Assembly: GCA_950106755.1 (NCBI GenBank)
Contig: OX467083.1
Span: forward strand, 48,002,555-48,066,554
DNA from: Climacium dendroides
Taxonomy: Eukaryota > Streptophyta > Bryopsida > Hypnales > Climaciaceae
Direction: 5' to 3'
Length of the DNA stretch: 64,000 nt
Below the pieces are notes generated by a model. It was not told the origin of the DNA and searched no databases. It saw only the letters and a list, made by a program, of their open reading frames with translations. The translations under genes were made by a program, and so were the position numbers. Positions 1 to 64,000 of this stretch are shown piece after piece (position 1 is the stretch's first letter; every line of letters begins with the position of its first letter).

Positions 1-1455
1 AAGTATTATGATTGATCCAATGATTATCAACAAAACCATTATAACTAGTGTGCCTTGTGCCATTGCTACAATCAAAATATAAGTAAAAGTAATTTTCAAA
101 TTTTTTAATTTATAAAAACTTTGAAATTCAATAACTTTCACACCGTAAGTCCAAATGCTAGAAAACAAAGCCCATGCACCCCTCCTCATAGAGGACTTTC
201 CAATGGTACCAAGCATGTGACTGGGGACGCATGGTTTGAGAGATCTCAATGTAACAAACAAACAAAATAAAACAAACAATCTAACTTAACCTGAGCACCT
301 CAGAGGCCAAAATTTGGCCTCTATATTTTGAAAAACATTCTTATTTGACTACTATAATCTTTTGAGTAGTACGATCAAAAAGAGGTGTCCTTGTCTCCGC
401 ACCTCCAAGTCTCTCTTAACTACCAATCAGTATGGTTGGATTATGTGAATCTATTCTTAGGAGAAAGCTTGAGCGGATTGAAGTCGAAAAGGTCTGGATT
501 TCATTGAATTTACTCTGGGTGCTTAGGGATTAATGGATGGATACCTTCCATGTTTTTGTCTATGATATTTCTATAATGGTATAATGGTATATTCCTCAAC
601 AAGTATATGACGCTGGTCTCTTAATTTGCGACAAGTCATTATTTCATACAGATCACAGTTTGTGCATATGAGGAAAAAGCAATACGAACGTTTGTACTTG
701 AAAGTAGCAGACATGAAAACACTCTTTTTGCGGTTATGGATTTGCTTGTGTGGTATTGGCATGCCAAAGATGTCTTATAATTCTGGGAATTCAGTGGCTG
801 CTTCACTTGTAGATCAGAACATGAGTTAAAACTGATAAAATGGGAAACTTGTATGGTTGAATCTTGACTTCCCAGTGACAAGCATCTGCGGTGTTTGACA
901 TCTCCAGCATTCAATAGTCAAGTACAACTGGCCTACTTAGTAAATAACAGTGCCTTAAACAATTTTCACTACATCAGGATGTAATAGGGTGAAATTGGGT
1001 CCAGAACTAGGGGTTGAAACTGAGTGGGGGAGGTTTTGGGTCTGACTAACTTAATTGACGAACCCAGATTGAAATTGCCACCACTGAAAGCGAGGGACAG
1101 AATACAAGTACTTCCAAAAACGTTCTCAATTTAATTATGACCCAGGGTATGTCAAATGCATCTCTTGTTCGTATAGAGATCCATGCTTCTGAAGGAGGGC
1201 CAATATTGGACTTGATCATGCGATTATGACAGAAAAGGTTGTAGTGAGAATCACTGGCTTCTATAACGCCAAGTCCAGAGTTTATGGAAGCCGTGTCACT
1301 GTATCATTTGGCTGCCCAGAAAGAATCGAAACCCATAGTCCTTCTCCTAATTCTAAGCCCTAAGGTCAACCTGAAAGTACAGGTCTGGATGTTCTTGATT
1401 GCATAGAACAACTTGGCATTCATTCCCATAATGCTCTCAAGCAATACCTAGTACA
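1..1455. other. Intergenic, no recognised gene
   Basis: Mixed-composition sequence with only short open frames and no recognised domain. A short plus-strand open stretch near 1228-1365, starting MTEKVVVRITGFYN, has a beta-strand-like beginning faintly like heavy-metal-associated domains, but it lacks a CxxC motif and has no supported exon structure, so I make no gene call. Part of 1140-1455 is probably the 3' UTR or downstream flank of the minus-strand EF-hand gene. Confidence 0.4.
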
Positions 1456-3370
1456 TTAATTTCCCTTCAACGTACTACCAGCAAAGACAATCAACGCGGT
1501 CATGACAGCCGAATAGACGGGCGCGGGAGCTTTCTTCACAACAGGGCCCAGGAGAGGCAGCGTCTCCGCCCCGGGCCTGGCCAGCGATACAATGGTGGGG
1601 ATGACGAAGGAGAAGAGCAAGATAGTGGCGCTCACCCGCGCAGTCACGTTCTTCGTGAATTCTCCAATGAAGGCCGTGAACTCGTTCCGGTCCAGAAACC
1701 CATCCTGGTTCTTGTCAAACGTCTGTTGCATCCAAGTCATGCACACTGTAAATGAACTCGTACAAGATAAACAAAAAAATGGAACTTCAGACGATGGACA
1801 TAACATTCTCTAGATTCGCCCTATGTCATCTTGGAATCGTCAAGCACGATGGCCTGAATCTTGGTTATCCACAATGCCCGATCTCCCATTCTAGATAAAG
1901 ATACAAGGTTGAGGGATTAAAATTTATGATGCAAGCATAAACGGTACAAGCTTGCATATGGGTGACAGCACACTCAAAACTCTCTAATGTCAGTCTTCGG
2001 GGATAAAAGTGGGCTTCTGAATGCCCTTGACATGTGGAAGTTGGCCTGTAGACAACTACCAGATTCTCAAGATATTACAGGGAATGTGCAATTAAAAAGT
2101 GGGTCATTAGAGACAGTTGAGTTTAGAACCAATTAGAAGGAATAATTTGTCAGTGCAGCACCCTAAGCATCTGTAGGTAGAAAGGGTGATGTGCTCAATA
2201 GGTAACGAACGTTATAAATCGACACAGAGAGCATCGTAAGGTTTCAGTTAGGAAGGACACTGACCGTCAGAAGCTCTTCAACCTCTTCCTTGGAAGGAGG
2301 ATCATAGAAAGGGCCTGGCACTTTCTTGTTGATGTCACTGGCACATACAAAAGGAAACCAAGTGGCAACACGTTTTACAAAACAGTAATATAATGGAGAC
2401 AATTGGGGACATGGATATCGTGAATGGAAGATGAAAGTGTTGGGTGGCATCTGGTTGGGAACCCAGCAAGACGGTTATCATTGACTTCGCTTACTTGTAA
2501 ACGAGAAGGATCGCACAGTACAAATCTTGCACTCCAAGGGCTCCATGCTCACTTGTGCTTGCAAAACGATCCCATGTTTTGTCTACTATCTTCTTCACCT
2601 GCGGGTTTTCTGATGCCTTGGCTGCGCATCAAAGTCAGCGAAGGTAAGTCACGCAAACTCAAATTCTGTCCATGCTCCACAAAACATTTGGGCTCACAAA
2701 CATAGCATTAAATTATAATGACCTCCTTCCCTTCACGAATCTAAGACGACAATACAAAAGAAAATGCGAAACAGCCAAATCCAGCAACCGTAACAAACGA
2801 AAAATACCGAAAGTCCCTAATTCAAAAACCAATTCGACAAAATTCTTGGCCACTAGGACCGGAGAAAGCCATTTCCTACACAAGACACCGTGACCCGAAA
2901 AGTCAAACATCCGCATCTTATTCCTAGGAAACCAAACCCTCTTCCTACTGCACGCCACAGCACTAATTTTTACCACATGAATCACACTCGACAAACCCCC
3001 GCGGCATCCTCTAAATTTTCTCACCTTCATAACTATATTCACCTGCAGCAACCATTATGCACATCAAACGACACTAAAATCAAAATCCTAGTTCAAATGC
3101 AATACATCAATTCAGAAACCAGCTTATAAAAATCACGGCCAGCAACTAACGGCAAACAAACATTTCCAAAGACTCTTACCGTAACAATACATGACACCGT
3201 AACCTGAAACGTCAAACCTACGCATCTTGCCCCTAAGAACCAAACCCTCTTCCCAATGCACAACATAGAACTAATCTTTACCACACGAATCACATTCAAC
3301 AAACCCCAGCGATCTCCAAAATACTCTTACCTCCAACAATATTTTCACCCGACGCAACAATTACGCACAT
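1456..3370 (-). CDS. EF-hand calcium-binding membrane protein, four coding exons
   Basis: Spliced minus-strand model: exons 3370-3331, 2621-2495, 2337-2265 and 1722-1456. All introns are GT-AG and the phases agree (1, 2, 0), giving 507 nt or 168 aa. The protein starts MCVIVASGENIVG. One canonical EF-hand loop, DKNQDGFLDRNE, lies at residues 83-94 with Asp, Asn, Asp and Glu in the calcium-liganding positions. Two hydrophobic segments follow, at about 110-128 and 147-165, so the C-terminus is probably membrane-embedded. The region before the loop (VPGPFYDPPSKEEVEELL) resembles plant single-EF-hand proteins of about 160-170 aa such as the At1g64850 type; this is from memory. Its role is unknown; calcium sensing at a membrane is inferred. 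The first exon is only 40 nt and was chosen because it is the one upstream ATG exon with a good donor (GTAAGAG) and the required phase 1. A duplicate of it lies within intron 1. Confidence 0.85.
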
Positions 3371-3420
3371 CGATTGATCAATACTAGACTCAAATCCTCA
3401 GTTCAAATGAAATTATGCTC
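2820..3420. repeat. Tandem duplication (~306-309 bp unit, two diverged copies) spanning exon 1
   Basis: The segment from about 2820 to 3112 aligns by eye with about 3113 to 3420. Shared landmarks include GACACCG at 2884 and 3193, AACCAAACCCTCTTCC, and the first-exon block. Substitutions are spread throughout, so the duplication is old. It covers the start codon, the exon donor and possibly proximal promoter sequence of the EF-hand gene. Confidence 0.75.
3025..3064 (-). other. Duplicated alternative first exon of the EF-hand gene
   Basis: This 40-nt segment starts with ATG, encodes MCIMVAAGEYSYE plus one base, and ends at a GTGAG donor. Length and phase equal those of exon 1 at 3370-3331, 306 bp upstream. 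Splicing to exon 2 at 2621 would keep the frame. It sits in the proximal copy of the intron tandem duplication. Whether it is transcribed as an alternative first exon is unknown. Confidence 0.6.
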
Positions 3421-3780
3421 AAAGTTTTCAAAGAATGGCCAGAGTTGTGACTCACACTTGAGGTTGCCCATCCTGCTCCAAATCGCGCTACCAAAGTGAC
3501 TGTGACCTCGCGCCAGAAGTGACGATCCCGCGACGAGACTGATCTGTCTGATCCATCCAGAGGTCGCGAATTGGGACCGCGAATTGGGACTGCTCGTCGT
3601 TGATTCAAAGCGGATTTCCGGGATGTCCGAAATCTCCGGCAACCCGGCGTCTTGGAGGGCCACCCGGGGAGAACTCTGGTCGGTACCTGGTTGAGGTTGG
3701 AAGGTCGAAAGATGGGAGTCGGTTGGTAAGATAATCCTTCAAGGACATTTGCGGGGCTGCCCAAACTTGGATTTCATAAT
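3421..3780 (-). promoter_or_regulatory. GC-richer 5' flank of the EF-hand gene
   Basis: A local island of higher GC content between AT-rich repeat (from 3780) and exon 1 of the EF-hand gene. Minus-strand open frames here lack a well-placed ATG and do not splice in phase to exon 2, so I read it as promoter or 5' UTR. No clear TATA box was seen. Confidence 0.4.
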
Positions 3781-4437
3781 TTTTTTACACGGGCATCATG
3801 TAGCTTGCTCAAATGACCAATCAATGATGAGCTTCCATCGTTCACAAGGTCACGGGCAACCTCAAAGTCACTATTCGTAAATTTTATCAAACTTTTCAAT
3901 GCAAAAAACAACAAGTTTAAATTGTGATTCAAAACCCAAGACTAAGATTGATAAATCAGCATCTTTTAGAGATAAAAAAAATGATATAAAAGAAGCTCAC
4001 ATGTAGTTGAATATCAGAAGAGTTTCCTTAAAATTCTTTGAAACTACGTATGTCAATTAAGGATAATTGGGTATTTTGAAAAATACTAGAATTGGTATAA
4101 ATTTTCTAACCAAAAAATATAAGATCGTTAGTAGGTGGGGGTTATGACCATCTTTAAAAGGTTTGAAATTAGTGACCTTCCTCTCCAATTATGTTTGATG
4201 AGTCAGTGTTTTAAATGCACAAGTTCAACATTCTAAAGGCACTTTTTTTATTGGCTAAAGGTTCAATTTATTTTGACAAGTATTTATTCACAATTAAGCT
4301 TGCCTAAACTAACATTTATTGAACCACATCTTTATCAACCTTAAACCATTTATAATAGATGTGAACTTCATGTCATTCTATAACAATAGCACCCAATTGC
4401 TTGCCCAATGTAGAATATCCAACAACTCTCAATTGTC
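3781..4437. other. AT-rich intergenic sequence
   Basis: AT-rich DNA with no recognised gene or motif. Short open frames here lack coding character. Confidence 0.5.
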
Positions 4438-4616
4438 CACCCTATTCTACCATTCAAAAGAATTTTGCATGGTATATAATATGATTGTCATTGTTGTCTT
4501 GCATAATCAACATTCAATTCTCATGCAATTTTGATCAAGCATACCAAATTTGGGCTTTAAAAAAGTGAAACTCCATTTTTGGTTAATTATTTCATTTAAA
4601 ATTTATAGTTTTACAC

Positions 4617-5323
4617 TAGCGGTTGGCGCTTGCTATGCTACGCATTCATCATTAGAATTTAATAAGAATTTTTATGTATTAGATAGAATGCAAAACAAAA
4701 ATTTCAATAAATCTTCAAATAAAAATGACTAAAATCTTTGTATAATTTTTTTTATAAGTAAGCATATATTGAAATGTACAATAGAAATTTATTGAATGAT
4801 GAATGAAACATATGCAATGATAAATACTATAAAAGATACACATACATTAGAATGCATTAGAAATTTGACTCCATTGTTACAAAAAATGGCAACCCAAATT
4901 GAAGAATTGAAAAGAAAACTTTATAAATCTCAAAAACTTTGTGAACAACTTACAAAAGCACAAAATCATAGAAGTGCAAAGAAGTGTAAAGCCAAAAGAA
5001 GTAATGGATTTGCTACCTCTATAATATCATCCTATGGATCCTCTTTAATATCACCTTAATTGCAACAACTATGTTATTTCTATAATATCACCCTTTATAA
5101 AAAGTGATATTACAAAAGTGATTGCAAACTACTACTCTATTTCTGTAATATCACATTGTGTGAAAATACAATTTTTATGTATGCATGATTACAAAATATT
5201 TGAAATAATTATTTTAAAGACTTATTGAAATCATTATCATGCATTCTATTCAAATATATCAAAATTTTACTAATGTATGATACAATGAATGCGTAGCATA
5301 GCAAGCATGAGCCCCTAGTATTA
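4617..5323. mobile_element. Terminal-inverted-repeat element (~0.7 kb)
   Basis: Sequence from about 4617 to 4720 (GCTTGCTATGCTACGCATTC core) recurs inverted at about 5215-5323 over roughly 100 bp with mismatches. The ends read ACTAGCGG and, in reverse complement, ACTAGGGG. A clear target duplication was not resolved. The element interrupts the AT-rich repeat and carries one 87-aa open frame (4796-5059, plus), lysine-rich and possibly coiled-coil at IEELKRKLYKSQKLCEQL, of unknown function. Confidence 0.6.
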
Positions 5324-5446
5324 AATGGTAGCATTTGTGATATTAGAGAGGGAATTATGATTTTAGTAGTATGATTGTACATGCTAAAATACTCCAAATC
5401 ACTTCTATTGCAAAGTAAACAAGAGTAGTGGCCATTTCAAAAATGC

Positions 5447-6010
5447 TACTTCCTTTGTTTCAAAATGATCTTGTTGGCAATAATATTTTGTCCCAAAATG
5501 ATCTTCCTGTTGCATTTTGTGACATTGCAAATTGGTTAGATTCAACTTTCAATTGCTATCTAGGACCTACAAAACATCTCCAAATAATAGTTCTCCCTCC
5601 ATCTATGCAATTGTCAATCAAAAGATAATTGAAATGGTTAAAGGGATCAATCAACATTGTTTGTTCTTATGTTTTGCATCTCTTTGAGTGTTACTAGATT
5701 GAAGGAGATGAAGCTTTAGAAGGTGGAATAAAGGTTCACATATGGTCTTGGGTTCATACTAACTTCCCACAAAATGATGACTTCAAACTCAACAATTGAA
5801 TGCCCATTGATGCTCCTTGAAAATGCCCCCAAAATTTCACTTTTTAATATTCTAAAACTACACTTTGAAAAAGGCTCCAAAACTCAAAGTTTTCAAGACA
5901 ATAGGAATACACCAAATGCTATTTTCAATACAAAAGGGATTTTTAAAATGACATAGTAGCCTTAATCTAAAACACTATGTCCAATAGTAAGATCATTTTG
6001 GGGAGTCCCC
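5447..6010. mobile_element. Mariner/Stowaway-like MITE
   Basis: The left end TACTTCCTTTGTTTC followed by AAAATGATC, and the reverse complement of the right end, ACTCCCCAAAATGATC, resemble the plant Tc1/mariner terminal consensus (CTCCCTCCGTCCCAAAAT type). A related element lies at 10768-11397. It has no transposase. The right end is somewhat shortened. Confidence 0.5.
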
Positions 6011-7143
6011 TTAACAAATTTACATAGTTATTTGATTCACCAACAATATTTCATTACATTTTGAAGTGGTCACTATTTTTCTATATGTTGCAATGAAGGT
6101 ATCAAGGAGTTTTTTTGTTCTAAAATGACCAAATCCAATTTTTTGGTTTTCGATGACATGTGACTTTTCCTATGCTACCCCTAAGTCAACCCCTAAATGC
6201 CCAAATTGTGTTTTCAAGCAACATAACAATTAGACAACTCACTATGTATGAAATTTTTATTTTTATTTTTTGAAATTTTCACACACAACATGTGCCCAAG
6301 GAGTAACTTTAAGGCCTAATATTTTTTTTATAACTTTGTCTATATGGTTAAAAAGTTATTTTATGACATGTAATTTTTATTGCTCAGTGGATAAGCCAGA
6401 CAACTAAAAAAACTTTTAAAATACATATTTTTTAAAAATAATTTCTAAATTGGTTTTCTAGATTTCCATATATGTGGAAATCTTTGAATCATTCATTTTG
6501 ATTTATGAGATGAAAGTTATAAAGAATTTTAGTTCGGAGGTGGTTATGGAATCTTTATTCTAAGATAAACTTTGAGGTCCTTTATTTAACTCAATTTTCA
6601 ATATTTTTGGAAAAAAACCCACCAAACATTAGGTGTAGATTATTTATTACAACCATTGAGTTCGGCATTTTTCAATTCCATAAATAAATTGTTAAAAATT
6701 TAGTATTTTGAATTATTTTCTATTTTTTCTACTTACTGAGTTTTTCCTAAATATATGTTGTATAATTTCACGAATTTTTTTAAGTATGTAGCCAACTTGC
6801 CTAAAAAAGAAAGAATCCAAAGAGATTACCACCATTTTGGATAGTTTTTTTTATACAAATGTGACCTTGAGAAGTGCAATTGCTTGTTTTTTCACAAGAC
6901 CAAATTAAAAAAGAAATTGTCACTTCAAATGCTATTATCTTACAATTTACATGGTGAAAATTTCTGAAATTTTTTCAGCATCTTTTCAAACCAGCATAGT
7001 ACAAGATCCCACAAAATTGGGTACTTGTACTAGAAGCAGCAGTTTTGGAGCGTTTTTGTTGAAAACATAGTCCAACTGAATCATGGAGGGGTTAATAATA
7101 CCCAAAAGTTCTCCTTTGTGAATGCCAAGCTTCTATTTCCAGT

Positions 7144-7823
7144 TTGGAGGCCGGGTTTTGGGGTGGAGATGCTCATCAATTGCTCGTCGTCGTCATAATT
7201 GGAGAACCGTTCAGTTTTACGGAGGGAGTAAGCTTAGTAACTTCCGAACCACGCCACGAGTCGGATGGTGACGATGCCGACGAAATTAGGGTTTGGAGCC
7301 CGTCCATCGCCATCGCCATAGCCCGCGCCTGCGCCTTCGGTGGCCTGCGACGACCCCCCCCCCCCTTTTCCCCTCGCATATCCCCAGCCAGGCGCCTTCT
7401 TTCGTTGTGGTGGAGAGGATCATCTCCAAGTTCTGTGCATGATCCTCCGCATCATCATCACCACTACGTTATTCCAAAAGCCACGAGTCGCATGCGAATC
7501 TGCATAATCACTCCCGTGCTCGTCACTCTCGCTCCTTTTTTGTCTTTGCCTCAATTACTCCGACTGTACAGTACAGAGCGTGATTAATGTGGCTCCTCCT
7601 CTTCCCAGTTTCCCAGCTGAAACTCTGTGTCGTTGCTGCTGCTGCTGCTGCTGCTGCTTCTTCTCTTGTTTAGAATCACCGGCGTCGTTCGTTTGCGTCT
7701 CTTCCAGCCATGTGAGTGGGTTGGGGTGTTTCTAGGGTTTGCGAGGGAATGGGGATGTGTTTGGGGGTGGCTGTTGGGGTGGCGTATGATGAGGAGTGGT
7801 GGCACTGATTGGTTGTGGTTTTG
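7144..7823 (+). promoter_or_regulatory. Upstream region and 5' leader of ENY2
   Basis: GC-rich stretch between the AT-rich repeat and the ENY2 start codon. It contains a run of 12 C at about 7354-7365 and a (GCT)n microsatellite at 7635-7657. An open frame of 147 codons (7144-7587) has low-complexity His/Pro-rich translation and no recognised domain, so I treat it as promoter or leader rather than a gene. The transcription start and any 5' UTR intron were not resolved. Confidence 0.45.
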
Positions 7824-8879
7824 ATGATGGCGCGGTGGTTCAGGAGGGCGTCTGTTAATAGGCCGCCGACGCCGGATGCCGATGACGACAGGGACCAGGA
7901 GCCGACTCTGCAGGAGATTATTAACATGAAGGTCGATTACCCCCCTCCGCCATGACTTGTATCCCTCTTTGTGGTTGGAGGTTGCGGGGGAGGGATTATG
8001 CCCATCTGCAGTTTGCTTGAGACACGAGGACAGCTCCTCCCCACACTACTGGTTGGTTCGAATTGGTCTTACGCTCTGAAGTCGTCGACTCGTTGTCTGC
8101 TTGGGGGAAAGAGAAGTAAAAGAAACGGGACGCAGTGGAACAGGGGCGGCCTTCTCACTTGTAATTTGGTTTGGACGGGTGCAGTTGATAGAAAGCGGGG
8201 AGAAGGAAAGATTGAAAGAGTTGTTGCGGGAACGACTCATTGAATGTGGCTGGCGAGATGAACTCAAGGCTCAATGCAGGTCTGTCTGGCTTCCTGGTTT
8301 CTCGACGCTCGATGTGCCTTTGAATTATGTTTTGATTACGCTCTATTCCTCGTTATTCACATTTTGGAGGTTCTTAGTGTTTGGATAGTCTCGTATGTAT
8401 GTACGTATTGGAGCCTTTAAGAAGGTTGCTACATGTCGTGTCCTATTCTTGGATTTCAGTGTGTTGTTGAAGCTTATTTTCGCCTTGGAACATGTTCGAA
8501 CGGAATGGTTGGCAGGGCTTTTACTAGAAAGAAAGGTCGTGCGAATATCACGGTGGATGACCTTGTTCGTACCATTACCCCAAAGGGGCGAGGTGCGTTC
8601 ACCTAACATTCTTATGGTTGGTATTTCTGCTATTTTGGTGGATGTCCTGTATTTCCGTCAAGGTCATATGTGGTCCCAATCTTAGAATATGATTATATAT
8701 ATTGAGAGGCGAGTGATGCAAGTTGCGATATCAGTGAGAAAAGACTTTCTCAGCTGTTTGAAAAGGCTACACCGCCGTTGGCTTATGTCTCACGGACTGT
8801 TGCAGCCATGGTGCCCGATAACGTGAAAGCGGAATTGTTGCAGCGTATACGAACATTCCTCATGAGTGATCTCTCCTAA
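7824..8879 (+). CDS. ENY2: ENY2/SUS1-like transcription and mRNA-export factor, four exons
   Basis: Exons 7824-7931, 8185-8279, 8516-8592 and 8806-8879 join through GT-AG introns in consistent phase to give 354 nt or 117 aa. The product matches plant ENY2 throughout: SVNRPPTPD near the N-terminus, [32 protein letters not shown], the basic [20 protein letters not shown] and [16 protein letters not shown] at the C-terminus. ENY2 (yeast Sus1) is a small helical subunit of the SAGA histone deubiquitinase module and of the TREX-2 mRNA export complex at nuclear pores. Length and exon content look complete. Two adjacent ATGs (7824 and 7827) could start translation. The N-terminal extension MMARWFRRA precedes the conserved SVNRPPTP. 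No defect was seen. Confidence 0.95.
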
Positions 8880-9950
8880 AGCGACATGTGGTTTTGTCCA
8901 TTCGATCTCTACTGCTCCAAATTGGAAAGGCGGCCACCACTGCTTCTGTAATCAGTCCCTCTAATTGTGTGTTTGTGTTGCTTCATGTACATTAGCTTGG
9001 GTGTCAATGTCAAGTAGGTGGTGCTTTACGCACTTTGGGGAAAGGGAACAAAGGTTGATTGCCTATGTATAGAGTACGTCGGTCCAGGTTACCCTGCACT
9101 CTGAGATGCTGGGTATTGTTTTTTTTTGGTCTTGTACAAAAAGGGTCTTTGAATTAGTGAAGGTGAACCATTTATTACCTCTCGTGGTTAATGCTACTGT
9201 TATTATTCCACTCTCAAGCTGATGTGGATGAAGCTCATTACCATCTTTAATATATTCAAGTAGGTCTAGAATTCCATTGTCGATCATTCTTCAAATCTAA
9301 AAGAATTCTTCACGCTATCATTGCTGTTACAATACGGCGCTCAAAGACTATCAAGACTGTCATTTTTTGAAGAATTTTATCGAAGGCTAGCAGATTTGGC
9401 CTTCCGCTGATGAATGTGTTGACTCCGCTCTTTTTGAAGTCATTGCCGTTTTCTGTGTAAGATGTTTTTTAAGTGTGTTAACGACTCGGATGCTGTTGTT
9501 GGATGGGGTGAAGAGTTTGGACAGTATCTTTTAGGCAATTAGAGTAGACATGATCATCCATGTTTTACGATTTCTAATTTAGAGGTTAATCCTCCGGTTG
9601 TACAGCACGATGCACGTGGACTTGCTCTTTTTCTTTACATTCGTAACACCCTCTCTGACTTTGGTGGGCAACCCTAGAAAAAGGGGCTGATGTTTCTTTT
9701 TGGAGAACATGCCTGAACATGCATGACACTTGGCTAACTTACACTCTTCATTCTGTTTGGTGTGGGCCTCTGAGATGAGTTCATTTAGTGTTGCTCCTAG
9801 GATTCAAGGAATCCACGGATTCCACGCTACTCGGTGATTCAGTTTTCTTTATGCTTTTGATTCAGTTTTCTTTATGCTTTTGAATATAGCATTACAATTA
9901 CTTCTATAGTGTGCTCTTTGTCATACTTTGGGCTCTTTTGGGGTAAATTT
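8880..9950. other. Downstream of ENY2, no recognised gene
   Basis: Contains the presumptive ENY2 3' UTR and then unassigned sequence. A degenerate plus-strand open stretch near 9448-9672 (including VVGWGEEFGQYLLGN, later ALFLYIRNTLSDFGG), broken by stops, may be an old coding relic of unidentified origin. Confidence 0.35.
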
Positions 9951-10700
9951 TTTGCTCTACATGGACATGAGAATTTTGACCATTCACAAGTATATGATAT
10001 TAGGTTCACTCAAGATAAAATTAGAAGCAAATATGGAATTTAACTTATTCTAAATCACCTTACAATGCAAGGAGGTTACATGAATTTGTAATATACTAAT
10101 CTTTTTTGATGATTTCTTGAGCAATGTAAAAAAAATTTATTTGAAATTTGAGGAGTGAAGTTTCTAACATTGGAGATATGTGGATAAAATTTAAAGAATT
10201 TTGTCTTCACTGACTATAGGATAATAGGACTTGAAGTTAGGAGAAAATATTTTTTCTTGAAACCACCTCAATATAGCTAACAAAGTTTGATTCCTTAAAA
10301 TTTGATTTGAGGATTAAAATTTGTTTTCTGGGGAATAGTTGTATGCCATATTTTACTAGTTACATACATGCCAAATTTCAAAAGTTGATCTTTTTATAAA
10401 AGATTCTTCAAAGATTTTCAAATTGTCGAAGTTACCCAAAAAAATTAAGGTAGTATAACTTTTGATCTAGGCATCCATTGGAATAAAAATTAGTTTTTCA
10501 CAAAGGAGGTACATGTTTACACATTGTGTCCAAATTTCATGAATATCCAACCAAAAATGACTTTGTAGGAGCTTACTTGAGATTTCTTGTGTACATTGAA
10601 CGGACACTTGGTCCTTTAGGGATTAAAGTATTTGCAATGTATGGGATGAAGTACATTCTATAGCAATTGTTAAAAAAAAAAAGCATGAAATAGCTTGATT
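9950..10700 (-). repeat. AT-rich dispersed repeat, inverted fragment
   Basis: In reverse complement, this stretch resembles 23990-24330. Shared motifs include the track around TTGCAAGGTAATTTAGAG and the segment around TTGAAGTTAGGAGAAAA read inverted. It therefore belongs to the same repeat family as 23-30 kb but lies in the opposite orientation. Confidence 0.55.
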
Positions 10701-10767
10701 TAGTGTGGACCTATATTTGTATGAGTATCACTGTTTGAGAGGCAATATTAAATAGAATGAAGAATAG

Positions 10768-11397
10768 TAATTTCTTTATTCCAAAATGATCTTTTGGTTT
10801 CCCTTAAATTTTTGTTCCAAAATGATATTTTGGTTGTATGTTGTGACATGGGAAGAAGGGGTTGGTAGTAGTTCCCAAAACAACGGGAGGAAATTTGAAT
10901 CGGAATGTCTATTATGGAGAACAATGGTTGCCATATATGCGCTACAAACCAAAAGTTAATAGATTTTTATGATTTCATGACAAAGAACAAATTTGTGATA
11001 GGCAATTCATATTGACATGCTAGGGAAATAAGTAGACATTCATAGAATTGCATTGACAATTGGTCAAGTGTATAATTGGAATGCTATAGGTTGATTTCCT
11101 TCCTAGGCCATACATGGTCATGAGAAAGACCATCATTCCAAACATGGTTAGTGATTCTATGTGGCAATGAGTGGGTATCAGTGCTCCTTAAAAATGCTCC
11201 CAAAATTCTACTTTTGACTACTTGGAAACTATACATTGTAAAGAGCTTTAAAACTCAAAGTTTTATGATGATAAGAGTACATTGAATTCTAGTAAAATTC
11301 TAGTTACTAGTAAAAACAACTTGAAAAAAATTTAATTTTCAAACTTAATCATAAACATTTTGTCTAATAAGAAAATCATTTTGGGATGGAGAGAGTA
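10768..11397. mobile_element. Mariner/Stowaway-like MITE, second copy
   Basis: The left terminus TAATTTCTTTATTCC-AAAATGAT and the reverse complement of the right terminus TACTCTCTCCATCCC-AAAATGAT align over 23 bp and begin with TA, fitting the TA target duplication and CTCCCTCC-type end of plant mariner MITEs. The interior resembles 5780-6000. It is non-autonomous. Confidence 0.55.
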
Positions 11398-11399
11398 CA

Positions 11400-14300
11400 T
11401 GTTTTCTTCTTGTAGCTTTGCATCTAAGATGAGTTCAACCTTTAGATTTTTTTCTATATTAAAATTTTTTTTCTCTAAAATTTGATAATTTTTTCATGTA
11501 CTAATATTTATTAAAATTTAACTATTTTGTATAATTAAAAAAATTAAAGTGAATTTTACATAATTTTATGACATAATGACAAAAATATTTAAAATAATTT
11601 AAAATTTTTAGTGGAATTGTAGATGATTGGAAACATTATGGTGTAATTGGTGTAACCCTTAAACTCACACTAAGAGAAATTTGATAGAAATTTTCAAAAG
11701 TGGTGCATTTTACGCTTTCAAGATGCTACCTTCCAATTGTCACAAAAATTGTAATTTTATCAATTTTGAAAAAAAAAGTCATTATTGGAACTACATTGTC
11801 TCATTGAAGCTCCTAAATATTTAAAATCAGAACTATGTGAAATTTAGATTCGACCCTGAAGCTAAACCCTTTGGGCATGTTTATCCTTTGAAGGTTAACC
11901 TTGAAAAAAACAAAGATCTATGACTTTGAAATGCAAAAATGTTAAGTTAAATAGGATTCAAAGTATTATAAACCATTTTACCATGCTAAAAACTGTATTT
12001 TTTTCACTTTGTACCCTACTTTGCACTCAAATACCTTGCAACCCATGGGGTCAAAGTTTGTGATATTTCATGCATACATTCTTATACTAGTCTATTACAA
12101 GATCCTAGATTTTAATATGCAATAAATTATTTTTTTGAATCTTTGTGCTCTTTGCACTAAAAATAGCATTTGAGTAATATTTTGTAGAATATTGAGTGTT
12201 CTTAAGCATTTCAAGGTTAAAGAACACACCATTATACTTTTTAACCCCTAAAAGACAAAGTGTCCATTCAACATACACTTGAAAACTCAAGGTAGGGTCA
12301 TACAAAGTTAATTTTGGTCTAATGTTTTCAAAATGTTGACGCAAGGTGCGAATATGTACCCCTTTAGTGAAAATATAATTTTTTTACCAATTGGATGATT
12401 GAATAAAAAATTATATTGTTTAAAAAAATTTGGGTAGTTGTGGCAATTTGTGCATCTTTGGGGCATTTTTTTTGCTAAAACCCTCATCAACTTTCGAAAT
12501 TTGACCTATACATAGCTAATAAAATATGGGATACAATTGTACCAAATTTTTTTTCCTCAAATCACGTTTTAAGAAGAGCCAAACTTTATTATAGCTATGT
12601 TGAGGAGGTTTTAAAAAGAAACATTTTCTATTAATTTCAAGTCCTATTATCAATCTTGCAATTTGTGAAGTCAAAGTTTTCCAAATTTTTCCCACAATAT
12701 TCCAATTCCCACATTTCACTGTTTGGATTTCCCCAGGGGTGCACTACAAAGGAAGTTCATGGGTGAGGAGCAACCAAATTTTGGACCCCCTATATTATAT
12801 CCTAAAATTTTATTTTATTTCTAAAAAAACTATATGAATAGATTTTCCTACTTTGAAAGTTTATGTTCTGAATTATTGATATTTTTAATGTTAATAATAA
12901 TTAGTTACAAATTTTAGAAGAAAAAAGATACACTGTAAAGCTAAAAATAACTTTCACATCCCTATATTATATAAGAAAAAAAATTTGAAAAATGAGAAAA
13001 AAAATTCTATAAAATAGCTTTCTACTGAAAGTTTATTTTGGCTAAATATTGATACAATAGTCATCTTCATGTGATCTCTATAAATATTTTAGTTGAAAAA
13101 CATGCTATTTTAATTTATTTTTCAATCTTTTTTAGATAATGTATCACATGTTATTTAGGATTGAAATTTTTGGCAATAGAAACCTATGGACATTGTTAAA
13201 CAGAGCTCAAAATTGTAGGTTGAAATTATAATTTATTAGAAAGTAATTAGAAAAAGTAGAAATGGGTAGTTAGGATTTGGTCGCTCCTCACCCATGAACT
13301 TCCTTTGTAGTGCACCTCCCATGTGGATTTCAAATAAAATCTATCCTCATTGCACAAGAAACTATCAAAAAATGACTAGTGCCGTATTGCTAATTCACTT
13401 AAACCCTAAAGTCCCAAAGTCCCTGTGGGGGACTCTTGGGATTTGGGGTAGGCTCATGTGATCTCAATTTTTGACATAATTTTTAAATTTAAAAAAAAAT
13501 AGTAAATCGGATTAGCTTTGTGGGAATATAATTTTTATTTCAATTGGTGCCTCAAAACAAAAGTTATGCCACCATAAGTCCAAGCATAAGTCTAAAAAGC
13601 AACTCGAGGGATAGTCCAAAAAAATCACAAAAGGTTGAATTTTTTTAATTTTTAATTTTTTTCTCAAATATTATATTTTTTCTACATTTGAAGCTTTGAT
13701 TCATTCTATCTGGACTAGTGATGAAAAAGTTATGGATAATCTTATTTTTTTGACAATCTAAGCATCTTTTTTAAATAATAACTTATAGAATTCATTTTTA
13801 ATGCAATTTTTATAATTTAAAAAAAAATTGTTAGATGGGGTTAATATTGTTTGCTAGAACAATCTCATTGTTGGGATTATTGTGTTTCAATTCCATCTTA
13901 GAGCTATTAACGGTTTAGTTATCCCTTCAATCTTGAACCTACTTCTACTTAACAAATTTTTAATGAGTGAAAATTAAGTGTTTTTTTTGTTGATTTTTTT
14001 TCCTAGATTTTCAACTCAATTCTTCAACATATAAAATTATAAAATGAAAATCAATATTGCAAAAATTTTAAGTTAAAAAGATTCAAAGCCAAGAAATCTA
14101 GCTAATTGAGGTATTAAATAAACTTATTTTCTACACTTTAAATGCAAATATCTTGCAATCTATGTGGTCAATGATTCTAAAATTTTTTCTATGCATAATC
14201 ATTATAGTGTAATACAAGATTCTATGGTTAGATATGTAAAAAAATAAATTTTAAAGTTTTTTGCTCTTTGCAATAGAAATGGCAGTTTTGAGGCAATTTT

Positions 14301-16320
14301 GATGGAAAAAAGGCGTAGAGGTTAAGTGGTTAACCTCCATGCATTGCAAGGTGATTTAGTGTATGCTAGATTCCATATTTGCTTTTGAAAGTTTTCATGA
14401 TTGAACTTAACATTATATACTTATGAATGGTCAGAATCCTCGTTCTCATGTAAAACAAAAATTTCACTATAAGAAAGATCAAAGTCTGCTGACCTTGTTT
14501 TGAAGGAATGAAAAACGTTGCTTTTTTCTCACTTTAAACGTTAAAATCTTTCAATCCACGAGCTCGAATGAGCTGAAATTATTTTCACTTTTGATATAGC
14601 AATCTAGTACACTTTTGTCCAATTGAAGTTCAAAAAAAATATTTTAAATTTTGGACAATGCACTAAAAATGGCAATTTTTGACAATTTCTTGTTAAAAAA
14701 CACCCTTGGTCCGCTTTGGGAGTTAAATAACTACTATGACTTTAATTTAATTCATTGATGTAGATATTCTATTACCATACATGTAGGGTAGGGCTAGCTT
14801 GTTGGGAAAAATTTATAAATGTAGATGCTATAATTTTTGGAAAACTTGTTTTCTAAAAGAAAGGTTGTATGAAAAAAATATTTCTATTTTTTTTATCAAT
14901 GTCTATCAATTATCAAACTACCGAACCTTATTTTTGGAAAATAATTAAGTTTTGATAGAAATGTGTTGATTATGTCTTTCACTTGTAGTGATGAATTTGT
15001 ATATAGAAAAACTAGATGAAGAATTGCATTTCCTTGCTTGCTACCACTATTTACATTTGTCAAGTGGATATAATACATTTTAGATGGCATTCTAGAATTA
15101 ACTCTAGACATCTAGAGGTCCAAAAGTGGCCAATTGATGACTTTCAAGATTACAATGGAAATAAAGAATGCACTTATTGGTCCAAAAATAAAATCATTTT
15201 TTTACCAAGTATTTTGGTGATAGGTCTTGTCTTTTGAAACCTCTAAAATACCTTAGAAGCCAAAAATGGCCTTGGGATGACATTTATTACTTTCAAGAGA
15301 CGAAAAAATTGGTTTTTCATCAAATTTTTATAGAATTGAGTTGAGCACTTTTGCAAGAAGTTGGTGTTAGAAATCCTCTCTTTGTGGTATTATTGACTTT
15401 TCTACATAGGAAGATACTTAATCCATAGATTATCATGTAGTGTATTTTGACAACTTCAAACTCCTTGCTCTTAATGTGAATTTGAGTCATAAAAATGATC
15501 TTTTTTGAATTTGAGCGTGACTAATTGAAATGAACATAATGAGGTGAAGTTTCTTATCCAATTTGAAAATTTCAAAAAATTCTAAAATTGGATATTTTAT
15601 TGCAATTTGAACTTTGAATCTACAACAATAATCTAATATTTTTCTAATTATAGAAAGATAGGATAAATTTTTTACTCCATCATACACTCCACTAAGAAAT
15701 TTTCAGATTTTTGAGTCAATTTGGTAATTGATATGAATTTTCTTTAATTTACCCTTAAAAAAATCACAATAATTTCTAATTTTCACATAATAATATGAAA
15801 ATTTATTGACTTGTAGATGACATGTGATTTTATATCTAAAAAATAAAAATAAAAAATTTCAAGAATAAATAGCTATAATATAAGACCATACAAAGTATAA
15901 ACTAAGAATTTTGTAGTTTAAAATCCTAGTCATAGGTCTGTCCTTTCAAAGTTAACCCTGTAAAGACAAAAGTGTCCGATAGATGGTTTTCTAGGTCACC
16001 CATTGTAGAAATGAAGAATGCACCTATTGGTTCAAAAATCAAGATCATTTGGAGCAAAGTTCCTTGGTGTAGTAGGTTTCATCCTTTCACCAAGGTTCTA
16101 GCTTCCCTCTTTTTATCTAGGTTGAAACTCCTCTTGAACCCAACAAAAATAGGTTAAAATCATGTAAGACACATAATATTATGGACATTTTCACAAGACT
16201 TTTTTTTATTGGCAAGACCTTTTTCAAGTGCCAATTCTACTTCAAGGGCCAATTTTACATATTCAAAGGCCAATTCTTCATGCATTGCGACCATGAATGT
16301 GCCTTTACCCGATTTTAACA
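11400..16320. repeat. AT-rich dispersed repeat, copy B
   Basis: Blocks 12260-12720 and 13320-13400 resemble 23670-24190, and 14320-14720 resembles 24190-24590, in the same order and orientation as at 23-30 kb but strongly diverged. The remainder is AT-rich with long A and T runs. No coding sequence is supported. Confidence 0.55.
12732..13323. mobile_element. hAT-like MITE, 592 bp, with 8-bp target duplication
   Basis: Flanked by a perfect 8-bp direct repeat TGGATTTC (12724-12731 and 13324-13331). The termini CAGGGGTGCACTACAAAGG and the inverted right end share over 40 bp of near-perfect terminal inverted repeat, running through GTTCATGGGTGAGGAGC. The interior is AT-rich and noncoding. An 8-bp duplication and a CAGGG-type start fit hAT elements. 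It interrupts the dispersed repeat, whose uninterrupted counterpart is near 24120. Confidence 0.75.
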
Positions 16321-16332
16321 TTTGAGAAAAGA

Positions 16333-16427
16333 TTGGCCATGGCTGATTCTACTATGTGCCCAGTCATAGGGCTCATCCTATAGGTTCACCCTATGACTGC
16401 ATACAAGGTAGAGTCGGCCATAGCCAA
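16333..16427. repeat. 95-bp imperfect hairpin
   Basis: The left arm, beginning TTGGCCATGGCTGATTCTAC, and the reverse complement of the right arm, TTGGCTATGGCCGACTCTAC, pair over about 45 nt around the block CAGTCATAGGG, leaving a loop of roughly 5-10 nt. It could be a miniature foldback element or a small-RNA precursor; the sequence alone does not decide. Confidence 0.55.
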
Positions 16428-16814
16428 CCCTTTTTCTAGTACATAGTGTAATTATAAGTCATAAACCTTTAAATTCCTCAATTTTTTTCTAATTTTGGCA
16501 CATTTTTAAAATAAGTATATAAATATCATTTATATCAATTTAATTTAAAATTATTCTTAAAAGAAGGATTGTCTTTTCAACATTCAAGTATTACATTGGA
16601 TGAATGAGAAGTTAGTTCAGCTAAACAGTGTCTATAAGTATAAGTCCTCTATTCATTGTTCAAAATATGGATGTTGAAGCACTTAAGGGTTAACCCATTA
16701 AGGACCGTAGTTGATTTTTTGAGACGTTTTCTGATCTTAGCTAAACATGGAAAAAGAATACCAAATTGTAATACATTCTGAAAATTTGATTGTACTGATG
16801 GAATTGGTGTGAAT

Positions 16815-16975
16815 GTATAGTGGGAGGCCCTCACATGAGGGCCTTGCCTTCAAGGCAAGGGTGGAATGCTCACACGACGGGAGGCCCGCGTGTAAGGGCC
16901 TCCCGCTTCATTAAGCACGCCCATTATAGCGCCTGGTACGATTACTAGTGCCAAGGCGCTATTACTAGTACATTA
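16815..16975. repeat. GC-rich cluster of short palindromes
   Basis: Successive inverted repeats lie close together in an otherwise AT-rich region: GAGGCCCTCACATGAGGGCC, CCTTGCCTTCAAGGCAAGG, GGGAGGCCC paired with GGGCCTCCC, and AGCGCC...GGCGCT. No gene was recognised. It may be the remnant of a small inverted-repeat element. Confidence 0.5.
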
Positions 16976-16999
16976 TGCCCGGTACTTGGGGAGATTTTC

Positions 17000-17555
17000 T
17001 AAAGAGACCTTCACAAATAGTGCTTAACACTCGGAGCTCTACAGTAAATGCATGACAAATTTTACATTGATTTCCGTATTTTTCAACCAATATTTTGTTT
17101 TTTGTTTTTTTAGCCCCAAATCCACATGCTAGTATAGATTGTCTTAATTCTTGTCCCATTGCATTTGGTTCCCAATTCCCCACACCCATTCCCTTTCGTC
17201 CATATCCAAATTCATTCCAAAACTCTGGCTACCAATGAAAAAGTGTTAATTTCGACCAAAAAGTGGTCGACTAGTCCTTAATAGGACCAATCCATAATAA
17301 TGGGTTAAAAAGTCTTGGCATTGCATAAATATCGACCTATTTTACAAATGGCTGAAATAGTGTGACAAATCAAATTCCTATCAAATACCAATACTACTGT
17401 TGGTCTGCTCATCGAGCAGATGGAGCAATGGCTACACATTCAAGACTGATGCTCAAGCTGGATCATTCACTTCAGATGACGCACCGCTCCCTCGTCTAGA
17501 ATTCCAGATGGTGCCGCATTCTTCAGACTGGGAACCAACTTATCATAGTCGAAAC
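17000..17555. other. Intergenic and Deg1 3' flank
   Basis: No recognised coding sequence. The part next to 17556 is presumably the Deg1 3' UTR (minus strand). Confidence 0.5.
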
Positions 17556-20500
17556 TTATCCATCCCGAGGTTCCAAGGTAACATCTACACCCACTTTCTG
17601 ATCCCCACGTAGCACCTCCAATTGCACCTGCCACGCAACAGGAGACCCCCAAAAACAGTCACGCCCCACCGTTTTCAGAAGAAGAATTGAAAAATAACAC
17701 TTTGTGCAAAATTTCCATTTGGAAGTGGGTTTACATTTGAACTTGTAATATTGGATTCTACCTCGTGAACAACATTCAGTATACTGTTTGTTATTCAGCA
17801 ATCCAGCAAGGAGGGTGACTTCGGGGTTGACAGAAAAAAAAAGAAGAGAGAGATTTCATTCACTAACATGGAAAAATAAAGAACTAGTAAAGCATATCAA
17901 TTGCACTGTAGAAACTTGTCTTGTATGCTCTATGATGTTTGATGTTGTGAAGTCTTCGATTCACCTTTTGACAACAACAACAAAACATTTTGCTTCCTTG
18001 TTCTATTAAACGGAGACTTCCCTCTTGCTAAACAGTATTATATTACATGCTAGATATTTCTCAATAAACCTTTCATAGTCTGGCTCACGAGAAGGACAAA
18101 CCCAGACACAATGCCATTGTTGAACAAGAACCCATGCACAAAGACATACAAGTACGTAAAACGAAATGTTGGTTGAGAGAAGAACTCAAAAGCATGAGAA
18201 AAGTAGCGTACCGTGTCCCCCACTTTGCAACGGTCCAGAATCTTGTAAAGGTCACTGCCATTGGAAATCTTCTTCCCATTCATGGAGGTGATGACATCTC
18301 CCAGAACCAAACGTCCATACGCGTCTCGAGTGGTTGCCTTCAGTCCCTATTTTTTTAAACAGAAATAAAAATATTGAAAATTATGGAAACCTCATGAACT
18401 CTATTTCTGCACAGGGGAAAATTTTCCCCATTGCTGAAACCTGCCTTGCACATACGTGTGTCTGCTTAAGTGGTCAGAAATGGGTTGCCTCCCTTATAAT
18501 GGTAATACTACTAGTGCTGTATACGAGCAATTGCCCTCTCTACCTCACCAAAGAGTTGCAAAAAGTGTGCAAAGCTTGACAGTGGAACTGCAGCATCCAA
18601 CTTGAGTGAAGGAAGGTGACAACTTGAAGAGAAACTTACGGCTTTTCCTGCGGGACCGTTGGGAGGGGCATCCAGTACAAGCACGCCGCTCACGCCCAAC
18701 TGCTCGACTGATTGCTCGGGTGCAAATGAGATTCCCAAAACAGGACGAGTCACTTTGCCATACTTGATAATCTGCTCCACGATGCCACTCACCTAACCAG
18801 CCCAAATTCTTCAGTCAGTCGTACTCAAGTCCAGTCAGTTCAGTTGAAACAAATCTTCCTATTCTTAGCATTCAAATTAGAAGACCTTTCATAGCCTTTT
18901 ACCTCCCAAGACTCTTCTTAGTTCCTATATTCACTATTGCACAACCCTGGGAAGACCTTTGGTTTTGAATGATGACAAATGTACAACATGACCAAATAGA
19001 CCTTGAAAGCACGGACTTCGAATCTAGATAACTAAGAGTATGACTTCCCAATACATGAATGGTCGATTACTTGTGGATTACTTGGAAATCGGGGACCAAA
19101 TCTTTAGAGGTTTCTACTAACGAGTATTGAAGTACTAAGTAATTCGAGGGCGTGTCGTGTATGCCTACGGGCATCACATAACACACTCTTGTCTGTCACT
19201 TTCATTAAAGCAAAGCAACGCTTGGAAAGGAGAGTGATATAGAGTCCTAAACCCCATCCTCCCCAAACTCTTTAAAGGAGCCCTAAATCTCTGAACTTTT
19301 GATGGTTTAGGGTTTAGTTTGGTGGCGAGATTTTCTTATGCCCGGGAACCGACTCAAGCATAACGGCTCTCGTCTGATGGTCCAGTCCAGTACGTACCGT
19401 GTCCACAGGTATTGAGAATCCCACACCCGATGATGCGCCAGATGGAGAGTATATGGCCGTGTTGATTCCGATGAGGTTGCCCGAGCTGTCTAGCAAAGGG
19501 CCTCCACTGTTGCCCGGGTTGATTGCTGCATCAGTTTGGATGACATCCTGAATCGGTCGCCCTGTGGATGCCGAGCTGATTTCTCTCCGCAACCCACTGT
19601 GCCCACCATCACCCAAACAAAGCATCAAATTTGGGGTCCCCGACTTGCAGTGTACATACCACGAATACCAAGCTGAGGCCGTCTGTCCCTCGAGAACAAG
19701 CTCGCGTTTTGAGTGAAGTTAATTCTACTCGAACTTCCTCACATTCACTGTAAAAATATAGCTTAAACTTGATAATGCAAAGCCTCCTCTCCTCTCCTCT
19801 CCTCTCCTCCCCTTTGTGAACATACCTAATCACTCCCGTGGTCAGTGTGTGGTCCAGTCCGAACTGCACCCAAATTTGAAAAACAGTGAATTCATGAGAT
19901 TATAGCCAAGACAGTTGCAGAACTCCAACCAAACAACTGAGATTTCATGGTTACGAAGTGACCCATTTGAGAAGTATACTTCAGATGGGGTCACATTTCG
20001 TAGCACCATAACAGTGAAGAACGTTGCACAAGTTGGTAATGAAAACATATGATGGGTCCTTTAGGTGTAAAACCAGAACTATTACAAGAAGGCACAAACG
20101 GAACAGAGGAAGAATTTTTAGTACCGGATTGCCAATAGCAAAGACTTTCTGACCCACGAGAAGGTCATAAGACATGCCCACAGGTAGTGGCCGCAGATTC
20201 TCTGATGGGACATCAATATGGAGGACTGCCACGTCCTTATCCTCGTCGAAGCCAACTATGTCCGCCTCATAAACAGACTGGTCACCTAGAGTCACTCTGT
20301 TACAGCACGAGCTTTCTTTTCAAGAATATATTCGCACTCACACCTCATCAAGGAAATGAAACAAACATTACTCACTATTCTAGTCGGAAAAACAATGCTA
20401 ATTCTACTTCCCATCAATCATGGATTTTAAACCTCAATTATATCTTCCTACACTACACTACTGTAGTAGGAAAAAGCAAGGTTGTGATCAGGGAACATAA

Positions 20501-22586
20501 TAATCTTGATTATCTCTCAAACATGCCAAATACACAAGTCACAACATAATTCATGAGTTGATTGTAGTGTCCAACCAAACTCCAAATTTGCTCTACCGTA
20601 CTACAATTTTTGGATATTTGTAAGATCCACAAGGCGAAACCTCCCAGAATAATCTTAACTGAATGGATACGTGTTTGAAACCAGATTATTGATTTCTCAA
20701 TGACAAATGATTCTTCTGCTATCAATAATCTGGTGTGGCAACCACTACTAACGTACTGAGTATTAAAAGTGTTGTGATTGTACCGTAGGTCCGAAGCGCC
20801 TCGGATGACATGGTAGTTTGTTACCACATGGCCTTTCTTATCCCAGATGAACCCGGATCCTGAGCCTTGCGGCACCGACATCACATCCAAAGTGAAGGCG
20901 TCTCTTCTGCACCCACAACCTCACACACTTCTCAATCAGGGCTTTTTTTTTATGGCTTTGTAGTGCCAGACTGCACCAGAAAAAAAAAGGGCTAAAAATG
21001 ACGACAACCGTGAAGCTTTTTCTGGAGTGCCAAAAAACTTCAAATTAAAAAGAAATCTAGGACGAAACCACCAAACTGTGGATGAAAATAGAATTATGGA
21101 TATGTGATATGTGCTAATGTGATATTTTCTATCTAATATGTGGATGAATGTTGAAATTTAGAGCACCACTATAACATTTTATATCGCCACTTTGGCACTC
21201 CATAAAAAATGGAAAAAAAGCCCTGTTCTCAATTCAACACTACTGTACTGTACAATAAGCAAATATTGTTGGATGATGTCCCAAATACTTTACAAAAAAT
21301 TTAAAAATTTTAAATTTAAAAATTATTAAGAACTACCCATCTTGTCACTCTTGATTCGTTTTGATGGAACTTAACGAGGGCGAACCCTGTCAATGCACCC
21401 ATTTGTAAGTATCCATCTGGGCTGAGTGCTGCTCAGGAGACACCCAGCCTGTAATAATGTTCAATGAGAGAAACCCTAAACTCAATTACAGTAGAATTCT
21501 AAAGACGAGATACATAATGATTGCCTGTATACGCCAAACCCAGAGATCTGGAGCTCATGTACAGTACCCATTAGAAAAAGAATAACGAAGAGATATCTAA
21601 CTGCAACCCTACTTCAATGCCGACACCCCAAAATCTTGCACAGTGAGTAACTTACACTTTGATTTTGAGAATGTCTACTAACGGTACTTCAAAATCAGAA
21701 CTCAAGTAAGATTTAGATCATTCTTTCAATAAAATTTCAAACCCTTTTAACTTTTGCATATGATGACCGAAATCACCGAACAATGAATACTCCAGATGGT
21801 GTGTTGGAATTCTCGTTGATTTGCTAACAAAAACACATAAAATCTAGACATTCTTATAGTAGAAACTATACACACCGCTTTCAATTCGCACGGCGATTCC
21901 AACAACGGGAATGCACTTTGGCTTGGCATCAGAATTGAAGTACGAACTCTCTCGATATTGTACTTGTCGATACGAAATGAAACGATGCGAGGATTCAATT
22001 GCGAGGATTCCAATGCGAGAATTCCAATGAGCGCCTACCGGATCGCGAGATTCGTGATATAGACCACCGACGGCGTGTTCGCCTGAAACAGTTGCACCGT
22101 GGCCAACTCATCGCCTCGCAGCTTCCGCGGCGCCAGAACCGCGCCAGCTGCGGTGGCGTCCAGCGGCTCACTCACCAGCAACGTCACCGCCACCGCAGCT
22201 GCTACCACCGCGGACGACAATTTCGCTCCCCAAGTGCTCCAAATTCGCCCCAGATTCGCCTCCTCGCGGCTACGACGCTCCTCACCGCCATCCTCTTCCT
22301 CTCCCTCTTCCTCTTCCAGCTGGGAAGAGTCTCGACCATCACTCACCACCAAGCTCCTCCTCGTCTCATCCCAGCTCCTCGCGACAATCCCCCGCAGCAA
22401 CTTCGGATTCGCAATGTCGGGCTTACCCAACTGGGACTTCATCACCAATTGGGGGATTCTTGCACCTGCGAACGTCACCCGCGTGCGCCATCCGCCCACG
22501 AGAGAGAAGAGCCGAGCACCATTCGTTCCTGATGAAAGAAGGAATGGAGTGTGCCGATGAGGAGCTGCGAACAAGGTGAGCGCCAT
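17556..22586 (-). CDS. DEG1: Deg1-type chloroplast (thylakoid lumen) serine protease, eight exons
   Basis: Exons 22586-22039, 20906-20784, 20296-20125, 19863-19826, 19596-19398, 18792-18640, 18346-18212 and 17627-17556 join through GT-AG introns with matching phases into 1,440 nt or 479 aa. The mature part follows Arabidopsis Deg1 closely. The trypsin-like triad is intact: His215 ([10 protein letters not shown]), Asp245 (DEDKDVAVL) and Ser324 ([11 protein letters not shown]), with the family's His-Ser spacing. One PDZ domain covers about 370-475 ([41 protein letters not shown]). The N-terminus [12 protein letters not shown] looks like a plastid transit peptide; a hydrophobic stretch at about 124-138 followed by DATAAGA fits a thylakoid-transfer signal. 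Deg1 degrades damaged photosystem II proteins in the lumen. Start chosen as the first in-frame ATG. An acidic run (about 90-103) in the presequence and a 38-nt exon 4 are notable. No disabling change was seen. Confidence 0.97.
19783..19814. repeat. (CTCCT)n microsatellite in Deg1 intron 4
   Basis: Five-base repeat on the plus strand. In the transcript it reads as repeated GGAGA, starting roughly a dozen nucleotides beyond the donor of the 38-nt exon 4. Confidence 0.85.
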
Positions 22587-23116
22587 GGCGTGTGTGGACC
22601 TCAAATTCGATTGCCGAATTTGCAACCAAAGGCGGGAGTGTTGGGATTCATAGCGCCGCGTCGAGGTGGAGTGTTACTGAGGACGACGAGATGGGAATCG
22701 CATCGCGATGGAGGAAACGGGAGGACAAATGCGGCCAGAGGCAGGGAATGCACCATTGAAGGCATGGTGGTGACGTAGAATGCACTTCACGGCAAGCTCC
22801 ACTTGGCACTTTCGGAAGATCCATGGTGAGATGGAGGTCCTGGTTTGAACCAATTGAAGGTGTGATAGGAAGTAAAGGAAACGTGCGATTGAAGAGCTGA
22901 TCGCATTTGGGGGAAGGTGAACTCTTTGAAATATTTTTTCAGTGAATTTTCATAGAAAGAAAAATGGATTTGGCATGTAACCCAAGTCGTTTCATGTTTT
23001 TTGGACCTTCTTGGAATTAGTTATGAATTTTTGAAGTTGAAATGGGATAGGCACTAATACCGTCCAACTCCTGAAATGTACAACACCTAAAAGCAACGAT
23101 AGGGAAATCCAAACCT
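22587..23116. promoter_or_regulatory. Deg1 upstream flank
   Basis: GC-moderate sequence up to about 22900, grading to AT-rich. It is presumed to be the Deg1 promoter and 5' UTR. No TATA box was confidently placed and no gene is supported. Confidence 0.4.
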
Positions 23117-23475
23117 GCCATTCAAAAGAATTTTGCATAATACAAAACATAATTGGAATTTGTTGTCTTGCACAATGAATACTCAATTCTTGTGCAATTC
23201 CAATCAAGCATACCAAATTTGGCTTTCAAAAAAGCAAAATTCTATTTTGGGTGAGTTGTTTCATTTAAATTTCATGGTTTTACATGATAATGGATTGAAA
23301 AACATTAGTGATGAATTTTTGGAATTCACTATTGCATAGATATATAGAGTTTTGCTTTTTTGAAAGCCAAATTTGGTATGCTTGATTGGAATTGTACATG
23401 AATTGAATGTTCATATTATAAGACAATAAATGCCAATTATATTTTATATTATGCAAAATTCTTTGAATGGCAGAA
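23117..23475. repeat. Inverted repeat, ~130-bp arms
   Basis: The left arm (about 23117-23255, from CATTCAAAAGAATTTTGC to GCTTTCAAAAAAGCAAAA) recurs inverted at about 23345-23475, with a spacer of roughly 90 bp. A single arm is also present at 4450-4570. Confidence 0.65.
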
Positions 23476-24189
23476 TTGGATTTCCATATCATTGCTTCTA
23501 GGTACTATACATTGATGGTGCATTGAAGAAAAAAATGTACCATTGCGTTAGAGGATACTTCTAGAATTAGGTTTGTTTTAGAACCTCCTATCCTAGGCTC
23601 ATTACTACACACTATTTTCTTGACATTTTGTACAGATCTATGTGATCAATAACCCCCGAAAGACAATTGTTTATTGAACAAACAATTGAAAATCTGGATA
23701 GGGTACTATATAGTCAATTTTGTTTAAATATTCATGAAATTTTGACACAAGATGTGAATGAATACTCCCTTAGTGGGAATATAATTTATTTTTTTCAATT
23801 GGGTACTTGGATCAAAAGTTTTGTTGCCTTGAATTTTGGAGTAACTTGGGCAATTTGGGCATTTGTAGGGCATCTTTGGCTAAATGATCCCTCATTGACG
23901 TTTGAAATTCAACATGCACATGACTAATAAAATATGGCATACAATTGTCAAAAAAAAAATTTCAAATCATGCTCTAAAAAGTGTCAAACTTTGTTAGTTA
24001 TGTCAAGACAATTTCAAGAATAAAACATTTTCTTTTAACTTCAAGCCCTATTATTTATCTTGCAATTTGTGAAGTCAAAGTTTTTGAAATTTTTCCCACA
24101 TATTCCAATTTTTGTTTCTAATTTTTTTTTAGATTTCAAATTAAAAATTTCCTTATTGCACAAAAAATCATCAATAAATGACTAGTGTA

Positions 24190-27100
24190 TTGCCAATTCA
24201 TTTAACTTCCTTATATTGCAAGGTAATTTAGAGTAAGCTACACTCTATAGTATTTGCTTTTGAAATTTTTCATGAGTGAACCTAACATCATGTACTTATG
24301 ATTGGTGAAAATATTCATTTTTGAATAGAGCAAAAATTTTACTCCGAGAGGGCTTAAAGTTTCCTAATCCCATTTCACAAGAATGAAAAAAAAGTTGTTT
24401 TTCTCAACTTCAAACATTGTAATCTTCCAATCTACTTAGTTAAATGGACTAAAATTTTTCACACATTTCCTCACTTGTTTAATATACTTTGGTATGGTTG
24501 GAATTCAAAAAATATATATTTTTTATTTTGGATAATGCATCAAAAATTGGTAGTTTTAGACTTCTCTTCTAAAAGCATCTCTCTACCCTTTGGAAGATAA
24601 CATGATGAATAAGATATGTTTGACTTTTTATTTTATAATCACTTTTTTCACAAATACCTATCATACCACTCAATATATAAGATTGGTCATCCTAAATAGA
24701 AAGACAACTTGATGAGACTATCTGGTGCAAAGGGTCTATAAAGCAACCATTTATAAATTCTTTTGAAAGAAAAATAAGACTAATATACAATTCAAGTTGT
24801 TTCATATTTATTTGGATTCCTATGCAATTAGTTATAAAATTTTGAAACTAAAGTTGCACAAGGCTTTGAAAGAGTTGTGTTTATCATTAGCATATCCAAA
24901 ATTCCAATGTATAACTTTGTATTACAAGATGGTTGTAGAATTCAGGTACTTTGAGCACTTCCTAAGTACCTTAACCTCCAAATATTTCCATATTCTTAAA
25001 CTCAAAACTGCTTCAAAGTACTTAAACCAAAACAAGGCTAAAATCTCCATTTATATTTATTCATTAACAAATTCAACTATAGGATCCTTTAGTTTAACTT
25101 GTTAGCATATAACCCTCCTAAAATTTCAAAATAAAAAACCTTACCAATTGCAAGATCAAGTCTCTTCAATTTGGAAAAGGGGCATTTTCAACTCTTCCCA
25201 AATGGTTAGATTTCATCATTCAAACCTTTTACACAAAAAAGTTTAGATCTTAAAACTTAGTATTCTCCATTATATGTTGAATAAATAAGTTGGGAATACC
25301 TATGAAAAATTTCAAACATAAAATATTTCATATTCATGCTTGAAAAAAATAGTAAGTAGAAAAAAGTACAATATGATATAAAATACTAAATTGTTAAGAA
25401 TGGAGTTATGGAGTTGAAAAATGGCAATTCCAATGGTTGTAATGTTGTAGTAAACAATCTATACACAATGCTTTTATTCTTTTCAAAAATATTGAAAATT
25501 GAGTTAAATAAAAGACTTCAAGGTTTATTTTACAATAAAAATTCCATAACTACCTGCAAACTAAAATTCCTTATAACTTTCATTTCATTAACCAATATGG
25601 GATGATTCAAAGCTTTCCACATGTATATAAATCTAGAAAACTAGTTTCAAATTTTTATTTTTAAGAATCTTTCTGAGTTGCTTAGAGTGCCCACCAAATA
25701 ATGAAAATCACATATCAAATAATAACTTTTAAACCATGTAGTCAAAAATTATGAAAAATTTTGCACCTTAAAGCTACTCTTTAGGCACATATTGTGTAAA
25801 AATTCCTTTTGTAGTGAGCTAACCAAAATTGCTATGTTGCCAAAAAAATACCATTTGGTGCTTTAGGGATTAAACTTTGAACCCCTAAAGTCCCATTGTC
25901 TCCTTCTCTTCTCACATTAACCCTTAAAGCACAAAATGGCATTTTTTTAGCAACATAGGGATTTTGGGCAACTCACTACAAATGGAATTTTTATTTTTTT
26001 TCCTTTGAAATTTTCACACAACATGTCCCAAGGAATAGCTTTAAGGCCCAACAATTTTTATAAATTTTGATTACATGGTTAGAATGTCATTGTATAATAT
26101 CATTGCATGGCTCATAGATTGGGAAGCAAAAAAACATTCTTTAAAAAACATTTTTTTTTAATTTGAAATTAATTCTTTAGATTTATTTATGCATAAAAAG
26201 CTATGAATCATTCCATTTTGATTAATGAGATGAAACTTATGAGGAGTTTTAGTTGTGGAATCTCTATTCTAAGATAAAATTTGAAGTCTTTTACTTAATT
26301 GTAGTCTAGATTTTTGCTTCTTCACAAAACACCCAGGACTATAATATAGGGGTTCTAAAATCTAAGGGAATGGTCAAATCGTCTATTGTTTTGCAGCTAG
26401 AAGTCACTTGTTTTCAAGATTAGAAGGGGATTTACTATAATATTTCACAAACAACAAGGAATAATATATTCACTCTTATACCCACTAATATAATTTGGTG
26501 GCCAGTCCTTTAAATAATGCTATGGACGCGTGAAATGCAGTCCCAGTCCTACCTAGTATTCTAGGGGAGTTTTTCAACAATTTGTCAGGTTTGACCACAA
26601 TTTGTCATGCACATGATCTAATACTAGACAAATGCAAATATATAATATATTTATATAATTGTATACAATTCCTTAATTATTGGTGATTTGTGTTACCAAG
26701 ACAATTTGTCCAATCACTAATTAACTAGCTTAATTACTAGTTTAGATGAGTAACAAACCAGTCTCGGTCCTACAACAATTTGTCTCTATCTAATGCAATG
26801 GGAATGAGTATTTTATGCAATTCTTCCAAGCTTAGAACACTCTGCACATTCACAACAATTTGTCAAAGTACACGATTCATACAAATACAGGAATCAGCCA
26901 AAGGCACATGATCTCATTGCCAACCTTACCATTTCAAATTAATTTTCAGACTAATTGTCTTATCCAAAATGAAATCACTCCATTTGGACCTATCCTCACA
27001 ACTGCAAGGCAACCTCAATTTAATTCCACTCAGCAACTAATTTCCCCAATTGTTGTGCTAACTGGTAAGACAATTAGTCATATTTAATATTCACCAAATC

Positions 27101-30047
27101 AGGGCACACTTCTTATGCCCCAATTCACTCACTAATATGAACTAATCACTAGTTCAAATTGACTCTTCAAAATCAACCCTTTGACAATTTGTTTAATTAC
27201 TTCAAAATTATAAATTAGAGATCAACATACAATTTGTTAAATTTTCCAATCAAGAAATAAATTATTTAACAAATTGAAAGATCACCATAAACTATTATTG
27301 ACTTTCTTGTAGCCATACAATTTAATCCACATACCCATCGATTTGATTCACACAATCACACATACACATAATCCAATTCACAATTCAATTTAAATTCACA
27401 AAGACAATTCGTTTGCATCCGGCTAGTCCTCCTGGATCTTAATAATCAAGTAAGACGACTTGTCCTACAACTTATAATCAATCTTTACAATTAAGACAAT
27501 TTGTTAAGTTTGAACTTACTAGGTGTTGAGTAATCTTTTGTTGTTCTTCACGATTTTACTCCAATCTGGTTCTCGCACTTGACCATTAGTCTTCCGCACC
27601 ATGAGACTCCATCAACAACGATATCGTGTATGGACTCTCATCATCTCAACTAAACTTACTCTTAATTTTTAAAATGAATCACACAAAATCCAAGCAATAT
27701 TCACGGCCTGCTTGTTTTAAATACTCAATTCAAGACTTATAACAACTGGACAAAAATAGTCTATGCAATTGATACAATCACGGTCAATCGTCCAATTATT
27801 TAATTTGTGTTTGCAGAGACTGACAATTGGTCAAGGACGATTGGTTGTATGCACACACAGACAATTATAAAATCCGACCTTAATATCACAATTGAATTGC
27901 AAGTGTCGAATTCGAAAGTCAAATCACCAAATCAATTTACAATTACAATTTGTCACAAAGAATTTCAATTATACAACTCATCTATCCAATTTCTAGAATA
28001 CCGTAATGCACATGCATACAAAAAGAAGAATATCTGCACAATTTGTCAATGACCCACAAATTGCACTTTCCAATAATAAAATTGATGCAAAATCACACGA
28101 CCAAACCCACAAAGGATCAACTCTCAAACACACACAGGTGTTCACACAGATTCACCCACAAACCAAGCAAGACCCATACAAGATCAACCACTACACTTCG
28201 TTCAAAAACAATTTATATAGAAGGAATTCACAATTTACAATGTAGCAAAAATTCACAAAACACTGTAGAGCAAAAACGACCTGAAAAGTAAGAGTGAGTG
28301 AGAGAGAGCAAAATGACAAATCGACTGCCTATATGCTACTGCAAAAGCTGCAGCTTTCCGATATCAATAGCAACTAAGACAATTCATCACCTTCCCTATC
28401 TAACAAGGATAAAGCTCTTAAAATCTCTAGACCAATTGTCTTTTACATTCATTCCTGTTCATTTTCTACTTCCTATTAGTATTCATCTATCCTTTTAACT
28501 ATAACAGACAATTAGTGAAAAATTCAAAAATTTGAACGCTCACATTAACTCAATTTTCAATATTTTTGGATAAGAATAAAAACATTAGGTATAAATTGTT
28601 TATTACAACATTACAACCATTGGGATTGGCATTTTTCAATTCCATAACTAAATTGTTTAACAATTTAGTATTTTGAAACATTTTCTATTTCTTTCTACTT
28701 ACTATTTATTTCCTATATGTTGTACAATTCCAAATGATGTAAAATTTTCAAGCATATAGCCAACGTGTCTTGGAAAATGAATTCAAAGACTTACAATCAT
28801 TTTGGACACTTTTTCATACAAATGGGACCTTGTGAAGTACAGTTGCAAGTTTTTTCAAAGGATCAAAAAAGGATTTTTGTCACTTCAAATGTTAATATCT
28901 TGCAATTTACACAAAAGAAAATTTTTGAATTTTTTTCATATTTTTTCAAACCTATGTACTACAAGATCCTACATTTACATGTGTCTATAAATGTTTTTTC
29001 TCTAAAATTTGGTACTTGTAATAGGATTGGCAATTTTAAAGCATTTTTGGTGAAAACATAGTAAAAAAACATTAGGGGGTTAAAACTCATAGTAAGGTGT
29101 TGATGGCAAATGGTTAGATTGCATTGGTATATTAGCCATTGGATCCTTTGGATTTTGAGTAAACCATCTTTCTTTGTAGTTATTTGTTGATTTACATGTT
29201 TGGTCAAGAGTCAGTCGATTTTCTAAAATTTGATTGGTGGAACATTTTCTAAAATCTGATTGGTGAAAATTGACAAACTCTTGATCTAGAACTACAGTCA
29301 ATTTTCACTACAGTAGAAGGTCAAGAGTCTGTCGATTTTCACCAATCAGATTTTAGGAATCTATGAATTCAACTTCTCAACCCTTCACACTAGTTGGCAC
29401 AATCTAAAGCCATCGCCCTCCAAATTGACAATATGGCAAAAAAATAACTACATGGCGACAGACTCTCAACCATAGTTTAGATTGGCCAAAAATGAAGACC
29501 CAAACTATGATTGAGCTTCTATCGAATTTTTTCCTTAAAAATGAGAAACTTTCCATTAATATTTGCTATTCCTATTATTTATTGCCTATGAAGAGCTTAT
29601 TTCTTTGGATGCTCACCAAAGGTTTGGCCACTCACTCCCATAGCCTCTCAACTTGGACAACCATAAGTTGGTGTGAAGTAGCCCTTAAAAGAAGCAAAAA
29701 ATGGAACTTACTATAAATGTACTATCACTTATTCCAATACTAAAGCTTATATTAACCCTTAAACGTCGAGGCGGACGTTAAGTAGACATCTGGCATCCAA
29801 TGGATGATAAAGGATCTCTCCATGTAGGACAAAAGTACAACTGTTCATCCTCAGAATTTCATGTGGAAAAGTGAGATCTTCTCCAGTACTTTGACTTCCA
29901 ATGAATGCTTTAGCAATTTTTTGAGCTTAGTTATGATTCACACAGCCATCAAACCTAATGATTTCATCCAAGGTCACCCCATTGTCCTTTAAGGGTTAAT
30001 GATGTGGATGAATTCTATGGATGAAAACTGGAGAGAGGAAACTGAAG
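24190..30047 (+). repeat. Segmental duplication, copy 1 (5,858 bp)
   Basis: Nearly identical in direct orientation to 55778-62999 once a 1,365-bp insertion in that copy is removed (5,857 bp remain). I noticed about two dozen substitutions and one 1-nt indel by eye, many of them in the last ~800 bp. Sequence left of 24190 continues the dispersed repeat as in copy B, so this is probably the older locus. Confidence 0.92.
26300..28544. mobile_element. Solo-LTR-like element, 2,245 bp (copy 1)
   Basis: Starts TG (TGTAGTCTAG) and ends CA (GAACGCTCACA), with a 5-bp flanking repeat TTAAT/TTAAC (26295-26299 and 28545-28549; the other copy keeps TTAAC on both sides). The related repeat at 6586-6600 shows the uninterrupted site. 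It has no coding potential. About 17 motifs of the form GACAATT or CAATTTGTC are scattered through it. TG...CA ends plus a 5-bp duplication fit a long terminal repeat left by recombination. Confidence 0.7.
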
Positions 30048-30050
30048 ATA

Positions 30051-30215
30051 CTTCTAAAAATTCATAGCCTACAAATCCTAAATCCTAAAGCATTAACCCT
30101 AAACCCTAAACTTCTAAAAATTCATAGCATGAAAACCCTAAACCCTAAACCCTAAAAACCCTAAACCTCTAAAAATTCATAGCTTGAAAAGCTGAAACCC
30201 TAAAATCCCAAAATG
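30051..30215. repeat. Interstitial telomere-type repeats interleaved with a short spacer
   Basis: Plant telomere units CCCTAAA occur in short runs at about 30095-30165. They alternate with three copies of CTAAAAATTCATAGC (from about 30053, 30113 and 30168). The tract begins within a few bases of the 3' limit of duplication copy 1. Confidence 0.85.
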
Positions 30216-30960
30216 GATTTGATAGAAAATAAGCCACCAAGAAAAGGCCTAAAAATATTGGGCAATCGATGGGCACACGACCCGAAAAGTCAACCTATTA
30301 GAACTATAGCACACAATTTTGTATATGGACAATTTTTTTTTGGAAAATGCATTGGTGGAGCCACATCTTTTTTGTAGAAAGCTGGCAAAAGCGCCTTCAA
30401 GTGAATGACTGAACAGCCAGGAATCAAGGAGTTTGCAGGAAATTTGAAATTTGGAATTGCCTGCTAAAATATTCCCGCTTTTTCTAACTTTTTGCCCACC
30501 TCTTGCCACGGACAACTTCACTTGCCAGAACATGCCTTCTTCTACAAACACGCCGACGAGACTCTTTTGCTCTTGCTATTCTCTTGCGCTTCAAGTGTGT
30601 CTGCCTAACACATTGACAACTGCAGGTCCTCAAATGTTTTTCTTCTTGTTTGTGAGTTCATAGATAGAAGGTGTAGTTTGTATTTAAATTAGTTGCCATT
30701 GACCTCGACTGGTGGTGAGTTAGTTTTGTACATATTGATGTCAGGAAGTACGTGAAACTAGTCATTGAAGGTCCATGTTTGTGACATCTCCATGCGTGAA
30801 GACGTTATATTTGTTGAGCGAGCCTGTAGACTATAAGGAATTGATTACTCTTGCTTTTGGTGAAGAGAGTTGTAACAAAGTTGTTTGCAATGCCCATTTT
30901 TTGCGGCGTGAATGTCAGAGCATTTCATGGATAATTCCATTACTTCAATACTGTCATTGA
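30216..30960. other. Unassigned region upstream of the palindrome array
   Basis: No recognised gene. Small open frames (for example 30775-30960, plus) lack known domains. It may contain the left part of the transposon whose transposase-like gene lies at 32723-35574, but no terminal inverted repeat was identified. Confidence 0.35.
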
Positions 30961-32468
30961 GGGTACTTATCGTTGAGTCGACGATAACTGTGACCTCTTT
31001 GACTTCTACTTATCGTCGAGTCGATGATAACATAGTCAGATTTTTTCAATTGGCATTCCTAGCAAATGTGTAGCTACTTCAGTTTCTTCTTATTTCAAAG
31101 CAGAATGTGCATCGGGTTGAATTATTTCTTTGCCAAATTGAACAAATCATGAAAGGAGTTTCGTTGAGGATAGTTATCGTTGAGTCAATGATACCTCTGA
31201 TTTCTTTTGCTCCTAATTATCGTCGAGTCGATGATAATGTAGTCAGATTTTCTCAATCGGTATTCTTAGCAAATTTGAAGCTACTTCAATTTCCTATGAT
31301 TTGAAAGAAGAATGTGCATTGGGTTGAATTTTTCCTTAGTCACAACTAACGAATCATGAAAGGAGTTTCATTGAAGATCATTATCGTTGTGTCAACGATA
31401 ACTCTGAGTTCTTTGACTTCTAGTTATCGTCGAGTCGATGATAACGTAGTCAGTAATTTTCAGTTAGCATTCTTAGCAAATGTGTAACTACTTCGATTTC
31501 TTCTGATTTCAAAGCAGAATGTGCATCCGGTTGAATTATTTCTTCGTCAAATCGAACAAATCATGAAAGGATTTTCATTAAGGATAGTTATCGTTGAGTC
31601 AATGATACTGCTGAATTCTTTTGCTCCTAGTTATCGTCGAGTCGATGATAACGTAGTCAGATTTTCTCAATCGGTATTCTTAGCAAATGTGTAGGTACTT
31701 CAATTTCTTATGATTTGAAAGAAGAATGTGCATTGGGTTGAATTTTTCCTTCGTCACAACTAACGAATCATGAAAGGAGTTTCATTGAAGATCATTATCG
31801 TTGTGTCAACAATAACTCTGAGTTCTTTGACTTCTAGTTATCGTCGAGTCGATGATAACGTAGTCAATAATTTTCAGTTAGCATTCTTAGCAAATGTGTA
31901 GGTACTTCAATTTCTTATGATTTCAAAGGAGATTGTGCATCGGGTTGAATTATTTCTTCGTCAAATCGAACAAATCATGAAAGGAGTTTCGTTGAGGATA
32001 GTTATCATTGAGTCAATGATACCGCTGAATTCTTTTGCTCCTAGTTATCGTCGAGTCGATGATAACGTAGTCAAATTTTTTCAATCGGCATTCTTAGTAA
32101 ATGTGTAGCTATTTCAATTTCTTATGATTTGAAAGAAGAATGTGCATTGGGTTGAATTTTTCCTTCATCACAACCAACGAATCATGAGAGGAGTTTCATT
32201 GAAGATCGTTATCGTTGTGTCAACGATAACTTTGAGTTCTTCGAGTTCCAGTTATCGTCGGGTCGATGATAATCTTGTTAGTAATTTTCAAAGGTGTAGA
32301 TACTTTAATTTCTTATGATTTCAAACGAGATTGTGCATTGGGTTGAATTATTTCTTCATCACATCCAACGAATCAAGAAATGAGTTTTGTTGAGGAGAGT
32401 TATCATTGAGTCAACGATAACTCTGAGTAACAACAACTTTCGGTTATCGTCGGGGCGATGATAATGTC
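30961..32468 (+). repeat. Eight ~206-bp tandem units, each with two near-palindromes
   Basis: Sixteen near-palindromic motifs related to TATCGTCGAGTCGATGATA. First members start near 30968, 31173, 31379, 31587, 31793, 31999, 32207 and 32398; second members near 31010, 31217, 31423, 31630, 31837, 32043, 32251 and 32442. Spacing between units is 205-208 bp except the last (191). Units alternate between two types (TTGAGTCAATGATAC versus TTGTGTCAACGATAAC), giving a ~412-bp higher-order period. The array ends immediately before a TATA box and the transposase-like gene. Confidence 0.9.
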
Positions 32469-32471
32469 AAC

Positions 32472-32480
32472 TATAAATAA
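32472..32480 (+). promoter_or_regulatory. Probable TATA box (TATAAATAA)
   Basis: Lies just after the last palindrome and about 250 bp before the start codon of the transposase-like gene. Position and sequence fit a core promoter, though the transcription start is not known. A TTGCAG acceptor-like site just before the ATG suggests a possible 5' UTR intron. Confidence 0.5.
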
Positions 32481-32722
32481 AGTGTTTGCAACTTTGCATT
32501 GAAAATTATTTACTTAGATGAAGATGAATGACTGAATCATAGCACAAATCATTGGATCATCCATTCAACGATGTTGTATTCGTAAGAAATTATAGAGACA
32601 TGATGTTAATATTAGTGAATATAGAGTATGTTTAGTTTCTAGTGTACTAGAAGTTGCTGCAATAGAACATCTTTATCTTTGACTGAACAATGAATCTAAG
32701 GATTGGTCTTCGTGCTTGCAGA

Positions 32723-35574
32723 ATGGATTTCCATGGGTTTGATGAGTTCGCGAATCCAGTTCCCCCATTTCCACCTGATGTTCAGGTATGCGAGGGGATT
32801 GCTCGTGCAAAATGGGTCTCACGATTTGTCACTCTTTGAAACGAAGATGGGGTGGACCTTGCAAGGGGGGTTTGCCAAAATGTTGACCCAGAGTTAATCA
32901 TTGACCAAGATGGAAAGCTTCTTGGCGATGACCGGGTTGCCATTCAAATTGTTGAGTCTCTGAACGAGGAACTCTTCTCATCTGGCAATGTATGGTCACT
33001 TCGTTCCTGGGACATCAAGAGAGTTTTTTTAGATGACGATGTCAGCTTATATGACCATGACCAAACCCATGTATATAACGCAGCCATGAATCCATCAAGC
33101 AGAAGAATTCGTAAGGGGGTTCGATCGTACGAAACAACTCGTGAAAGGATTGATCCAGAGATTCCACCCAAGAAAGAACTTCTCCTCTCTATGGAATTGA
33201 TCACATCAGTGTCTACAAAATCATGTTGTGAGAAAAATTGTGTTCAACCTTTTCCGCGTGGACAAATCCAAGCGATAAGGACTGAACTATATTCAGGTGA
33301 GGACTTCAAGGCGCGTAGCAAGACACTTTTGGAGGTGCATAGGCAAATCCATAAAGACAGTGCTGGCAAAGAGTGGATTACCTTGAAAGGTAGAGAAGTG
33401 TGCCCCACTGCATGGTGGATCATTCATGGGATTGCAAGAGCTACGTTCTATAGGTACAAAGAGAAGGCTAGAATTGGGAAGCAAGCTCAGGTGCATAGAA
33501 ATGTGGGATCCAAAAAACCCCGCATGCATATTCCTCAAGCTATTGCACGCTTCGAACTCTTATTGAGTCTGATGCCGATCGAATGCCACACAAAACAAGG
33601 ACAATAGAGTCTGGGGAGAAAGTTGCAGCGATGGTTCTACCTTCTGCTTTTTGTTGGAGTGACCAATTACCTAAAATCAATGAGTCCAATGCAGAGTTCA
33701 ATTTGAAGCCGATTTCTTCCAGTGGCTTGAGCAACATTCGCCGTCAGAATTTCCCTGAATTTGCTGCCAAGGCTCGTGGGGATAGTTTTGCTAGGTGTGG
33801 CTTGTGCGATGAGTATAAGCAATTGAGGAGCGCTTGTTGGAAATCAGAGTCGTTTGATAAGTATACCAATATTTTGAATACCCATGTTGCAGGTCAGAGG
33901 GCTCATAGATAGTACTACTATGGAAATCGGGAATTTTCCGTGAGATGCCCAGACAAAATGTTGTGCATCATTCATGATAAAATGGATCATTCAAAAACGG
34001 CTTCTCCACACTTTTCTCACAAGAACAAGTCGACGGAATCCTTCATGAAAATGCCTGTTGCTGTTACAAGTATGATTGCTCATGGTCATGGCGATGTACA
34101 ATATACACACTATGGTGTGGGCATTTTCCCAACAGATTCGAATCATACCATTGGGTCTATTGCAAGGTTGTTGCGGGATTTGGAAGGCCCGCCTAAAAAT
34201 TCATCGAGGGCGTTATTTTCTATTGAGGAGGGGCAATCCACATTGACAAAGGCGCTTTTAAAAGGAGCAGAAAATTGCTTGGACTCCCTCCTTCCACCTC
34301 CAGAACAGCCACTTCCAGCTCAACTTCTCCCACCAATATTAATATTGCAATTGGACAATGCGTCAGGGGACAACAAGAATCGATATGTTTTTGCTTTCTG
34401 CTCTTTGCTTGTATACAAAGGCATTTTTCGTGAGGTATACATCAACTTTCTTATTGTGGGACACACTCACGAAGACATTGATGCTCTTTTTGGTCGATGG
34501 AGTTCAAGATTGAAGACGAATGACTATCCAACACTTCCAAAGCTCATGAAGTCCTTTATGGATTGTGAAACGCATCCTATGATTCCTCATCTCATTGAGG
34601 AGCTCCTTGATTTCAAGAAATTTGTGGAGGGTTATTTGGGCACTGGTGGAGATGAATTAGGAGGGCATTCGAAAAGTCAACAATTCAAGTTTTTTATGGA
34701 TTCTTCAGGATGGCCTTTGATGGAGTATAAAAATTTGTGTACTGACCCAAAGTGGTTGCCAAAGCATGGCAATGGGATAAGAATGTGGTTAGAGACTAAG
34801 GATGGACTTCCTAAAGTACCAAGTAGTAGCCCTAAACCTTTGGCTCCAGTTCCAATGAAAGCTCTTGAAGAGATAAAGAAAGGTTTGAATGGCTATGTTA
34901 AACATTGGAACAAAATGGCAAACAATGATCATAGTGGAGAGTACAGGCGGAAGAATGGTCCACTAGAAGAGTATTGGAAAGGCATCAGAGCTGCTCTAGA
35001 TGCACCTCTTCAGGTGCGAGAGGCATTACTTGATGGATTTTGGCCAGCTTCAAGGATTGCCAATGATGAAACAGATCAAATGCAAAGAAATGGCACATTA
35101 CGTGAAGAAAATGCAGAGGATGCCAACTTTGTTGGACGTAAGCGTGATCGTCCACGTTCTTCGTTTCGTGTTGCTCGTGATACACACGTAGGTTCTTTTG
35201 TTGCAGTGCGTCTTGCTGATGGTGATCCAAAACCATTTTGGCTCGCTAGGGCTATTACGGCTCCGAGTCCCAATCCAGGGCATATGCATATGATCAAAAT
35301 CCAATATTGGAGGCCTACTTCGGATCGGCACATTAATATGGAGACATATGAGGGTTGGGACACCAAACAAGGGAATGTGTGGCGTGAAGATAGTGTTATA
35401 CCTTCAACATGGTCAAGCACAGATTGTATCATGACAGCTTGGAAGCCACGGTTTCGTGATGGAACTAAAAATCCAAAGGTGACGGTTCCAAGTCTACAAA
35501 TTCAAATTATTAAGGCATCAGTGGCAGCCTTCACGACTACTGTAAATAACGATGGTTCTATGATTGAAGAATGA
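32723..35574 (+). pseudogene. Transposase-like gene (DUF7869-type family), inactivated
   Basis: The reading frame starts MDFHGFDEFANP and runs with three lesions: an in-frame TGA at 32837-32839, a frameshift near 33580-33605, and an in-frame TAG at 33910-33912. The remaining 554-codon frame to 35574 holds LCIIHDKMDHSKT, then LQLDNASGDNKNRY and FLIVGHTHEDIDALFGR, which I recall as hallmarks of the DUF7869-type proteins that are repetitive in several plant and animal genomes. The acidic residues in these motifs suggest an RNase H-like nuclease core (inference). A C-terminal block, FVAVRLADGDPKPFWLARAI through IKIQYWRP, looks like an SH3- or BAH-like barrel. Upstream lies the palindrome array and TATA box. 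With the lesions it cannot make a full protein unless edited or misread. Host domestication is unlikely. Confidence 0.75.
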
Positions 35575-36094
35575 CTTATAGTTCATAATTTTATTAGACA
35601 AATGTTGTTTTGGTAGTTCAATTAGAGCACTCATTGTAATTATTAACAAGTTTGGGCATGTTTACATTCATATATGTATTGGTTACTTTTATTATGGTAG
35701 TGTGCCTATGTATGAGAAATTGATTTCTATTAATAGTAAATTTTTTTATTACTATTGCGTCTCCAAGTATTGTATTCTAAATGTTTTTGGTGAATTTTTG
35801 GTAATTCATATGTTTAATTTCAGGTTAAAGTTTGCTATCCTCCATGTATACATTAGTTTTTTGACATATGAAAGTTTTGATTTTTAAAAATGTCTCACTT
35901 CATAATGTCTTTGACTATTTTGTTTTCTTTTTTACAAAGGAATTAGTAAATCAAGATGTACTTTTGAGTTTGTGCTACTTTAGTTAATAGTATAAAATTA
36001 ATGAAATACATATTTGACATTTTCAAGTCTCAATTTAATGAACCCTTCTTCCACCTTGCATGTATGAAAAATTAAAATGAGACTGCAATTTGTC
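35575..36094. other. Short intergenic gap between two transposon genes
   Basis: AT-rich, no gene. It must contain the 3' end of the transposase-like element and the left limit of the CACTA remnant, but I found no CACTA terminus here. A hairpin, AAAATGAGAC paired with GTCTCATTTT, lies at about 36075-36102 over the TNP2 stop. Confidence 0.4.
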
Positions 36095-39000
36095 TCATTT
36101 TAACGAATAAGGCCTTTGAACTCTTTCACTCAGCCACACTGCAAACGGAGGCAAATCGGAGAGCTCGTTGGGATACCGCACTGGCACTGACGGATGTTGA
36201 CGACGAAATTGTCTTCGAAAGGCCTCCCTTTCTTCCCAAATCTGGCCTCTCGCTAACACATACTCCCTACAAGGCATTCAGATCATGCATTGTTAGACAA
36301 CGCTTACAGTGCTAGGGCGCAGTGAAGAAGCATTGTGAAGGTACCATATGTCCTATTCGACGTGGACTGCAAGTTTTATGCATTCAGAGAGATGTTCACA
36401 ATGACGTCGATACGAACACGTGTATAGCTGAAACGTTACAATAAATGTTTATCAAGACATGATCTCCAACATTGTGCACATTACCGTCCAAGTCCCTAGA
36501 CAACAGAAGTACAAATATGATCTCACAGTAAACTCCAGGGAAACAATGTAAAGAAGGTTGAAAAGAGCACTCACTCCCACCATGGTTCTAAGCACGCTGC
36601 GTTGTCCAGGACGAAGGCATGCGCGTAGTTGCGAAACTCATTGGACATTTTCCGCTTTTGCATCTTCTTGCTTGAAATAATTTCATCAGTCATGATGGGT
36701 TCCTCGGTAGCATCCCACACCCGTTACGTTGTTGCTCCATACTGCTACATGTACTCTGTGCAAAATCCTAATGTCTCCTCCATTCGATAGCCTTCAGCAA
36801 TGCTACCCTCGGGGTGTGCATACGTCCGCACATAGTCTTTGAGTGTTTTCATATATTGCTCAATTGGGTACATCCACCGGCAATGCACAGGACCGCAAGT
36901 GAAAAGTTGCTCCACTAGGTGCACAGGCAAATGAGACATGATGTTCAAGAACGTTGTTGGAAACTCCTTCTCAATCTCGCATGTCGCCATGACAACATCG
37001 CGCATCATGTCTTCCTTGTCATCAGCTCGCACCTCCTTTGCACATAGCCTTTGGAAAACCCTGATCATTTTAATAATAGCTAGGCGGACCCTCTCATCTA
37101 ATATGTTTTTAACTGAAATGGGAAGAATCTGCAAAACATGTGGACGCACACAAACAAAGTTATTGCATTGTTGGATATTGTCGACATTGAGGTGTACACT
37201 AAGAAAGGAGTGCAGGTGGTTCCCTCACTTGTTGCATGAGGACATGATAATCATGTGTCTTCATATATTGCAGCTTCTCGTCCACTAAGTGCTTGTAAAT
37301 GCTACCCACATAGTTTGTAGGGGTCCGAATGTTTGAGACAATGGCTACAAATTCCTTGCGCTCATTTGGTGTTAGTATGAAAGGTGCACGTGGCATGTAG
37401 TATTGATCATTTTGCCGTCGTGGAGGTTGTAGCCATATCTCTTCTCGAATGCCCAATTCCTCTGCATCTACTCTACTTCCAGCACTGTCCTTCATGCCCA
37501 ACAAAGTTTTGACTATGTTTTCACACATATTTTTTTCGCAATGCATGGCATCCAAGATGTGAGGCTCCAACAAATGCTGCCACAAGGGAAAAAAAAATTG
37601 GGAATTACAGAAAATAAAGCAGAGTTCCGAAACATGTGTACCACTACTGTCAAGCATGTACTCTTCAAGTGCTGACGTGCTCTTCACTTCTCAAAACAGA
37701 GTGTTGTTCATCCAAAGCAGTGACAACTACGTTACTCCCAATGTCTGATATAACGTCAACCATAATGTCCCAATAGATGTTAGGAATAACAACTGTGACA
37801 TACAGATGGTTAGAAACCCACTGACCTTCCAATACGGCAACTGGGACAGAGGACACATGTGCTTCACCCCAGTGACATGAACTGGGTCATCAGGCCCATT
37901 TTCTCTCCCTCCTAGATCCAAGTACGATTGCGGCCACGCTGCGTATGCGATGGTTTCCTCGGTGGTTTGTTTCCGGGGCCTATCACGAGGCTCCGTTCGA
38001 CTATTAAACCTCAAATTGCGTCGGTAAGGGTGATGCCGAGGTAAATAACGACGAACACCACCATACACAATCTTTGAGCCCTTTGTTCGCCTGTTAGGAA
38101 GAACGTCTCCTAGTTTAGCCATCCTTGCATCGGTGTCTTTTCCACAACAAGGACAACCCTTGTATCCCTTACAGCACAAGCCGGATATGAGGCCCAAGGT
38201 CGGAAAATCAGAGATCGTCCACATCAATACAGCGCGTAAGGTGAAACTGCGACTCCCTTCTACTTGGGAGAAATCAAGGGCTGCAACACCTTGCCATAAT
38301 TCTTCAAGCTCCTTCAACAATGGACGGATGAAGACACCAACGCCTTTAGATGTAGGTGAGTGCTTTCCCGAAATTAGTATGGATAGTGAAATGAAAAATT
38401 TCTTGGTCACTAACCAAGGCTCAAAGTTGTATATTAGAATTAGCACTGGCCAAGTCGACCAATTACTGTTGTTCAACTTGAATGGATTCACACCATCTAA
38501 AGCTAGATCCAGCCACATGTTTCGCACCTCAGAGCTGAAGGTGCCGAATGCGACGTCTGTGTCGATGTGCTTCCAGGCAGGACTATCGACAACTGAACAC
38601 ATGATCCCGTCATCACTAACATGCTTGAGGTAGCCAGTCAACATCTGAGCTATCTCTGGTGAGCGCCACATTCATTTGAGTTAAGGAATGAGTGGAAAGT
38701 GCCGAATGACCTTGGAGGGAATGTTATTTGAGCCATCCATCCACCGGGAGCTACTACAATGGGGACAAATCTCCAATGATGAATATTCATCTTCAAAAAG
38801 GATACAACCATTTGGACACCCATGCACGTTGTTGTAATGCAAGTCTAATTTTCTAATGGTCTTTCGTGCTTCGTAATGGGATCCCGGCAGCTTATTACCT
38901 CTTGGTAGTAAGTCCACAGACAAATACCGGAACAACTCATCACTAAAGCTATTGCTCACCCGAAACACTGTACACATGTTCATAATTATGATGGTGGCTG

Positions 39001-39622
39001 AGACAACACTTGTCCCTGATCCATTGTACAACGGGGTAGTAGCTTGTCTGTAAAGGTCCTCCAATCCGTCCACACTATCACCACCAACGTCATCGTTTTC
39101 GGGAAACTCCACACTACCTTCAGCCTCTCCGTGTAGTGCATCTCCTCTGTCCAATGCCTCAAGGACCTGCCGGTGGACTTTGTGATATGCATCTAAAGGG
39201 ATGTGGGGCTCCGCATCAGCTTGCCCTGCATTTTCATGCTGTGCGACGTTGTTGTTGATGTCAGGCTCAATGTCAAAGGGAGCATTGTCAATGACATCAT
39301 TGTCATAAGCAATGTCCTCTACCCACATTCCCCGCCGTGGATAGCCCTTGGGGGGATCTCCACCCAGTAAGGATTTTGTGAGAAATGGATCCCGACCAAC
39401 CTCTCCGTGGTGCCGGCGAATAACCTGAATGGTTTTTTGTAAACCACCCTTGCAATCCCTGCAGGGACACCTGAATGATCGAATGTTTTCCTCTGTGGCC
39501 ACTCTCAACTCAGTGTGCAAAATCAAGTCACCAAGTGGAATGTGGCGTAACGTGCGTCCGTCTTCTGAAATACGGATAGTTGCACCTTGTCGGTGGGTTT
39601 GGGAATTGAGACGCCACACCAT
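36095..39622 (-). pseudogene. CACTA (En/Spm) TNP2 transposase, inactivated
   Basis: Exons in transcription order: 39622-37826, 37576-37229, 37128-36575 and 36266-36095, joined by GT-AG introns in consistent phase. The N-terminus has a Cys-rich transposase-associated motif (CPCRDC). Then come TTPLYNGSGTSVVSA, GSHYEARKTIRKL, the TNP2 core LDGVNPFKLNNSNWSTWPV, LDAMHCEKNMCENIV, and GPVHCRWMYPIEQYM with EGSIAEGY. Four in-frame stops interrupt it: TAA 38681-38683, TGA 38672-38674, TAG 36745-36747 and TAA 36724-36726; homology continues after each in the same frame. TNP2 catalyses excision and integration of CACTA elements. It diverges from the plus-strand TNP1-like gene, as expected for one transposon. 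An additional upstream exon is possible. Confidence 0.85.
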
Positions 39623-40928
39623 CTACAAAGTGAATACAAGGTCGCAACCAAGTGTTAAAGAGTGTTTAGGTTCAGAATGATACAAATCTGAGTGTGACAT
39701 ACAACGCACATTGCTTCCATGGCCAAGTTTCGTCATTGCAGAACAACCTCGATCTTCAAATCACAACTGAAGATGTGCGTTAAGATTCCTTCACAATTAG
39801 CGTGCCTTTCTCAATGAAAGCATTACTGGAAATGAGTTCATTGTTTTACTTCTAGGCCCATACTGTGTCATCTAAGGATCGAAATGTAAATTTCAATTGA
39901 TGGCACTTAGAGCCCTGTATTGACTGTCAAAGAGGATGTCAAAAGTGACGTCAACAATGACGTCAACCTGAGTTTGTTTAAACACAAACTTTAGATGCCT
40001 CATTCGAAGTCGTCGCAAAGCATGTTGTAAGTGATAGCATTGTGCACAAGAAGACATATTCTTCAACACGAATATGACAGGCTGGATGTCCATTGTGACA
40101 TCATCGACAACAGGAGTCCGTACGAACAGAGTCCAAGCTTAGGACTTTCCCCACGTGTTTAAGGGCTGTCCCACAATGACAGAGGTGACCACATTGCCCA
40201 TGACTACTATCTTTTGTGTCTCATCAGTTGAGGGCGCACCACCTTATACCATAGAGTGTACAAGTTGCTCACCAATATGGCCGTATATTGTGAATTGCCA
40301 CTGCGTCGTAGGATGGTACGCTTTGCGGAGCCTTGCCAAGAGGCGTCTGTCGTCCCGGCGGAAGACTCTGAGGCGGCTTCGTTGCTCACTAGTCTTGTCT
40401 GTGGGCATATATGTACCAATCTAGAAGGTCAGTCTGTGAAGACTCCACGAAAAAATACTGTTGGAGGAATCCTTCGACGCAACTCTCGCCACACCATCCA
40501 GGATGCTCTCCTACTTCAAACATTGCCTCCAAGGCACGAGGACAATGCAAAGGAAGGTGCCGTCCAGCAGGTAATTTCCAATGTACACAACTTCACTAAC
40601 GAAACGATGAAATATCGTGTCATGGGGCTAATCGGGACCCTCGCAAGTGCATTAGGGTTTGCAGGCAGGACTGCCGGTGTCGCGCTGCGTGGAATTAGGG
40701 TTTGCAGGCACGGGTTGCCGGTGGCGCGGGCGCGAGTCAGGCCTTCTCCGTGACGGCAATAGGGGCTCATAGGGGGGCCACCTCAGTTGTAGGGGCGGGG
40801 GCGGGCCTTCAATTCCAGTGGCGTCTTCCGCCACGCTGCATTGGTTTGAACGCGCGGCCCTTGCACAACCCTAAAGTTTCTCTTCTGTGTAATCCTTCAA
40901 TTGCGTTCGTCTTTGGAGCCAGCCTTGC
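39623..40928. other. Region between the divergent CACTA genes
   Basis: Contains short GACGTC/GACATC motifs (for example 39930-39970 and 40090-40115), typical of internal or subterminal CACTA sequence, and a local tandem repeat around 40655-40735 (AGGGTTTGCAGGCA twice). Plus-strand open frames at 40155-40753 lack recognised domains. It could include 5' leaders and a promoter for the two transposon genes. Confidence 0.4.
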
Positions 40929-41349
40929 TAACACTAGTAGAAAACAGGGTCAAATGTAACCAGTCAAAAAATGACTGGTTACTAAAAGGCTACTGAAAAA
41001 TGACTGACAGTCATGGAAATGGTGCCAAAGCTGACCTGTCACAATCAGGAGTCATTTAGTAGTGATTTCCCAGAGCAGTGGATGGCGACCAAATGAAACA
41101 AACGACCAGAACTAGTGTCATCCACAATTTAGTCTGTATTCTGTGGCCTTATTGCTGATGCAGTTTTCGTTGAGTCATATTTGAGCTGTGCTGTCATAAA
41201 ATGAGCACAATATATGACTACAGTAAAACTGAAAAATGACTGACAATAGGACACCATGGAAATTGAACTTATTAAATTTATTATTTGCTTCTCTATAAAA
41301 TGCTAATTGCATTGTAGTCATTTTTAAGTCACAAACTACTTTTCAAATG

Positions 41350-41560
41350 GACAGCTTAGATGAATGGATCAGATGGACGGCTTGGATGGAATGATGGATG
41401 GATCAAATGGATGGCTTAGATGGAATGACGGATGAATTAAATGGATGGCTTAGATGGAATGATGAATGGATCAAATGGACGGTTGAAATGGTGGAATCAG
41501 ATGGGTAATTTGAAAATGAATAGTTTAGACTTTAAATGGATGGATAAGATTGTATCTTGA
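41350..41560. repeat. Minisatellite, GATGGA-rich (~35-bp unit)
   Basis: Repeated blocks of the form AATGGATGGCTTAGATGGA with slight variation, inside CACTA element 1. Confidence 0.7.
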
Positions 41561-41989
41561 TAGTAAATGGAGGGCTTAGATTTTAGGTCAGCCGCCACAT
41601 TTTAGGTCAGCCACCTTTCTATTTCTATATAGGTTGACATATGGCATATTGTAATTGCAACTGTCAAACACACATTGCAGTTGTTGCTGCCTTCTTCTTC
41701 AAGATTCATCTTTTCTTATATTTTCCTCCTATTTTTGCCTTCTTCTTCAAGCTTCATCTTCTTTCATATTTTCTTCTTGCTTTTGCCTCCTCTTTGCTTC
41801 TTTCTTTTTCTTGTTTTTGTTTCCTTCTTACTTCTTGTTCATCAACTTCCTCTCATTTGTTCTTCTTGCTTGTAAATGAAGGTTCAGGTCTACTTCCAAC
41901 CTTACCTCTTGAATGTAACAATTTACTTTTTTTTTAGTGCTTTCTACTATTTACTTCTTGTTTGTTGTTATTTGTTGTTGTTCAATTCA

Positions 41990-42200
41990 GGCAAATCAGG
42001 TAGTTCAGGCAAATCAGGTAGTTCAGGCAATTCAGGTAGTTCAGGCAATTTAGGCAGTTCAAGCAATTCAGATAGTTCAGGCAATTCAGGTAGTTCAGGC
42101 AATTCAGGCAGTTCAGGTAGTTCAGGCAATTTTGATAGTTCAGGTAATGCAGGTGGTTTAGAAAATTTAAGCAATTTAAGCAACTCAGGCAATTCCTGAT
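41990..42200 (+). repeat. 18-bp minisatellite encoding Gly/Ser/Asn repeats
   Basis: Tandem GGCAATTCAGGTAGTTCA-like units inside CACTA element 1. In one plus frame (open over 41876-42199) they translate to repeated GNSGSS. The opposite strand is also open (Leu/Pro-rich). This is probably a repeat-driven open frame rather than a gene. Confidence 0.75.
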
Positions 42201-42399
42201 TTCTAGCAACTTAGGTGATTTAAGGAGTTTAGGTAGTTCATGCAATTTAGGCAACTTAAGCAATTCAGATTTTGACATAGTGCAATTATAGTGTAGTCAT
42301 AGTGCAAACATAGTGTAGTAATAGTATAAATGTAGTCATTTATACTTACAATATTGTGACTGAACTAATCATTTTTTGGAATGAATATCACTTGAAAAT

Positions 42400-42740
42400 G
42401 ACTACCATAGCTTACATAGTAACTACAAAATGATTCCAACAGCCTATATAATGACTCCAGCAACCTACAAAATGACTTCAGCAACCAGAAAAATGACTAC
42501 AACAGCCTACTAAATGACTGCAACAGCCTACGAAGTGAGTGCAACAGTTTGCGAAATGACTACAACAGCCTGCGAAATAACTCCAACAGCTTACAAAATG
42601 AATGCAGCAGCTTGCAAACTAATTGCAGCAACTTGCGAAATGACTCCAACAACTTACAAAATGACTGTAGCAACTTGCAAACTGATTGCAACAACCTGCA
42701 AAATAACTCCAACAGCCTATAATATGACTCCAACAACCTA
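42400..42740. repeat. Tandem AATGACT(A/C)CAACAGC repeats
   Basis: Irregular units of about 24 bp (ACAACAGCCTACAAAATGACT type) in CACTA element 1. They resemble expanded subterminal motifs and are also open as a Thr/Ala-rich frame (42514-42819). Confidence 0.7.
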
Positions 42741-45050
42741 TTTGACATCAAATAGAATCACTCCAATACCAACGAATAAAAAACTGCCAACTCAACATGT
42801 TAGATCTGTAGCCACGTAGCAAACTGCCATTGGAGGTGCTCCATATAATCACACCCTAATGAAGTTCCACATCAGCATAGGATGAAAAAGAATGGTCTTG
42901 TCCCAAATGACTGCCTTGTCCCAAATGACTGCCTTGTCCATAATTACTTGTCCTAAATGACTTTGAGCCCAAAATCCAGTTTTAGTCATTCTATTGACAT
43001 TAGTGTCCTAAATGACTAGTTACGCAGTTATAATCAGCAGTCATTGATAGCCTGTTTTCTACTAGTGTAATGTGAGAGAGGTGAAGTAGGTGCTCCCCAA
43101 TCGGCATCGGTTTTGTAGTTTGAAAATTTCATTTTTGTGTCAATTTGACAAGGGCGGCGTTCTTACATGCAATTGCAAGGGGCGCAGCTCTCCACTGATC
43201 GGGAGCAACAAGGGTTCCAATCTTGCGCCACAGCTTCATCGGAGGCTACAACACGCCTTGCAGCAAGTCGATTGCGCGCAGGTTTTCAGGTTGCTAGGAT
43301 GCCTCCCCAATGTGTGACCTTTGTTGTGGACGCTCATGTGCACGTTTGTGTGTGAAGAGGGTGCAGAACGGTGAATTCTGCGTGTAGTGGAGAGGGGCAG
43401 GTGAGAAAATGCCTCGCACTCAGGCCCCTACATAGAAGAGGAACGCGAGTTAGCGGCGTGAAGAGGACTCCAGCGAACATGAAGTAACGCCGCCGCCAGA
43501 GCCAATCCGCATGCGCGGGAAGCATGAGCGCCGCTCCAAGGCCAGAGGAGACCTTTGGCCTGCTGTGTCGGCGGGGAAGGGACGAGACCGGGACAACAAT
43601 CCTCCACCGAAGAGGAAGAGGACCCCTCAAGTGCTGTTGGAGTTGTCGGAGGAGGCAGGGCACGACGCAGAGGAAGAAGAGGAACTCAGAGAGCAGTCTT
43701 GGAGGTAAGTTTGGAAGAAGAAATAATTTGAGTATAGAACCAGTGGTATTCAAGGTTTTGGGGGAGGCGCGCGTTGGTACGGACGTCAAGTGCAACGCAC
43801 ATCCTGTTTCTTATGACGTCGACTCTATTATGTTAAGCGTCATAGACGTTTAATGTGACGTCCGCATAAATTGTGTGACGTTCATGTCTTCGTCACGGAG
43901 GACATGTTTTTTGAGTTGAACTCTATACAAAGAAAGGTGATTGTTTGTTCCTCAGAGAGCAATCATATTGAATTCAGGAGTGATCAATCAAGACGTACGG
44001 GAGTCAGCCCCCTGCAAGGGTGATAGACCCTAAACCACGGCGTCTTCCCAGTTTCTGTCAAGAGGAAGTTCCTGTAATGTTCAAAACAACGTCCAAGCGT
44101 GTCTACATTGACGTTAGATTCAACGTAGTGAGCAACAGAGGAACATGTAGAGAACTTTGAAGCCACAAATAGCGTATGTGGATCTCTTTTGCGGGGGTCC
44201 AGTTGCGGGATTGATTTGTTTGTACTGACGTAGCCCCATTTTCTTCCCAAGCTGATAGTGCATTTGACTTTTTACAATAAGGGCTACAACACAGGGTCTG
44301 ATGAACCAGCTTCGGATGCTGATACTGAAGAGATGATTGAGCAGTTGATCCCCGAACAGTCTCGCGAAAAAGGCTTAAGCACTGTAATGAAGAAACCTGT
44401 GGAAATAGACTGACAGGGGGAACCATTCGGATCTATGAGGGTTCCTTTCTCCAACGACATCAAGAAATATGCGAGAGACCTTGACCCCAGGTTTGGATGG
44501 GAGGGTCAGCCCAAAAAAGACAGACGGCGCTTATTTAGGCGCCTATATACAGGTTTGTATTCAGTCCTTCTCTGTGAAATGAAGAGGACTATAGACCTTG
44601 TAGTTCACTGTTGCATGTAGTTCAGAAGACTGTAAATGTTGTGGAAGGTAGCTCATTGGCCATGAGGCAGGGCAGTGGATGTCACCTGTAATGTCCACAG
44701 CGACATCGAATACAATGTCACAAATGACGTCAGTGCAGGATCCTCTACAGTGAGGGGTGGTCCCTATGGTCGTCCGCACCACAGGGACGTGCAATGAGTA
44801 TCCCCTAGTGTTTTCTAGAGACATAGGAGTGTCCATGTAAATTCTCTTGTTATTCTTTGGCACATCAATGTCATACATACACTAGTAGAAAATCAGTGAC
44901 CAAATCAACAAATAGTCAACAATTTTCTGTTAACTTGGGTACTATATTGTCCATTTTCACAAATTTTTGTTGATTTTGCCCAAATTAACAAAATGGTCAC
45001 ATTATTTTTGTTGATTTGGATAGTGCAACTAAAATCAACAAAATTTTGTT

Positions 45051-45175
45051 AAATCTTTTAGAATCTTTTTAGAATCTTTTTGGAATCTTTTTGGAATCTT
45101 TTTAGAATCTTTTTGGAATCTTCTGGAATCTTTTGGAATCTTTTAGAATCTCCTGGAATCTCTTGGAATCTTTAA
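45051..45175. repeat. GGAATCTTTT tandem repeat
   Basis: About a dozen 10-11-bp units of TTTTTGGAATC or TTTTAGAATC inside CACTA element 2. Confidence 0.8.
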
Positions 45176-45228
45176 TTGTACAATGTAGATTTAAAAAAAA
45201 ACTAAACATTAACAATTCGGTATTTCTT

Positions 45229-45586
45229 AAAGTCAGCATACTTCAGGGCCGGTTTTGACTTAATAAATGACCTTTTTTCAAGAAACTTTGAACTAATAAA
45301 AGTTGGAAAATCAAGCCAAATTTCACCTCCAACAATCCGTTTGAGATTTCGATCCTCCAATCAAAAGTTATGGACAAAAATCAGAGAGGGGTGAAAATGA
45401 ATCATTTTTTTACATTTTTAAAACCCCTCTCTGATTATTGTCCATAACTTTTGATTGGAGGATCAAAATCTCAAACGGATTGTTGGAGGTGAAAGTTGGC
45501 TTGATTTTCCAACTTTTATTAGTTCAAAGTTTCTTGAAAAAAGGTCATTTACTAAGTCAAAACCAGACCTGAAGTACGCTGACTTT
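45229..45586. repeat. Long near-perfect hairpin (164-bp arms, ~30-bp loop)
   Basis: Left arm 45229-45392 (AAAGTCAGCATACTTCAGG...) and right arm 45423-45586 pair nearly perfectly; only a handful of mismatches were seen by eye. Nested inside CACTA element 2. It could be a captured foldback element. If transcribed it would form a long double-stranded RNA. Confidence 0.88.
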
Positions 45587-46570
45587 AAAAAACAATGGGA
45601 AAAAAATGAAAAACTAAACTAATAAGATTTTATATACACTTTAAACATGTATATGTATAAGTGGTACATTGGTTTGAGTCTTGGACCTCAACCATGAGGT
45701 TCAAGGTTCAAACCTTGATGGCAACATTTGCCACGTGAATTGCCAACGTGGCATCTGGAATGTCCACGTGGCATTCAAGTAGCTTGCGTGGCATGCCATG
45801 TGGATAGTTGGGGGTGCCTATGTGGCATTGCCACGTGTCACTTTTATTCATTTTTTTTCAAAAAAAATAATTTAAAAAAATAATGTGACCAAATTAACAA
45901 AGAAATTAACACTTTTTTGTTCTAAAACAACACTTTTTTGTTAGAAATTCAACACTTTTTTGTTCTTAAACAACACATTTTTGTTCAAAAATCAACACTT
46001 TTCTGTTCAAAAGTGCCCAAATCAACACGTCCAAATTAACAAAAAAAATCAACACTTTTCTGTTGATTTTTGTTAATTTGGTCACTGTATTTTTCTACTA
46101 GTGATAATGCAGAGGTAGCTATACTAAGTCCTCTGGCTTGCAGATTGGCGTATAGAGGGAGAGTCCGAGCGAGTGTCGGAGAAGTGGATGCAGCCGTTCA
46201 TCACAAAAGCACTCATTCATGTTCGTTGGAAGCTCAATCGATTGATTGATGGCGGAAAACCCAAGCCGATCGGAATGGATGACGATGTGTGGGAGGCATT
46301 GAAGGAGGCTCGTGCTACCGATGCTTCCCAAGAGAAATCAACCCATATGTCTGCCATTTCTAAGGGGAAGGCATCCAACACAGCCCAACATAAGGCCGTA
46401 GAGAGAGAAGTCATCTCGAGGCTAGTAAGTATGTAGTAACTGACGTCCACCTACTTACCCATGTCGACACCACTTTCATCACATGTGTTGCGTTTGTTTT
46501 TCCAAAAAATGTTCGCTCTGGTGGTAGATGTGGAGGACTAGGCCTTCTTCTTCGCACGTGGAAGGACCTT

Positions 46571-46770
46571 TGTGGGGTGGCATTGAAGCATGTAATCATT
46601 GCATCTGAACTCTAAGTGCATATTTTTCTTCCCCTTGTCGGGTGGCATTCAAGCATGTAATCGTTGCATGTGGACTCTAAGTGCATATTCTTCTTCCCCT
46701 TGTACGGTGCCATTGAAGCATGTAACCTTTGCATGTGAACTCTAAGTGCATATTCTTCTTCCCATTGTAG
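46571..46770 (+). repeat. Three-copy ~65-bp tandem repeat ending at a splice acceptor
   Basis: Units with CTCTAAGTGCATATT and TTCTTCCCCTTGT recur at 65-bp spacing (from 46608, 46673 and 46738). The last unit supplies the acceptor CCCATTGTAG before exon 4 of the TNP1-like pseudogene; earlier units read CCCCTTGTCGG and CCCCTTGTACGG at the same place. Confidence 0.8.
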
Positions 46771-48246
46771 ACTTTGTTGCGGAACAGAGCACCGTTTGAA
46801 GCAGAGGTGGACGCAGAAGTGGCCAAGCAGTTGCAGCGTCTGGAAGAAGAGAAACGCAGAGGTCGAAGTCCCCATGGCAAAGAGCTGCAAGAGATGCACA
46901 GTCGGCTGGATGAGCTTGAGCTCAGTGTAAGTCGCCTTACTGAGACCGTGAGCAGGTCCCACAAAAGCATGGAGGAAATGCTACGTAAGATTCTCGCAAG
47001 TCAGTGTAAAGCAAGTACTGGGGGGACCCTAGATGTCACGGAGCCATCCTTGCCAATCGGGACAGGGAATCCACCACTTCTCACGTCATCTAGGGCAGAG
47101 GCGTCGAAAATGGCACAGAAGGACTGTCTTGTGCCCGTGTTGCAGCCTACAGCTCCTGTAGATGTCGTTGAGCCAGTCCCCATAGCTGGCCAAAGCAATG
47201 TCAAAGATAATGTTCTTGTTGACGTTAACTCCGACAAGCGGGCTATTGAAGACGATGTTGTTCATGACGTTGTAGCTAACGCTGAGGAGGAGCAGGTAGA
47301 AGGCGCCGGTGAAGTTGCCATCCTTGAAACTGCTGAAGGTCAGCAAGGAGTGGAAGATGTGTACGCCATAGTCAAAGACTCCGGGGTGTAGGCAACATCT
47401 GAGAGGAGAGAAAGCACGATGGAGACCTCCACGGAGCAACAGGTGATGCGACGTCTCTCTTCCCATTTTAAGTGCCAAGTGACCGACGTGAAGCACTCCC
47501 TTTGTTAGGCTAGTGACATTATTTCCATGAATTGCCTTGTATGAGGATGGTGTCGTAGCGTAGTAGCATTTGTTTGCAATGCTTCAATTTTTTTTTAGAA
47601 GTGCGTGTCAAATTGGACATCAAAGTGAACGTCACTAGTGGCAGACGCTGATGCACTCTAGAGCTCAGCCTGTTCTTTTCAAAGCGAGTACATCAGAATA
47701 GTATGTAAGCAGAAGTCGAAGTTTCCTTTCAGTCCCCCATTCCATTGAATGCGCAGGTATGTTTTACAATAACTATGTGCATCTTACAGGAAAGCAAGTG
47801 CCTCAATGGTGCTCAGGTAAGGCTAGGAAGTGTAGGTGATTAGAGGATGTCAAAAGTGAATAATAATTGTGTGATGGTGTTGCAGGAAGACATTGAAGTC
47901 CTTGGTGAGTCCTCAAGCCGGCCTCGGCGTGCTGTGAGGACCACGCAAGCTGCGAAGGGCACGAAGGCTACACCGAAGGCAACAATTCCCAAAGCGGTGG
48001 GTCTTCCTAAACCTACCCAATCCACTAAAAAGGTTAGGAAGGCTGCATTCCATTCATCCATACTTTCAGTTGTTTCTGTATGCAACTTAAAAGAATAATG
48101 CAAGTGTAGCATTTCTTGACATTTGTTGTAGCTGTATAAGAGTCCCAGAAATAAACATACACGAGTAGGTACTGCTGGTTTTGACTTGGTGTGGTACGAT
48201 GCAGGCTCTTGTTGTCAAGAAATCGGATGCACCTCGGAAGAAGTGA

Positions 48247-49315
48247 GTCCCTGTTTGCCATAGCGTATCCAACTGAACGTCGCATATGATGGTCAAGCAT
48301 GTTATTTAGAACATTGAGTAGAATGCACCATGTTTTCACCGAAGGTGCTGTAATTAATGTTGTTGTGGATTTCTTCGTAGTACTAGACTATGGGCATGTG
48401 CATAGCTATTTTGTGCAGAAGTTGGCAAGTGGTCTTATAATTCCAATGCCATTGAAAACACAGGCTTCTATGCTTGGACATCTCTTACAAAGACACATAA
48501 TTCATCTTCTAATGGCATATCTCAATCTTCCATTCACTCATGTATATGGGCTGTAGAGTACATCGTCTTTCATGTTGAGGTTTATGATTCACGTTGTTCA
48601 TTTCGTTCGAGAAAACATCCTTCCTCTCGCATTGTATGTCTTTTGTAATGCTCAAGAAAACACTGTAGATGTCACTGTGCGTGTCGAACGGAACACTGAG
48701 CGCAAAGCAATGCATACCCCACTACACGGGTTGCTCTACTTAATGTCACAATAGACGTGTATGTGGACGATGTCTGCGATTTCAGCAAAGAATAAATTCC
48801 ACAATATTGTCCACCCAGCTCGTTTCCTAAAGCACATTCTCGTTGACTCTGATGTCATTTAAAACATCCTCTTGTCAAATGTGACGTCCCAGAGAACATC
48901 ACACAGAACATCGGCATGTACCGCAGAAAAGTGCCACGTAGGCTGCGTGCACCGGAAATTATTTTTCACGTCAAATATTTAGGGGTCCACGTCATTGGAC
49001 ACGTCAGAACGTCGTTGGATGAAAAAGTTGTCCAACGTGTCCCTGCCCATCGTTAAAAATCCTACATGGATGCCAAAACCCCTCCACATGGCACTCTCAA
49101 AAACTCTTAGGTGACCCTGTTGTTTTCGATGTCACAAAAAATTTAAGCACGTTTTAGCACATAACATGGCACGTTTTAGCACATAACATGGCACGTTTTT
49201 GGCCCGTTTTTTTAATCGGATTTTTTTAGACGTCACTACAGGCACCGTCCTTGTTAAATTAAACATCACAGCACATTTTTTCCATTGTTAAAAAAAACAC
49301 TGAATTCTTCTAGTG
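48247..49315. other. Right subterminal region of the large CACTA element
   Basis: Noncoding. It contains repeated GACGTC, GACATC and AACATC motifs and a duplicated CACGTTTTAGCACATAACA (about 49149-49188), and ends at the CTAGTG terminus at 49315. The three bases following are GGA, the presumed target duplication. Confidence 0.55.
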
Positions 49316-50519
49316 GGAGCACCTTCAATAGCAAAGGTTGAAGAGCCTACCCCGATGATACAAGAGCAGCCAATGGAGGATGTAGTTACCTCGGATGTTC
49401 ATCCTACAAATGTTGACCTAGTGGCAACCGCTAAACCATCTGTTGTTGCCACAGTAGTTGAGGTTGGAGGTCCTACCCAACGACCTCCTTGGACTTCTCC
49501 AAGGAAGCAAAAAGTGCTTGCAAAGTCAACCACGGAAGGCAATTCAACACCACAAGATAATTCAGCAAAGGTTAGATCTTTATTAGGACATAGAAGTGAA
49601 TACCAAACATTTTTAAATTCACAATGACATGTTAAAAGTTGGTAACAACCTTGATGATGTTGTCAATGTCTTTGTAGAAGGATTCCTAAGTGAATAGACT
49701 TGTGATTCCATTTCATTCAATCTTAGTCCTACATGTTCCCTCACTTATCATGTACTCACTAAATTAACCTTGTATTCTTTGCATTCTGCAGTCAAAATCT
49801 GGCAAGGGAGGAGCAAGGCCAAAGCCCATTCAGAAGAAAAAAGTGCAGGCAGAGAAGGTAAAAAAACATGTCTATACAGAAGTTTCCTTAATAAATGTTA
49901 GAGGATAAGTGGAGTTGTAATTACAATCATGTTTTTTTAAATTCTCTAATTGGTTGTATGCACTTGCTACTTCAAAACAGAGGGTGCCTACATAGTCACA
50001 AAGTAGTCATTTTTGTGGTTATGTCTACACAGAAACTGCCCAAATAGTCATAATGTAGTCATTTCTATGCTTATGACTACTTGGGGACCAAAGTATATGA
50101 CTCTAGGTGAACTACTAGGAACCAATTGTCAATCACTCTCCTACACCGACAGTATATGTAGCCATAGTATTGATTGTATGCCTAGTAAAAGTCACTTGTG
50201 CAAGATCAGACAGGAACTTGACACCTTCATTTTTTTGTGGCAGTTCATTTGTGGGCAAGAAGTATTTTTGCTGAATCCAAAGAATTTGAAGCAGAGCGTT
50301 GCTACGGGTACCATCAGCGGATTGGGTGGGCAACACAAGTACCATTTTTGCACAATTCCTGACTCTTGCTACAAAGTGGATGTCCAAGAGGCCATTTGGC
50401 CACAAGTGACACTAATGATCCCAAATGCGGCTGATGACCAAACAAAGGTGAAGGACGTTGTGGGTTCTTGTACTTTGTGGGAGGGAAAGTTCATCAAGGT
50501 TGCTCTCTCAAGTCCATAA
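49316..50519 (+). pseudogene. Fragment of a second CACTA ORF1-like gene
   Basis: Exon-like pieces: about 49316-49569 (open, Pro/Val-rich, ending at a GTTAGA donor), a Lys-rich exon at about 49793-49857 (SKSGKGGARPKPIQKKKVQ, donor GTAAAA), and 50190-50519 ending KFIKVALSSP. The last carries CGQEVFLLNP, VATGTISG, IPDSCYKVDVQ and DVVGSCTLWEG, resembling the domain (DUF8039-type, from memory) found in En/Spm ORF1 proteins. AGTCAT-type subterminal repeats at 49990-50085 interrupt it. The large CACTA element ends immediately to the left, suggesting that it inserted into this gene. Confidence 0.5.
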
Positions 50520-50940
50520 TTGTGGTATGGGCTTTGCTATGTGTCTAGGACTTCAAACTGTGGGTTGTAGACAAACCATTTTCAGAGATAGATGATGTGA
50601 GTAGGAGTGTAAGAAACATGTTTGTCATCAATGTGGTCATAGCCATCATGATGTCCTGTGACAACTCATATTTTTTATTTTTCTTTGTTTACCTTTTTGA
50701 GTGGACCGGAAATTAGAAATAGGTATCCGGATTCATCTAAAGAGAGAAATATAAAATCAAAAATAGTCACAAGAGGACCTTACGGAACTAATCCGGTTTT
50801 AGGTAGAAGCGGAACAGATTAGATTTCCAACCGGATTGTATTTTCAACCGGATTCTCCTTAACCGGATTGAAGAGAACCGGATGTCAAGAACCGGACCGG
50901 ATATCCGACCGGTCATAAAGACAGTCCAGGGCGTCAGGAC

Positions 50941-50948
50941 TATATAAA
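50941..50948 (+). promoter_or_regulatory. TATA box (TATATAAA) of the CCGG-rich element
   Basis: Strong TATA consensus in GGACTATATAAAGCCTGAC, about 320 bp upstream of the first ATG of the gag-like ORF. Confidence 0.55.
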
Positions 50949-51262
50949 GCCTGACCCTGCCCATTTTTAGGTCTCTGGTTTTTCACGTGTTGTCGTTTCC
51001 TAACTTAGCGCCTGACGTTTTTTCCGTTTACCGCGGCAAGGAGAGAAAGTACAAGAGGGCCCGGTAGTGAGTGAGGAGTGTGAGACGGAGAGATCGCCTC
51101 CGGCCAAGAGTGGGATAGACTTGAGTACGAGCAGAGGCGGAACAATGAAAAACTGAGAGTGTGAGCACGCCAGAAGGTTGGTTTGCAGGTGGAGCGGAAT
51201 ATCAAAGTGTCAGCGCTCCCTTGTTAGGACCGTAGAGAGTGAAACTGGGTAGAGCTACCCTC

Positions 51263-52939
51263 ATGCCGCGGCTGAACCGAAAGAGAGGCTCTAACACCCC
51301 ACCCCCGAGTGAAGTAAAGCTGAGAAAAGTGGTTCCGGTCATGCCGACCAAGGAACCGGAACAGGGAGAGCTCAGGGAGGATTTATCGTCGATGGGTTGT
51401 CAGGGGTTAGCTTTGAAACCTTGGGGTTTCAAAGATGAGAGAATGGTTAGAGAAATCCTGAGTGGCGTATCGAATCAATTCGATAACACCCTGAGAGGGA
51501 ATCCGGTCCGATGGACCGAGGCTTTGTGGCGGGACGTATACGGATTCCGGCCGGGAGGACTCGGGCTTGCCAACCGGAAGGATGATTTCGTCCAGGGCAA
51601 GTTCGGAAGCATAGTGAATCCGAAGGACGGCTACGCGGTAGAGGATTGCCTCGATGACCGGGAGCGTCGCCTGCTCCAGTTCCTGGTTCCGGTTCTACAT
51701 CCGGAAAAGCCCACCAGGGTGACTATCACCCTAGCTAACACAATCTTCGGAGCGCTGAGCGGAATCCGGAAAGTAGACTGGGGCCGGATCTTCTTTGATC
51801 TAGTGTCCCAGCTTACTACCAGAGTGGGAAGAAGTAGGGCTACCCCACTGTGCCCTTATGTGTACCACCTCTACCAGCAACAAGAACTGCTGACGGAAGT
51901 GGAGCTGAAGGTGTGGAAGGCCCAGAAGCGGACTATGAAGTACAGTGAATCCGAGTCCGACCAAGAAGCGGATTCCGGAAATGAAACCGAGGAGGAGGAA
52001 GAAGAAGAGGAAGAGGAGGAACCGTATGTTGTTCCCTCCAAAAGGTAGAAGACCACGCCGGCTTGGAATCGAGGAACGCCTCCGAGTCACCCGCGGCCGC
52101 GCAAAGAGGATACTCCAGCCGGACCGGATGTGGCATCCGGGTCGGGAACCGGAGATCCGTTCGACGAGTTGGTCGGGATACTCTGCGGAATCCGGGCGGA
52201 TTGGGAAGTTAAGAAGTGGACGCTCGGGGAGATCGCGGAACTAATTGGAGCGGAACCGGACAGTCAGTTGCCGCAGAAGGTAGTTGAGAGTGTTATCAAT
52301 CCGGATGAGTTCCGGAAGCTGAAGGAGGAAAGCAAGCGGCAGCACGATGAGGTGGACACCCTTAAGGCCGAACTTTTCGCCTTACTCGAGAACGCCACCG
52401 CGACAAAGGAGATGGCGGAGGAAATGAAGAGGCTGGCCGCAGAAGTGAAGGACGTACTCGAAGGACCCGAAGCCGCGGTCACCAAGGCACGCCTGTTCGA
52501 AGAGGAGGTGCACAAGGACAAGAAGATATCCGGAACCAGGGTGGTGCATATCCTCACCAATTTTGAGGAGCAGATGGAGAAGCTCCTATCCAAGGCACGG
52601 GAGTCAGCGGACCGGATCGTGGAGAGCAGCCAGAAGTTGACAGAGATTCCGATCCGGCTCTCTGAAATTTCTCTTCCGGACTTGTTTCCGGAAGACGTAG
52701 CTCACGAACCGGGAAAGGACAAAACGCCCCAGTCCAGTAGGGCACTGAAGAAGACGCCCACGACCAGACCGCAGCCGATCAATTTAGACTCCCCGGAAAC
52801 TGAGGAAGATCATCCGGCTCCACCTCCGGATGGGGAACGGAACCGGAATCTAAGTGAGGTGTTTGAACAGTTGGAGAGGCCTGACGAGAGCCCTACCATT
52901 GGATCCCGAGTGTATGAGACGGAACAGGAAGGGTTGTAA
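51263..52939 (+). CDS. Gag-like protein of unknown family, one in-frame TAG
   Basis: A single reading frame from MPRLNRKRGSNTPPP to ETEQEGL, interrupted only by TAG at 52046-52048; the frame is open on both sides (261 codons before, 296 after). The first half has a globular region with ALWRDVYGFRPGG, TIFGALSGIRKVDWGRIFFD and LCPYVYHLYQQQELL, reminiscent of gag-like or putative plant transposon proteins. It ends in an acidic Glu-run before the stop. The second half is Lys/Glu-rich and likely coiled-coil (about 52310-52680), then Pro-rich. The stop may be a nonsense mutation or a readthrough site; context does not decide. No protease, reverse transcriptase or integrase follows. Codon use is GC-richer than other coding sequence here. 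Confidence 0.5.
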
Positions 52940-53943
52940 AAATAGGAATTATAAGAATAGGAACCGGAATAGAATCCGGTTATGATTTATAGGTAGGACC
53001 GGATTATCAGCGCCTTCAGAGGCGGAAATCATGTATTCACTTTTTGCTTTTTGCTTTGGTATATAAAGCAGTCTTTGAGCTGGAGATGGGGAGAGTTCTT
53101 TTGGCATTTCCTTGTGTACTTTCCATTGACCTAGTTTTGTGTAATCTTCCCGAGTGTTGGCAGGAGTACACAGAGTTGGAGTAAGAAGGTAGGTACGGAG
53201 GTGTTGGTAGAGTTCTCCCTTTGATGTGTGTTTCCGGTTCTAAGTACATGTAAGTAGGTTATGAAGAGTTAGGAGTGGATTCTAGTGCCTCAGCAGCTGC
53301 AGATGTTTAGTATTCCGGGTAAGAAATTCGTTGATTAGGCTAGGCGGATAGGGAGGGATTCCTTAGCTGCGCTAGAACTCCTAGGTGGGAAATCCGGTCG
53401 AGTATCCTGACTCTTGTGAGGTCTTGCCACCATTGTGGGTGAACAGAAAAACTTTTGTAGGTGTTGGAATGGACGGGTGCACTTGTAGCCACCTAAATTC
53501 GTACGGAACGGATTAGCGTCAATGTCGTTGTAGTATGAGAGGATCGTACGGGGGGTCTTTGTGTGACCTGTGATCCGGATTGCTATCCGGATTGCTGTGA
53601 AGGACCAAACCGGATCCGTGTTAGTTAGGGGATCAGTGGATAGGAGAGTGGGTCTTCAGCCACTATAAGTCACGGAAGGAGTGGTGGGCCTACCACTTTC
53701 AAAAGCAAGCGGCGAACCCTCTGATGGTAAAACAGAGGCAAAACTAAACCGGATTTAGGAAGGGTGGACCGGACCGGATCCGCCCAGGAGGGTACTTAGG
53801 ACCAGAAGTTGCAGGGTCCAGAATTGAAAAGTTAGTTCAGGGACCGGGGAACTAGTAAAACCGGAAGTAGGATACAGTCAGGTCGTAGTCTTCCGGGTGG
53901 TGTTTGACGTTCCGGTCGTCAGAGGTAGAACCGGAAGGTAGAA
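52940..53943. other. 3' noncoding part of the CCGG-rich element
   Basis: No ORF. It contains a TATA-like site (53060-53067) and many CCGG motifs, ending near 53940 where composition returns to AT-rich. Confidence 0.4.
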
Positions 53944-54929
53944 TTGAAGTGTTTAATTGGGGTTATCTCCTTATTAGAGCTAGCTACTTCACAGGATCTC
54001 GTGGGTTCGATCTTTAGGGTCATTTTGTTATGCTCTAGGGTGATTTTTGTGAGTATAATAGGGAAATTACTTACTCTGTGCTGCGACATGTCCCCTTTTT
54101 TTAAATATACTATTATTTATATTTTACTTATCATTTCTTTGTAACAGCCTTAGTATATATGATGTAAGCACCATTGTCAAAGTCATTTGTCCAAGTGGCT
54201 ATTAAGCCAGAATTTGACATCTTTATGTTTGAAAAATATGCATCTCTAAGCTGTTCATTATATACGAATTACCAATGGAAAAGAAGGCTTTGTTGGAATG
54301 GTACAATTTATGCACACTTTCTTCACATATGTCTTATAGCACTCTTTTTGAACTATACAATGACTACGTGAAACCATACCCTAGTCATATCATAAGGCCG
54401 AGTCATTTTGCAGAATGACCCGATCAAGCACACCCCTGACCGTATTAATCACTACACTCAATTGAATAATATCTAATTTATGACTACGATAGCCTCAAAT
54501 ATGACTACAATATGACTGCACTCACTTCCAAAAAATCTGACAAATAACTACAGCAACATTGAATATGACTACAATATGACTAACCTAAGATCAAGTATTC
54601 TGCATTTCAGCTCAAAATTTAGTCCTTATCCAATAGAATCACTCCAATATCAACCGGTAAAAAACCGCCAACTCAACAAGTCGGCTCTGTAGCCACATGG
54701 CAACGCACCATTGGAGGTGTCCATATTATCACATCTAGATGAAGTTCCACATCAACATACGATGAAAAAAAATTATCATGGTATAAATGACTATCTTGTC
54801 CATAATCACTCGTCCTCTATGACTCTAAGCCCAAAATCTACTTTCAGTCATACTATCGTCATAAATGTCCGAAATGACTGGTTATGCAGTCATAGAGAGT
54901 AGTCATTGATAGCCCCTTTTCTATTAGTG
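53944..54929. mobile_element. Right-terminal fragment of a CACTA element (family of element 1)
   Basis: The segment 54600-54929 resembles 42750-43067 (for example AATAGAATCACTCCAAT and GAAGTTCCACATCA). It ends in CCCCTTTTCTATTAGTG, a degenerate version of the CCTGTTTTCTACTAGTG terminus. AATGACT or TATGACTACAA repeats occur at 54360-54590. The left end of this element was not found; it may be the piece carrying 49316-50519. Confidence 0.65.
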
Positions 54930-55777
54930 CTTAGTGGCAATTTCTGATAAATTCATGCATATTGTATTTGTTTATATATCAGGCAATATAAATGATTTAA
55001 AACATGTACCAATCAAAATGTTGTTGCATTTGCAAAGTGTGGGAGTATATTTCAGAAGTGTCATTACTAAATTGTGTAAAATGAAATTCCAATGCATGGG
55101 TTGAACCCTAATCCTATACTCTCGTGCTATCCTACATTTACGAAGATGAACCTAATTTACATTTTTTGCTTTGCCATGTCTTCTCTACAATCCTAGTCAC
55201 AGTCAAGTCGAAAGAAAAAAATTAGAAATTTAAAATACACGAAGTAAAACACTTAAGGATAAAAAATAAAAATCTACCGCATTGGTTTGTGGTAGTCAGC
55301 AAAACCTGACCTTTAGCTTGGCTACCCCTTGTATACGAATCCTCTTATACTAGCACTTGTTAGAAATAGCAATGATTATGGGATATTTAGAAGCCCTAGT
55401 TCTCCATTCTCAATTTATCCCCTTCAAACAACACTGTAGAGTTCTTCCAAACCCATTACGGTCTATTTTATAACAAGTATTATACTCGTACTTCTGTGTA
55501 GTAGGATGAATAAGAATTTAAAATGTATACATAATTTTAGAAGTTTGAGAAGTCAGAAAATAAGAAACCCAACCCTTAAATTATAAATTAAATGTAGACC
55601 ACGGTTATAGGATCCACGGTCATAGGTCACAAAATTACTATAAATAGTAAGTTTTTGGATGAAAAAAAATTTGATGAAAAAAATTTCCATAAATATACTT
55701 TTGGTGCTCACCGCTCACGAACTTCTCACTCACGGCTCGCAAGCTCCCCGCTCCAAGCTCGCTTGCTAGCATCGTTG
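54930..55777. other. Intergenic, left flank of duplication copy 2
   Basis: AT-rich without recognised genes. The last ~70 bp (55705-55777) are an unusual GCTC-rich string (CTCACCGCTCACGAAC, CGGCTCGCAAGCTC, CAAGCTCGCTTGC) ending at the duplication breakpoint. Confidence 0.5.
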
Positions 55778-56142
55778 TTGCCAATTCATTTAACTTCCTT
55801 ATATTGCAAGGTAATTTAGAGTAAGCTACACTCTATAGTATTTGCTTTTGAAATTTTTCATGAGTGAACCTAACATCATGTACTTATGATTGGTGAAAAT
55901 ATTCATTTTTGAATAGAGCAAAAATTTTACTCCGAGAGGGCTTAAAGTTTCCTAATCCCATTTCACAAGAATGAAAAAAAAGTTGTTTTTCTCAACTTCA
56001 AACATTGTAATCTTCCAATCTACTTAGTTAAATGGACTAAAATTTTTCACACATTTCCTCACTTGTTTAATATACTTTGGTATGGTTGGAATTCAAAAAA
56101 TATATATTTTTTATTTTGGATAATGCATCAAAAATTGGTAGT

Positions 56143-57504
56143 CACTATAAGAAAACGTAGTTTTTTTGGATGTCACAAAAAACAGGCATCTGTGTTTTTA
56201 AAAACGGGTTTGACATCGACGTTGATGTCCTCCGAAATCCGTCAAAAAAGAAACGTCCAAAACATGCTAAAATTTTTGTGAACGTCACCAATAACATGAC
56301 GATTTTTTGTGACGTCAAAAAAATTCAAGGCCTCCAAACTTCTCTAAGTGTGACATGTGGAGGGGTCCAAAATGCCCAACTCAACTTTTGTTTGGGCAGT
56401 TTTTGCCACGTGTACTTTTTTTCCCCCAACCCCTTCCTGCCCGGGGCGGTGACGTGGACCCCTTTCAAATCTGATGTGGCATTTTTTGACGTGGACATGC
56501 CACATCAGATGCCACGTCAGCAATATTGGGTGAGTTGAAATTCTAAAGTCCTGTTGTTCATGACGTCTCATAAAACGTAGACGTGTCCATTTTGACATCA
56601 TTGTGAACAACCTTTATGTCATGCAAAGGTCAGTACAAAAAACCTTAAACAAGGTCAGTACAAAAAAAACTATTGAAAAAATAAAATAAAATAAACATAT
56701 AAAAAATTTTAATTCAAAAAAATGTAAAGAAAACTTACCATGTACGATCAAAAGGATTTTTGATGGCAAAATGAAGGAAATAAGTCATTAAAATTTATTA
56801 AAAATGAAGGTAAAGGGGTCCTATTTATATTCATTCTCTGTCCATGATGAGACAAAAGATATGGGATAAATGGAAAATGGGAATTTGAACATTGTCCATT
56901 TTGACGTTGTTTTAGACATGTAGATGTTGTTTTAGACATGTAGATGTTGTTTCAAACATGTGACATGTTGATTTAGACATCAGAATCAACGAGTCTTGTT
57001 TTTTTACACATTTTATATTGAACACAAGTTTTGTTGTACTTATCCCATATGGATTGTTTCTCTTCCTATCGCCCCACTAGTATAAAAACCAACTCTTCTC
57101 ATCCATGGTGCACATCCATCCATGTCCTTTTTTTTGGCAAGGTATGCCATGTGGCTGCCCTATCCTTAAATTTTTATATGTGGTCAACATTTCAAAACAA
57201 TTTTTACTAATTTAGCCATAATCAAAATAAGTTTACTTGCTGACGTGGATTTCTCATGTTTATTGTGATGTCAAAAAAAACATATTCTGTTGTGTTTGAC
57301 GTCATGGAAGACATGTGATGTTGCAAGTGACATTCATTTATTCTCTGAATTTTGTTGCCTTGTTGTTGTTGACATCAATTGAAATCTCATTATCCAGCAC
57401 TTGTTTTTTGGCAAACGTCGGATGTTTTTGAAAACATGTGACATTTTTCTGGACGTCACGTGTTTTTGTCAAAACATCATCAAAAACGCAGTTTTCTTAT
57501 AGTG
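56143..57504. mobile_element. Non-autonomous CACTA element 3 (1,362 bp)
   Basis: Ends CACTATAAGAAAACG and, inverted, CAGTTTTCTTATAGTG, flanked by AGT duplications (56140-56142 and 57505-57507). The uninterrupted site AAATTGGTAGTTTTAGAC is present in duplication copy 1 near 24550, giving direct proof of insertion. The interior is rich in GACGTC, GACATC and GACATGT motifs like those of the large CACTA element. No transposase; the 122-codon frame at 56170-56538 is not recognised. Confidence 0.95.
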
Positions 57505-59251
57505 AGTTTTAGACTTCTCTTCTAAAAGCATCTCTCTACCCTTTGGAAGATAACATGATGAATAAGATATGTTTGACTTTTTATTTTATAATCACTTTTT
57601 TCACAAATACCTATCATACCACTCAATATATAAGATTGGTCATTCTAAATAGAAAGACAACTTGATGAGACTATCTGGTGCAAAGGGTCTATAAAGCAAC
57701 CATTTATAAATTCTTTTGAAAGAAAAATAAGACTAATATACAATTCAAGTTGTTTCATATTTATTTGGATTCCTATGCAATTAGTTATAAAATTTTGAAA
57801 CTAAAGTTGCACAAGGCTTTGAAAGAGTTGTGTTTATCATTAGCATATCCAAAATTCCAATGTATAACTTTGTATTACAAGATGGTTGTAGAATTCAGGT
57901 ACTTTGAGCACTTCCTAAGTACCTTAACCTCCAAATATTTCCATATTCTTAAACTCAAAATTGCTTCAAAGTACTTAAACCAAAACAAGGCTAAAATCTC
58001 CATTTATATTTATTCATTAACAAATTCAACTATAGGATCCTTTAGTTTAACTTGTTAGCATATACCCTCCTAAAATTTCAAAATAAAAAACCTTACCAAT
58101 TGCAAGATCAAGTCTCTTCAATTTGGAAAAGGGGCATTTTCAACTCTTCCCAAATGGTTAGATTTCATCATTCAAACCTTTTACACAAAAAAGTTTAGAT
58201 CTTAAAACTTAGTATTCTCCATTATATGTTGAATAAATAAGTTGGGAATACCTATGAAAAATTTCAAACATAAAATATTTCATATTCATGCTTGAAAAAA
58301 ATAGTAAGTAGAAAAAAGTACAATATGATATAAAATACTAAATTGTTAAGAATGTAGTTATGGAGTTGAAAAATGGCAATTCCAATGGTTGTAATGTTGT
58401 AGTAAACAATCTATACACAATGCTTTTATTCTTTTCAAAAATATTGAAAATTGAGTTAAATAAAAGACTTCAAGGTTTATTTTACAATAAAAATTCCATA
58501 ACTACCTGCAAACTAAAATTCCTTATAACTTTCATTTCATTAACCAATATGGGATGATTCAAAGCTTTCCACATGTATATAAATCTAGAAAACTAGTTTC
58601 AAATTTTTATTTTTAAGAATCTTTCTGAGTTGCTTAGAGTGCCCACCAAATAATGAAAATCACATATCAAATAATAACTTTTAAACCATGTAGTCAAAAA
58701 TTATGAAAAATTTTGCACCTTAAAGCTACTCTTTAGGCACATATTGTGTAAAAATTCCTTTTGTAGTGAGCTAACCAAAATTGCTATGTTGCCAAAAAAA
58801 TACCATTTGGTGCTTTAGGGATTAAACTTTGAACCCCTAAAGTCCCATTGTCTCCTTCTCTTCTCACATTAACCCTTAAAGCACAAAATGGCATTTTTTT
58901 AGCAACATAGGGATTTTGGGCAACTCACTACAAATGGAATTTTTATTTTTTTTCCTTTGAAATTTTCACACAACATGTCCCAAGGAATAGCTTTAAGGCC
59001 CAACAATTTTTATAAATTTTGATTACATGGTTAGAATGTCATTGTATAATATCATTGCATGGCTCATAGATTGGGAAGCAAAAAAACATTCTTTAAAAAA
59101 CATTTTTTTTTAATTTGAAATTAATTCTTTAGATTTATTTATGCATAAAAAGCTATGAATCATTCCATTTTGATTAATGAGATGAAACTTATGAGGAGTT
59201 TTAGTTGTGGAATCTCTATTCTAAGATAAAATTTGAAGTCTTTTACTTAAC

Positions 59252-61496
59252 TGTAGTCTAGATTTTTGCTTCTTCACAAAACACCCAGGACTATAATATA
59301 GGGGTTCTAAAATCTAAGGGAATGGTCAAATCGTCTATTGTTTTGCAGCTAGAAGTCACTTGTTTTCAAGATTAGAAGGGGATTTACTATAATATTTCAC
59401 AAACAACAAGGAATAATATATTCACTCTTATACCCACTAATATAATTTGGTGGCCAGTCCTTTAAATAATGCTATGGACGCGTGAAATGCAGTCCCAATC
59501 CTACCTAGTATTCTAGAGGAGTTTTTCAACAATTTGTCAGGTTTGACCACAATTTGTCATGCACATGATCTAATACTAGACAAATGCAAATATATAATAT
59601 ATTTATATAATTGTATACAATTCCTTAATTATTGGTGATTTGTGTTACCAAGACAATTTGTCCAATCACTAATTAACTAGCTTAATTACTAGTTTAGATG
59701 AGTAACAAACCAGTCTCGGTCCTACAACAATTTGTCTCTATCTAATGCAATGGGAATGAGTATTTTATGCAATTCTTCCAAGCTTAGAACACTCTGCACA
59801 TTCACAACAATTTGTCAAAGTACACGATTCATACAAATACAGGAATCAGCCAAAGGCACATGATCTCATTGCCAACCTTACCATTTCAAATTAATTTTCA
59901 GACTAATTGTCTTATCCAAAATGAAATCACTCCATTTGGACCTATCCTCACAACTGCAAGGCAACCTCAATTTAATTCCACTCAGCAACTAATTTCCCCA
60001 ATTGTTGTGCTAACTGGTAAGACAATTAGTCATATTTAATATTCACCAAATCAGGGCACACTTCTTATGCCCCAATTCACTCACTAATATGAACTAATCA
60101 CTAGTTCAAATTGACTCTTCAAAATCAACCCTTTGACAATTTGTTTAATTACTTCAAAATTATAAATTAGAGATCAACATACAATTTGTTAAATTTTCCA
60201 ATCAAGAAATAAATTATTTAACAAATTGAAAGATCACCATAAACTATTATTGACTTTCTTGTAGCCATACAATTTAATCCACATACCCATCGATTTGATT
60301 CACACAATCACACATACACATAATCCAATTCACAATTCAATTTAAATTCACAAAGACAATTCGTTTGCATCCGGCTAGTCCTCCTGGATCTTAATAATCA
60401 AGTAAGACGACTTGTCCTACAACTTATAATCAATCTTTACAATTAAGACAATTTGTTAAGTTTGAACTTACTAGGTGTTGAGTAATCTTTTGTTGTTCTT
60501 CACGATTTTACTCCAATCTGGTTCTCGCACTTGACCATTAGTCTTCCGCACCATGAGACTCCATCAACAACGATATCGTGTATGGACTCTCATCATCTCA
60601 ACTAAACTTACTCTTAATTTTTAAAATGAATCACACAAAATCCAAGCAATATTCACGGCCTGCTTGTTTTAAATACTCAATTCAAGACTTATAACAACTG
60701 GACAAAAATAGTCTATGCAATTGATACAATCACGGTCAATCGTCCAATTATTTAATTTGTGTTTGCAGAGACTGACAATTGGTCAAGGACGATTGGTTGT
60801 ATGCACACACAGACAATTATAAAATCCGACCTTAATATCACAATTGAATTGCAAGTGTCGAATTCGAAAGTCAAATCACCAAATCAATTTACAATTACAA
60901 TTTGTCACAAAGAATTTCAATTATACAACTCATCTATCCAATTTCTAGAATACCGTAATGCACATGCATACAAAAAGAAGAATATCTGCACAATTTGTCA
61001 ATGACCCACAAATTGCACTTTCCAATAATAAAATTGATGCAAAATCACACGACCAAACCCACAAAGGATCAACTCTCAAACACACACAGGTGTTCACACA
61101 GATTCACCCACAAACCAAGCAAGACCCATACAAGATCAACCACTACACTTCGTTCAAAAACAATTTATATAGAAGGAATTCACAATTTACAATGTAGCAA
61201 AAATTCACAAAACACTGTAGAGCAAAAACGACCTGAAAAGTAAGAGTGAGTGAGAGAGAGCAAAATGACAAATCGACTGCCTATATGCTACTGCAAAAGC
61301 TGCAGCTTTCCGATATCAATAGCAACTAAGACAATTCATCACCTTCCCTATCTAACAAGGATAAAGCTCTTAAAATCTCTAGACCAATTGTCTTTTACAT
61401 TCATTCCTGTTCATTTTCTACTTCCTATTAGTATTCATCTATCCTTTTAACTACAACAGACAATTAGTGAAAAATTCAAAAATTTGAACGCTCACA
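59252..61496. mobile_element. Solo-LTR-like element, 2,245 bp (copy 2)
   Basis: Same length as in copy 1, with TG...CA ends and an exact TTAAC duplication on both sides (59247-59251 and 61497-61501). It was duplicated together with the surrounding segment, so the insertion predates the duplication. Confidence 0.72.
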
Positions 61497-62999
61497 TTAA
61501 CTCAATTTTCAATATTTTTGGATAAGAATAAAAACATTAGGTATAAATTGTTTATTACAACATTACAACCATTGGGATTGGCATTTTTCAATTCCATAAC
61601 TAAATTGTTTAACAATTTAGTATTTTGAAACATTTTCTATTTCTTTCTACTTACTATTTATTTCCTATATGTTGTACAATTCCAAATGATGTAAAATTTT
61701 CAAGCATATAGCCAACGTGTCTTGGAAAATGAATTCAAAGACTTACAATCATTTTGGACACTTTTTCATACAAATGGGACCTTGTGAAGTACAGTTGCAA
61801 GTTTTTTCAAAGGATCAAAAAAGGATTTTTGTCACTTCAAATGTTAATATCTTGCAATTTACACAAAAGAAAATTTTTGAATTTTTTTCATATTTTTTCA
61901 AACCTATGTACTACAAGATCCTACATTTACATGTGTCTATAAATGTTTTTTCTCTAAAATTTGGTACTTGTAATAGGATTGGCAATTTTAAATCATTTTT
62001 GGTGAAAACATAGTAAAAAAACATTAGGGGGTTAAAACTCATAGTAAGGTGTTGATGGCAAATGGTTAGATTGCATTGGTATATTAGCCATTGGATCCTT
62101 TGGATTTTGAGTAAACCATCTTTCTTTGTAGTTATTTGTTGATTTACATGTTTGGTCAAGAGTCAGTCGATTTTCTAAAATTTGATTGGTGGAACATTTT
62201 CTAAAATCTGATTGGTGAAAAGTGACAAACTCTTGATCTAGAACTACAGTTAATTTTCACTACAGTAGAAGGTCAAGAGTCTGTCGATTTTCACCAATCA
62301 GATTTTAGGAATCTATGAATTCAACCTCTCAACCCTTCACACTAGTTGGCACAATCTAAAGCCATCGCCCTCCAAATTGACAATATGGCAAAAAAATAAC
62401 TACATGGCGACAGACTCTCAACCATAGTTTAGATTGGCCAAAAATGAAGACCGAAACTATGATTGAGCTTCCATCAAATTTTTTCCTTAAAAATGAGAAA
62501 CTTTCCATTAATATTTGCTATTCCTATTTTTTATTGCCTATGAAGAGCTTATTTCTTTGGACGCTCACCAAAGGTTTGGCCACTCACTCCCATAGCCTCT
62601 CAACTTGGACAACCATAAGTTGGTGTGAAGTAGCCCTTAAAAGAAGCAAAAAATGGAACTTACCATAAATGTACTATCACTTATTCCAATACTAAAGCTT
62701 ATATTAACCCTTAAACGTCAAGGTGGACGTTAAGCAGACATTTGGCATCCAATGGATGATAAAGGATCTCTCCATGTAGGACAAAAGTACAACTGTTCAT
62801 CCTCAGAATTTCATGTGGAAAAGTGAGATCTTCTCCAGTACTTTGACTTCCAATGAATGCTTTAGCAATTTTTTGAGCTTAGTCATGATTCACACAGCCA
62901 TCAAACCTAATGATTTCATCCAAGGTCACCCCATTGTCCTTTAAGGGTTAATGATGTGGATGAATTCTATGGATGAAAACTGGAGAGAGGAAACTGAAG

Positions 63000-63345
63000 G
63001 CAAGCTTTCAAAATGCTACTTGTTCATCTGTCATCTTGTAGGGTCCTTGTCCTTGTCGTTTTCACCAAGCCACCTGTGGATGGTGGCTTTGTACCCCCCC
63101 TTTTTTTTATCTATATCTTAAATTTGTTTGTTTGTTTGTCATGTTCAGATTTCCCGAATTGTGTATTCCCTAGTTGTGTACTTGGTATCATCGGAAAGCT
63201 TTGGACAAGGAGGTGTGCACGGTCTTTGTTTCGTGGCATTCCAACTCAAGGTGAGAAAGTTATGCATTTTTTTGAGTTATTTTCTCTTCTAAAAAATTAA
63301 AAAAATTACTCTTACTTTTGTTTTGACTGTGGCAACGGCACAGGG
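63000..63345. other. Right flank of duplication copy 2
   Basis: A 95-codon plus-strand frame (63013-63300) contains hydrophobic stretches but no recognised domain. It lies directly after the breakpoint and is not convincing as a gene. Confidence 0.35.
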
Positions 63346-63347
63346 CA

Positions 63348-63640
63348 CACCACATTAAAATTGGTAAATAGTATTGGCTACACTAATTGTCAACAATAAC
63401 ACTAATTGTGATTTACAAGGTTAGTGTTAGAACATTATTTACCCATTCTAACACTATTTTAACTCTATAGTAAAATTTGGTCATCCGAGAGGCGGAAATT
63501 ATAATTTCCTAGAGGAGGGCCAAAGTTTGATAGCGGGAGTTAAGTGCCCCAACACTATTTACACATAAGTTAGAAAATAGTGTTGAGGGTAAAAAACAAC
63601 TAATTATCACCCAACACTATTTACCAATTTTGGTGTAGTT
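63348..63640. mobile_element. Small MITE (~290 bp)
   Basis: The left end, near ACATTAAAATTGGTAAATAG, and the inverted right end ACACCAAAATTGGTAAATAG form terminal inverted repeats of about 28 bp. The motif AACACTA or TAGTGTT recurs internally. The target duplication is unclear. The outer bases (CTACACC) could be a decayed CACTA-type end. Confidence 0.6.
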
Positions 63641-64000
63641 GCAATGAAATTCCATTTCATTTGTGTAAAATAAAATTTTAAAAAATGATGCTACTCAGGA
63701 ATGTTATGCATGACATCTTTCCAGTTCGAGAGTTGGGGACAAAACTTATCATCAGCTGCAGCAGAGAAATGAACTGCAGTCAGGCCACTGAAAGGAAAGC
63801 TCAGTCTAGAATAGTCTTCATGAGGTTGGCAACATGATAATAGTTCACATGCCAGACTGACTGACTGCTCTCATCACAGATTTTTATTTCAGTACTGTAG
63901 TTGGGGAAAGGCCTGATCATCGCTTTCACGGATGGGTCCGATAGCTTACCGTCAGGGATCCCAGAAACTAGGTCATGGAATTTGGTGCAATATGCTACTT
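63641..64000. other. Unassigned window end
   Basis: Moderate GC, no open frame of note. A gene extending beyond the window cannot be excluded. Confidence 0.3.

What the first reader, a model, noticed from the sequence alone, without database searches (positions are those of the whole stretch)
30961..35574. Regular palindrome array abutting the promoter of a decayed transposase-like gene
Eight ~206-bp units, each with two near-palindromes (TATCGTCGAGTCGATGATA type, 42-44 bp apart), end within about 10 bp of a TATA box that precedes a DUF7869-type gene. Sixteen sites on one side of a single transposase-like gene look like an operator or transposase-binding array, or an amplified transposon end. 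I know of no described transposon with this layout.
Basis: partly seen in the sequence, partly recalled or inferred. Interest (0 to 1): 0.85.

Follow-up and report, generated by a model that had tools for sequence, protein, structure and literature searches.

The report
Palindrome operators of large moss transposons
A row of sixteen near-identical DNA palindromes in front of a broken jumping-gene enzyme turns out to be a standard part of large mobile elements in a moss-like plant genome, where the same short palindrome has been multiplied separately in front of related elements, most likely as a docking site for a protein that controls the element's own genes.

Summary
The array is real: sixteen 21-bp palindromes in eight pairs (30967-32464), the last ending 7 bp before the TATA box of a DUF7869 gene. 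It is no stray satellite. The window's assembly (412.6 Mb, moss-like by protein similarity) holds at least 40 such arrays; all 20 that I fetched lie before a DUF7869 gene. Three copies followed to both ends are 19-20 kb transposons with 28-bp terminal inverted repeats and 4-bp target duplications; the window holds the last 6 kb of one. The predicted DUF7869 fold is DDE transposase-like. The palindrome, not the 207-bp unit, is conserved: it recurs 11-14 times elsewhere in the element, half or more of these upstream of a divergent companion gene; it precedes the gene at five of five DUF7869 loci of other ORF lengths, in different repeat units or none; and five sites flank the companion gene on a contig from another genome. 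Exact matches: 547 in the assembly, 0 for the reversed control. The companion has a predicted ParB-like domain. Best reading: sites for an element-encoded regulator, laid out like VANDAL/VANC anti-silencing, perhaps bound by the ParB-like protein. Binding and effect are inferred, not shown.

The parts
30050..36116 (+). Last 6.07 kb of a DUF7869 transposon (the left ~13.9 kb is missing in this copy)
   Evidence: aligns at 96.0% to positions 13886-19963 of the L023 copy; right boundary shared by 19 of 20 copies
30954..32467 (+). Tandem array: 207-bp units in 414-bp dimers holding 16 odd palindromes (TTATCGTyGAGTCrAyGATAA type) in eight pairs
   Evidence: copies differ mostly in steps of one 414-bp dimer
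32472..32479 (+). TATA box (TATAAATA), 7 bp after the last palindrome
   Evidence: the same sequence follows the last array site at L025
32723..35574 (+). DUF7869 transposase gene, decayed here (in-frame TGA and a frame change)
   Evidence: PF25273 E 5e-45 for the 33940-35574 frame; tblastn in two frames; 3 of 8 same-family copies have no stop inside
36089..36116 (-). Right terminal inverted repeat, 28 bp
30073..30204 (+). Telo-box-like AAACCCT cluster inside the element, about 0.75 kb before the array
   Evidence: clusters also at L040 and L041, one copy at L038, none at L039 and L042

Best explanation
The array is the promoter-proximal part of an element-wide set of operator-like sites carried by large DDE transposons with two core genes facing apart: a DUF7869 transposase and a companion protein with a ParB/sulfiredoxin-like domain. 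Each 21-bp odd palindrome (TTATCnTCGAnTCGAnGATAA) is most likely the site of a dimeric, element-encoded DNA-binding protein. Clustered sites just upstream of the TATA box and around the companion gene would recruit it densely to the element's own control regions, and so regulate, or protect from silencing, the transposase and companion genes. The companion protein is the favoured binder. SHOWN here: the sites, their placement, their link to both genes, their presence in different repeat units at other DUF7869 loci and on a contig from another genome, the better-than-spacer conservation of one of the two sites, the element's ends, and two predicted folds. INFERRED: that a protein binds, which protein, and that the effect is regulation or anti-silencing.
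Against: No binding, expression or methylation data. The companion reads NGQHS where ParB, as I recall, has the triphosphate motif GERR, and Pfam shows no DNA-binding domain in the pieces scanned. ParB/sulfiredoxin folds also occur in proteins that bind no DNA. The A site is hardly better conserved than the rest (91.7%; 42 of 112 spacer windows reach it). 22 of the 50 listed exact sites (all on contig C1) lie more than 8 kb from any scored element part; only 48 of 2351 and 86 of 1045 candidate gene loci were scored, so this is open. The dyad test took sites already chosen for likeness to a palindrome and does not correct for relatedness. L041 and L042 are not independent.
Confidence: 0.55

Rival explanations
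1. The DUF7869 transposase itself binds the palindromes, for autoregulation or to assemble the transposition complex, as TnpA of CACTA elements binds repeated subterminal motifs (recalled).
For: All 20 arrays checked lie before the transposase gene. Some matches of the model to Mos1 and TnsB begin at residue 192, ahead of the catalytic domain, where their DNA-binding parts lie, though with rmsd near 12-13 A.
Against: The palindrome is not in the 28-bp terminal repeats, where a transposase has to act; a half-site (TCAATGATAA) lies at position 92 of the left end in 3 of 3 copies. Sites also cluster upstream of the companion gene.
Confidence: 0.2
2. A host transcription or chromatin factor binds the palindromes; the transposons have multiplied host sites to be expressed or tolerated.
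For: The same motif is shared by DUF7869 loci of several ORF classes and by a contig from another genome, as one conserved host factor would require, while VANC targets vary between related elements (PMC5735166, passages). Telo-box clusters lie upstream at three of six loci examined. 22 of 50 listed exact sites are not near scored element parts.
Against: In the 64-kb window the palindrome occurs nowhere outside the element. 28 of the 50 listed sites lie within 8 kb of scored element parts although only a small share of candidates was scored.
Confidence: 0.17
3. Neutral tandem duplication: a satellite that rides along with a transposon family, without function.
For: Tandem arrays expand easily; copy number here changes mostly by whole 414-bp dimers, and the A site is no better conserved than the spacer.
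Against: Other loci hold the same palindrome in repeat units without other similarity; the B site is better conserved than any spacer window; single sites occur outside arrays.
Confidence: 0.03
4. The palindromes work as RNA hairpins (splicing, small RNAs) rather than as DNA sites.
For: One site in L037 lies about 20 bases after what reads as a 5' splice site (by eye); at L038-L042 one site each lies within 220 bp before the start codon.
Against: The array lies upstream of the TATA box and would not be in the mRNA.
Confidence: 0.05

Closest known systems
VANDAL transposons with VANC anti-silencing proteins (Arabidopsis; PMC5735166, PMC10398659)
   Same: Element-encoded second protein; a short motif at high density in non-coding parts, in tandem repeats upstream of the transposase gene and in introns of companion genes, with gain and loss of repeats between copies (PMC5735166, passages and section 9; PMC10398659, abstract and outline).
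   Different: A 21-bp palindrome instead of YAGTATTAY in one orientation; shared across ORF classes; a ParB-like companion instead of a DUF1985 protein; 4-bp target duplications; anti-silencing untested here.
ParB-parS, Noc and KorB systems of bacteria; sopC of plasmid F (the last recalled)
   Same: ParB-like predicted fold together with repeated palindromes near the genes.
   Different: Eukaryotic transposon; triphosphate arginines not kept; no DNA-reading domain found; no partner ATPase looked for; partition is not implied.
Sola superfamily of DNA transposons
   Same: 4-bp target duplications and a transposase of similar size (888 residues for a Sola2 element; PMC3627910, passages); Sola1 is listed for Physcomitrella (PMC9033089, table passage).
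   Different: Homology untested. The passages seen mention no palindrome array or ParB-like companion.
En/Spm (CACTA) with TnpA and its subterminal repeats (recalled)
   Same: Repeated short binding motifs near an element's promoter and an element-encoded regulator that counters methylation.
   Different: There the motifs lie at the ends; here they are internal and palindromic; ends and transposase differ.
Lanisha and the CMCT clade (PMC12730594, passages)
   Same: DNA transposons with DDE-type transposases and short target duplications (2-5 bp for the clade); that Lanisha elements are large and from moss is recalled, not shown by a call.
   Different: The clade shares a CxxC between second and last catalytic residue and mostly CA..TG ends; neither is seen here.

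Membership tests
[quoted passage not shown]
   28 of 28 in L023 and L028, 27 of 28 in L013; CCTT, AAAA, TAAT duplications in 3 of 3 copies followed to both ends; right end shared by 19 of 20
[quoted passage not shown]
Sola | 4-bp target duplication | tested here: met
   3 of 3
Sola | Sequence homology to Sola transposases | not testable with these tools
   No Sola sequence at hand; a paper that I recall as the founding one is not held
Lanisha / CMCT clade | CxxC between second D and last acidic residue | tested here: not met
   None in residues 544-586 of P0005, the one sequence checked; criterion from PMC12730594
Lanisha / CMCT clade | 5'-CA..TG-3' termini (in most cases) | tested here: not met
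   Termini are AAGGCC..GGCCTT in 3 of 3
VANDAL/VANC system | Motif arrays upstream of the transposase gene and in introns of the companion | tested here: met
   Upstream arrays. Intron: one site in L037 and one at the matching place in the own element, splice sites read by eye
VANDAL/VANC system | VANC protein with DUF1985 | tested here: not met
   No Pfam family reaches its cut-off in the companion pieces scanned
VANDAL/VANC system | Motif bound by the protein and hypomethylation of targets | not testable with these tools
   Needs binding and bisulfite data
ParB-parS | ParB N-terminal domain fold | tested here: met
ParB-parS | Arginine-bearing triphosphate motif (GERR, recalled) | tested here: not met
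   Aligned companions read NGQHS (44 sequences)
ParB-parS | Helix-turn-helix that reads the palindrome | tested here: inconclusive
   The model ends at residue 487; later exons were not folded; no Pfam match above cut-off in them

The most novel reading that the evidence does not exclude
Large plant transposons carry a self-contained, ParB-parS-like chromatin system: a ParB-fold protein loads at arrays of palindromes on the element and spreads, keeping the element's promoters open against host silencing (or holding its copies together), and selection for loading sites has driven separate tandem amplification of one palindrome in several element classes and more than one species.
Probability: 0.25. 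Interest if true: 0.95.

Novelty: new variant of a known kind. Interest (0 to 1): 0.78.

Why it matters
As far as I recall, few transposon-encoded, sequence-specific systems that act on host silencing are known (VANC, TnpA). A second, unrelated one in mosses, with a site long enough to be counted without ambiguity (547 exact matches, reversed control 0) and a companion of ParB-like predicted fold, would show that such systems arise repeatedly and would make a rule testable: that motif density, not the flanking sequence, is what selection amplifies. It also gives DUF7869, which no paper in the searched library names, a likely role as the transposase of 19-20 kb elements.

Tried and rejected
Amplified transposon end: rejected, the array is internal. 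Satellite independent of the gene: not supported. Helitron, suggested to me by the hairpin near the right end: dropped once inverted repeats and 4-bp duplications were seen. Lanisha/CMCT: two features not met. Methyltransferase domain at the companion's C-terminus: seen by eye in one copy (HPTE...ENVLGIYTG), the HPTE part is not conserved among homologues, the profile's only PDB matches, at E 0.91 and 1.1, are two arginine methyltransferases, Pfam gives nothing above cut-off; left open. Searches without a significant match: plasmids, PDB by sequence (best E 0.47, best E 3.1), viral contigs by protein (3 pattern stretches, none a relative) and by pattern, NCBIfam (0 families for 4 proteins). 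Paper searches: (9 of 10); no title or abstract listed there describes a palindrome array or ParB-like protein in a plant DNA transposon; full texts were not read for this.

Full report
THE OBSERVATION. The array is as described, with small corrections. TRF finds period 207 (7.2 copies, 81% matches) and, better, a 414-bp dimer (3.6 copies, 90%). Sixteen palindromes at 30967-32464 form eight pairs, 43-44 bp apart within a pair and 164 bp (last gap 148) between pairs. The pattern is found at 16 places against 0.02 expected and nowhere else in the window. TATAAATA starts 7 bp after the last site. The gene is DUF7869 (PF25273, E 5e-45), split over two frames here.

THE ELEMENT. A 414-bp query to the window's own assembly (412.6 Mb, 123 contigs) gave 143 matches, which I grouped into 40 places; 40 of 65 candidates had been scored. 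I fetched the 20 best-ranked of the 40; all 20 have DUF7869 similarity directly downstream: 15 as one nearly full-length match (stop codons not excluded), three split over two frames, one starting at residue 36, and one (L017) broken off near residue 245 by other DNA. Conversely, all 8 genes with the 969-codon frame among the 48 scored carry the array: 5 are in the list, 3 were checked by fetching 601 bp each, with 6 sites in each. The right boundary is shared by 19 of 20 copies (L017 excepted). Three copies were followed to the left end: 19,142, 19,151 and 19,963 bp with 28-bp terminal inverted repeats (one mismatch in L013) and 4-bp target duplications CCTT, AAAA and TAAT. The window holds only the last 6.07 kb (30050-36116, 96.0% identical to positions 13886-19963 of the L023 copy).

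THE PALINDROME IS THE CONSERVED PART. (a) Within the element: outside the array 11, 11 and 14 sites with at most 4 mismatches, against means of 0 to 0.1 in 20 shuffles. Of these 5, 5 and 9 lie upstream of the companion's first exon, 1 each at that exon's end, 2 each at 4630-4734 (a later companion intron or the upstream part of the next reading frame), and 3, 3 and 2 further left. In L023 six stand at 46-bp steps. (b) At other DUF7869 loci: I took one copy each of five loci outside the 969-codon class and fetched 2.5 kb upstream. All five hold the palindrome: 5, 12, 10, 9 and 2 sites, against 0 in 50 dinucleotide shuffles each. L039 has a 40-bp unit (9.8 copies), L040 a 94-bp unit (3.2), L041 a 55-bp unit (2.7), L038 and L042 no tandem unit. 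With palindromes masked, no upstream region resembles the window's; L041 and L042 share 229 bp, so they are not independent, and L040 and L041 share a telo-box run. (c) In another genome: TATCCTCGASTCGAGGATA hits one contig in the 84,980-genome prokaryote collection, a 4235-bp contig binned as a cyanobacterium that carries a companion homologue (P0154, 38% identical) and looks like plant contamination; it has five sites at up to 4 mismatches, four upstream of the gene and one about 20 bases after what reads as a 5' splice site (by eye). (d) Peptides that spell the palindrome stand near the C-terminal end of 9 of 82 (8 in one frame, 1 in another) and 6 of 53 companion homologues and of 0 of 120 DUF7869 proteins (the 120 are those listed of 315 found); I take them as intron read-through, verified as DNA for P0154 only. 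(e) Genome-wide: 547 exact matches against 0 for the reversed control. Of the first 50, all on C1, 28 lie within 8 kb of a scored element part and 22 do not; since only 48 of 2351 and 86 of 1045 candidate gene loci were scored, the 22 remain undecided.

CONSERVATION AND DYNAMICS. Over 101 regularly spaced units from the 20 copies (irregular units dropped) the B site is 98.0% conserved against 89.8% outside the two sites, and none of 112 spacer windows reaches it; the A site, at 91.7%, is not exceptional (42 of 112 reach it). Over 110 distinct sites two variable arm positions match symmetrically more than expected (0.45 against 0.28, 0.77 against 0.59), the other eight do not; the sites were chosen for likeness to a palindrome and relatedness is not corrected for. 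The arrays hold 10 to 24 sites, 18 of 20 of them 12, 16, 20 or 24, that is steps of one 414-bp dimer (the weak site 229 bp further on is not counted).

LINKAGE. 30 of 40 arrays have a scored companion gene within 25 kb, all 30 divergent; 15 of 48 scored DUF7869 genes do, all 15 divergent, 8 of the 969-codon class and 7 of others; 13 of these 15 gaps are 5.5-8.1 kb and two 20-21 kb.

MECHANISM. The most economical reading is a binding site for a protein that the element needs, since the same palindrome is multiplied in different flanking sequence before transposase genes and around the companion gene. An element-encoded regulator fits what was examined; the ParB-like companion is the natural candidate, the transposase the next (but the palindrome is not in the terminal repeats), a host factor the third. 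The layout resembles VANDAL/VANC: motif arrays upstream of the transposase gene and in introns of companion genes, with gain and loss of repeats (PMC5735166, section 9 and passages; PMC10398659, abstract and outline). It differs in protein, motif, transposon type and in that the motif is shared across element classes. One listed abstract recalls that a ParB-family protein can offset silencing in bacteria (PMC10653881, listing); this is an analogy only.

NOVELTY. No paper in the library names DUF7869, and the listings show none on such an array or companion. I rate it a new variant of a known kind (transposon-encoded sequence-specific regulation), with a bolder ParB-parS-like reading that the evidence does not exclude. 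That the host is a moss rests on protein similarity to Ceratodon and Physcomitrium; the species is not known.

Noticed in passing
window 24552-30047 and 57505-62999; 24190-24554 and 55778-56142: Direct duplication at 99.6% over 5.5 kb (and 100% over 365 bp) on both sides of the transposon remnant; its end at 30047 coincides with the cut left side of the remnant (30050). Nature unknown.
   Followed up: partly
window 36745-39622, - strand: Remnant of a CACTA-type transposon (Transposase_21 E 4.7e-56, DUF4218 E 7.4e-32) just beyond the right end of the element.
   Followed up: no
window 30101-30201; L040 709-763; L041 579-603: Clusters of the telo-box-like AAACCCT upstream of the palindromes at three of six DUF7869 loci examined.
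   Followed up: partly
L034 6322-7251, - strand: The element carries an exon of an NLI-interacting-factor-like phosphatase (PF03031, E 3.6e-11), possibly captured from the host.
   Followed up: no
L037 (CADCWO010000074.1): A contig of a metagenome bin labelled Synechococcales carries what reads as an intron-bearing plant-type transposon gene; probably contamination of that bin.
   Followed up: partly
P0022, P0096: Ceratodon purpureus DUF7869 homologues bear tags KC19_VG on a 110.5-Mb contig, which by the tag may be the V sex chromosome.
   Followed up: no
L025 and L027, reverse-complement positions 8480-9996 and 7368-8222: A second, more distant DUF7869 stretch (38-46% identity to P0005) lies just behind the element in two of 20 copies.
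   Followed up: no
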